Virus record (IMG/VR): IMGVR_UViG_3300032296_001633
Coordinates: 1 to 32,991 of that record
Origin: a virus
Length of the DNA stretch: 32,991 bases
Strand: one strand, 5' to 3'
This document shows, one piece after another, positions 1 to 32,991 of the stretch. Made by a program: the position numbers and the translations under genes. Under the pieces are notes generated by a model. That model was not told where the DNA came from. It did not search any database and was given only the letters and a program-made list of their open reading frames with translations. Positions within the stretch are counted from its first letter, which is position 1, and each line of letters begins with the position of its first letter.

Positions 1-123
1 CGGAGGCTGTCGACCTGATCGCATGGATCGAGGGGCTTTCCCTCGGAAGCGAGGACGAGCCGACCGTGACCTTCCTCGCGCACAAGGTCGGCGAGGAACT
101 CGGATCGAGCGAGAACATCTGGA
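1..123. repeat. Left copy of the 123-bp terminal direct repeat
   Basis: Bases 1-123 are identical to 32869-32991. The gene that starts at 32799 reads through the repeat in the same frame as the partial gene ending at 224, so the two ends join without disturbing a reading frame. This shows the sequence is circular, circularly permuted, or carries short terminal repeats. An assembler leaving a fixed overlap on a circular molecule gives the same picture. Confidence 0.95.
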
Positions 124-224
124 TCATCTCGGTCCAGCGACTCCGCGCTCTCTGCGACGCTGCCGAGGCCATGCACAAGGTCGGCGTCCAGCAGTTCGAC
201 GCGCACAAAGGGAGCGCAGAATGA
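1..224 (+). CDS. Hypothetical protein, 3' part of a gene crossing the genome join
   Basis: The frame with codons starting at position 3 is open from the window edge to a TGA at 222-224. Joined through the 123-bp repeat to the ATG at 32799, it makes a 97-residue acidic protein. The C-terminal part visible here contains the helical-looking segment VQRLRALCDAAEAMHKVGV. The stop overlaps the ATG of the next gene at 221, suggesting translational coupling. I recognise no family. It is one of the small genes of the early operon and has no membrane segment or cysteine cluster. Confidence 0.8.
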   Translation, partial: EAVDLIAWIEGLSLGSEDEPTVTFLAHKVGEELGSSENIWIISVQRLRALCDAAEAMHKVGVQQFDAHKGSAE

Positions 225-745
225 CCAGAACGCTCTACGAAATCTCAGCCGACCTTGCCGCGCTCGAGTCGATCCTCCTCGAGAACGCAGGAGACATCTC
301 CGACCCAGCGGCAACAGCCGCGTTCGAGGAATGGGAGCGAGAGCTATCGAGCGACCTGATCGGGAAGGTCGATCGCTACGTCGGACTCATCACGGAGATG
401 GAGGCACGGGCAGAGGCTCGGCAGACGGAGGCGGAACGGCTGCAAGTCCTCTCCGATCTCGACCGCAAGGCAGCGAAGTCCCTCCGTGAACGTCTGCTTC
501 AGGTCATGGAGAGTCGCGGCATTCCTCCTCTCCAGACACCACGGTTCCGCGTGTCGATCGCGAAGAACGGGGGCAAGCGGCCTCTCGACATCAGGTGCGG
601 ACTCGACGAGCTGCCCGTGTGGGCCGTGAAGCGCGAGACGGTGGTCACGGCAAACAAGGACGCGATCCGCGAGAGGCTCGAGTCAGGGGAAGTCCTCCCG
701 TTCGCATCACTCATGGAGCGTGGCAACCGCCTCGCAATCAAATGA
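221..745 (+). CDS. Siphovirus Gp157-family protein
   Basis: This 174-residue protein matches the layout of the Siphovirus Gp157 family. It starts MTRTLYEISADLAALESIL, has a long charged coiled-coil-like middle (about residues 40-95), then a compact C-terminal part with FRVSIAKNGGKRPL near residues 108-122 and a basic stretch around VWAVKRETVVTANKDAI. Family members are about 160-180 residues and often lie beside phage recombination genes; their biochemical role is unclear. The ATG at 221 overlaps the stop of the previous gene, which fixes the start better than the longer upstream open frame. Confidence 0.8.
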   Translation: MTRTLYEISADLAALESILLENAGDISDPAATAAFEEWERELSSDLIGKVDRYVGLITEMEARAEARQTEAERLQVLSDLDRKAAKSLRERLLQVMESRGIPPLQTPRFRVSIAKNGGKRPLDIRCGLDELPVWAVKRETVVTANKDAIRERLESGEVLPFASLMERGNRLAIK

Positions 746-1038
746 ACAACCGTCACACAGGAACGACGCGATGGAAGGGACAGCTGACGCGCCCGTACTT
801 CAGCAAGAAAGTGCGCAACGGCTTCTCTCTCCTCCTCCAGAGGATCAGGCCGGACAACGAATACGAGCTGGCCGCGCTCCTCTTCATGAAGAAGTCGATC
901 GACCATGCTAGAATGGTCGAGCCGGAAGCGCATGACGCGCCTGTCTCCCCGGACGAGGCTGAGGAGGGTCTCCACCCTCCCGGCCTCGAGGGAGGACCGG
1001 AGGAGGCACACAACAATGGATACGAAGCAACAGCGTGA
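742..1038 (+). CDS. Hypothetical protein, 98 aa
   Basis: The ATG at 742 overlaps the TGA of the Gp157-like gene (ATGA). The first 55 residues are basic and contain RWKGQLTRPYFSKKVRN and the hydrophobic stretch LAALLFMKKS. The remainder is Pro/Glu/Gly-rich and looks disordered. The 3' end runs under the start of the CsrA-like gene in another frame, overlapping by 23 nt, and also carries the hairpin at 976-995. No family recognised. The coupled start and downstream spacing support a real gene, but the low-complexity tail makes the exact product less certain. Confidence 0.6.
   Translation: MNNRHTGTTRWKGQLTRPYFSKKVRNGFSLLLQRIRPDNEYELAALLFMKKSIDHARMVEPEAHDAPVSPDEAEEGLHPPGLEGGPEEAHNNGYEATA
976..995 (+). 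promoter_or_regulatory. Hairpin just upstream of the CsrA-like gene's ribosome site
   Basis: CCTCCC (976-981) and GGGAGG (990-995) form a perfect 6-bp stem with an 8-nt loop. Three bases later comes GGAGGAGG (999-1006), which holds two GGA triplets and serves as the Shine-Dalgarno for the ATG at 1016. A hairpin directly before a GGA-containing ribosome site recalls the leader family near the right end of the genome, although this loop has no GGA. It could be an autoregulatory site. Confidence 0.4.
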
Positions 1039-1219
1039 TCCGTCTCTCGGATATGTCTCGCGCAACGTGCGCGAGGGAGACATCATCAACCTCTCCAGAG
1101 ACGGGGAGGAGATCGGATTCATCGAGGTACGGCACGTCCCGAGGGATGTTCGGGTGTCGCTCGTACTGGCATTCAAGCGCGAGATACGGATATCTCGCTC
1201 AAAGGAGACTCAGCAATGA
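1016..1219 (+). CDS. CsrA-like small RNA-binding regulator (putative)
   Basis: This 67-residue protein aligns by eye with CsrA/RsmA, the dimeric RNA-binding protein that blocks translation by binding GGA in hairpin loops and ribosome sites. VSRNVREGDIINLS (about residues 14-27) corresponds to the LxxTRxxGExxxIG start of CsrA. EIGFIEVRHVPRDVRVSLV corresponds to the central strands, and FKREIRISRSKE to the APKEVxVHREE end; the arginine there matches the RNA-contact Arg44 of CsrA. It differs in having a 13-residue N-terminal extension and a 2-3 residue longer central loop. The start is ATG 1016 with GGAGGAGG upstream, and the stop overlaps the next ATG. The family call is mine by eye and not profile-checked. 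GGA hairpins elsewhere in the genome make the function plausible. Confidence 0.55.
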   Translation: MDTKQQRDPSLGYVSRNVREGDIINLSRDGEEIGFIEVRHVPRDVRVSLVLAFKREIRISRSKETQQ

Positions 1220-1662
1220 ACATCGAACACACCGACGGAACGGAGCAGCGGTCATACGTCCCGAAGCTCCTCGAGAAGTGGACTCGTCCCCAGCACTACT
1301 ACGGCGCGACTTGGGAGAACTACTACGCCGCGCCATGTTCGAGAACAAGGGACTCGGATCACATCGACGCATCGAACTGGGATGTACAGCTCAAGGAGCT
1401 GGGAGGCGAGAGCGATGACGGGGAGGCAGTCGTCGTCGTGCGCGAGAATCACTTCCTCGTCGGCTGGGTCGAGTGGCTTGCGATCAGGGAGGATGCCTAC
1501 GACGCACTTCGGATCGCGGACAGGATCGCATCCGAACTGGAGGGATATCCGATCCTCGACGAGGATGATGTCGGCATGCGGGAATGGGAAGCGGAGATGG
1601 AGGCACTCGACGAGAAGAAGCGGCGCGAGGAAGACAACGCCGAGGAGGGAGAAGAGCCATGA
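1216..1662 (+). CDS. Conserved phage protein of unknown function, 148 aa
   Basis: The ATG overlaps the stop of the CsrA-like gene. The protein has the layout of a widespread but uncharacterised phage family: a Tyr/Trp-rich N-terminal part (YYGATWENYYAAPCSRTRDS at residues 28-47), a conserved SNWD-like segment, then VGWVEWLAIREDAYDALRIA (about 87-106), ending in a strongly acidic tail (EEDNAEEGEEP). No catalytic motif or membrane segment is visible. I have seen similar proteins annotated only as hypothetical in actinobacterial and environmental phages, so I give no function. Confidence 0.75.
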   Translation: MNIEHTDGTEQRSYVPKLLEKWTRPQHYYGATWENYYAAPCSRTRDSDHIDASNWDVQLKELGGESDDGEAVVVVRENHFLVGWVEWLAIREDAYDALRIADRIASELEGYPILDEDDVGMREWEAEMEALDEKKRREEDNAEEGEEP

Positions 1663-1823
1663 TCGGAGGCGCATTCATGGAGCTGTTCGGCTGCATCGTG
1701 TTCCTGATCTTCGTCGGCATCTTCATCGCTCTGGTGATGTGCGAATGGAGACTCAGCCGCATCCAGCGCATGATCGAGGATTGGACGAAGCGAGAGATCG
1801 TCTCGAAACGGAGGCAGGAGTGA
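1659..1823 (+). CDS. Small single-span membrane protein, 54 aa
   Basis: The start at ATG 1659 overlaps the upstream stop (ATGA). Residues 8-27 (LFGCIVFLIFVGIFIALVMC) form one clear transmembrane helix, followed by a charged helix with WRLSRIQRMIEDWTKREIVS facing one side. The long open frame extends further upstream, but the coupled ATG gives a clean membrane protein. Function unknown; small membrane proteins in early operons often act on the host envelope or exclude superinfecting phage, but nothing here proves that. Confidence 0.7.
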   Translation: MIGGAFMELFGCIVFLIFVGIFIALVMCEWRLSRIQRMIEDWTKREIVSKRRQE

Positions 1824-2107
1824 TCCGCTATCTCCGATGGCTATTCACCGGATCTCCTGATCCGATCATGCCGCGCTCGATCGAGCGAGATTGTCCTCCT
1901 ACTCATCAAGGAAAGTACGTCGTCGGTGGCGACTACCTTCTCGGATACGAGGATCGGATGAAAGGACGCGGATCGCGTCGGTATCGGATTCCTCCGTACT
2001 ACTTCGACTGTCAATGCGCGAGATGCTGCGAGTACCAGACCGGACACGACGACGCATCACGTCGAATCGTGAAGGACTTCAGGAGGAGGTCGAAAGATGA
2101 CCGATGA
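1820..2107 (+). CDS. Hypothetical Cys-cluster protein, 95 aa (GTG start)
   Basis: The chosen GTG start at 1820 overlaps the previous TGA and sits 6 nt after GGAGG. The 95-residue product is basic, with GKYVVGGDYLLGYEDRM in the middle and a C-terminal cluster CQCARCCEYQTGHDD (about residues 65-79). Four cysteines and a following histidine could bind a metal, but no known zinc-finger spacing is obvious. The 3' end overlaps the next gene by 11 nt. Function unknown. Confidence 0.6.
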   Translation: MIRYLRWLFTGSPDPIMPRSIERDCPPTHQGKYVVGGDYLLGYEDRMKGRGSRRYRIPPYYFDCQCARCCEYQTGHDDASRRIVKDFRRRSKDDR

Positions 2108-2393
2108 CATCGTGGCGCGGCTGCGCGATTGCGACGGCGGCTATTTCATGCGGAAGATGTTCGCCGAAGCCGCCGACGAAATCGAACGACTGCGCGAACT
2201 ATCCGGAGATGCCGGACAGTTGCGCGAGGAGCGCGACGAGGCGAGACGAGGTTGGTGTATGGCGAGAGCTGTCATTCGATGGGATATTGAGCACCCCAAC
2301 AGCCCGCAGCGGACCGAGACAACCATCATCCTGCTTGCTTGGCAGATCGCTGATGAGGAAGGTTGGAACTGCTTCGAAGGGAGAAAGCGATGA
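2097..2393 (+). CDS. Hypothetical protein, 98 aa (MTDDIVARLRD type)
   Basis: The protein opens MTDDIVARLRDCDGGYFMR and continues with a heptad-like helix EAADEIERLRELSGDAGQL. This N-terminal pattern is common in short accessory phage proteins of unknown role. The C-terminal part is Trp-rich (GWCMARAVIRWDIEHP and EEGWNCFEG). AGGAGG lies just before the ATG. No enzyme motif is visible. It sits in a run of small overlapping early genes. Confidence 0.7.
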   Translation: MTDDIVARLRDCDGGYFMRKMFAEAADEIERLRELSGDAGQLREERDEARRGWCMARAVIRWDIEHPNSPQRTETTIILLAWQIADEEGWNCFEGRKR

Positions 2394-2965
2394 GCGACGA
2401 ATGCAAATCGGAATGGGAGCGCCGCAAGGCGTTCATCCGCGACGGTTTCCCGATGCCGCATTGCGGCGGCAAGCGATACACGATGCCGGATGACATCGCA
2501 GAAGAACTCAAAGTCAGAGCAGCGATCGAGCAGGTGGAAGGGACTGTCTTCGAGCGAGCCGCCGTTGAGATCGAGAGACTCCGCTCCGAGCGCGACGAAC
2601 TCCAGAAGTGGAAGGACGCGCACAACACCTTCTGGCGCGACCGAGCGGAACGCCGCGACGCAATGCGCGAGAACGGAGACGGCATTGACTGGAAGCATCG
2701 CGCCTTGTGCGCCGAGGCCAGACTCGGGACGTACAAGCGAGCGTACGCAAGGTCATGCTGCCGCGATCTCTACTCATCTGGTGCGCGATGGAAGATCACA
2801 CCAAATCCGATGCGAGACGACGGTGTTTTCGTCGAGGAGGACTGCGACCCCGGAAAGAACCGGACGCACTTCCCATTCCCGCACCAGTTCGAGCAGGATG
2901 TCGCCGAGGAGATCGTCTATCTGCTCAACCGAGCGACCGATGATCGAGAGAGGGAGAAGCAATGA
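2390..2965 (+). CDS. Hypothetical protein, 191 aa
   Basis: The start at ATG 2390 overlaps the upstream stop. The protein is hydrophilic, with an N-terminal segment PMPHCGGKRYTMPDDIAEEL (about residues 21-40), a central coiled coil (AAVEIERLRSERDELQKWKD, about 57-76) and a C-terminal part with scattered Cys and His (CRDLYSSG, HFPFPHQF). It shares the 'EIERLR' helix style with the preceding gene, so the two may be related accessory proteins. No family or function recognised. Confidence 0.65.
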   Translation: MSDECKSEWERRKAFIRDGFPMPHCGGKRYTMPDDIAEELKVRAAIEQVEGTVFERAAVEIERLRSERDELQKWKDAHNTFWRDRAERRDAMRENGDGIDWKHRALCAEARLGTYKRAYARSCCRDLYSSGARWKITPNPMRDDGVFVEEDCDPGKNRTHFPFPHQFEQDVAEEIVYLLNRATDDREREKQ

Positions 2966-3273
2966 CACTCTTTGATTTGGTCGAGGCACAGAGACAACGC
3001 GACGAAGGCATCGACCGTGCGAGTGCGGCTCGAGGGTGTCTGCTAGCTCAAGCGCAGGTCATTGCTCTCGAACTGACCTTGTTCGGACAAGAGGTGACTA
3101 GCGACGACGTTGCTGCGGAAATGCAGCGCAGAGGACTCGCATACGAAGCGTTAGGCAACGCCGCTGGAGGAGTGTTTCGATCTCCACTGCTCGAGTGGAC
3201 GGGAGCTATGCGACAGTCAAGCCGCGTATCCACGCACGCCAGATTGATCCGTGTATGGAGACGGAAGCCGTAA
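2962..3273 (+). CDS. Phage winged-helix-like protein of unknown function, 103 aa
   Basis: The start overlaps the upstream TGA (ATGA). The sequence follows a pattern seen in many phages: LFDLVEAQRQRDEGIDRA at the start, a middle with EVTSDDVAAEMQ (about residues 45-56), ALGNAAGGVFRSPLLEW, and an end of STHARLIRVWRRKP. The 'T.DDV ... ALG.VFR ... SHAR.IRVWR' pattern resembles a small winged-helix domain of a conserved but uncharacterised phage family. Nucleic-acid binding is a reasonable inference, not shown. Confidence 0.65.
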   Translation: MTLFDLVEAQRQRDEGIDRASAARGCLLAQAQVIALELTLFGQEVTSDDVAAEMQRRGLAYEALGNAAGGVFRSPLLEWTGAMRQSSRVSTHARLIRVWRRKP

Positions 3274-3297
3274 GAACTCAAACGAAGAGGCAACACA

Positions 3298-3600
3298 ATG
3301 GGACGGTACGAAGACAAATCGAGTGAACTGAAGTGGGTCTACAAGTATCTTCGAGACATCGAGGATTTCGTGAGGGAGTCGCCGGGAGACTATGAGGAGT
3401 CGATGACTGCGACCATCGAGGACTTGAGATCGCTGCGATACCATGTCGGAGAGATGTGCCGAATCATCCACCAGCTCGAGGCGGAACGTGATTCGCTCAG
3501 GGCCATGTGGATCGAGTTGACCTATCACGACGAGGAAGCCAGAAAGACGGCGTTCAAGAACTGGGGGCTGGAGCGTCTGATGAAGACTTCTGACCGATGA
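3298..3600 (+). CDS. Hypothetical coiled-coil protein, 100 aa
   Basis: A 24-nt gap with AGAGG precedes the ATG. The product is acidic and almost wholly helical: SSELKWVYKYLRDIEDFV near the start, MTATIEDLRSLRYHVGEM in the middle and IIHQLEAERDSLRAMWIEL after it. It has no membrane segment or recognised domain. The downstream neighbour is another short helical protein. Function unknown. Confidence 0.65.
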   Translation: MGRYEDKSSELKWVYKYLRDIEDFVRESPGDYEESMTATIEDLRSLRYHVGEMCRIIHQLEAERDSLRAMWIELTYHDEEARKTAFKNWGLERLMKTSDR

Positions 3601-3627
3601 ACCTTCCGATCAATGATCGGAGGTTCG

Positions 3628-3843
3628 ATGGACGACTCGAGCGAAGACAGGGAAGGACTGATCGTTGCAAACGCCAAACTCAGAAAGCGACTTCAGACCG
3701 CGATCTCCGAAGGGAACATCCTGCGAAGGGAAGTCCACGCTTGGAGATCGTGGAGAGAAGGAACCGGGTCGCTCGTCAAGGTCATCGCGGCGAGGCGCGA
3801 GACAGATGTCTCAGGTGCGTTCCGCTGCCTATCGGACGACTGA
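3628..3843 (+). CDS. Hypothetical coiled-coil protein, 71 aa
   Basis: I chose ATG 3628 because GGAGG lies 4 nt upstream; the in-frame ATG at 3613 has no ribosome site. The protein reads MDDSSEDREGLIVANAKLRK and continues as a charged helix with REVHAWRSWREGTGSLVKV. Overlapping frames (3597-3863 and upstream of the RusA gene) are also open, but this one gives the most protein-like composition. The stop lies 4 bases before the ATG of the resolvase gene. Function unknown. Confidence 0.6.
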   Translation: MDDSSEDREGLIVANAKLRKRLQTAISEGNILRREVHAWRSWREGTGSLVKVIAARRETDVSGAFRCLSDD

Positions 3844-3847
3844 GGGA

Positions 3848-4198
3848 ATGGAGATCGTGGTAACGATGCCTCTCCCCATGCCGATCCTGAGTCCGAACTC
3901 AAGAGTCTGCTGGCAAGCAAAGGCAAGGGCCGTGAAGCAGTATCGGGCGACCGCCTTCCATGTCGCCCAGCGTTTCCCGGTCAGGTGGAAGTCCGCTGAA
4001 GTCCTCGCCTCCTTCTTCTTCAAGGACAGCAGACGAAGGGATCGGGACAACCTCCTCGCTTCCCTCAAGTCTGCATTCGACGGGATAGCTTCGGCAGGTG
4101 TCGTTGAGGACGACTCCGAACTGACGTATCTTCCTGTTCGTCTGGCGGTGGATCGGGCCAATCCTCGAGTCGAGATCACGCTGAGGAGGACAGAATGA
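3848..4198 (+). CDS. RusA-like Holliday-junction resolvase
   Basis: This 116-residue protein has the layout of RusA-type endonucleases, which are small dimers that cut Holliday junctions in phage recombination and packaging intermediates. The N-terminal strand MEIVVTMPLPMPILSPNSRV ends in the usual PxSxNxRxxW-like segment. The active-site region RDRDNLLASLKSAFDGIASA (about residues 59-78) carries the two aspartates and lysine of RusA. It is followed by GVVEDDSEL, matching the conserved DD of the family. RusA is about 120 residues, so the length fits. ATG 3848 follows GAGG. It would work with the annealing protein at 28030. Confidence 0.85.
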   Translation: MEIVVTMPLPMPILSPNSRVCWQAKARAVKQYRATAFHVAQRFPVRWKSAEVLASFFFKDSRRRDRDNLLASLKSAFDGIASAGVVEDDSELTYLPVRLAVDRANPRVEITLRRTE

Positions 4199-4338
4199 AC
4201 GATGGACTCGACGACATGCACTCGGATAGGCAGGACGCGATCTTGCCGAGCCTGAAGGAGATCGTTGGGCTGTTTCTCCTCTGGCTGATCGTCATGCTAT
4301 TCATCGCGTTCGGCATCGCCGGATGCCTCTCATCTTGA
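4195..4338 (+). CDS. Small membrane protein, 47 aa
   Basis: This short gene begins at ATG 4195, overlapping the RusA stop (ATGA) and preceded by AGGAGG. It encodes an acidic N-terminal tail (MNDGLDDMHSDRQD) and one transmembrane helix (about residues 22-44, IVGLFLLWLIVMLFIAFGIA), ending CLSS. It is the last gene before the terminator at 4356. Position and size make an accessory membrane role likely, but the function is unknown. Confidence 0.65.
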   Translation: MNDGLDDMHSDRQDAILPSLKEIVGLFLLWLIVMLFIAFGIAGCLSS

Positions 4339-4355
4339 TCTTTTCCCCATGCGCT

Positions 4356-4387
4356 CCGCTCGGATGTTCCGGGCGGGGTGTTTTTTT
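4356..4387 (+). terminator. Rho-independent terminator of the early operon
   Basis: CCGCTCGG (4356-4363) pairs with CCGGGCGG (4369-4376) as an 8-bp stem with one G-U pair and a 5-nt loop. GGTG and seven T residues (4381-4387) follow. It lies 18 nt after the stop at 4338 and separates the early genes from the lysis-like cassette. Confidence 0.85.
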
Positions 4388-4541
4388 GTACGCTGCATTC
4401 GCCGAGCCGCCTCTCTCGGCAGGAATCACGCTCGAGACTTGAGTCGCCTACGTCGGCTCGTCCGGGCGTGGTTTCGTTTTGAGCGCACAGTAAAAAGCGA
4501 CCGGGCGAGATCAGAACGCCTCCCGATCCGATAGATACCCC
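4388..4541 (+). other. Noncoding gap between early operon and lysis-like cassette
   Basis: No convincing gene is seen here. GCCGAG (4401-4406) and CTCGGC (4415-4420) form a 6-bp stem without a T-run. A -10-like TAGATA (4532-4537) lies 4 nt before the ATG at 4542, with no clear -35. Because that ATG also lacks a Shine-Dalgarno, a leaderless or very short-leader transcript is possible. A promoter for the late genes is expected in this gap, but I cannot place it firmly. Confidence 0.4.
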
Positions 4542-4811
4542 ATGCCGAGTGAAAGCAAGCAAGGACTCTCCACGGCGATCGGAGTCGGGCAGATCGCCAC
4601 CATGGTCATTGGTTTCTGCGCACTGATCTACTACGCTGGGCAGAAATCGACCGAGATACTCGAGGCCCGTACCGACATCGACAAACTCGCTATCGCGGTC
4701 AACGACCTAGCGAGAGCTCAGGCATCTGCTGCTGTATCAGATGCAACCCATACGCGAACGCTCGAGGACATCCAGCGACGACTATCCTCGATCGAGAGCA
4801 AGATCAACTAA
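4542..4811 (+). CDS. Membrane protein with C-terminal coiled coil, holin-like (putative)
   Basis: The 89-residue protein has a short polar N-terminus, one transmembrane helix (about residues 15-32, GQIATMVIGFCALIYYAG) and a long heptad-repeat tail (LEARTDIDKLAIAVNDLARA onward, ending DIQRRLSSIESKIN). This layout is common in small proteins beside phage holins. It opens a cassette of five short membrane or coiled-coil proteins. No Shine-Dalgarno is visible before the ATG. Holin function is inferred from topology and neighbours only. Confidence 0.55.
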   Translation: MPSESKQGLSTAIGVGQIATMVIGFCALIYYAGQKSTEILEARTDIDKLAIAVNDLARAQASAAVSDATHTRTLEDIQRRLSSIESKIN

Positions 4812-4820
4812 GGAGTTGAA

Positions 4821-5033
4821 ATGAATCCCATCTCGAAGGCATCTTGGCGTACGACTGTCACCGGAATCCTCGCCATCGTTGTTGCCGTTGCTGGCGCACT
4901 GAAGTCTGAGCTGGATGGAGACCCGGCGACCTACGCGGATTGGGGCGCGGTCGCTGCCGCAGTCATGGCAGGGATCGGACTCGTCCTTGCGCGTGACGCA
5001 AAGGTGTCGAGCCAGCAGGAAGGAATCAGATGA
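4821..5033 (+). CDS. Two-span membrane protein, putative holin
   Basis: The 70-residue protein starts MNPISKASWRTTVTGILAIV and has two likely membrane helices (about residues 12-27 and 40-58), separated by the acidic turn SELDGDPATYADW and ended by a charged tail (ARDAKVSSQQEG). Short phage proteins with this exact design, 'SKxSWxTTxxGI ... DGDxxTxxDW ... GLxxARDxxVSSxxAG', are frequent in phages and often annotated as holins. AAGGAG precedes the ATG. It is the best holin candidate here. Confidence 0.6.
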   Translation: MNPISKASWRTTVTGILAIVVAVAGALKSELDGDPATYADWGAVAAAVMAGIGLVLARDAKVSSQQEGIR

Positions 5034-5239
5034 CGAGCCTCGAAGCGGCCCTCGAGACTGCTATCGACTACCGGAGGAGGATCGCGGAGGCTCAGTCGCG
5101 TTCCGAACGGCTGAGAGTCCTCTCGTACGCTCCGCTCTTCTCTCTCTGGGACGACGTGCGCCGGGAGCTACAGGAGGCAGCGGAGGAGATCGAGAGACTC
5201 GAACGCCGGGTCAGGAGCCTCGAGGGTGAGGATGCTTGA
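5030..5239 (+). CDS. Hypothetical coiled-coil protein, 69 aa
   Basis: The start ATG overlaps the putative holin's stop. The sequence is hydrophilic and helical, with the C-terminal heptad stretch LQEAAEEIERLERRVRSLEG (about residues 47-66). It has no membrane segment. It lies inside the lysis-like cassette and may be a soluble partner or a cytoplasmic regulator of lysis; neither is shown. Confidence 0.6.
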   Translation: MTSLEAALETAIDYRRRIAEAQSRSERLRVLSYAPLFSLWDDVRRELQEAAEEIERLERRVRSLEGEDA

Positions 5240-5435
5240 GAGGATCATTGCCGCAATCGCGGTCGCTCTCGTGGAGTGGCTGGCGAAGAGGGCAGAGGAC
5301 TCAGGGAAGGCAACCGATGCGACGGATGATTCCGACCTTCTTCGCCGTGCTGGCAACCGGATTCGGGAGCGGATGCGGCCCAAGGGTCGTTCTGGTACCG
5401 GAAAGCAGCCCGATCAGGCTGGCACAGCCGATTAG
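5232..5435 (+). CDS. Small membrane-anchored protein, possible inner-membrane spanin-like
   Basis: ATG 5232 is preferred over GTG 5226 because GAGGG lies 5 nt upstream. The 67-residue product begins with an amphipathic or membrane helix (MLERIIAAIAVALVEWLAKR) followed by a charged helical region (DDSDLLRRAGNRIRERMRPK) and a polar tail. The lipoprotein-like gene at 5317 is nested in its 3' part in another frame. This embedded arrangement recalls Rz/Rz1 spanin genes, so this could be the inner-membrane partner. It is short for an i-spanin, so the call is tentative. Confidence 0.5.
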   Translation: MLERIIAAIAVALVEWLAKRAEDSGKATDATDDSDLLRRAGNRIRERMRPKGRSGTGKQPDQAGTAD

Positions 5436-5541
5436 AGCGCATGTCTACGTTCTGGAGGGTGGAGAGTGGGTCAGGGGCGCGAACGCCGTGGAGCTGACGG
5501 AGGGGCTGTACATCGTCCCGCCGTCTTACGTCGATGAGTAG
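5317..5541 (+). CDS. Lipoprotein-like protein, possible outer-membrane spanin (nested frame)
   Basis: ATG 5317 has GGAAGG 6 nt upstream and lies wholly in a different frame inside the 5232-5435 gene until 5435. The 74-residue product has a signal-peptide-like start (MRRMIPTFFAVLATGFGSGC) in which Cys20 could be lipidated, although the residue at -3 is Gly rather than the usual Leu. The mature part GPRVVLVPESSPIRLAQPIR continues to a region with VYVLEGGEWVRG and ends LYIVPPSYVDE. That pattern is frequent in short phage proteins beside lysis genes. If lipidation occurs, the host has an outer membrane. Confidence 0.6.
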   Translation: MRRMIPTFFAVLATGFGSGCGPRVVLVPESSPIRLAQPIRAHVYVLEGGEWVRGANAVELTEGLYIVPPSYVDE

Positions 5542-5779
5542 GGCAAGAAGCCGGGTTCAGCTCCTCAGGGACGAGGGAGGACTCGAGGTGCGGTGGTTCA
5601 CGACCGGACAGATTGCCCGGAGGCTCGGGGTCGCCCAGAGGACGGTCACCAAATGGATTGACAGCGGGAGGCTCATCGGCATCCGGCTGCCCGGCTCGAG
5701 GGATCGGCGAGTTCATCCTGTCGCACTCGAACAGTTTGAGAGGGAGAACGGATTCGACAGGGCAAGAGGCAAGCAATGA
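5534..5779 (+). CDS. Helix-turn-helix DNA-binding protein (excisionase/MerR-type fold)
   Basis: Residues 21-65 (RWFTTGQIARRLGVAQRTVT, KWIDSGRLIGIRLPGSRDRR) form a typical winged helix-turn-helix of the excisionase/HTH_17 kind: recognition helix 'TVTKWIDSGRL' and a wing with basic residues. The N-terminus is basic and the ATG overlaps the previous stop by 8 nt. With no integrase in the genome, an excisionase role is unlikely. It more probably regulates late transcription from within the late cluster, but its target is unknown. Confidence 0.75.
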   Translation: MSRARSRVQLLRDEGGLEVRWFTTGQIARRLGVAQRTVTKWIDSGRLIGIRLPGSRDRRVHPVALEQFERENGFDRARGKQ

Positions 5780-6480
5780 ACCGAATCATTCCAGATCCCG
5801 TCGATCTGCTCAATCCGCGCCAAGCGATCCTTCAGGCGTCCGAACTAGCGATGGCCGACCCGTTCACGACTGCTACCAGTGGAACGACGGGAGCTGCGGT
5901 CACGTTCGCAACTGTCCTCGGTACGCTCGGCGTGCAGTCGAACCGCTACGGGATCGCGTCGCTCGACACCGGGACGAACACGACCGGACGTGCGAACATC
6001 ATCTCTCCCGTCTCAGATCAAATCGTCCCCGGATTTGGTCGTCTCTCGTTCACCGCGATCATCCGCACGCCAGCAAGTCTCTCCGACGCAACGAACCGAT
6101 ACGGAATCAAGGTCGGCATCGGCAATGTCACGACGGCTATTACGGACGGATCAGGAGTTCACTTTCGCTACCGCGACAACATCAACTCTGGCAGGTGGCA
6201 AGCCTACACCGTCGACAACACGGGAACGCCGACGCAGACCGATCTCGGCATTACGGTTGCGGCATCGACGTGGTACACGCTCGAGGCATTCATCAACGCA
6301 GACGCGACGAAGACTGTCTACGTCATCAACGGAACGCCATGCGTGACAGTCGATCTCGCGCTCCAGAGCGGAACAACGGTATACGGTGGAATGAACGCGA
6401 TGATCCTCAAGGCAACCGGAACTACAAGCCGAGTGATGTACATCGACTACATCGACTTCCGGCAGGAGGTGACGCGATGA
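5776..6480 (+). CDS. Virion structural protein with jelly-roll (LamG-like) fold, putative
   Basis: This 234-residue protein is rich in Thr, Ser, Gly and Asn and shows alternating strands. About residues 30-230 read like a concanavalin/LamG jelly roll: FGRLSFTAIIRTPASLSDAT, then RYGIKVGIGNVTTAITDGSG, STWYTLEAFINADATKTVYV, and RVMYIDYIDF at the end. The 'W/Y-xx-Lxaxxnadaxxxxxyxng' pattern is typical of phage fibre and adhesin domains. It lies upstream of the terminase rather than with the tail genes. A role in surface display or host binding is inferred. The ATG overlaps the previous stop. Confidence 0.6.
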   Translation: MNRIIPDPVDLLNPRQAILQASELAMADPFTTATSGTTGAAVTFATVLGTLGVQSNRYGIASLDTGTNTTGRANIISPVSDQIVPGFGRLSFTAIIRTPASLSDATNRYGIKVGIGNVTTAITDGSGVHFRYRDNINSGRWQAYTVDNTGTPTQTDLGITVAASTWYTLEAFINADATKTVYVINGTPCVTVDLALQSGTTVYGGMNAMILKATGTTSRVMYIDYIDFRQEVTR

Positions 6481-6836
6481 AGTGGGCGAGGCTGAACTCT
6501 GCGTGGATGGTTGTGGAACTGCTTGAGGCAGAGGAGAGGCCGCACGGATTCGTCAGGGATGATGGAACCGCTCGGATCGGCTCAAAGTTTGACGGATGGA
6601 CTTTCCTTCCTCCGCGATTCACCTCGTACGAGTTTTTGAAGCGCTTCACGGAAGCCGAGCTGGAGCTAGTGCGATCCTATTCAGTCCACGACTCCGCAGT
6701 CTGGCGGCTCCTTTCCTTCGCTCAGGCTGCTCAGGAGGTCGACACGGCGGATCCCGTGACTGTCGCAGGGATGGATTACCTCGTCTCCGTGGCCATCTTG
6801 ACTCAGCAGAGGAGGGACGAGATACTTTCCTGCTAA
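6477..6836 (+). CDS. Hypothetical protein, 119 aa
   Basis: ATG 6477 overlaps the upstream stop; the open frame continues far upstream, but only this part has protein-like composition. The product starts MKWARLNSAWMVVELLEAEE and contains FDGWTFLPPRFTSYEFLKRF. The C-terminal half is helical (VWRLLSFAQAAQEVDTADPV). Its immediate pairing with the jelly-roll protein suggests a partner of that protein, for example an assembly factor, but I recognise no family. Confidence 0.6.
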   Translation: MKWARLNSAWMVVELLEAEERPHGFVRDDGTARIGSKFDGWTFLPPRFTSYEFLKRFTEAELELVRSYSVHDSAVWRLLSFAQAAQEVDTADPVTVAGMDYLVSVAILTQQRRDEILSC

Positions 6837-6846
6837 GGAGGCAACC

Positions 6847-7491
6847 TTGGAGAAAGAAACCTCGTTCGCTCAGGCCGCTCAGGACTTGTTCGCGTTCCTC
6901 GTAAACAGACGCAAGTCGTTCGGGACGTTCGTGGACATCGGCGCTGGCGATCCGGTCATCGGATCGAACACGTTCCTGCTCGAGAAGAAGTGCGGATGGC
7001 TCGGCATCGCAGCGGAGAAGGATCCAGAGCTCATCGGCAAGTGGTCGACGCGATCGGCAAGTCTCTATCACGACGCGTTCGATGCAGGAGTGATCGAAGG
7101 CATCGAAAGATTGTGCGCGAAGTCTGGCCGCATCGACTTCCTTTCCCTCGACCTCGAGCCGCCGGAACTGGCCGTCGAGTTCATGGCACGCATCCCGTTC
7201 GACCGAGTGCGATTCACGTCGATGTGCGTAGAGCACGACGCGTATCGAACCTTCGGATGGGAACGGAAGAAGCAGATAACCGACATCCTCGAGGGACACG
7301 GATATGTCTGCGTGTGCGACAACGTGCTGATGCTTGCCGTTGGTGACAACGGATTCCAGCTCGTTCCGGTCGAGGATTGGTGGGTCGATCCTCTCGAGGT
7401 CGATCTGAACTTCGCCAGCAACATCGCGTCGGAACTGAGGAGGGCAACAGAGTCGAGGCTGTTGTCCCTGATCGGGAGGGACGAGCAATGA
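6847..7491 (+). CDS. FkbM-type SAM-dependent methyltransferase
   Basis: The TTG start at 6847 is fixed by an ideal AAGGAGG 6 nt upstream. FGTFVDIGAGDPVIGSNTFL (residues 25-44) is the SAM-binding motif I region of FkbM-family methyltransferases, including their characteristic SNT. GWLGIAAEKDPELI (50-63) matches the motif II acidic residue. IDFLSLDLEPPELAVEF (about 97-113) matches the family's 'iDfLslDvEG' strand. FkbM enzymes usually O-methylate sugars or polyketides. Its neighbours are a ParB-domain protein and a glycosyltransferase, so methylation of a transferred sugar on DNA or virion protein is a plausible but unproved role. Confidence 0.8.
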   Translation: MEKETSFAQAAQDLFAFLVNRRKSFGTFVDIGAGDPVIGSNTFLLEKKCGWLGIAAEKDPELIGKWSTRSASLYHDAFDAGVIEGIERLCAKSGRIDFLSLDLEPPELAVEFMARIPFDRVRFTSMCVEHDAYRTFGWERKKQITDILEGHGYVCVCDNVLMLAVGDNGFQLVPVEDWWVDPLEVDLNFASNIASELRRATESRLLSLIGRDEQ

Positions 7492-8246
7492 GGACAGAGG
7501 AAGTCGATATCGAGAGCGTATCGTTCGATCCGGCGAATGCCCGGAAGCATGGGGAGAAGAACCTCGATGCGATCAAGTCATCGCTCAGGCGATTCGGGCA
7601 ACAGAAGCCGATCGTCGTGGACGCGAATGGAGTCGTCCGCGCTGGGAACGGGACACTTGCGGCAGCGAAGGCGCTCGGTTGGAAGAAGATCGCCGTGGTC
7701 CGTTCTCCTCTCTCTGGCTCGGAGGCGACTGCATACGCGATCGCGGACAACAGAACCGCGGAACTGGCGGAATGGGACGAGGACATACTCGCGCAGACGC
7801 TCTCCGCGCTCGAGGAGGAGGATCGGGAGCTAGCGAGGTCAACTGGCTTCGACGCTGACGAACTTGATCGGATCACGTCCGGCGGTGAGATTGAGACTCA
7901 GTACAGCACGAAGGTCACATCGCCCGTCTACGAGATCACGGGAGAATGCCCGAGGATCCAAGAGCTGTGCGATCGTCAGAAGCATGATCTTCTGATCGAG
8001 GCCATCGAGAAGGCTGGACTGCCTGAGGAGCTATCCTTGTTCCTCCGAATGGCTGCGACGAGGCACATCGTCTTCAACTATGCACGTATCGCTGAATACT
8101 ATGCACACTCGGATCCGAATATTCAGAGACTGTTCGAGGACTCGGCGCTGGTCATCATCGACTTCAATCGCGCAGTCGAACTCGGGTTCGTGCGGTTGAA
8201 CGAGAAGATCGAGGCGCTGGTTGACAAGGACGGCGAGGATGCGTGA
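7488..8246 (+). CDS. ParB/Srx-domain protein with a conserved C-terminal phage domain
   Basis: The start at ATG 7488 overlaps the methyltransferase stop. Residues 1-75 are a ParB N-terminal-like domain: VSFDPANARKHGEKNLDAIK, FGQQKPIVVDANGVVRAGNG, then TLAAAKALGWKKIAVV. In place of the usual GxRR box it has GNGT, a variant common in phage ParB-like proteins next to DNA-modifying enzymes. About residues 136-245 form a second domain with YEITGECPRIQELCDRQKHD and FLRMAATRHIVFNYARIAEY, then DSALVIIDFNRAVELGFVRL. I recall this second domain from phage proteins beside base-modification genes. Its function is unknown. No partition gene (ParA) is present, so plasmid segregation is unlikely. Confidence 0.8.
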   Translation: MRTEEVDIESVSFDPANARKHGEKNLDAIKSSLRRFGQQKPIVVDANGVVRAGNGTLAAAKALGWKKIAVVRSPLSGSEATAYAIADNRTAELAEWDEDILAQTLSALEEEDRELARSTGFDADELDRITSGGEIETQYSTKVTSPVYEITGECPRIQELCDRQKHDLLIEAIEKAGLPEELSLFLRMAATRHIVFNYARIAEYYAHSDPNIQRLFEDSALVIIDFNRAVELGFVRLNEKIEALVDKDGEDA

Positions 8247-9096
8247 CGACTTCTGCGCATTGATCCTGAGTCATGGCCGACCTGACAACGTGAAGACGTA
8301 CGGGCTGCTCAAGAGGTCGAACTACACCGGTCCGATCTTTGTTGTCATCGACGACGAGGACAAGACGGCAGACGAGTACAGGAAGAGGTTCGGAAACGAG
8401 GTCGTCCAGTTCAAGAAGTCGGAGATGGACGGAACGTTCGATCTCGGAGACAACTACAAGCGCAAGCGCAACTCCGTCATCTTCGCGAGGAACCGATGTC
8501 ACGAGATCGTTCGCCAGCTCGGGTACAAGTACTTCATCGAGCTGGATGACGACTACAACTCGATCATGACTCGTTACGGCAAGGGAATGGAATACGGGTC
8601 GTTCAACTGCCGGAACGCCGACGAGCTCTTCTCCGCGATGGTCGACTTCCTCGAGACGAGCGGTGCGCTCTCCGTGTGCCTGAGTCAGGGAGGCGATCAC
8701 ATCGGAGGGAAGAAGCGATATTGCGGTCTGATGCGGAAGGCGATGAACACGTTCGTGTGCAGCGTCGACCGTCCGTTCCAGTTCGTGGGTCGAATGAACG
8801 ACGATGTGAACACCTACTGCACGCTGACCCAGCGAGGCGACCTCTTCTTCACCATCATGCGAACGCACATCTGCCAGCAGGAGACTCAGCAGAAGTCCGG
8901 TGGCCTCACGGAGATGTACCTCGACCTCGGCACGTATGTGAAGTCCTTCTACACGGTGATGATGGTTCCATCAGCCGTCAAGGTCAGCGTTCTCGAGGAC
9001 AGCTATGCGCGGCTTCATCACTCGATCAACTGGCACAACCTCGCGCCGAAGATCATCTCCGAAAGGCATCGCAAGGTGAACGATGGGACGAAGTAA
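8239..9096 (+). CDS. Glycosyltransferase resembling the TET-associated family (TAGT)
   Basis: This 285-residue protein matches my recollection of the TET-associated glycosyltransferase family, GT-A-type enzymes encoded by phages with hypermodified DNA. Visible landmarks are FCALILSHGRPDNVKTYGLL (5-24), VVIDDEDKTADEY (35-47), ARNRCHEIVRQLGYKYFIEL (83-102) and the metal-binding acid cluster DDDYNS (103-108). Later come QGGDHIGG (150-157), RPFQFVGRMNDDVNTY (178-193) and GTYVKSFYTVMMVPS (231-245). ATG 8239 is chosen over an upstream TTG. In studied phages TAGTs add sugar to hydroxymethylated cytosine made by a TET oxygenase; no TET gene is seen here. The substrate may therefore differ. Confidence 0.75.
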   Translation: MRDDFCALILSHGRPDNVKTYGLLKRSNYTGPIFVVIDDEDKTADEYRKRFGNEVVQFKKSEMDGTFDLGDNYKRKRNSVIFARNRCHEIVRQLGYKYFIELDDDYNSIMTRYGKGMEYGSFNCRNADELFSAMVDFLETSGALSVCLSQGGDHIGGKKRYCGLMRKAMNTFVCSVDRPFQFVGRMNDDVNTYCTLTQRGDLFFTIMRTHICQQETQQKSGGLTEMYLDLGTYVKSFYTVMMVPSAVKVSVLEDSYARLHHSINWHNLAPKIISERHRKVNDGTK

Positions 9097-9418
9097 GGTT
9101 CCGATCGACGAGCGTCTCGTTCAGGCACTTGCCCGGATCGGATGCACGTACGACGAGATCGCCACGGTGACCGGGATCTCGAATGCGACCCTGCGAAGGC
9201 GTTGTAAGGACATCGTTGCCAGAGGTCACGACGAGATGAAGACTTCGCTGAGGCGATGGCAGTACGAGAAGGCGAAGGAGGGTTCCGTGCCGATGCTGAT
9301 CTGGCTCGGCAAGCAGTTCCTTGGTCAGAAGGATCGCATCGACGAAACGAGGCGCGAGGAGATCGTGACGATCGAGCCGTTCGATCTTCCGAAACCTCGT
9401 CTCGCGGATTCAGCTTGA
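9083..9418 (+). CDS. terS: Terminase small subunit (putative)
   Basis: The 111-residue protein has an N-terminal helix-turn-helix (LARIGCTYDEIATVTGISNA, about residues 13-32, then TLRRRC) and a helical C-terminal half with SLRRWQYEKAKEGSVPMLIW followed by LGKQFLGQKDRID. The 'G..P.LIWLGKQ.LGQKD' ending is a hallmark of many phage terminase small subunits, which bind the packaging start site and hand it to the large subunit. The large terminase gene follows with a 4-nt overlap. The start overlaps the glycosyltransferase gene by 14 nt. Confidence 0.85.
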   Translation: MGRSKVPIDERLVQALARIGCTYDEIATVTGISNATLRRRCKDIVARGHDEMKTSLRRWQYEKAKEGSVPMLIWLGKQFLGQKDRIDETRREEIVTIEPFDLPKPRLADSA

Positions 9419-10593
9419 GGATCAGATTCCCAACGGCCAAGTCCATCCTGCATCCGTCGCAGCTGACCGTCTTCAACGCGCTGCGACGTTTCAACGTGCT
9501 CCAAATCGGACGTCGTTGGGGCAAGACTAGGTTTCAAGAGTTCAGCATCCTCGACACGGCGATTCGTGGAGGCAAGTGCGCGTGGTTCGCGCCTAGCTAC
9601 AAGTACCTCGCGGAACCCGGACGCGACCTCGAGGCGGCACTTGCGCCGATCATGGATCGGTACGATCGCGTCGAGAAGCGGATGCAACTGACCACGGGAG
9701 GGTCGATTGACTTCTGGACTCTCGAGGATGCCGACGCTGGCCGTGGTCGTTTCTACGACCTTGTGACCGTGGATGAGGCTGGATTCGTGACAGGCCTCCT
9801 TGACATCTGGAGGGCTGCTATCAGGCCGACGCTGGCCGACCGTCGAGGCCGTGCGATCTTTGGAGGAACCCCGAAGGGAACAGGAGACTTCCATCGGTTG
9901 TTCCTCGAGGCTCAGGGAGATACGACCGGGACTTGGGCCGCGTTCAGGCTCGGGTCTGGATCGAATCCATATCTCGATCCTTCTGAGGTCGAGGAGATGA
10001 GGAGAAGTCTCCCGAAGGCTGTTGCTGATCAGGAGATCGAAGGCATCCCGGCTGAGGATGGAGGCTGCCCGTTCGGTCTGGATGCGATCAGGGCGTGTAC
10101 CGCTCCTCTCTCATCCTCTGATCCAGAATGCTGGGGAGTCGACCTTGCAAAGTCTCAGGATTGGACTGTAGCTCTTGCGCTCGACGCAGAGGGAAGGGTA
10201 TGTCGACTCGAGCGTTGGCAGTCTCCTTGGAATGTGACGAGGGAGAGACTCGCACGAATGATCGGATCGGCACCAGCGCAGATCGACTCTACGGGTGTCG
10301 GCGACCCTATCGTCGAGGATCTCAGGAAGGTCTGTCGTCGAGTCGAGGGGTTCAAGTTCACTTCTCAATCGAAGCAGCAGTTGATGGAAGGACTTCAGAT
10401 CGCCATTTCGACCAACGAGATCCGATTTCCCGATGGATGGCTTCGGGCTGAACTCGAGGCGTTTGGCTTCCGATACACAGGAAGGAATGTTTCATACGAG
10501 GCGACCGTCGGCCACGACGACGGTGTATGCGCTCTCGCGCTTGCGGTTCTCGCTCGTCGTTCCCGCCGTCCACTCATCGTCAAGGTCATCTGA
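9415..10593 (+). CDS. terL: Terminase large subunit (packaging ATPase and nuclease)
   Basis: The only credible start is TTG 9415, coupled to the small-subunit stop (TTGA); it lacks a clear Shine-Dalgarno. The 392-residue protein has Walker A GRRWGKT (32-38), Walker B LVTVDE (116-121) and the coupling motif GTPKGT (151-156). The C-terminal RNase H-like nuclease has its expected acidic residues in GVDLAKSQDW (D243), QIDSTGVGDP (D291) and GHDDG (D368/D369). It pumps DNA into the prohead through the portal encoded next door and cuts it. All core motifs are intact. It is compact for a large terminase. Confidence 0.95.
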   Translation: MRIRFPTAKSILHPSQLTVFNALRRFNVLQIGRRWGKTRFQEFSILDTAIRGGKCAWFAPSYKYLAEPGRDLEAALAPIMDRYDRVEKRMQLTTGGSIDFWTLEDADAGRGRFYDLVTVDEAGFVTGLLDIWRAAIRPTLADRRGRAIFGGTPKGTGDFHRLFLEAQGDTTGTWAAFRLGSGSNPYLDPSEVEEMRRSLPKAVADQEIEGIPAEDGGCPFGLDAIRACTAPLSSSDPECWGVDLAKSQDWTVALALDAEGRVCRLERWQSPWNVTRERLARMIGSAPAQIDSTGVGDPIVEDLRKVCRRVEGFKFTSQSKQQLMEGLQIAISTNEIRFPDGWLRAELEAFGFRYTGRNVSYEATVGHDDGVCALALAVLARRSRRPLIVKVI

Positions 10594-13500
10594 ATGAACC
10601 TACTCGCACGGATCAAGGCAGCGTTCTCGTCGGAGAAGTACCAGCAGTCGTCGATGACTGTCCTTCGCGGAGAACCTGCAAAGCGATCTCCATTCGACAA
10701 CCGTGCCGCTGTCGCCGCGTACAGGTCGTGGATCTACGCGGCGGCGAATCTCAACGCTGTCGGAGTCGCATCGCAGCCTCTCCGCTTGTACGTGAAGAAT
10801 CGCAGCGCAGGCACGAAGCTCTGGAGGACTCGCAAGGCCGCTCATCGAACCAAGGCATATCTTTCCGGTTGCCTCGAGCAGATGCCAAGTCGGTATGCGA
10901 TGACGAAGGCCGCTGAGTACGGAGACGACTACGAGGTCGTCGAGGATGCGCACCCGATCCTGACATTGCTCTCGAAGGTCAATCCATACATGAATGGATT
11001 CGATGCGACGGTGCTTCGAGTCCTGTACGGCGAACTCACGGGCAACGCCTACATGCATCCGGTTCTCGACGATGCCACGAAGGTGCCTGTCGAACTCTGG
11101 CCGATGCCGAGCCAGTACGTCGAGATCGTTCCGGGTCAGCAGGGAGAGCCGTTCGTCAAGGAATATCGGTACGGCGCGACCGAGGAGCAGAAGCGGGAGA
11201 ACCGCTACTCGCCTGACGAAGTGATCCACTTCCGTCGTCCGAATCCAAGCGACCTGTACTACGGAATCGGAAAGGTCGAAGCGGCGTGGGGAGCTGCGAC
11301 CGCGAACGAGGCGATTCATGAGATGGATGTCGCCTTCTTCGCAAACAAGGCGCGACCTGACTATCTGCTCGTCGTGAAGTCCAATGCGCACCCGGACGAG
11401 CTGGAGCGTCTCGAGGTGTCGATCGACGAGAAACTGCGTGGCTCGAAGCGCACAGGCCGCTTCCTCACCACGACTGCGGACATCGACCTCAAGCCGCTCT
11501 CGTTCCCGCCGAAGGATCTCGCCGGTCGTGAGCAGATCGTCGAGGAGATCGCTGCGGTGTTCGGCGTTCCGGTCAGTATGTTGAAGGCGAACGATCCGAA
11601 CCTCGCCAGCGCGACGGTCGGTTTCGCGTCGTGGAAGCAGACGACGATCCTGCCGCTTCTGCGCATGGACGAGGAGACTCTCAATCAGAACCTCCTTCCG
11701 CTGTTCGGCATCGAGGGCGATGCGTTCCTCGCCTACGACAATCCCGTTGCAGAGGACGAGCGGTTTGCGTTTGAGAAGACACGGGCGATGGTTGCTGGCG
11801 GAATCATGACCGCGAACGAGGCTCGTATGCGGGAAGGACTCGAGGCTGTCGCTGATCCGATGGCCGACGCGCTTCTTGTGAACGGTCAGCCTCTCGGTGC
11901 TTCGATGCCTCCTGCTGCTCCTCTCGGCGCGGCGATGGGACAGCAGAATGCGGCGCTTACGTTCGAGCCAATGCCGGATTCCTTCGAGAAGGATGCGCTG
12001 TCTGACTGCGTATCCGAGAAGATTCCGAAGTTGATCGAGGAGGGATATCCTCAGGATCAAGCGGTCGCAATCGCCTACTCGATGTGCCGAGAAGGAAAGT
12101 CGATCGAGGAGGCGGCGACGTCTCTCGGCATCGCGTCGAAGGCGTTCGACGATGCCGACGTGAAGGCGCTTGGTGACATCGACACGCGACCTCCGCAGGG
12201 AGTCGCGGACAACGCCCGTCGTGCGCTCGAGGTTCGTGCGCGGAAGCCTGAGTCGCAGCGCGGTATGACCGCTGTCGGCATCGCACGGGCGCGTGATCTT
12301 GCGAATCGCGTCGAACTCTCAGAGGACACGATTCGGCGCATGCTGAGCTACTTCGAGCGTCACGAGGTCGACAAGCAGGGATCGACTTGGGATGAGCAGG
12401 GTCGAGGATGGCAAGCATGGTACGGATGGGGAGGCGACGACGGCTGGGCGTGGGCGCGTCGAAAGGTGGAGGAGTTCGACAGGGAGCGTGAACGCAACTC
12501 CGAGCGCAAGAAGAAGTCGTGCGAATGCTGCGCATGCGAGGTCAAGGCACCAGCAGCTCCATCCGAGAGGATTCACGGGAGCGATCGAAACAGGGAAGGT
12601 TCTGCGTCTGGTTCTCGCGGCGGCATCGAGATGAGCGATGCAACTGTCGAATCCCTGAAGAACAAGGTCGAGGAACACAACGACAAGTATGGAGATGAGG
12701 CTGGGAAGAAGGTCGATCTCGGGATGTTGAAGGCCGTGTGGAGGCGCGGCGCTGGTGCGTTCTCCACATCCCACCGACCCGGAATGGGTCGTGAGCAGTG
12801 GGCGATGGGACGCGTCAACGCTTTCCTGTTCCTCGTTCGCAACGGTCGACCGGAGGATTCCGACTACGTGACCGACAACGATCTTCTTCCGAAGGATCAT
12901 CCGAAGAGAAGCGAATCGAAGTCATTTAGCGTGGCTGAACTGTGGACGAAGCATCTCGAGGATCAGGAGCAGTTCTTCGACGGGATCATGGCGAAGGATC
13001 TTGGCAAGGATGCTCTCCGAGAGTTCGACAAGATCACCGAGCGCGAGGAGGAGCTAGGCAAGAAGGTCGCGGCTGTCTTCGATAGGCAAGTCAAGAAGGT
13101 GCTTGAGAAGATCGCTGCCGCCGATGTACCGACTCCAGAACTTGCGTCAGAGATCGAGGTGCTGCTCAAGGCCAAGCGATGGAGGAAGGATCTCGTCGAG
13201 GCGTTGCGTCCATATCTCGAGGACTCGCTTGCCGCTGGGATCGCTCTCGGGACTCAGACGCTGAAGAAGCTGGATGCACTTCCTGCCAACTTCGATCGGA
13301 AGGCCGATGATCTTCGTGCGTATGCAAGATCGGAGTCGATTCGCCTCGCGGACAGGTCTGCTGAATCCGTGAATGGATATACGGCTGTCAAGTTCTCTGC
13401 CGTCATCGGAGATGGTCTTGCGAACGGAGAGACGATCCCTGAGATTACGGAGAGGGTCAAGGAGTGGGCTCGTAAGGACGGCGACGGAGAACGGGCGACA

Positions 13501-13950
13501 AAGCGCAGGGCGACGATGATCGCCCGCACGGAGTCTCAGAGGGCGAGTCGAAGGGCAGAGGTCGCTGCGTGGAAGGCATCCGGCGTGGTCGTCGGAAAGA
13601 CATGGTTGCTGGCACCCGACCCATGCGAGTTCTGTCAGGCAGCGTCGGATCAGTTCTCCACGAAGGCGATCGACCTCGATTCAGCCTTCTACGCGCAGGG
13701 CGAGGAGATCGCTGGCGCAGACGGCAAGTCGATGGTGGCCGACTACGAGGCGATTGACGGGCCTCCACTCCATCCGAACTGCCGATGCTCCCTCCAGCCA
13801 GCACTTGATGGCGAACTCGAGGACATCTTGAGGGAGGCCGAGGAGGAGCTACAGGCTGAACTGGATGCTCTCGAGGCCAAGACGCTCGAGGAGAACCCGG
13901 AGATGGTCGAGGAGGCTGAGAAGATGAATCAAAGGATCATGGAGGACTGA
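10594..13950 (+). CDS. Giant portal protein fused to linker domains and a MuF-type head protein
   Basis: This 1118-residue open frame joins several head proteins. Residues about 30-430 are an HK97-type portal (AAYRSWIYAAANLNAVGVAS, EVIHFRRPNPSDLYYGIG, VFGVPVSMLKANDPNLASAT). Residues about 465-510 hold a small 'CVSEKIPKLIEEGYPQDQAV' motif. About 537-640 is a conserved phage domain (AVGIARARDLANRVELSEDT, WYGWGGDDGWAWARRKVEEF). A Cys-rich linker (SCECCAC) follows. About 680-770 holds LGMLKAVWRRGAGAFSTSHR and YVTDNDLLPKDHPKR. About 775-1118 is SPP1 gp7/Mu F-like, with RTESQRASRRAEV (~978) and zinc-type DPCEFC and HPNCRC (~1008 and ~1058). Portal and MuF are normally separate. No internal stop or frameshift was seen. 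Confidence 0.9.
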   Translation: MNLLARIKAAFSSEKYQQSSMTVLRGEPAKRSPFDNRAAVAAYRSWIYAAANLNAVGVASQPLRLYVKNRSAGTKLWRTRKAAHRTKAYLSGCLEQMPSRYAMTKAAEYGDDYEVVEDAHPILTLLSKVNPYMNGFDATVLRVLYGELTGNAYMHPVLDDATKVPVELWPMPSQYVEIVPGQQGEPFVKEYRYGATEEQKRENRYSPDEVIHFRRPNPSDLYYGIGKVEAAWGAATANEAIHEMDVAFFANKARPDYLLVVKSNAHPDELERLEVSIDEKLRGSKRTGRFLTTTADIDLKPLSFPPKDLAGREQIVEEIAAVFGVPVSMLKANDPNLASATVGFASWKQTTILPLLRMDEETLNQNLLPLFGIEGDAFLAYDNPVAEDERFAFEKTRAMVAGGIMTANEARMREGLEAVADPMADALLVNGQPLGASMPPAAPLGAAMGQQNAALTFEPMPDSFEKDALSDCVSEKIPKLIEEGYPQDQAVAIAYSMCREGKSIEEAATSLGIASKAFDDADVKALGDIDTRPPQGVADNARRALEVRARKPESQRGMTAVGIARARDLANRVELSEDTIRRMLSYFERHEVDKQGSTWDEQGRGWQAWYGWGGDDGWAWARRKVEEFDRERERNSERKKKSCECCACEVKAPAAPSERIHGSDRNREGSASGSRGGIEMSDATVESLKNKVEEHNDKYGDEAGKKVDLGMLKAVWRRGAGAFSTSHRPGMGREQWAMGRVNAFLFLVRNGRPEDSDYVTDNDLLPKDHPKRSESKSFSVAELWTKHLEDQEQFFDGIMAKDLGKDALREFDKITEREEELGKKVAAVFDRQVKKVLEKIAAADVPTPELASEIEVLLKAKRWRKDLVEALRPYLEDSLAAGIALGTQTLKKLDALPANFDRKADDLRAYARSESIRLADRSAESVNGYTAVKFSAVIGDGLANGETIPEITERVKEWARKDGDGERATKRRATMIARTESQRASRRAEVAAWKASGVVVGKTWLLAPDPCEFCQAASDQFSTKAIDLDSAFYAQGEEIAGADGKSMVADYEAIDGPPLHPNCRCSLQPALDGELEDILREAEEELQAELDALEAKTLEENPEMVEEAEKMNQRIMED

Positions 13951-14619
13951 ATGGAAGACATGAAGCGCAAGGCACTGAAGGCCGAGATGACCGGAACCGC
14001 GAAGGGATTCACGGCGGTCATCACCGCAGAGACTCTCGACCGCGATGGCGAGGTTCTGATCCCGAGCGGAATGAACTCTAAGGAGTTCGAGCAGAACCCC
14101 ACGCTGTTCTGGAATCACGACTACTCGGAGCCCGTCGGAACGACGGTCGAGTTGAAGCGCAGGGACAAGGACATCGTTGGAGAGTTCGTGTTCGCCAAGC
14201 GACCTGATGGATACTCCGGTGAGTTTTTTCCTGAGGTCGCGGCGTCTCTCGTCGGGCAGGGAATCGTGCGCTCCGTTTCCGTCGGCTACGTACCTGAGCC
14301 GAATGGCATTCGGAAGGCGACCGACGTGGATCGCAAGCGGTACGGAGATGCCGTTAGGACGATCTACTCCCGCTGGAAGCTGCTCGAAGTCAGCCTAGCT
14401 CCGCTTCAGGCTAACCCTGATGCCCTCATCATTGCCGTGAAGAAGGGCATCTGCTCTCCTTCTGCCGCAAAGAAGTGGTTCGGGATCGAGACTCCGAAGC
14501 GCACGGTTGTGACGATTTCCATACCAGCGGCCTCATCCACGAAGGCCGCTCGGTCGATCAAGATTTCCGAAGCCGTCGAACGCGAAATAGCTCGCGCTCG
14601 AGGTCGCATCTATCTCTGA
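13951..14619 (+). CDS. HK97-type prohead protease
   Basis: The 222-residue protein begins directly after the portal fusion stop with GGAGG 6 nt before the ATG. It has the herpesvirus-assemblin-like fold signature of HK97 gp4 proteases: TLDRDGEVLIPSGM (28-41), FEQNPTLFWNHDYSEPVG with the likely catalytic His56, VRSVSVGYVPEP with the likely nucleophile Ser110, and the ending SRWKLLEVSLAPLQANPDAL. It should remove the N-terminal scaffolding segment of the major capsid protein encoded next. The basic C-terminal tail after residue 160 may be trimmed by itself. Confidence 0.92.
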   Translation: MEDMKRKALKAEMTGTAKGFTAVITAETLDRDGEVLIPSGMNSKEFEQNPTLFWNHDYSEPVGTTVELKRRDKDIVGEFVFAKRPDGYSGEFFPEVAASLVGQGIVRSVSVGYVPEPNGIRKATDVDRKRYGDAVRTIYSRWKLLEVSLAPLQANPDALIIAVKKGICSPSAAKKWFGIETPKRTVVTISIPAASSTKAARSIKISEAVEREIARARGRIYL

Positions 14620-14638
14620 CGATTCGGTCTTGCTACGG

Positions 14639-14656
14639 CGTGTTGCCTGAAACACG
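14639..14656 (+). promoter_or_regulatory. Hairpin in the major capsid gene leader
   Basis: CGTGTT (14639-14644) and AACACG (14651-14656) form a perfect 6-bp stem with a 6-nt loop, in the 79-nt gap before the capsid gene. No T-run follows, so it is not a typical terminator. It may stabilise or mark a processed 5' end of the capsid mRNA. Confidence 0.35.
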
Positions 14657-14698
14657 ACCTTGATTCCGACGAACGATGCGCGAAGGAAGGAACGCACG

Positions 14699-16054
14699 AT
14701 GAAGACCATGACGACTGAGCAGTTCAAGCACGCTCTCGAGCGTGCTGGGAAGATCAACGGCGCGAATGGCGTGGCCGTCCAGAAGAAGCTGATCCTCGAG
14801 AAGTATCTGATCACCGATCCCGAGGGAATGGTGGTCGATCCCGACAACCTCGATGTGACCATCTCCGCTGCGAATCAGGAGGAGGAGCCGATGGAGGACA
14901 TGGTGAAGGAGGAGGTTCAGAAGAGCATCCGCCGCGAGGTCGTCTCGCGTCTCGAGTCGATGCCTCGCGGACTCTCCGTTGCCGCGAACGTCGACGACAA
15001 GCCGTGGGAACGAGCTCCCGTCTACTCGGCAAGCCGAAAGTCCTTCAGCTCGAAGGAGATGGCTTGGAAGTTCGGCACGTGGTGCCTTGCGACCCTCGGC
15101 CATCAGAAGTCGATCGAGAACTGCCGCAACTTCGGCATCCAGATCAAGGCCCACACCGAGGGCGTGAACTCGCAGGGCGGCTTCCTCGTCCCCGACGAGA
15201 TGGCTGCCGAGCTGGTTGTGCTGCGTGAGCAGTACGGCGTGTTCCGTCGCAATGCGAAGATTTACCGGATGGCCTCCGATACGCTTCGCATCCCGCGCAA
15301 GAACGTCGGCCTGACCGCGTACTGGGTCGGAGAGGCTGTCGCGGCAACCGAGTCGACGATGGGATTCGATCAGGTGCAGCTCGTCGCTCACAAGCTGACC
15401 GCGCTGACCACCGTGTCGAACGAACTCCTCGAGGATTCGGTCATCGACCTCGCCTCTGACGTTGCGAACGAGATCGCGTACCAGTTCGCGTTCAAGGAGG
15501 ACGACGCCGGATTCAACGGCGATGGTACCTCGACCTACGGTGGCATCGTCGGCCTGAAGAACGCTCTGACGAACGCGACCTATCAGGTCAGCGACACGGG
15601 CGTTGCCCACGGCTCGATCACGAACACGCAGATCGCAGCTGCGCTGGCGAAGCTTCCGCAGTGGGCGACGCAGCGGAACAACGTGAAGATTTACTGCAAC
15701 AAGTCGCAGTACCACGCGACGTTCGAGCGCATCCTCGCTGGCTCTGGCGGTGCGACCTTCACCGAGAACGCCAACGGCACCTCGACTCCTCGGTACATGG
15801 GATTCCCGGTCGAGTTCACTCAGGTCATCCCGTACTCGACGACGGACAACGATGTCCTCGCGTACATCGGCGACCTGTCTCAGGCGTGCTACTTCGGCGA
15901 CCGTCGTACGACCTCGATCGCCTTCTCCGACTCCGCTCTCAACGCGTTCGAGCAGGATGAGCGAGTCGTTCGTGGAACCCAGCGCGTCGACATCGTGTGC
16001 GCGAACGTCGGTTCGGATTCGGCCTACGGCGCAATGATCAAGGTCACCATCTGA
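14699..16054 (+). CDS. Major capsid protein, HK97 fold
   Basis: I chose ATG 14699, preceded by AAGGAAGGA, over upstream starts. The 451-residue protein has a charged helical N-terminal region of about 110-150 residues, probably the scaffolding delta domain cut off by the protease. The HK97-fold body opens with GVNSQGGFLVPDEMAAELVV (155-174) and continues through YRMASDTLRIPRKNVGLTAY, WVGEAVAATESTMGFDQVQL, HKLTALTTVSNELLEDSVID and the tip GDGTSTYGGIVGL. 'FLVP.E....I', 'W..E.....' and 'L..S.ELLED' are standard HK97 capsid landmarks. It forms the icosahedral shell. Confidence 0.95.
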   Translation: MKTMTTEQFKHALERAGKINGANGVAVQKKLILEKYLITDPEGMVVDPDNLDVTISAANQEEEPMEDMVKEEVQKSIRREVVSRLESMPRGLSVAANVDDKPWERAPVYSASRKSFSSKEMAWKFGTWCLATLGHQKSIENCRNFGIQIKAHTEGVNSQGGFLVPDEMAAELVVLREQYGVFRRNAKIYRMASDTLRIPRKNVGLTAYWVGEAVAATESTMGFDQVQLVAHKLTALTTVSNELLEDSVIDLASDVANEIAYQFAFKEDDAGFNGDGTSTYGGIVGLKNALTNATYQVSDTGVAHGSITNTQIAAALAKLPQWATQRNNVKIYCNKSQYHATFERILAGSGGATFTENANGTSTPRYMGFPVEFTQVIPYSTTDNDVLAYIGDLSQACYFGDRRTTSIAFSDSALNAFEQDERVVRGTQRVDIVCANVGSDSAYGAMIKVTI

Positions 16055-16072
16055 GCAGAAGGGAACACACAC

Positions 16073-16513
16073 ATGCGAGCTAACTACAAGCAAGTCTCCG
16101 CGACTGTCGGCACGACTGCAGCGACTGCGCTCTGCACCGCGGAGTTCGATACCCTCGGCTTCGCGTACGCGTCGATCTCGTTCTTCGAGGGAACTTCTCC
16201 CACGACGAACGGCCTGAGCACCGTCCTGACCAATCATGCGCTTCAGCACAGCGATACGGCTGGATCCGGTCACACGGCAATCAGCGGTTTCACCGCGGGA
16301 ACCGACTGGACGCCGACCTCTGCCGCAACGCTGACGAACAACGCGAAGGTCATCTACAACGTCGACCTTCGCGGAAAGAAGCGGTACCTGAAGGTGACGG
16401 CTCAGGGAGGCTCAGTCTTCACGTCCGCAGTCCTCGTCTGCACTCTCACGAATCCTGCTGACGGTCGCACGACTGCTGCTGAGATTGGTGCCGCGCACGT
16501 CGTCAACGGCTGA
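16073..16513 (+). CDS. Capsid-associated decoration-type protein, copy 1
   Basis: This 146-residue protein directly follows the major capsid gene (18-nt gap with AGAAGGGA). It is Thr/Ala/Ser-rich and beta-like: FAYASISFFEGTSPTTNGLS, then VIYNVDLRGKKRYLKVTAQG and a C-terminal AAEIGAAHVVNG. The 'VDLRGKKRYLKVT' strand and 'GAA..V.G' end match SLLGRKRYLRATVEH and FGAASYAAG in the gene at 16573, so the two are paralogues from a duplication. Position and composition suggest a shell decoration or cement protein; I know no characterised relative. Confidence 0.6.
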   Translation: MRANYKQVSATVGTTAATALCTAEFDTLGFAYASISFFEGTSPTTNGLSTVLTNHALQHSDTAGSGHTAISGFTAGTDWTPTSAATLTNNAKVIYNVDLRGKKRYLKVTAQGGSVFTSAVLVCTLTNPADGRTTAAEIGAAHVVNG

Positions 16514-16525
16514 GAATGGGCTGAT

Positions 16526-16555
16526 GGGGCCGGGGGGGTTCTCCCTCCCGGCCCC
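16526..16555 (+). terminator. Very strong GC hairpin between the two decoration-type genes
   Basis: A 13-bp stem (16526-16538 with 16543-16555, one G-U pair) closes over a TTCT loop; the outer arms are GGGGCCGGG and CCCGGCCCC. Only TGCTT follows, so it lacks a proper T-run. It could attenuate transcription, stop 3' exonuclease decay and so keep capsid mRNA abundant. It lies 12 nt after the first gene's stop and 17 nt before the next ATG. Confidence 0.65.
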
Positions 16556-16572
16556 TGCTTCGCGGAGGAAAC

Positions 16573-16986
16573 ATGCGATCACATCAGACAAGCAAGACAG
16601 TCCTCGCTGGAGAGGGAAGCGCGACCACGATCTCTGGAACGGTCGACACGAGAGGATTTCGAGCAGCTCGGATCCAGATGTGCTCGGCCTCGACAGGCGC
16701 ACCGACCACGAACACGAAGCTGGAGCAGAGCGACGACAACTCCACTTGGGAAGCGATCCCCGGAATCGTGCGAGGCGTTGACTACACCTTGTCGACCGCA
16801 ACGAACTCCACGACGCTGGCGAAGGTCGTCTGGGATGTCTCCCTGCTCGGTCGCAAGCGGTATCTGAGGGCAACCGTTGAACATGCGACCTCCGGTCGTG
16901 GAGCTATCACGGCTGTCCTGTTCGATCCCTACGACGCACCGACGGCTACAGCCGACTTCGGCGCAGCCTCGTACGCGGCTGGCTGA
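16573..16986 (+). CDS. Capsid-associated decoration-type protein, copy 2
   Basis: The 137-residue protein has GGAGG 5 nt before its ATG. It is beta-rich and contains GTVDTRGFRAARIQMCSAST, LEQSDDNSTWEAIPGI, VSLLGRKRYLRATVEH and the C-terminal FGAASYAAG. It is a diverged paralogue of the preceding gene, with the same order of strands and end. Pairs of related small beta proteins after the capsid gene fit shell decoration or vertex proteins. The glycosyltransferase fusion follows directly, so these Ser/Thr-rich surface proteins are candidate substrates. That link is inference. Confidence 0.6.
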   Translation: MRSHQTSKTVLAGEGSATTISGTVDTRGFRAARIQMCSASTGAPTTNTKLEQSDDNSTWEAIPGIVRGVDYTLSTATNSTTLAKVVWDVSLLGRKRYLRATVEHATSGRGAITAVLFDPYDAPTATADFGAASYAAG

Positions 16987-17006
16987 ACCAAATCATCTTT
17001 CTCCCG

Positions 17007-17035
17007 GAGCGGTCGCGGCTTGTCTGCGGCCGCTC
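17007..17035 (+). terminator. GC hairpin after the second decoration-type gene
   Basis: GAGCGGTCGC (17007-17016) pairs with GCGGCCGCTC (17026-17035) over ten positions with one U-G pair and a 9-nt loop. TATCATG follows without a T-run. Like the hairpin at 16526 it probably trims or stabilises the abundant capsid-region mRNA and lowers expression of the glycosyltransferase downstream. Confidence 0.5.
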
Positions 17036-17045
17036 TATCATGTGG

Positions 17046-17059
17046 CTGCCGAAAGGCAG
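17046..17059 (+). promoter_or_regulatory. GAAA-tetraloop hairpin touching the glycosyltransferase ribosome site
   Basis: CTGCC-GAAA-GGCAG forms a 5-bp stem with a GNRA tetraloop. Its last two bases overlap the AGGAGG (17058-17063) that serves ATG 17068. Pairing would partly hide the ribosome site, so it may limit translation of the enzyme. Confidence 0.45.
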
Positions 17060-17067
17060 GAGGCTGC

Positions 17068-18129
17068 ATGAGCGAACTGAAGGACGGCGCGGATATCGGA
17101 GATGGCCTGACTCGAGTAGCTACAGGCGACGCTGTTGCGTTCCTGAGAAGCATCGGATGTCAGCTGAAGGATGGTGGAACGCTTCGGCTGCGGATCCCAG
17201 ACTTCGATGGCGTGATCGCAGCGTACGAGTCTGGCTCGGAGGACATCGAGTCGCAGCTGATCCCCAACGCGGATCAGTCAGGGATCAAGTCGATCTGGAA
17301 CCGTGAGAAGCTGAGCAGAGTCCTCAATCTCTCCGGTTTCGAGATCATGTCTGGAGCGGATGGATGGTCGTGGAACGAGACTCGTACCACGATCTCAGTC
17401 GTCGCTCGAAAGTACCTTCGTCCGAGCCCGGAGGGTCGCATGAAGGAGATTCACGCGATCATGAGTCTCCCACGGGTGTGCTGGACGGATACTCAGGGCG
17501 TGCTGCATCAGGCAGCTGCCGCTCTGGGATTCGATGTCAGTCGTGCCACGGGTGTCTTCTGGGGACAGTGCCTCGAGCGTCTGATGAAGACGTACTTGAA
17601 GAAGCCGAACATCAAGTACATCCTGACGGTCGATTACGACTCGATCTTCGATCCTGACGACATCGTTCGTCTCTGGCAAGTGATGGAGACGAATCCAGAC
17701 ATCGCAGCACTCTGCCCACTTCAGATCGGGCGAGACAAGGACATGCCGCTGTTCTCGATCAAGGACGATGCCGGGAGGCTGATGAAGTCCTTCTCTGAGG
17801 ATCGGCTGTACACGGACGCGCTCGACATGAACACAGGGCATTTCGGACTGACCCTGATCAGATGCGATGCGATCCGCGACCTTCCATCTCCTCTCTTCTG
17901 GGGCAAGCCGAACGCCGATGGTGAATGGAACGATGGGCGAATCGACGACGACATCTTCTTCTGGAATCGTCTGAGGGATGCGAACAAGCGCATCTGCCTC
18001 TGTCCGCGAGTTCGTATCGGGCATCTCCAGAATATCGTGACTTGGCCGGGTGAGGATCTGAAGGCGATCCAGCAGTACCTGACCGACTATCACGACAACG
18101 GGAGGCCGAAGCAGTGCATGACCTTCTGA
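17068..18129 (+). CDS. Glycosyltransferase (GT-A) with an N-terminal methyltransferase remnant
   Basis: ATG 17068 follows AGGAGG. Residues about 20-117 look like the C-terminal half of a SAM methyltransferase: FLRSIGCQLKDGGTLRLRIP with PDFDGVIAAYESG, then IWNREKLSRVLNLSGFEIMS and TTISVVARKY. The N-terminal half with the SAM-binding GxG motif is missing, so this part is probably inactive. Residues about 126-353 are a GT-A glycosyltransferase: EIHAIMSLPRVCWTDTQGVL, KYILTVDYDSIFDPDDIVRL with DYD at 189-191 binding metal and nucleotide sugar, a later NTGHFGLTLIR, and the acidic GRIDDDIFFWNRLRDANKRI. It lies among head genes, which favours virion proteins as the target. Confidence 0.75.
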   Translation: MSELKDGADIGDGLTRVATGDAVAFLRSIGCQLKDGGTLRLRIPDFDGVIAAYESGSEDIESQLIPNADQSGIKSIWNREKLSRVLNLSGFEIMSGADGWSWNETRTTISVVARKYLRPSPEGRMKEIHAIMSLPRVCWTDTQGVLHQAAAALGFDVSRATGVFWGQCLERLMKTYLKKPNIKYILTVDYDSIFDPDDIVRLWQVMETNPDIAALCPLQIGRDKDMPLFSIKDDAGRLMKSFSEDRLYTDALDMNTGHFGLTLIRCDAIRDLPSPLFWGKPNADGEWNDGRIDDDIFFWNRLRDANKRICLCPRVRIGHLQNIVTWPGEDLKAIQQYLTDYHDNGRPKQCMTF

Positions 18130-18407
18130 TCATCCTCCGCAACTGCTCGATCCATGAGCCGGGAGTCGGAAGGCGAGAGCTGCGACCCGGCGCGATCGTG
18201 AACGCGACGGAATCAGTCGCAAGGAATCTGATCGACAAGGGATGCGCGAGGCATCTGACCCCTCCAGCTCCGCTCTTCGTGGATTCGACCACAGCGCCGG
18301 ATCGGTCGAAGAAGAGGAAGAAGGATCTCATTCATGGCGATTGCAACGGACTCACTGGTGACTCTGGCCGTCCTGAAGGCGAATCTCGGGATCACCAACA
18401 CGACTGA
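18114..18407 (+). CDS. Small head-region protein, 97 aa (GTG start)
   Basis: The GTG start at 18114 has GGAGG 9 nt upstream and overlaps the end of the glycosyltransferase gene by 16 nt. The protein contains HEPGVGRRELRPGAIVNATE and ARNLIDKGCARHL. This resembles the short 'rrlrPGevv.l...la..Li..G.A' proteins found between capsid and connector genes in many siphoviruses. The C-terminal 30 residues are basic and overlap the connector gene by 74 nt. That overlap is unusually long, so the true 3' extent deserves caution. Confidence 0.6.
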   Translation: MHDLLIILRNCSIHEPGVGRRELRPGAIVNATESVARNLIDKGCARHLTPPAPLFVDSTTAPDRSKKRKKDLIHGDCNGLTGDSGRPEGESRDHQHD

Positions 18408-19149
18408 CGATGCTGTCCTCGAGGACGCGATCGACCGCGCTTCCTCTTGGATTCAGCGTTACTGTGGAAGGAACCTCGTCAACCAGCGGTACTACGAGTG
18501 GCGGGACACGTTCGGCCAAGACCGAATCACGGTCAAGCACAATCCGATCTCGGATATCCGGTTCGTTGGAGTCGGCGGCGACAACGTGCTGTCGATCGAC
18601 TCGACCATCTCCACCGATGCCGCATGCACGGTATCGGTACTCGAGAACTGGATTGTGCTCTATCGAGTGTCGTCCACGGGAACCGAGACACACACTCAGG
18701 TCAACTTCTCGAATCACGATACGACGAGCGAGATCGTTGCGCACATCAACACGATCACCGGTTTCAGCGCATCTCTGCTCCTCAACGTTCCATCTCGGTA
18801 TCTGAGGAAGATGGCGGGACGGGACATCAAGCAGCAGACGTTGCTGCTCGAGGCTCCGACGGAAGGGCTGACCGACTACGCCGTGGACTTCGATACTGGA
18901 GTCATCTACGGCCCGAGTCTTCATCGGTACAAGGGAATGCTGATCGACTACTACGGTGGCTTCTCGGCTATCCCGTACGACATCGAGATGGCCGCTGTCA
19001 GCATGGCGACCCGTCTCTATCGTGGTCGCCAGCGCGATCCGGGTGTCTCGAGCGAGTCCCTCGGTGGGTATTCGTACTCGCTGCGGTCGGTCGCGGAGCT
19101 AGACGACGAGGTTCGATCCGCACTCGAGTCGTATCGGAGGCTGCGTTGA
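18334..19149 (+). CDS. Head-tail connector protein, HK97 gp6-like
   Basis: The 271-residue protein starts DSLVTLAVLKANLGITNTTD, followed by DAVLEDAIDRASSWIQRYCG, RNLVNQRYYEW. 'L..vK..l.I..t..D..l...I..As..ie.y..R' is the standard start of the phage gp6/adaptor family that docks under the portal. The middle (about 75-185) is an insert of beta-rich sequence larger than usual. The C-terminal IEMAAVSMATRLYRGRQRDP and SYSLRSVAELDDEVRSALES match the family's last helices. AAGGA lies 9 nt before the ATG. The family is usually 90-200 residues, so this member is long. Confidence 0.8.
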   Translation: MAIATDSLVTLAVLKANLGITNTTDDAVLEDAIDRASSWIQRYCGRNLVNQRYYEWRDTFGQDRITVKHNPISDIRFVGVGGDNVLSIDSTISTDAACTVSVLENWIVLYRVSSTGTETHTQVNFSNHDTTSEIVAHINTITGFSASLLLNVPSRYLRKMAGRDIKQQTLLLEAPTEGLTDYAVDFDTGVIYGPSLHRYKGMLIDYYGGFSAIPYDIEMAAVSMATRLYRGRQRDPGVSSESLGGYSYSLRSVAELDDEVRSALESYRRLR

Positions 19150-19535
19150 GCATCTCCTCCCTCGTAAGTCAGTTCGGCATCACGCTGAACTACTACGCAC
19201 CGCTCAATACGATCCAGACTGACGGGACGGTCATCCGAACGTATGGAAAGACGTACTCGGCGGTCGGATTCGTTCAGCCTTCCGGTGAATCGGAACCGTT
19301 CATCAACGGTCGACAGGAGGGAATCCGCACGGCGACGATCTACTTTCCCGGAAAGGTGATCTACGAGATCGAGGGAGAGTTCAGGGACTCCGAGTTCATT
19401 CCTGCCCGTCGCTGGAGGATCACCGGAGCCTACAACCCTGCTGAACTCGATGTGACGGGAAGAAATGCCTACCTGAACATGAGCGTTGTCAGCGTCGTCG
19501 AGGTCGTTCCACTCGATTCAGAAATCGAACCATGA
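19146..19535 (+). CDS. Head closure (stopper) protein, putative (TTG start)
   Basis: TTG 19146 overlaps the connector stop (TTGA) and has GGAGG 5 nt upstream. The 129-residue product is beta-rich: FGITLNYYAPLNTIQTDGTV, GKTYSAVGFVQPSGESEPFI, REFIP-like 'FIPARRWRITGAYNPAELDV' and VVSVVEVV at the end. Size, position between gp6-like and gp10-like genes and the late 'W.I.G..n' strand fit head-tail joining or stopper proteins of the SPP1 gp16 type. The family call rests largely on gene order. Confidence 0.65.
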   Translation: MSISSLVSQFGITLNYYAPLNTIQTDGTVIRTYGKTYSAVGFVQPSGESEPFINGRQEGIRTATIYFPGKVIYEIEGEFRDSEFIPARRWRITGAYNPAELDVTGRNAYLNMSVVSVVEVVPLDSEIEP

Positions 19536-20020
19536 GCAAGGCGAAGTTCAAGCACGACAAGATCGAACAGATCGTGCTCGAGGGCATGAAGGATGGACTC
19601 GCGGCCATCCAGATATCCGCGTCGAGGCTCATGAGGGCAACGCTTTCGAGGCCGGGAACGGGTCGCGTATACAGGATCGGGAAGGGCAAGAAGAAGGGAA
19701 GGAACCTGAGGGCCAGAGGTTTCCATCAGGCTTCTTCTCCGGGAATGCCTCCTGCGGTCAATACGAACAGGCTTCGCGCATCGTGGAGCGTCGAGGGCGT
19801 TCCGGTGCGCAGCGAAGAGGGATTCGCGTACATCTATCAGGATGGGACGACCGTGACCCTCATGTTCGGATCGAACGTCGACTACGCTGTGTTCCTCGAG
19901 TACGGGACTCGAAAGATGGCTGCTCGTCCTTATGTCGCGCCAACGATGTCGAAGATCGAGGAGAAGGCAATGTCGATCATGGCGAAGTCGATTAGCGATG
20001 CCTTCAAGGAGGAGGAATGA
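19532..20020 (+). CDS. HK97 gp10-like neck/tail-joining protein
   Basis: The 162-residue protein ends with the diagnostic stretch VDYAVFLEYGTRKMAARPYV, followed by APTMSKIEEKAMSIM. 'YA.fvEfGT.km.a.Pfl.Pa' is the signature of the HK97 gp10 / phi-105 gp10-like family, which joins head and tail. The N-terminal helix (KIEQIVLEGMKDGLAAIQIS) and the basic mid region (RIGKGKKKGRNLRARGFHQA, then SPGMPPAVNTNRLRASW) are also typical. The ATG overlaps the stopper gene's stop. Confidence 0.88.
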   Translation: MSKAKFKHDKIEQIVLEGMKDGLAAIQISASRLMRATLSRPGTGRVYRIGKGKKKGRNLRARGFHQASSPGMPPAVNTNRLRASWSVEGVPVRSEEGFAYIYQDGTTVTLMFGSNVDYAVFLEYGTRKMAARPYVAPTMSKIEEKAMSIMAKSISDAFKEEE

Positions 20021-20412
20021 GCAAGGCCATACTTGATGCGATCAAGACGCGGCTGTATGCGACGACGGCCCTTACGGACGCGACGTACAATCGCATTTAC
20101 CTTGATCGCGCTCCTGCTGACTCGCGGTATCCTCTCCTCGTCTATCGCATCGCGGACATCCGCACGACGAACTTCTTCGCTGGCATGACCCGGCATGAGC
20201 TACAGATCGACTTCTCGATCTACGGCAAGGACGAGACGTCTGCCGACCTGTACACGATTGCGAACGCCATCGAGTCGGCTCTTTCCACTTCGATCACGGT
20301 AACGGGATTCGATGCAGCGAGGGCTGTCCGTCTTTCTCGAGGAGTGCCCTCAATGAACGAGGACTCTTGGACGATGACAGAGCGGTATCGGGTCGTCGCT
20401 CACGACACATAA
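20017..20412 (+). CDS. Tail completion/terminator protein (DUF3168-like)
   Basis: The 131-residue product has the alternating helix-strand design of tail terminators: ILDAIKTRLYATTALTDATY near the start, then RIYLDRAPADSRYPLLVYRI, a central TRHELQIDFSIYGKDETSAD and ANAIESALSTSITVTGFDAA. 'yP.vvy.i......f......e..v.i.iys...s...' is typical of DUF3168 and related proteins that cap the tail tube. The position just before the tail tube gene supports this. The start overlaps the gp10-like stop. Confidence 0.75.
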   Translation: MSKAILDAIKTRLYATTALTDATYNRIYLDRAPADSRYPLLVYRIADIRTTNFFAGMTRHELQIDFSIYGKDETSADLYTIANAIESALSTSITVTGFDAARAVRLSRGVPSMNEDSWTMTERYRVVAHDT

Positions 20413-20421
20413 GGAAACACA

Positions 20422-20883
20422 ATGGCAATCGACACCTATCTCATCGGCAACGACGGGAACGTCTCGTACACGATCAACTCTGGAGCGCAGACGCTGCTCA
20501 AGGTCCAGAGCTATGCGGCAACCCTCTCCCGCCCAGTGGCGACTCTAACGGCGTTCGGAGACACCGGGCAGCGTAAGCGTCTCGGGATGCTCGATCTGAC
20601 GGGTTCCTTGAACTGCGTGATCGGTGTTGACTCGACGGCCACATCGACGTCATCTTCGCATACGAATCTCATCCTCCTCTCTTCTCAGGACACGACTGCG
20701 ACACGTCCTGCGCTGAGCCTGACGCTCTACGATGGTTCTGGAACGACCGATGCGAAGATCACCTCGAACGTCGTGTTCTCCTCGTTCGCGTTCAACTCGG
20801 CCAAGACCGGGGACACCTCGGTTACGGTCAACTTCGAGAACGCCGATGGCGCTGCTCCGGTCGTTTCGTGGCTGATCTCCTGA
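20422..20883 (+). CDS. Major tail (tube) protein
   Basis: The 153-residue protein follows AAGGA and lies exactly where the tube gene belongs, between the terminator and the chaperones. It is beta-rich: IDTYLIGNDGNVSYTINSGA, LLKVQSYAATLSRPVATLTA, FGDTGQRKRLGMLDLTGSLN and a C-terminal SAKTGDTSVTVNFENADGAA. The 'v.s.s.t......dvT.fgd.g.......l.....s..g' progression is typical of short siphovirus tube proteins. It should polymerise around the tape measure. Confidence 0.75.
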   Translation: MAIDTYLIGNDGNVSYTINSGAQTLLKVQSYAATLSRPVATLTAFGDTGQRKRLGMLDLTGSLNCVIGVDSTATSTSSSHTNLILLSSQDTTATRPALSLTLYDGSGTTDAKITSNVVFSSFAFNSAKTGDTSVTVNFENADGAAPVVSWLIS

Positions 20884-21158
20884 TGAGCAATCCGTCCAGC
20901 ACAGAGGTCGTTTCGCTCTTCGGGCCAAGCGACAAGGATTGGATCGTGACGCTTGTCACGAAGTCGGGTCGCATACATTCACGCCGGGTCAGTCCGGGTA
21001 CAATCGAGGAGGAGGCTGCGGTTCGCGTGGCCATGAACGCCAGCGAGGTTCTGCTGGTCGATCTCGACTGCTACTCCGTTCGACGCGCCGCCGATCGAAG
21101 TCTCGTCGAGAACGGTGACGACTTCCTCGCGGCGCTGAGAGCAAAGAAGAGGCACTAA
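20883..21158 (+). CDS. Small tail-region protein, 91 aa
   Basis: ATG 20883 overlaps the tube gene's stop by one base (TGATG). The protein reads SLFGPSDKDWIVTLVTKSGR, then RVSPGTIEEEAAVRVAMNAS, EVLLVDLDCYSVRRAADRSL. It looks like one small alpha/beta domain. It sits between the tube gene and the frameshifting chaperone, so it is probably another tail assembly factor, but I recognise no family. Confidence 0.65.
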   Translation: MSNPSSTEVVSLFGPSDKDWIVTLVTKSGRIHSRRVSPGTIEEEAAVRVAMNASEVLLVDLDCYSVRRAADRSLVENGDDFLAALRAKKRH

Positions 21159-21535
21159 TGAACGTGCATCCTTGGAACGTCGCGCTGTCAGACGGTCGAT
21201 CCGTCACGATCCGGCCGCTAACGGTGCGCCAGCGCATCGCGCTGACTGCTGAGTTCGCGGAGGAATCCGCGCTGCTTGCAAAGCGCAATGCGGAGATCGC
21301 AGGAGAGGCCAACGTCATGAAGGTCGTGGAGAAGGCGCGGAAGGACGCGATGGTTGCATCCGCGCTGATCCTCGACTGCTACACGCTTCGCGGCGCGATG
21401 CGGATAGTCTGCGCAGCATCGGAGTTCGGGGAGCTCATATGCGACGACCTCGAGCCGAAGCAGCTGACCGAACTCGCTCTCCGATGCCTTGGGTTCGGCA
21501 GCGACGAGGAAGACGAGAAGCCGCAGGGAAAGTGA
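21158..21535 (+). CDS. Tail assembly chaperone, G-type
   Basis: The 125-residue protein starts VHPWNVALSDGRSVTIRPLT, then VRQRIALTAEFAEESALLAK, and has helices typical of tape-measure chaperones, ending with an acidic GFGSDEEDEKPQGK. Its last codons contain the slippery heptamer GGGAAAG (21526-21532) immediately before the TGA stop. Position between tube and tape measure and the frameshift signal identify it as the lambda G equivalent, which coats and stabilises the tape measure during tail assembly. Confidence 0.85.
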   Translation: MNVHPWNVALSDGRSVTIRPLTVRQRIALTAEFAEESALLAKRNAEIAGEANVMKVVEKARKDAMVASALILDCYTLRGAMRIVCAASEFGELICDDLEPKQLTELALRCLGFGSDEEDEKPQGK

Positions 21536-21750
21536 GTCGGCCAGTTCCTCCTCCGCGCCCGAGGGACTGGCTGGCCGAGGCGCATCTGATCGCAAGATCG
21601 GCACCGGGACTTGGCAACCCGCTCGACCTCACGTGCGCGGAGTTCGACGCGCATCTGAGGTTCTCCGCACAGGGATACGACAGTCAGCGACAGCAGCCGA
21701 ATGATTCGGTGTCGTGGTCGCGTCGATATGTGGAGCAGAGCCTACGATGA
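21158..21750 (+). CDS. Tail assembly chaperone, frameshifted G-T product
   Basis: A -1 slip at G GGA AAG (21526-21532) would replace the TGA with GTG AGT CGG and join 125 residues of the G-type protein to 72 more, giving about 197 residues. The extension contains RPRDWLAEAHLIARSAPGLG and CAEFDAHLRFSAQGYDSQ. In lambda the G-T form links the tape measure to the tail tube protein, and the slippery sequence is the same heptamer. A stem-loop begins 8 nt after it. I see all signals directly; the actual slip rate is unknown. Confidence 0.75.
21526..21570 (+). promoter_or_regulatory. Programmed -1 frameshift signal (slippery heptamer plus stem-loop)
   Basis: GGGAAAG (21526-21532) is in phase as G GGA AAG with TGA directly after. 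After an 8-nt spacer, CCAGTTCCTC (21541-21550) pairs with GAGGGACTGG (21561-21570) in a 10-bp stem with one U-G pair and a 10-nt loop. An alternative 8-bp stem, TCGGCCAG with CTGGCCGA (21537-21544 and 21571-21578), competes with it. Heptamer, spacing and structure all fit classic -1 frameshifting. Confidence 0.85.
21532..21750 (+). CDS. T-type chaperone segment, 72 aa (reached by frameshift; GTG possible)
   Basis: This frame opens as GTG at 21532, overlapping the G-type stop (GTGA), and ends at 21748-21750 overlapping the tape measure start. It could be started separately at the GTG, but the ribosome site is poor (AGGG only 3 nt away) and the slippery heptamer ends exactly on this codon. It is therefore best read as the extension of the frameshift product. 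Content: an N-terminal Pro/Arg run, then RDWLAEAHLIARSAPGLGNP and a polar tail. Confidence 0.6.
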   Translation: MSRPVPPPRPRDWLAEAHLIARSAPGLGNPLDLTCAEFDAHLRFSAQGYDSQRQQPNDSVSWSRRYVEQSLR

Positions 21751-22823
21751 ACGGTGGTGAAATCACAATCTCTGTTAAGGCCGACTACTCCGAGATGGAG
21801 AGGAATCTGGCCGAAGCCGAGGCAAAGGCTGGTGCTGTCGCGGAAACGACGGCGAAGACTTACAACAGCAAGTTCGGTTCGTATCTCGACAAGTCGAGGA
21901 ACAGCATCACGAAGAAGCTGGAGGCGTTCGTAAATCCGCTCCAGCTGCTCGATCGAGTCGCTGACTTCGCTGAGACTGCTGGCGAGAAGGGATTCGGAAC
22001 CGCGCTTGAGAATCTCGTCAAGTCAATCCCTGTCGCTGGAGCCGCATACCGGGTCGGATCATCCATCGGCACAAGTCTCCTGAATGCTTTCGGCGCGGAG
22101 ACTGAAGGCCAGTTTGCCGACAGGGTGCAGAAGGAGCTAGCGGAGGCCGAGAAGGTTGCCGAGAAGAGGCGCAAGGAAGTCGAGAAGATCGACAAGGAGG
22201 CGAAGCAATCGTTCGCCATTCAGCAGGAGACTTCCGATCTCGAGTTCGAGCTGGCGATGAAGAGGATGGAGAAGGAAGGCGACGCTGCTCAGGCAATCTG
22301 GGAACGCGGCTGGCGAGAGCGAGAGAAGCTGGAGACGGAGCTGGCCCTGAAGCTGGCTGACGTCGAGGACAAGGCACAGCGCGAGATTCTCGAGAAGAAC
22401 TACCGTGCGAAGATCGAACTCGTAGATGCCGAGACTCGAGAACGTGCCGAAGCGGAACGAGCTGCAAGGGAGAGCAGCAAGCAGCAGAAGGCAGACGAGA
22501 GGCAGAGAGAGATAGACGACATCACGAAGGAGTGGATGGACTATCTCGACGACATCGACAAGGCCGAGCGCGATCAGCAGAAGGATCGGGAGAAGAGGGA
22601 GAAGGACGCGATCGACGAGCGGAAGAAGGCAATGGAGGAGGTCGCTCGAATGGAGGAGGAACGCGTGTCGTCTCAGGCTGCTGGCATCCAAGGTGTCAGC
22701 ACCGTTCTCGGCACGTTCACGTTTGACGCGTATCCAGACAGCGACAAGAGGTCGAACGACGAGCGCATGGTGAGGGCGATGGAAGGGCTGCTGGCGAACG
22801 CAACGACCGGAGGATTCGTCTGA
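21747..22823 (+). CDS. Tape measure protein, unusually short
   Basis: ATG 21747 overlaps the chaperone frame. The 358-residue protein starts GGEITISVKADYSEMERNLA, continues with a moderately hydrophobic stretch (about residues 75-120, FGTALENLVKSIPVAGAAYR, VGSSIGTSLLNAFGA) that may enter the host membrane, then a long charged coiled coil (about 130-320, rich in E, K, R and A). The C-terminus is polar. Tape measures set tail length at roughly 1.5 angstroms per residue, so a tail near 50 nm is expected. Gene order after the frameshifting chaperone makes the call strong even without sequence identity. Confidence 0.8.
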   Translation: MNGGEITISVKADYSEMERNLAEAEAKAGAVAETTAKTYNSKFGSYLDKSRNSITKKLEAFVNPLQLLDRVADFAETAGEKGFGTALENLVKSIPVAGAAYRVGSSIGTSLLNAFGAETEGQFADRVQKELAEAEKVAEKRRKEVEKIDKEAKQSFAIQQETSDLEFELAMKRMEKEGDAAQAIWERGWREREKLETELALKLADVEDKAQREILEKNYRAKIELVDAETRERAEAERAARESSKQQKADERQREIDDITKEWMDYLDDIDKAERDQQKDREKREKDAIDERKKAMEEVARMEEERVSSQAAGIQGVSTVLGTFTFDAYPDSDKRSNDERMVRAMEGLLANATTGGFV

Positions 22824-23626
22824 TGGCTGTCGAGTATGTCGAACTTCAGGAGACGAGATCCTTCACCGAGAGCGGAGGAAGGGTGACTGCCAGCCGCAAG
22901 TTCCGCATCTGGGACGACGCATCTCCTCTCACCTCTCCCAAGTCGGTGCGAGACAACTTCGGATCGTCTCTACCTGAGATCGGCGAACTGTTCCCAGACG
23001 AGAAGGTCATCTACTGCACGGGATACTCGATCAAGAATCTCCCGGACACTCGCGGCGTGTGGGAAGTCGACTTCACCTACGAGAACAGCGAACCGGGCGA
23101 GAAGCTCCCGCAGGAGGAAGGGTACGTTCAGATCACGATTGACTACGCAGCCGAGTTCAGGGATCAATGGCGAAGCGGCGTGACCATTCCCACGAACGGA
23201 ACGCCTACTGGAACTGACTGCGGAGGGAACCCCATAGACAAGGCGGGGGTTCCTCTGTCCATTCTGGTTCGCATGAGCGATCTCACGATCACGGAAACCG
23301 TCGCCGCCGCGACCATCTCTGCTCGAAGTCTGACGATCCGTGCGGCTCGAGGTCGACGCAACTCCACGACCTTTCAGGGAGCGCCGATCGGACAAGTCCT
23401 GTACACGGGTGCGACGATGACTCGAATCGGCCTCGAGAAATACCAGATCACGCACAAGTTCCGTCAGGACGAGAACTACCACATGATTCAGAGCGCACGA
23501 CGGAATCAGCTGGGTCAGGTAGATACGGTGGCGGATACTCAGGGCGTGTATCGTGCGGGCAACGTCGATCTCGTCCAGCCGTTCCCTCAGTTGTATGACT
23601 TCAACACGCTCAGCGAGAACTTCTGA
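22823..23626 (+). CDS. Tail protein, distal tail region, 267 aa
   Basis: ATG 22823 overlaps the tape measure stop (TGATG). The protein starts EYVELQETRSFTESGGRVTA and contains RKFRIWDDASPLTSPKSVRD, YSIKNLPDTRGVWEVDFTYE and a C-terminal half with SLTIRAARGRRNSTTFQGAP and KYQITHKFRQDENYHMIQSA. The final segment with FPQLYDFNTLSENF is typical of proteins that form rings. By position it should be the distal tail or first tip protein. I recognise no named family. Confidence 0.6.
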   Translation: MAVEYVELQETRSFTESGGRVTASRKFRIWDDASPLTSPKSVRDNFGSSLPEIGELFPDEKVIYCTGYSIKNLPDTRGVWEVDFTYENSEPGEKLPQEEGYVQITIDYAAEFRDQWRSGVTIPTNGTPTGTDCGGNPIDKAGVPLSILVRMSDLTITETVAAATISARSLTIRAARGRRNSTTFQGAPIGQVLYTGATMTRIGLEKYQITHKFRQDENYHMIQSARRNQLGQVDTVADTQGVYRAGNVDLVQPFPQLYDFNTLSENF

Positions 23627-23991
23627 TGGCAAACGAGATCACCCTGAATCTGAAGATCGCGACCCTCAAGGGCAATCTGAATCACACGGAGAACCCCGGC
23701 ACGTTGTCTGTCGACCTTAGCGGATCCACCGCGATCGGCGGCGCGGCAACCGTTACTACGTCAGCCGCCGCGCTGCCGATGGGAAGCGTGACATCGGCTG
23801 GCTACGCGTACTTCAGAAACGTCGGCCCGACTAACTACGTCGAGATCGGAACTGGAACCGGAGCGGGATTCGTTCCGTTCCTGAAGTTGAAGTCCGGTGA
23901 GGCTGCGATCTGTCGCCTCGGAACGAACGCTCCGACCGCGAAGGCGAACGTCGCTTCGATCACGCTTCAGCATTGGATCCTTTCGGACTGA
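23626..23991 (+). CDS. Small beta-barrel tail protein, 121 aa
   Basis: The start overlaps the previous stop (TGATG). Sequence landmarks are ITLNLKIATLKGNLNHTENP, SLAS-like alternating Thr/Ala strands, AYFRNVGPTNYVEIGTGTGA and a last strand NVASITLQHWILSD. The 'G.ayFrNvgptNyveiG...' pattern occurs in small tail proteins of several environmental phages and suggests a compact beta barrel in the tail tip or collar. Function inferred from position. Confidence 0.6.
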   Translation: MANEITLNLKIATLKGNLNHTENPGTLSVDLSGSTAIGGAATVTTSAAALPMGSVTSAGYAYFRNVGPTNYVEIGTGTGAGFVPFLKLKSGEAAICRLGTNAPTAKANVASITLQHWILSD

Positions 23992-23994
23992 CGC

Positions 23995-24693
23995 ATGACC
24001 CTTCCTCGGTTCACATCAGGTCAGGTTGGCAAACTCACGTTCTTCCACCTGAACGAGGCGTTTGATCGCATCGAGACTATCTCTGCCGATCCGGGTAGGC
24101 CATTCAATCAAATCCTCGGTCGGGTCATACTTGCGAAGATCACCGCTCATCAGGGAAGTGGATCGAGCAGGGTCGGGAGCTTCGTCGAGGTGTCTGCGAA
24201 TGCGATCCCTCCGACTTCGTATACGACTGTCTCTGGAGGAGTGAACTCGAACGGATTCGTAGCACCGATCGTTGCTCCGGTTTCAGCGGTCAACTCGATC
24301 GTCCCGATCCTCGGTCACGTCGCTGCCGACGGCAAACTCTACTTCAGGGAGTGCAGCGCACCAGCAGCGGTCAGGCTGGGGAGGATCAGCACTTCAGCTC
24401 AGATCGGAACATCCTCGAGATGGATATACACGCTGACCGGGGTCGCAATCGACAACGTGAATCAGGGAACCTACATCGCTGATGGCACTGGCTCGTTTCA
24501 GGCATTGAACGGATGCGAGAATCCGCTCGATGTATCCGCAAGCCGTCAGATCGGTGTCGGGACGATCTATCCATCGACGTTGACCACGACGCCTGTCCGC
24601 AAGGCGATCAAGAACGAAACGGTTGTCCTGTGCGTCGCAAGCGGGACAGACTACGTATTCTCCATCCCCAACGGATATGAGTTCACCTGCTGA
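23995..24693 (+). CDS. Tail tip protein, 232 aa, unknown
   Basis: ATG 23995 lies 3 nt after the previous stop. The sequence begins LPRFTSGQVGKLTFFHLNEA and contains ILGRVILAKITAHQGSGSSR, VGSFVEVSANAIPPTSYTTV and a C-terminal YVFSIPNGYEFTC. It is beta-rich, with many Ser, Thr and Val. The N-terminal helix (FHLNEAFDRIE) may anchor it to the tail, and the rest could be a tip barrel. No named family recognised. Confidence 0.6.
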   Translation: MTLPRFTSGQVGKLTFFHLNEAFDRIETISADPGRPFNQILGRVILAKITAHQGSGSSRVGSFVEVSANAIPPTSYTTVSGGVNSNGFVAPIVAPVSAVNSIVPILGHVAADGKLYFRECSAPAAVRLGRISTSAQIGTSSRWIYTLTGVAIDNVNQGTYIADGTGSFQALNGCENPLDVSASRQIGVGTIYPSTLTTTPVRKAIKNETVVLCVASGTDYVFSIPNGYEFTC

Positions 24694-25055
24694 TGTCCGC
24701 ACTACCGAACCAGCTCAACGTACTGACGAGGAACCGCAGCCAGAGGCGAATCGTATCCGTGCTGGCTCGGACTTCCGCAGTCACCGTGTACGAGGTTCCG
24801 AACGGCTCGAATATCCGGGTCGTCTCGATGTCTGTATGCAACGTCGGCACAACGACCGCTACGTTCCGCATCCACATGCTTGCGCCCGGAGAAAGTGCGT
24901 CGGCATCGAACGCTATCTACTACGACAACCCGTTGCGAGGCAACGCGACCTTGCTCGACGACTCGATCCGATACCTGAATGCAGGAGATAGGATCGTCGC
25001 TCGTTCGGATACCGCGAATGCCATCTGCATTCAGCTGCATGGTGAAGAGGTATGA
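24693..25055 (+). CDS. Small beta-sandwich structural protein, 120 aa
   Basis: The start overlaps the previous stop (TGATG). The text RTSAVTVYEVPNGSNIRVVS, MSVCNVGTTTATFRIHMLAP, then ATLLDDSIRYLNAGDRIVAR and ICIQLHGEEV follows a very common phage pattern ('vY.vP.g....v.s..icN.....atf.i......  ..l..GD.i.v.s.....i.l.G.E'). Such proteins form beta-sandwiches on the virion surface, often near receptor-binding proteins. Exact role unknown. Confidence 0.65.
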   Translation: MSALPNQLNVLTRNRSQRRIVSVLARTSAVTVYEVPNGSNIRVVSMSVCNVGTTTATFRIHMLAPGESASASNAIYYDNPLRGNATLLDDSIRYLNAGDRIVARSDTANAICIQLHGEEV

Positions 25056-25981
25056 CCGTCGATGCCGCCAGCGTCGGCTGCTGCTGCCAAGTCCAACCGC
25101 CATCGACGTGCTTCGATATCTGGAGCTGCTCGACGGTTCAGAAGTTCAAGTTGATCTACAACGTCGGGCTGACGTACCGGAGGTCAGGAACTTCTGCGGC
25201 CGGATTGCAGACGACCTACGAGAACATCATCACGCTGACCGGATCGCAGACGTACCAGAAGGCCGCTGTAGCTCCTTCGTTCGGCGGTAATCTCATCTAT
25301 ACGCATCTTGGTCCGAGCAGTTGGACTTTCTACAGTCGCGCTCGGTGGCGGAACTTCTTCACCTCCGTCAACTGCAACCCCTGCGGATCGACCTATCTGT
25401 ATCAGGAGCAACTGATCAATGCGTCTGGGTCATCAGGCCCATCTCCATCATTCGTGTGGGGCGAGTGGAAAGGAGTTTGCAACAGTTGTGGATGCAACTT
25501 TCCAAACGACCCGAAGTACGTGTCGTTCGGTATCGGTGGGCCGGGCTCATATACGAGGAATCAGACGATTTGGAATGAGGCTGGTGTTTCATTCCCAAGC
25601 ACGGCCTCAGGTGCCTGTACCTGTTATGCGACTGTCCTCCCTCCCGAGGGATGCATTACGTCACAGTGGTTCTCAGACTGCAACTGGACGTTCGATCGAC
25701 TTGCGACCAGTACTGGATCAACGATCGTCGGGTCACCAGAGCCTCCTCCCGGATGCACAGATATCTCTCCTCCTCTCCGATGCGGCCTACTACCATGCGA
25801 TCCACCTTCGACATCAGCGAACTATGCCGCGAGTGGCTGCGCTTCTCTCGACGGTGATACGCACGTATGTCAGACAGGCGCGGGTTTCGTGTGCGCTTGC
25901 GACGGAGTGGAAACCAACGGATGCCTTCCGACGATCGACTCATATGACAAGTTCGGATCCTTCTCAATCCAGATCGTGTAG
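25052..25981 (+). CDS. Very Cys-rich tail protein, 309 aa
   Basis: The start overlaps the previous stop (ATGA). The protein has about 22 cysteines, including CCC at 10-12, NCNPC, VCNSCGC, ACTC, RCGLLPC and VCAC. It opens with DAASVGCCCQVQPPSTCFDI and has Tyr/Trp/Ser-rich beta-like stretches such as SSWTFYSRARWRNFFTS. The cysteines often come in close pairs, as in metal-binding or disulfide-rich surface domains. Its place near the end of the tail cluster suggests receptor binding or adhesion. There is no signal peptide, so any disulfides would form after release from the cell. Confidence 0.65.
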   Translation: MTVDAASVGCCCQVQPPSTCFDIWSCSTVQKFKLIYNVGLTYRRSGTSAAGLQTTYENIITLTGSQTYQKAAVAPSFGGNLIYTHLGPSSWTFYSRARWRNFFTSVNCNPCGSTYLYQEQLINASGSSGPSPSFVWGEWKGVCNSCGCNFPNDPKYVSFGIGGPGSYTRNQTIWNEAGVSFPSTASGACTCYATVLPPEGCITSQWFSDCNWTFDRLATSTGSTIVGSPEPPPGCTDISPPLRCGLLPCDPPSTSANYAASGCASLDGDTHVCQTGAGFVCACDGVETNGCLPTIDSYDKFGSFSIQIV

Positions 25982-26234
25982 GTGGGAGCTCAACCCGCTC
26001 GAGTGTTCTCATCCCGAGCTGTACGGGCCGACGGACGCACAGCGTTGCGCAACCTGTCCGAAGTATCTCGGCAGGATGAGAGGAGCTGGAGATGTCGTCC
26101 ACGCGATTGCGAAGGCGACGGGTGTCGCGGCCGTGGCGGAAAGGGTCGCGGGAGGGTCTTGCGGAGGATGCGCCGCTAGACGCGCCGCGCTCAACGCGGC
26201 ACTTCCGTTCTCCGATACACGCGGAAAGGAATAA
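25944..26234 (+). CDS. Cys-motif protein ending in a CGGC domain, 96 aa
   Basis: ATG 25944 gives a 38-nt overlap with the Cys-rich gene and keeps an N-terminal CxxxLNPLxCSHPEL-type cluster (CRWELNPLECSHPELYG) and RCATCPKYLG. The second half is GAGDVVHAIAKATGVAAVAE and SCGGCAARRAALNAALPF. That last part matches the recurrent 'G.GD.v..i..a.Gi..CGGC..R...LN...P' motif found in phage and bacterial proteins of unknown role, possibly metal-binding. The start lacks a clear ribosome site, so it may be elsewhere. Confidence 0.6.
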   Translation: MTSSDPSQSRSCRWELNPLECSHPELYGPTDAQRCATCPKYLGRMRGAGDVVHAIAKATGVAAVAERVAGGSCGGCAARRAALNAALPFSDTRGKE

Positions 26235-26236
26235 CG

Positions 26237-27637
26237 ATGGCACTGACCTACACCGGAACGGGCGGACTCTTCACGCGACTCGGCGCACTGATCTACATGA
26301 TGGATCAGGTTCGTGCTCATCAGGTAAACCTGAAGGCGCTGCTGGCGAATGTTCAGGCAGAGTACTCGTCGACAGACGCGTGGATGATCGACGTGCTGTC
26401 CGGGAACATCGAGCCGAGGATCGCAGAGGCTGGGAACATCCTGAACGACGTGCGCGCCGCAGCCGAGCGTACGATCCTCGAGATGTGCTTCACGGAGGCC
26501 ATCGCGTCAGGTGCGACGAACACGATGGTCAGGAAGGACATCCGCGAGGCGCTCGTCTGGCTGATCCGCCAGATGGATGCCGACACGAAGACGATCGACG
26601 GAACGACGATCACGAAGGGAGCGCTTGCGACCGGAGCGTCGAACAACGGCAACGGCAAGTTCGTGTATCTCTTCGATGCTCCGCACGTGCTGCTTGGCTC
26701 GACAGCGGACTTCCCGAACATCAGGACTGAGATCCTCGAGGTTCGCTGCGTCGAGGACGGCGTATCTGGAGCTATCTCGAGAGGCTCAGAGGTGTTCGAG
26801 GCGCGTGGACAGCCAGCGTATCAGGGACTCGACTACCGATTCCCCGGAGGGAGCGGGACGCTCATGCGCATCTCGACCGCATGCGCTTCCGTCGACAACG
26901 GCATTCCCGGACAGAACATCTTGCACAACTCAGACCTCGAGGATCAGACGAGCAACCTCCCAGATCGCTTCACGGTTTCAAGCGGTACAGCCGGCACGGA
27001 GTTCCTGACCGAGACGACTGCGGCGAACGTGTATCGCGGAACGAAGTCGATGAAGCTGGCTGTGACCGGAAGCACTTTCAAGATCAGGCAGAGATTGGCT
27101 GACTTCGATGGCACGTTGGGGAGACTCACCCCTGATCGTCCGTACGTGCTCGGAGTCGCGATCAAGAAGGCGGCTGGAGCGACAGGCACGTTCCGAATCA
27201 GCGTTCAGGACTCTGGAGGAACGATCATCGGAACCGCCAACGACTTCAAACTCGAGCAGACGATCTCCGCGACGACGACTTCCTTCGTCCTGTACACGAA
27301 CACCGTTCGGTCGCCGAGAGTGATCCCGAGCGAGATTTATCTCGTCGTCGAGACGACTGTCGCGGTCGCAGTCGCGGAAGCGTACGTCGATGAAATCATC
27401 ATCGCGGAGATGATGCCGATAGCTCCCGGAGGCCCGGCGATTGCGATTCTTGCTGGCTCGACCGATTGGAGCGTCGACGACAATGCTCGGTATCAGTTCA
27501 CGAACGATGCCGACGCTGGCTCGATGGGCGAGTTCGCCCGTGGATTCGACAGGCTGTTCGATATGTACGGCAAGGGACTCAGCCTCCCTGCCGACTACGC
27601 GGGAACCGAGAACATCCTTGACTCTCTGATCGCCTGA
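26237..27637 (+). CDS. Large virion structural protein with a carbohydrate-binding-like middle, 466 aa
   Basis: The start lies 2 nt after the previous stop with GGAAAGGAA upstream. Residues 1-125 are helical (LTYTGTGGLFTRLGALIYMM, DQVRAHQVNLKALLANVQAE). This 'TYTG..GLFTRLG..IY' opening recurs in large environmental phage proteins of unknown role. About residues 230-390 form a jelly-roll-like module: ILHNSDLEDQTSNLPDRFTV, KSMKLAVTGSTFKIRQRLAD and YVDEIIIAEM, as in carbohydrate-binding modules. The C-terminus is helical (GEFARGFDRLFDMYGKGLSL). It is the last gene of the tail cluster, so a tail fibre or virion surface protein is likely. Confidence 0.65.
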   Translation: MALTYTGTGGLFTRLGALIYMMDQVRAHQVNLKALLANVQAEYSSTDAWMIDVLSGNIEPRIAEAGNILNDVRAAAERTILEMCFTEAIASGATNTMVRKDIREALVWLIRQMDADTKTIDGTTITKGALATGASNNGNGKFVYLFDAPHVLLGSTADFPNIRTEILEVRCVEDGVSGAISRGSEVFEARGQPAYQGLDYRFPGGSGTLMRISTACASVDNGIPGQNILHNSDLEDQTSNLPDRFTVSSGTAGTEFLTETTAANVYRGTKSMKLAVTGSTFKIRQRLADFDGTLGRLTPDRPYVLGVAIKKAAGATGTFRISVQDSGGTIIGTANDFKLEQTISATTTSFVLYTNTVRSPRVIPSEIYLVVETTVAVAVAEAYVDEIIIAEMMPIAPGGPAIAILAGSTDWSVDDNARYQFTNDADAGSMGEFARGFDRLFDMYGKGLSLPADYAGTENILDSLIA

Positions 27638-27872
27638 TCAGTTCTCCCTGAATCGCCATCCGAGCCTGACCTATCAGGAACCTCAGCTCGTCGTCCTCGC
27701 ACAGGTCAAACGCCAGCGTGTACAGGTCGAGAGTCCTCCAGCTGATCTCGGAAATCGAGGCGCAGCAAGTGGCCTCTCTGCCTTCGATCTGCACGAAGGT
27801 CGCGGAGTGCAGGACTTCGCCTACGAACACGCGAACCCGACGAGCCCCAAGTTTTTTGAGAGAGTTCGACAT
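27579..27872 (-). CDS. Hypothetical protein, 97 aa, the only minus-strand gene
   Basis: On the minus strand this frame starts at 27872 and reads SNSLKKLGARRVRVFVGEVL, then EGREATCCASISEISWRTLD and ELRFLIGQARMAIQGELIRR. Composition is protein-like, and it fills the 235-nt gap after the late operon. Its 3' end overlaps the end of 26237-27637 by 59 nt. The ribosome site is weak (AGGG about 12 nt upstream). A palindromic TATATA (27901-27906) could serve both directions. I recognise no domain; a phage repressor role would need a DNA-binding motif, which I do not see. Confidence 0.5.
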   Translation of the reverse strand: MSNSLKKLGARRVRVFVGEVLHSATFVQIEGREATCCASISEISWRTLDLYTLAFDLCEDDELRFLIGQARMAIQGELIRRSESQGCSRFPRSRQGG

Positions 27873-27878
27873 TTGCTG

Positions 27879-27908
27879 TAGTCACCCTGCTCAGTTTGCC
27901 TATATAGT
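27879..27908 (+). promoter_or_regulatory. Candidate sigma70-type promoter before the recombination operon
   Basis: TAGTCA (27879-27884, 4 of 6 to TTGACA) is followed after 18 nt by TATAGT (27903-27908, 5 of 6 to TATAAT). Exactly 7 nt later begins the leader hairpin at 27916, so transcription would start at the stem base. Confidence 0.5.
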
Positions 27909-27915
27909 GTCTTGA

Positions 27916-27949
27916 AGCGGACACGGAGTTCGCTGAAGGAGACTTACAC
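27916..27949 (+). promoter_or_regulatory. Leader A: GGA-loop hairpin plus AAGGAGAC ribosome site
   Basis: AGCGGA (27916-27921) pairs with TTCGCT (27929-27934), one G-U pair; the loop CACGGAG contains ACGGA. GAAGGAGACTTACAC follows and leads to GTG 27950. A second GGA lies in the ribosome site at 27938-27940, 13 nt from the loop GGA. This is the first of seven leaders with this design. Confidence 0.65.
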
Positions 27950-28033
27950 GTGACATGCTATCTCATCGGAACGATCGCATTCTTTGCGGTCATGGCCTTC
28001 TCGCCTCTGTTCATCGAGGGAGGTGAGGAATGA
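27950..28033 (+). CDS. Tiny membrane peptide, 27 aa (GTG start)
   Basis: The GTG at 27950 lies 7 nt after AAGGAGA. The product MTCYLIGTIAFFAVMAFSPL plus FIEGGEE has a single membrane-spanning stretch and an acidic tail. Its stop overlaps the ATG of the annealing protein (ATGA), so it may be a leader peptide that couples translation to that gene. Alternatively it is a functional small membrane peptide. The strong ribosome site argues that it is translated. Confidence 0.6.
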   Translation: MTCYLIGTIAFFAVMAFSPLFIEGGEE

Positions 28034-28878
28034 GCGAACTCACACTCGCACAGGCGGGAACCCGCGCACTCGAGAGCTACATCGCCGCTGGCGACATCGG
28101 TCGGCTCGACCCGACCCAGCGCATCGCTCTGTACCGGGCTGTCTGCGACTCGCTCGGACTGAATCCCTTGACCCAGCCATTCGAGTACTTGAGTTTGAAT
28201 GGAAAGGTCCAGCTGTACGCGAAGAAGTCATGCACCGAGCAACTTCGAGCCATCCACGGCGTGAGCGTGACTCGGATGGAGCGAGAGGTGCAGGGCGACA
28301 TCGTGACGGTCACGGTGGCGGTCAGGGATCGCACAGGAAGGGAGGACATCTCGACCGGATCGGTTGCGCTGGGTTCCTTGAAGGGCGAGGCGCTGGCGAA
28401 CGCCCACATGAAGGCCGAGACGAAGGCCAAGCGTCGAGCAACTCTGAGCATCTGTGGGCTGGCGGTTCTGGACGAGACGGAGATCGACAGCATCCCGAAC
28501 GCGAAGTCTCTCTCAGTCGAGGACTTCCACGCCGCTCCCGCCAAGTCCGAACCGAAGCAGATGAAGGAGATGACGAGAGAGGAGCGTCGAGAGGATCTCG
28601 AGCAGCTCATGTCTCCGGTTCCTCCCGGTCAGAAGGACGCGAAGACGGACACGATGGTGATTTCGCATCAGTCCCAGATCGGCGTGGTCGACGTGAAGGG
28701 CAAGCGAGTCTGGCGGGTGGATCAGGATGGTGAGCCTCTCCCGATCGCCGTGCTGGACGAGAGGATCGCAAGCGTCCTCGAGGCGCAACAGGCGTTCAGG
28801 GTCGACACGGTGGTTCGTGTCAGGACTCGGAAGAACGGAGGACTCGAGATCGTCGAGCTGATCGGAGACGCCAAGTGA
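28030..28878 (+). CDS. Putative single-strand annealing / recombination protein
   Basis: The 282-residue protein contains GDIGRLDPTQRIALYRAVCD (about residues 21-40), SLGLNPLTQPFEYLSLNGKV, QLYAKKSCTEQLRAIHGVSV and ANAHMKAETKAKRRATLSIC, then GLAVLDETEIDSIP. I know this pattern ('L.p.q...y....C..LGLNPlT.PF.yi.lnGkl.LYa......QLR..hgvs') from phage proteins annotated as recombination or RecT/Rad52-like annealing proteins. The C-terminal third is charged and variable. It would anneal single strands and feed the RusA-like resolvase. The start overlaps the small membrane peptide's stop. Confidence 0.65.
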   Translation: MSELTLAQAGTRALESYIAAGDIGRLDPTQRIALYRAVCDSLGLNPLTQPFEYLSLNGKVQLYAKKSCTEQLRAIHGVSVTRMEREVQGDIVTVTVAVRDRTGREDISTGSVALGSLKGEALANAHMKAETKAKRRATLSICGLAVLDETEIDSIPNAKSLSVEDFHAAPAKSEPKQMKEMTREERREDLEQLMSPVPPGQKDAKTDTMVISHQSQIGVVDVKGKRVWRVDQDGEPLPIAVLDERIASVLEAQQAFRVDTVVRVRTRKNGGLEIVELIGDAK

Positions 28879-29237
28879 GCTCCTGCGAGATCCCCGGCAG
28901 CGTGTCGATCAGGACACAGCTGCGGATCGCAACGGAGGATCCGAGGATATTTCGTCCCATCGAGATCGCGGAGGCGATCGAGGTCGCACGGATCATCAGG
29001 CGCGACGTTCAGATACCGGAGGAGATTCGTCCGGTACTCGAGACGGGCATCTGCCTCGACCTAATGCCCGGTCACCTGACTCCTCGCAAGTCCCTCATCG
29101 CGGAAGCACTGCGCGTGTCGGTTCGGACAGTCAGGCGGCATGAGCTGGCGTGGGAGTTGAACGACCAGCGACTGCGATTCGACATCGTGCATCGCGCCGC
29201 GAGACTCGTCTTTGCGAATCGCGGTTCAAACCTATGA
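28875..29237 (+). CDS. HTH protein, possible replication or regulatory factor, 120 aa
   Basis: GTG 28875 overlaps the annealing gene's stop and has GGAG 8 nt upstream. Residues about 68-88 (LTPRKSLIAEALRVSVRTVR) form a helix-turn-helix. The N-terminal half is helical and acidic with IAEAIEVARIIRRDVQIPEE. The position between an annealing protein and a terminator would suit an origin-binding or control protein, but I recognise no family and see no catalytic motif. Confidence 0.6.
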   Translation: MSSCEIPGSVSIRTQLRIATEDPRIFRPIEIAEAIEVARIIRRDVQIPEEIRPVLETGICLDLMPGHLTPRKSLIAEALRVSVRTVRRHELAWELNDQRLRFDIVHRAARLVFANRGSNL

Positions 29238-29243
29238 CGACGC

Positions 29244-29271
29244 TGGCCGGGGAAACCCGGCCAACGTTTTT
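29244..29271 (+). terminator. Rho-independent terminator of the recombination operon
   Basis: TGGCCGGG (29244-29251) and CCCGGCCA (29256-29263) form a perfect 8-bp stem closed by a GAAA tetraloop, followed by ACG and five T residues (29267-29271). It lies 6 nt after the stop at 29237. This is the best terminator in the genome. Confidence 0.92.
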
Positions 29272-29417
29272 GCAGAATCTGACATTTTTCCCACTGGACA
29301 GGTTCGTGTTTCTCCCCCCTAATGACCCCCCACTTCAACCACTCCTCTCTCCTCTCTCCATCTCTGTAGACGAGGACTCGAAGAGGAGCTACGGCAGGAC
29401 GCCGAAGAGAGAGAAGA
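29272..29417 (+). other. Noncoding gap with a long pyrimidine-rich tract
   Basis: From about 29309 to 29369 the + strand is nearly all C and T, interrupted by a few A and G. TGGACA (29295-29300) recalls the -35 boxes at 30155 and 31775, but the nearest -10-like TAATGA is 19 nt away. No hairpin leader of the GGA type occurs before the next gene. An open frame (29234-29431) crosses the terminator and is not trusted. Confidence 0.45.
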
Positions 29418-30032
29418 ATGGAACCATCTGAACTGGCAGACTTTGCGATCAAGGCGCGGTCGTTCTTCCGAGGCGATTGGGACGAGGACTTGTGGCGCAT
29501 CGCGCTTCCTCGCATCGCAGCGGAGCAGAAGGAGGTCGCGTTCAATGCGCTCGACGACTACGCGATCCAGTTCGGTGGGCCGAGGGCGAAGTTCATACCG
29601 TCCCGGTTCTTCGCGCACGTGATTCAACTGCGAGATAGTCTCGAGTCCTCTCGCGCTGCGGAGAGGAGGATCGCGGAAGCGAATCGTCGTGCGTTCGAGT
29701 CGAGCGAGTCTGCTCGTATCGTCGATGCCGATTGGTCTGAGCGCAGGAGGGAGATCGAGACTGCGGACTCGACCGCGATCGGAGAGGCGGTCTCGTTTTT
29801 GCGGTCGATAGGCTGGGGAAGTCCTCCGCAGGACTTCTCGAAGTGGCCTCGAGTCTGGATCCTCGCCGTATCCGACCTCCTTACGGATCGGGTCGTGGCT
29901 GGCCTCGATCCCTTCGGAGGAGGTTTCTACGAGGAGGGCAGCGGGAGGAAGTTGCGCCCGATAGGGGCAAGGGACTTCTACCGAGAGGCTGGAAAGGCCG
30001 CTAGCAGCCTGTCTGGGGCGTTCGGCGCATAG
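29418..30032 (+). CDS. Hypothetical protein, 204 aa, possible replication partner
   Basis: The protein starts EPSELADFAIKARSFFRGDW, DEDLWRIALPRIAAEQKEVA, with a helical middle (SRAAERRIAEANRRAFESSE) and a C-terminal part RSIGWGSPPQDFSKWPRVWI and GGGFYEEGSGRKLRPIGARD. 'W......l.....Ev..Al...A..f...yiPs...f' at the N-terminus resembles helicase-loader-like phage proteins that sit after an HTH replication gene. I cannot confirm that by eye. It is a single gene after a terminator; the ribosome site is weak. Confidence 0.6.
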   Translation: MEPSELADFAIKARSFFRGDWDEDLWRIALPRIAAEQKEVAFNALDDYAIQFGGPRAKFIPSRFFAHVIQLRDSLESSRAAERRIAEANRRAFESSESARIVDADWSERRREIETADSTAIGEAVSFLRSIGWGSPPQDFSKWPRVWILAVSDLLTDRVVAGLDPFGGGFYEEGSGRKLRPIGARDFYREAGKAASSLSGAFGA

Positions 30033-30046
30033 GGGGGGTGTCTACA

Positions 30047-30103
30047 GGCCTCCAGAGGCCCCAAGGCCGTACAAGCGATTCTAGGCGGTTTGCCACCTAG
30101 AAT
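30047..30103. repeat. Two inverted repeats in a noncoding gap
   Basis: GGCCTC-CA-GAGGCC (30047-30060) is a perfect palindrome with a 2-nt centre. A second dyad, ATTCTAGG (30078-30085) and CCTAGAAT (30096-30103), has perfect 8-bp arms with inner GG/CC pairs. Neither has a T-run. They lie 15-70 nt after the 29418 gene and about 50 nt before a promoter, so an operator, origin or packaging site is possible. Confidence 0.6.
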
Positions 30104-30154
30104 GTCCCGATAACAGAAATCTCGAAGAAATATCGTGGATTCCCTCAAGATCGC

Positions 30155-30182
30155 TGGACAGCGTATCCGGCGACGTTATTCT
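30155..30182 (+). promoter_or_regulatory. Sigma70-type promoter for the 30219 operon
   Basis: TGGACA (30155-30160, 5 of 6 to consensus), a 16-nt spacer and TATTCT (30177-30182, 4 of 6). The surrounding TCGCTGGACAGC (30151-30162) recurs at 31771-31782. The hairpin of leader B starts 7 nt after the -10 box. Confidence 0.65.
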
Positions 30183-30189
30183 GTGGGCA

Positions 30190-30218
30190 GAGATAGGAAA
30201 TCTCAGAAGGAGACACAC
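30190..30218 (+). promoter_or_regulatory. Leader B: GGA-loop hairpin plus AGAAGGAGACACAC
   Basis: GAGAT (30190-30194) pairs with ATCTC (30200-30204); the loop is AGGAA. AGAAGGAGACACAC (30205-30218) leads directly to ATG 30219. Loop GGA (30196) and ribosome-site GGA (30209) are 13 nt apart. Confidence 0.7.
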
Positions 30219-30554
30219 ATGGATCTCAAGACTCACATGACCAACGGACTGAAGCACATGAACCGCCAGCTCTTCTTGGCTCATCAGGTCGAGAAGGCAG
30301 AGCGGAAGGCTGACGCAGCTGATGCTGCATATCGAGCCGCTGAGTATGCGCTCGAGGCTCGGAACACTCCTGCGAATCGCGCTCGGCTGGAGAAGGCACT
30401 CGCTCGTTGCAAGGCCGCAGACGCTGAGGTTGCCAAGGCACTCGCGGCAGAGGAGGCATACGACGAGGAGACTTCAAAGGCAATCGCCGCATCGTGGGAT
30501 GCCTACGAGGCTCGGATGATGAATCAGAACGCTCAGTCCCGTCAGGCGAAGTAA
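30219..30554 (+). CDS. Ala/Lys/Glu-rich helical protein, 111 aa
   Basis: The leader fixes ATG 30219. The product starts DLKTHMTNGLKHMNRQLFLA and continues as one long alanine-rich charged helix (KADAADAAYRAAEYALEARN, then ARLEKALARCKAADAEVAKA). It has no membrane segment or recognised domain. As the first gene after a strong promoter and leader it is probably highly expressed. Function unknown. Confidence 0.75.
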   Translation: MDLKTHMTNGLKHMNRQLFLAHQVEKAERKADAADAAYRAAEYALEARNTPANRARLEKALARCKAADAEVAKALAAEEAYDEETSKAIAASWDAYEARMMNQNAQSRQAK

Positions 30555-30555
30555 C

Positions 30556-30585
30556 GAGGCAGGAGCCTCAGAAAGCGAGACAGAC
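30556..30585 (+). promoter_or_regulatory. Leader C: intercistronic GGA-loop hairpin
   Basis: GAGGC (30556-30560) and GCCTC (30565-30569) enclose AGGA. The following AGAAAGCGAGACAGAC (30570-30585) is a degenerate version of the conserved ribosome site and lacks its GGA. It lies between a stop (30554) and ATG 30586, with no promoter visible. The hairpin is identical to that of leader E. Confidence 0.65.
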
Positions 30586-30786
30586 ATGAAGACGTACTCG
30601 AATCGGTTCGCGGAGATGGAACAGCAGCCATGTGGAGGATGGATTGTCTGGAGCAAAGTCGCGGGACTTCCTCTCGACGAACACGGCCACCTCTGCGATG
30701 GCTCGAAGGAGCCGAAGATTCATCGTGACTACGCATCGGCTCGTGAGACGATGCTCATTCTCACCGCGTCCTACAAGCGACTTTGA
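30586..30786 (+). CDS. Hypothetical protein, 66 aa
   Basis: The start lies at the end of leader C. The protein reads KTYSNRFAEMEQQPCGGWIV, then WSKVAGLPLDEHGHLCDGSK and ends ETMLILTASYKRL. It is a small soluble protein with two cysteines. No family recognised. Its ribosome site is the weakest of the seven leaders, so it may be translated less. Confidence 0.65.
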   Translation: MKTYSNRFAEMEQQPCGGWIVWSKVAGLPLDEHGHLCDGSKEPKIHRDYASARETMLILTASYKRL

Positions 30787-30824
30787 ACCGCCGGAACGGA
30801 TCCGGCAGAAGGAGACACACATGA
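30787..30824 (+). repeat. Leader D, copy 1 of a 38-bp repeat with GGA-loop hairpin
   Basis: GCCGGA (30790-30795) and TCCGGC (30801-30806) enclose ACGGA. AGAAGGAGACACAC (30807-30820) leads to ATG 30821. The 38 bases 30787-30824 are identical to 32075-32112. The loop matches the CsrA consensus core ANGGA. No promoter lies upstream, so this is an internal operon element. Confidence 0.75.
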
Positions 30825-31240
30825 ACACGAACGAAACCACCACCAGCACCTTCGATCCCTCCGACCTCAAGGCTGCCGCTCGAGAAATGTGGGCGCGCAT
30901 GATCACCGACCTTGCCTCGACCAGCAACGTGATGCGCTGGCGCGGAGACAACGAAGGTGTCCTGACCGCGATCTCGATGCTCACGGGACTTCCGCTCAAG
31001 GCGATCCATGTTGCCGCAGCAGAGGTCGCGATGGTGCGAAGGATCGCGCTGCTGAAGGAGGCAGCTCATTACTACTCGCCATGGTTCCAGACGACGATGG
31101 ACAACCTCGATAGCGAGTCCCATCTCGGCGCAGTCGTCGATCGCTTCCTAGCTAACAGCTGGCAGACGAAGCCGATCGAGGCATACGCGTACTCGGACGA
31201 GGAGAAGGACGCGATCGCTCAGTGGATCGGCAAGCATTGA
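30821..31240 (+). CDS. Hypothetical protein, 139 aa
   Basis: ATG 30821 is fixed by leader D. After a Thr/Asn-rich start the protein is helical: FDPSDLKAAAREMWARMITD, NEGVLTAISMLTGLPLKAIH and VAAAEVAMVRRIALLKEAAH. The C-terminus (EEKDAIAQWIGKH) is also helical. No catalytic motif or membrane segment. Its stop codon lies inside the hairpin of leader E. Function unknown. Confidence 0.7.
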   Translation: MNTNETTTSTFDPSDLKAAAREMWARMITDLASTSNVMRWRGDNEGVLTAISMLTGLPLKAIHVAAAEVAMVRRIALLKEAAHYYSPWFQTTMDNLDSESHLGAVVDRFLANSWQTKPIEAYAYSDEEKDAIAQWIGKH

Positions 31241-31266
31241 GGCAGGAGCCTCAGAAGGAGACACGC
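31239..31266 (+). promoter_or_regulatory. Leader E: GGA-loop hairpin overlapping a stop codon
   Basis: GAGGC (31239-31243) and GCCTC (31248-31252) enclose AGGA. The stem's first two bases are the last two of the upstream TGA (31238-31240). AGAAGGAGACACGC (31253-31266) leads to ATG 31267. The loop and ribosome-site GGAs are 12 nt apart. Ribosomes finishing the upstream gene would open this hairpin. Confidence 0.7.
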
Positions 31267-31737
31267 ATGAGCAAGTACATCATCAATCTCGACCCGGCAC
31301 GGGGAACCTATCTTGTCGCCTCTCGCGTCCACACCGAAGGCATCCTCTCTCCTCTCCCGTCCGTGTGGGTGACCGAAAGCACCTCAGACCGGAAGATGGC
31401 GAAGCGATTCTCCACCTACGAACAGGCTCGGGCAGTCACCGACTTGCTCCGTGGCTGGGGAGGAGGAGAGGTCATCGAGGAGGTCAACGACCTCAGCGAT
31501 ACGTCCCTCCCGAAGTTCGAGAGGACTCTCGAGGACGGCACGTTGGTCTGGGTGTCGTTCTGGACGCGTCGATCCAGACTCATGGGCGATCGCTTCCTCG
31601 AGGTTTGGGCCGCGATCCACGGGCTGCGGGGAGCTGGCTCGTATTCGTTCTGCACGGCGATGCGAGAGGAGGACATCGTGTCGATCTGTCAGAACGAGAT
31701 CAAGAACCTCCAGCGCCTCGGCCATCTCCCGAACTAG
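31267..31737 (+). CDS. Hypothetical protein, 156 aa
   Basis: ATG 31267 follows leader E. The product is alpha/beta-like: KYIINLDPARGTYLVASRVH, then RFSTYEQARAVTDLLRGWGG, GTLVWVSFWTRRSRLMGDRF and a C-terminal EEDIVSICQNEIKNLQRLGH. The mixed strands and helices suggest a folded enzyme-size domain, but I recognise no motif. It is the last gene before the next promoter. Function unknown. Confidence 0.7.
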   Translation: MSKYIINLDPARGTYLVASRVHTEGILSPLPSVWVTESTSDRKMAKRFSTYEQARAVTDLLRGWGGGEVIEEVNDLSDTSLPKFERTLEDGTLVWVSFWTRRSRLMGDRFLEVWAAIHGLRGAGSYSFCTAMREEDIVSICQNEIKNLQRLGHLPN

Positions 31738-31774
31738 ATTCCGAGGAGATTTCGCAGAATACGAAGAGACTCGC

Positions 31775-31802
31775 TGGACAGCTCAACATTCGTCGCTAGA
31801 TT
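31775..31802 (+). promoter_or_regulatory. Sigma70-type promoter for the early operon
   Basis: TGGACA (31775-31780), a 16-nt spacer and TAGATT (31797-31802, 4 of 6). The 12 bases 31771-31782 are the same as at the 30155 promoter. The hairpin of leader F begins 7 nt after the -10 box. Transcription would run through the genome join to the terminator at 4356. Confidence 0.6.
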
Positions 31803-31809
31803 GATCACA

Positions 31810-31838
31810 GAGGCAAGATGCCTCAGAAGGAGACTTAC
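31810..31838 (+). promoter_or_regulatory. Leader F: hairpin without GGA in the loop
   Basis: GAGGCA (31810-31815) and TGCCTC (31819-31824) enclose AGA; with a shorter stem the loop is AAGAT. AGAAGGAGACTTAC (31825-31838) leads to ATG 31839. It is the one leader of seven lacking GGA in the loop, although the ribosome-site GGA remains. Confidence 0.6.
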
Positions 31839-32075
31839 ATGAACGGCTGGAAGAATCATCAGACTTGGAACGTGTCGCTGTGGCTTCAGAACGAGGAGGC
31901 GATCTACAACCGGATGCTGGAGCGGCTGCTGAAGCTTCCCGGCAAGCCGACCGCTTCTCAGGCGAAGGCCATCGCGATCCACGCGATCGGCAATCGCACT
32001 GCGGACAACGTGCCGTTGACCTCTCCGGTCATCTGCTGGTCGGAGATCGCTGAGATGATGGCAGAGTGCAAGTGA
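31839..32075 (+). CDS. DUF7249-like conserved phage protein, 78 aa
   Basis: The opening NGWKNHQTWNVSLWLQNEEA matches a widespread small phage protein that begins 'GW.NYeTWnvaLWl.Nde..Y'. I recall it as DUF7249 but cannot check. The rest has SQAKAIAIHAIGNRTADNVP and a C-terminal helix CWSEIAEMMAECK. Such proteins are common early genes in phages of many hosts and have no known function. Confidence 0.8.
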   Translation: MNGWKNHQTWNVSLWLQNEEAIYNRMLERLLKLPGKPTASQAKAIAIHAIGNRTADNVPLTSPVICWSEIAEMMAECK

Positions 32076-32112
32076 CCGCCGGAACGGATCCGGCAGAAGG
32101 AGACACACATGA
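32075..32112 (+). repeat. Leader G, copy 2 of a 38-bp repeat with GGA-loop hairpin
   Basis: This is an exact copy of 30787-30824. Stem GCCGGA (32078-32083) and TCCGGC (32089-32094) close over ACGGA; AGAAGGAGACACAC (32095-32108) leads to ATG 32109. The first base of the repeat is the last of the upstream TGA. Confidence 0.75.
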
Positions 32113-32336
32113 CCGACGACGAAATGATGGAGGAGCTGAGGCAGATCGCCGCCAACCTGATGGCTGGCAAGGGCGGAGAAGGGCCGCGCAACTTCACGTG
32201 GTTCGGCCCGTGGTTCGTGGTCAGCCAGCTCACCCGGGAAGAGGCAAACGATCGGGTGGTGAAGTACGGGGGCAAGGTTCGCATCTGGACGGGAGAGGAT
32301 CACGTCGATGCGCCCGGATTCGGAGGTGAAGCGTGA
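32109..32336 (+). CDS. Hypothetical protein, 75 aa
   Basis: ATG 32109 follows leader G. The product has an acidic helix DDEMMEELRQIAANLMAGKG and a beta part NFTWFGPWFVVSQLTREEAN, then YGGKVRIWTGEDHV. The sequence looks like one small folded domain. No family recognised. Its end overlaps the next GTG. Confidence 0.7.
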   Translation: MTDDEMMEELRQIAANLMAGKGGEGPRNFTWFGPWFVVSQLTREEANDRVVKYGGKVRIWTGEDHVDAPGFGGEA

Positions 32337-32572
32337 CCAGCTACAAGCCGGGTTCGCTGAAGGAGATGGATCGCCTCATCAAGAGGATCCGCGAGTCGCG
32401 TTCTGCGATCAGGTTCTTCCGCAGCCAACTGCGTCAAGGCAACGATGCAGAGGAGAGGCAGAACGCGATCGACGGGATCGTCGGTGCGCTCCTTTCCATC
32501 GAGACTGCAAGCGCGTGTCTCTACTCGGACGCGCATAACTGTGCCGAGCAATGGAGGAACAAGAAGCCATGA
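32333..32572 (+). CDS. Hypothetical helical protein, 79 aa (GTG start)
   Basis: GTG 32333 overlaps the upstream TGA and has GGAGG 6-7 nt before it. The product is helical: KPGSLKEMDRLIKRIRESRS, AIRFFRSQLRQGNDAEERQN, then AIDGIVGALLSIETASACLY. It has three cysteines or histidines near the end but no clear motif. Function unknown. Confidence 0.65.
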   Translation: MTSYKPGSLKEMDRLIKRIRESRSAIRFFRSQLRQGNDAEERQNAIDGIVGALLSIETASACLYSDAHNCAEQWRNKKP

Positions 32573-32802
32573 GACGAATCGGAAAGAAGCGATGGCAGAC
32601 GCTGGTGCGCAAGCGCGAGACGTTTCTACAGAAGGCGCTGCTGATCGAACTTGAACTGCGGTCGATCATCGAGTCCCGTCTGACAGGCGATGAAACGGAT
32701 TATCTCGACAGCGTGTGGTTCGAGAAGGCCCACATGATGAAGGCGTGGATAGAGGAGGACTTCGAGATGGAACTGAATCAGTACAAGGAGGCATCACAAT
32801 GA
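32569..32802 (+). CDS. Hypothetical helical protein, 77 aa
   Basis: ATG 32569 overlaps the previous stop (ATGA). The N-terminus is strongly basic (RRIGKKRWQTLVRKRETFLQ) and the rest acidic and helical (ALLIELELRSIIESRLTGDE, MMKAWIEEDFEMELNQYKEA). A basic-then-acidic layout can bind nucleic acid, but nothing proves it. It is followed by the gene that crosses the genome join. Confidence 0.65.
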   Translation: MRRIGKKRWQTLVRKRETFLQKALLIELELRSIIESRLTGDETDYLDSVWFEKAHMMKAWIEEDFEMELNQYKEASQ

Positions 32803-32991
32803 GAGAGGACAATCGAACGCAAGGCGACATCTGGATCAGGCTCGAGCGCGATGACCTCGAGGTCGAGACGGAGGCTGTCGACCTGATCGCATGGATCGAG
32901 GGGCTTTCCCTCGGAAGCGAGGACGAGCCGACCGTGACCTTCCTCGCGCACAAGGTCGGCGAGGAACTCGGATCGAGCGAGAACATCTGGA
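32799..32991 (+). CDS. Hypothetical protein, 5' part of the gene crossing the genome join
   Basis: ATG 32799 overlaps the previous stop (ATGA) with AAGGAGG 8 nt upstream. It reads REDNRTQGDIWIRLERDDLE, then VETEAVDLIAWIEGLSLGSE and runs off the window. Continuing through the 123-bp repeat it ends at 224 in the left part, giving 97 residues. No family recognised. Confidence 0.8.
   Translation, partial: MREDNRTQGDIWIRLERDDLEVETEAVDLIAWIEGLSLGSEDEPTVTFLAHKVGEELGSSENIW
32869..32991. repeat. Right copy of the 123-bp terminal direct repeat
   Basis: Identical to 1-123. Removing one copy gives a circle of 32,868 bp in which every gene around the join remains intact. Confidence 0.95.

Follow-up and report, generated by a model that had tools for sequence, protein, structure and literature searches.

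A covarying hairpin leader family ahead of early genes in an uncultured phage group and its possible role as a translational regulon

Introduction

The nearest precedents for the leaders described here are the start-associated sequences (SAS) of the cluster K mycobacteriophages and the translational operators of the T4 type. The coat-protein operators of RNA phages are hairpins with a specific loop near the ribosome site, to which a phage protein binds. The gp43 operator of T4 and RB69 is also a phage-protein-bound hairpin with a specific loop near the ribosome site, and T4 RegA, a single phage protein, acts on the translation of many early genes through sites without RNA structure (PMC3014915). 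The SAS and ESAS occur in 11–19 copies, directly before the starts of non-structural genes and almost always in one orientation (Pope 2011, PMC3203893). The SAS precede genes of different families and contain AGGAG, and a role in translation initiation has been proposed for them; their 13-bp sequence, GGGATAGGAGCCC, sits in the ribosome site, and the authors judged that the ESAS repeats do not form paired RNA (PMC3203893). Known strong targets of the Csr/Rsm system include hexaloops of the form A(N)GGAX and the pentaloops AGGGA and AAGGA, in which the A and the GGA are fixed (PMC4005645).

The window analysed here is the whole 32,991-nucleotide stretch of the IMG/VR virus record IMGVR_UViG_3300032296_001633. 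Its leaders resemble the cluster K SAS in being repeated ahead of non-structural genes in one orientation. However, the SAS keep a 13-bp string within the ribosome site, whereas the leaders have a covarying stem, a ribosome site that is separate, and no fixed parts other than the loop and GAGAC; the leader alignment contains no fixed 13-bp string and does not match the GGGATAGGAGCCC consensus. The gp43 and coat-protein operators serve the autoregulation of a single gene, whereas one hairpin type here precedes many genes. The likeness to RegA lies in the control of many early genes by one phage protein, as is proposed here, and the difference is that the RegA sites are unstructured. The leaders share with the Csr/Rsm hairpins (RsmZ, hcnA; PMC4005645) a small stem-loop with an A-N-GGA loop, variable at N, near the ribosome site. 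In contrast, the phage leaders do not need GGA, which is present in only 29 of 48 distinct stem-loops, four-nucleotide ANGA loops are common, and the candidate reader, P0001 (Table 1), was not placed in CsrA by any test made.

Results and Discussion

Leaders in the window

The seven hairpins that a preliminary description of the window had placed ahead of start codons are all present at the positions given and go beyond chance. As shown in Table 1, the covariance model (CM), whose seed contained three of them, recovers all seven, with E values from 6e-10 to 1e-3. The spacing to the start codon is about 14–17 nt, close to the 14–16 nt given before. The loop at 27916, previously read as CACGGAG, is better read as ACGGA because, ahead of the homologous Rad52-like gene, relatives carry GCGGAC-ACGGA-GTCCGC; the hairpin then reads GCGGAC-ACGGA-GTTCGC, with one G-U pair. 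As described earlier, GGA is found in six of the seven loops, that at 31810 being AAGAT, and five of these six leaders also have GGA in the ribosome site; the exception, 30556, has AGAAAGCGAGACAGACATG and no GGAG. Leaders 4 and 7 are near-exact copies of each other, as are the hairpins of leaders 3 and 5, and therefore about five hairpins, not seven, are independent.

Table 1. Positions of the leaders and of the candidate reader gene in the window.
Feature	Position	Strand	Elements	Support
P0001, 67 aa, called CsrA-like in the preliminary description	1016..1219	+	conserved small beta protein family	
Possible leader 8, doubtful	1179..1218	+	GCGAGATA-CGGA-TATCTCGC, then TCAAAGGAGAC, ATG 1216	CM 10.4 bits, E 0.19
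Leader 1	27916..27952	+	hairpin AGCGGAC-ACGGA-GTTCGCT 27916–27934; GGAGAC 27938; start GTG 27950, 27-aa ORF running into Rad52-like gene (28030)	CM 31.0 bits, E 5.8e-7
Degenerate SD-less leader	29392..29420	+	CGGC-AGGAC-GCCG, AAGAGAGAGAAGA, ATG 29418	sequence; below CM threshold in window
Leader 2	30190..30221	+	GAGAT-AGGAA-ATCTC, then AGAAGGAGACACAC, ATG 30219	CM 26.5 bits, E 9e-6
Leader 3, without GGAG	30556..30588	+	GAGGC-AGGA-GCCTC, AGAAAGCGAGACAGAC, ATG 30586	CM 18.7 bits, E 1e-3
Leader 4	30790..30823	+	GCCGGA-ACGGA-TCCGGC, AGAAGGAGACACAC, ATG 30821	CM 42.2 bits, E 6e-10
Leader 5	31239..31269	+	GAGGC-AGGA-GCCTC, AGAAGGAGACACGC, ATG 31267	CM 27.6 bits, E 5e-6
Leader 6	31810..31841	+	GAGGC-AAGAT-GCCTC, loop without GGA; AGAAGGAGACTTAC, ATG 31839	CM 30.6 bits, E 7.5e-7
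Leader 7	32078..32111	+	GCCGGA-ACGGA-TCCGGC, AGAAGGAGACACAC, ATG 32109	CM 42.2 bits, E 6e-10

Leader 5 overlaps the stop of the preceding gene, and the gene behind leader 6 is a DUF7249 gene. An orthologue of leader 1 is present in relatives, where the SD-less type of leader 3 also occurs, and the relatives' homologue of the 29418 gene carries the leader CTCTGGC-AGGA-GCCAGAG AAAGAGAGACACAATG. The possible leader 8 lies inside the 3' end of the gene for P0001, where it codes for the residues REIRISR, and has a fold z of −2.05. The hairpin of leader 2 is kept in the RNA fold, the folding of its region being not better than that of shuffles, and a stem score of 13 is reached in 13% of random 36-mers drawn from the window. 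At the inspected structural-gene starts, no such hairpin was found beside a GGAGAC site, and in the structural arm the CM yielded no strong hits. A search of 27000–32991 with the Rfam 15 covariance models gave nothing near the gathering score; a mir-M7 match (E 0.05) was attributed to chance.

Conservation of the leader as an RNA structure

The leader is built from a 5–7 bp stem with a C-G closing pair, an A-N-G-R loop to which a fifth base may be added, and, further downstream, GAGAC, in most cases overlapping the ribosome site. Among the 48 distinct stem-loops, loop position 4 is always a purine and positions 1 and 3 are nearly fixed (A at position 1 in 38/40, G at position 3 in 40/40, and G or A at position 4 in 40/40), with position 2 variable. 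All six stem pairs change on both sides, and 95.9% of the cells are paired, a figure that is partly built in because the aligned members were selected for having the hairpin. The covariation score is 0.954; shuffles score 0.21, sliding the alignment gives no more than 0.12, and RNAalifold recovers the same helix. The covarying arms and the fixed loop show that the leader is selected as an RNA structure.

Some leaders, including that at 30556, have the hairpin and GAGAC and no GGAG ribosome site. When loop-core hairpins were scanned without requiring a ribosome site, GAGAC followed within 26 nt in 72 of 169, the background being 3.8%. The base at loop position 4 is concordant within phages (p about 1e-4, with one representative per lineage); alternatively, this concordance could come from the copying of leaders inside a genome.

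Distribution across phages and genes

The leader occurs in more than 20 related phage contigs. The leader-bearing genes are early-region genes of an uncultured phage group, with one leader per gene, and in different phages the leaders precede non-homologous genes. Most of the leader-bearing genes of the window have no homologue in relatives, so that the leader persists longer than the genes that it precedes. Reference phages gave no match to the DNA of the leader region, and among 89 other viral contigs chosen for containing CAGAAGGAGACNNNCATG, a clear leader was found in only two, one of which is from the same phage group.

All ten clade contigs checked, each 30 kb or longer, contain both the leaders and P0001, and both are absent from two terminase outgroups. 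P0001 is not singled out by this co-occurrence because four other early proteins, namely the Gp157-like, Rad52-like, HTH-like (28875) and 29418 proteins, have the same pattern.

Proposed mechanism and alternatives

We propose that the leaders are a family of cis-acting mRNA elements which a trans-acting RNA-binding factor reads, and that they thus form a translational regulon, a reading to which we assign a probability of roughly 55%. The putative factor would read the loop and GAGAC, and its binding would set the access of ribosomes simultaneously at every leader-bearing gene. Reversible repression through an occupied initiation region seems slightly likelier than activation, which is kept in consideration because some leaders have no GGAG. 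The factor is more probably encoded by the phage than by the host because loop base 4 shifts in concert within a phage lineage. About five early proteins co-occur with the leaders, and the P0001 family, being among them, is a reasonable candidate for the reader. A more specific proposal, of a phage-wide regulon in which this small beta-protein family, not described before, would read the ANGR loop and GAGAC and coevolve with the loop, and in which an accessory early gene that is new would enter the regulon when it gains a leader, is tentative and somewhat doubtful.

The hairpin alone could aid translation, which would speak against a factor. In this explanation, which is unlikely though still to be taken seriously, the hairpin would be a passive enhancer or insulator with a stability loop, freeing the ribosome site of upstream pairing or protecting the mRNA. 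The hairpins lie just 5' of strong ribosome sites without covering them, their stems vary freely, and the gene-leader-gene packing in the window is tight. However, the near-invariant A1 and G3 and the concerted shifts of position 4 are unexpected in a stability loop, the stable GNRA and UNCG loops are almost absent, and GAGAC is retained even in leaders without GGAG.

The preliminary description had attributed the control to a CsrA-type protein, either P0001 or the CsrA of the host, that would bind and bridge the GGA of the loop and that of the ribosome site. The commonest loop, ACGGA, fits this attribution, since ANGGA loops are known strong Csr/Rsm targets (PMC4005645). However, GGA is not what is conserved: relatives keep the hairpin with the loops ACGAA, AAGAA, ATGAA, AAGAT, ATGAC, ATGA and AAGA, and ANGAN or ANGA loops are found throughout entire lineages. 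At loop position 4 an A is present in 9/40, and at position 5 a base other than A in 12/40, whereas the A and GGA are fixed in Csr/Rsm targets (PMC4005645). The bridging of two GGA sites is weakened by the SD-less leaders, in which the second site is missing.

The protein evidence on CsrA-type control was obtained by profile, motif and fold comparison. P0001 has five predicted strands, like CsrA, but the C-terminal helix is not predicted (two AF2 monomer models, mean pLDDT 81–83). Up to E 10, no CsrA match was found in Pfam for P0001 and nine family members, and P0001 matched no Pfam family at all; the PF02599 profile found nothing over 21 phage records, and P0001 gave nothing better than E 0.2 against PHROG. 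The hhalign probability of the P0001 family against CsrA was 0.5%, and it was unchanged at 0.5% when 18 members were compared with 12 CsrA sequences, phage CsrA among them. Of the motifs sought (ML-[IV]-L-[ST]-R, VRIGIxAP, VxR-E), the P0001 alignment has neither the ML.L.R start nor the AP, and only its I-x-I-x-R/K segment is comparable to CsrA, and weakly so. The homologue L274/L265 ranked first of 7462 ORFs against the CsrA profile, scoring 10 bits across b3-b5, but P0001 itself scored −0.3 bits, which is background, and shuffles of its relatives reached 11.5 bits. CsrA was absent among the matches listed from Foldseek (PDB, BFVD) and VIA, a result that alone is not sufficient to exclude the fold. 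The 85 records of known phage CsrA proteins are clear CsrA, with no detectable relation to P0001, and reference phages contain nothing that the P0001 family matches significantly. The family profile also hit unrelated PDB chains weakly (E 0.28 and worse), which was regarded as chance. The CsrA label for P0001 is thus not supported by these comparisons. Both the lack of a CsrA match in profile or fold comparison and the relatives that keep the hairpin without GGA in the loop are outcomes that the preliminary description had named as refuting its proposal.

As for the host, the terminase is 76% identical to one whose contig was binned to a Rhodobacteraceae MAG, its other matches being 27–51% identical across many phyla, and a search with the portal found nothing. 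These terminase matches were too weak for a host to be named. The Rhodobacteraceae match is the only hint, and it points to a family in which just the MAG of that match, out of 61 genomes, was found to have CsrA; a CsrA from the host is thus no obvious reader. Taken together, CsrA-type control is improbable. Of the earlier interpretation, control of translation as a set is the natural reading, since the leaders form one family selected as RNA hairpins and mark a set of early genes, and CsrA as the controller is not supported.

Direct contact with the ribosome, in which the loop would be a standby site or a second Shine-Dalgarno sequence (AAGGAG, CAGGAG), is less probable still. AGGA, AAGGA and GGAG-like strings occur at many loop junctions, and many SD-less leaders have AGGA or AAGGA, but the loops ACGAA, ATGAC, AAGAT, ATGAA and ACGGT pair poorly with the anti-SD, a pairing in which the fixed A1 has no role. 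Palindromes acting at the DNA level, as operators, recombination sites or end sites, would fit the short inverted repeats, which occur in many copies and a single direction. This very improbable reading was dropped because the arms covary around a fixed asymmetric loop, whereas operator arms conserve sequence; the leaders, moreover, keep to one strand and to a set place relative to the start codon.

Significance

T4 RegA is the main known case of a DNA phage controlling the translation of genes as a set, and such control is also suspected for the mycobacteriophage start-associated sequences. The leader CM can be used to find further cases, and with short RNAs and some five candidate proteins the question of the reader protein is open to direct testing. 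A compact, covarying hairpin retained through gene replacement would be a clear structured translation regulon of a phage.

Leaders in the Window and in Related Phages

All seven hairpins of the preliminary description are present in the sequence (leaders 1 to 7 in the table) and are the top seven window matches of a covariance model built on 41 leaders from this phage group, with scores of 42.2, 42.2, 31.0, 30.6, 27.6, 26.5, and 18.7 bits; the seed includes three window sequences, and the other window leaders lie outside it. Leaders 4 and 7 form a pair of copies, as do the hairpins of leaders 3 and 5, so that the window alone offers about five independent examples. Leader 3 (AGAAAGCGAGACAGACATG) has no GGAG. 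The leader 2 region (30190–30204) folds less stably than its own shuffles (z = +1.3) despite the same layout, and this leader is possibly decaying.

Uncultured relatives were collected through three proteins: the portal (80 loci), the P0001 family (16), and the Rad52-like protein 28030 (54), the name of the last resting on a weak Pfam hint (E = 0.05). The leader region gave no match to reference phages at the DNA level, nor any match in Rfam. Leader 1 (GCGGAC-ACGGA-GTTCGC) is homologous to GCGGAC-ACGGA-GTCCGC upstream of the Rad52-like gene in relatives. The window now has a 27-aa ORF separating the leader from this gene. In many phages, a differing ORF of 26–34 aa, often hydrophobic (e.g., VTCYLIGTIAFFAVMAFSPLFIEGGEE), occupies this interval, and the leader now stands before the small ORF instead of the Rad52-like gene.

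The loop statistics were obtained from 48 distinct stem-loops across the phage group. In the five-base loops, position 1 was A in 38 of 40, position 2 was any base, position 3 was G in all 40, position 4 was G in 31 and A in 9, and position 5 was A, T, or C; the four-base loops were mostly ANGA. The closing pair was C-G in 41 of the 48, and GGA occurred in 29. Double changes were found in all six stem pairs, and the covariation score was 0.954, compared with 0.21 in shuffles and at most 0.12 with the partners slid; since presence of a hairpin was a criterion for choosing the sequences, the percentage of paired positions does not count as independent evidence.

An open scan of both strands of the collected genome pieces, which required no more than a 5-bp stem enclosing the loop core, gave 169 distinct hairpins; GAGAC lay at most 26 bases downstream in 72 of these, compared with 3.8% of random stretches. 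GGAGAC was absent in 16 of the 72, mostly with ATG following; thus, GAGAC is kept where the ribosome-site GGAG is lost. Among 89 other viral contigs, chosen as controls for containing CAGAAGGAGACNNNCATG, only two clear leaders were found, and one of these two contigs itself belongs to the same phage group. The leader is an RNA hairpin under selection, with a fixed loop core and GAGAC, located at the start codons of many genes per phage.

Coordinates of the leaders and associated features (L numbers, related-phage loci)
Feature	Sequence	Position
Leader 1	window	27916
Leader 2	window	30190
Leader 3	window	30556
Leader 4	window	30790
Leader 5	window	31239
Leader 6	window	31810
Leader 7	window	32078
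Direct terminal repeat	window	1–123 and 32869–32991
Gp157-like gene	window	221–745
P0001 gene (+)	window	1016–1219
Palindrome encoding REIRISR	window	1179–1198
Strong hairpin before P0001 gene	window	955–1000
	L235	~7920–7970
	L236	~7930–7980
	L265	~12650–12700
	L271	near end
Small ORF after first leader	window	27950–28033
	L268	7893–7926
	L267	6382
	L269	7866
	L272	7863
	L217	3259
	L247	2526

Genome Setting and Gene Turnover

The window, a 32,991-base IMG/VR virus record, has its ends joined by a 123-bp direct terminal repeat, so the early region spans the junction, starting near 27.9 kb and stopping near 1.7 kb; the genome is thus either circularly closed or terminally redundant. The leaders are limited to the early region, with no strong match in the structural arm. 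Most of the leader-bearing genes in the window (30219, 30586, 30821, 31267, and 32109) lack homologues in 16 related phages, which bear leaders upstream of other early-region genes; the leader outlives the genes that it serves. Several leaders start no more than a few bases from the stop codon of the gene before, and the arm therefore reads as leader-gene cassettes.

The start listed for the terminase ORF probably lies too far upstream: the initial ~55 codons (window 9256–9438) are Arg-rich, and several relatives have a TGA within the aligned terminase frame, taken to fall in this stretch.

Comparison with Known Systems

Csr/Rsm proteins bind best to A(N)GGAX loops and well to AGGGA and AAGGA pentaloops (PMC4005645), so many leaders would be fair Csr targets, in line with the earlier proposal that a phage CsrA-like protein or the host CsrA controls these genes through GGA. 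However, the natural variation of the leaders is not that of Csr targets, because GGA is lost in relatives that keep the hairpins, while A1 and G3 are retained.

The 67-aa protein P0001, proposed as the CsrA-like regulator, did not bear out this assignment. Its Pfam search gave no match, PF02599 had no match in 21 phage records, the best PHROGs match was to an unnamed family (E = 0.2), hhalign of the family against CsrA gave 0.5% in two runs, and CsrA was absent among the Foldseek matches listed for its models. The two AlphaFold2 models have five strands and no helix (pLDDT 83 and 81). A divergent member pair, L274 and L265, scored 10 bits against the CsrA HMM across the b3–b5 part, exceeding 7462 other ORFs and their own shuffles; P0001 itself scored no better than background, and up to 11.5 bits was reached by shuffled sequences of other members. 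This resemblance is a weak hint, not family membership, and the palindrome at 1179–1198 encodes part of what looks CsrA-like at the C-terminal end of P0001 (REIRISR).

As for the host, a terminase of 76% identity lies on an 18-kb contig (L322, RFQY01000039.1) binned to a Rhodobacteraceae MAG, which is weak host evidence. CsrA (PF02599) was matched in one of 61 Rhodobacteraceae genomes, elsewhere in this same MAG (L353), and in none of the other 60; either the phage contig or the CsrA match may have been misassigned in binning.

Among phages, the start-associated sequences of cluster K come closest in position and repetition, but they keep sequence, not structure, and their inverted repeats were judged non-pairing as RNA (PMC3203893). 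T4 gp43 involves a hairpin with a specific loop 5' of the ribosome site, at a single gene (PMC3014915).

Candidate Reader and Concerted Loop Change

The P0001 family was found in all 10 examined clade contigs of at least 30 kb, and its gene in the window shortly follows the Gp157-like gene (PF05565, E = 6e-27). In two terminase outgroups (42–43% identity, both fragments), neither leaders nor the P0001 protein were found. Co-occurrence alone cannot single out a reader, because the early proteins 221, 28030, 28875, and 29418 are distributed nearly as P0001 is. In many relatives, the P0001 gene is preceded by a much stronger hairpin of 7–12 bp, often with a GNRA loop (e.g., GGGAGGGAGCA-GCAA-TGCTCCCTCCC and GGGGGAGGGCC-GAAA-GGCTCTCCCCC), which lies directly 5' of the ribosome site, without a U run; it is unlike the leaders and may serve in autoregulation or as an mRNA-end element.

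In a per-phage loop table compiled by hand from the leader listings, leaders of different genes in one phage tend to share the fourth loop base (shuffling p ~1e-4, one representative per lineage). The loops are ACGAA, ATGAA, AAGAA, and AAGAT in genome pieces G025/G026, ACGAA, ACGAC, and ATGAA in G029, and of the ANGG type in G004–G012 and G027. This agreement fits a trans-acting reader changing along with the phage, but its source could also be copying of leaders within one genome. Such a reader, presumably phage-encoded, would recognize the leaders and set ribosome access. Repression would result if it occupies the start region, whereas a leader that aids initiation would account for the leaders on genes lacking GGAG.
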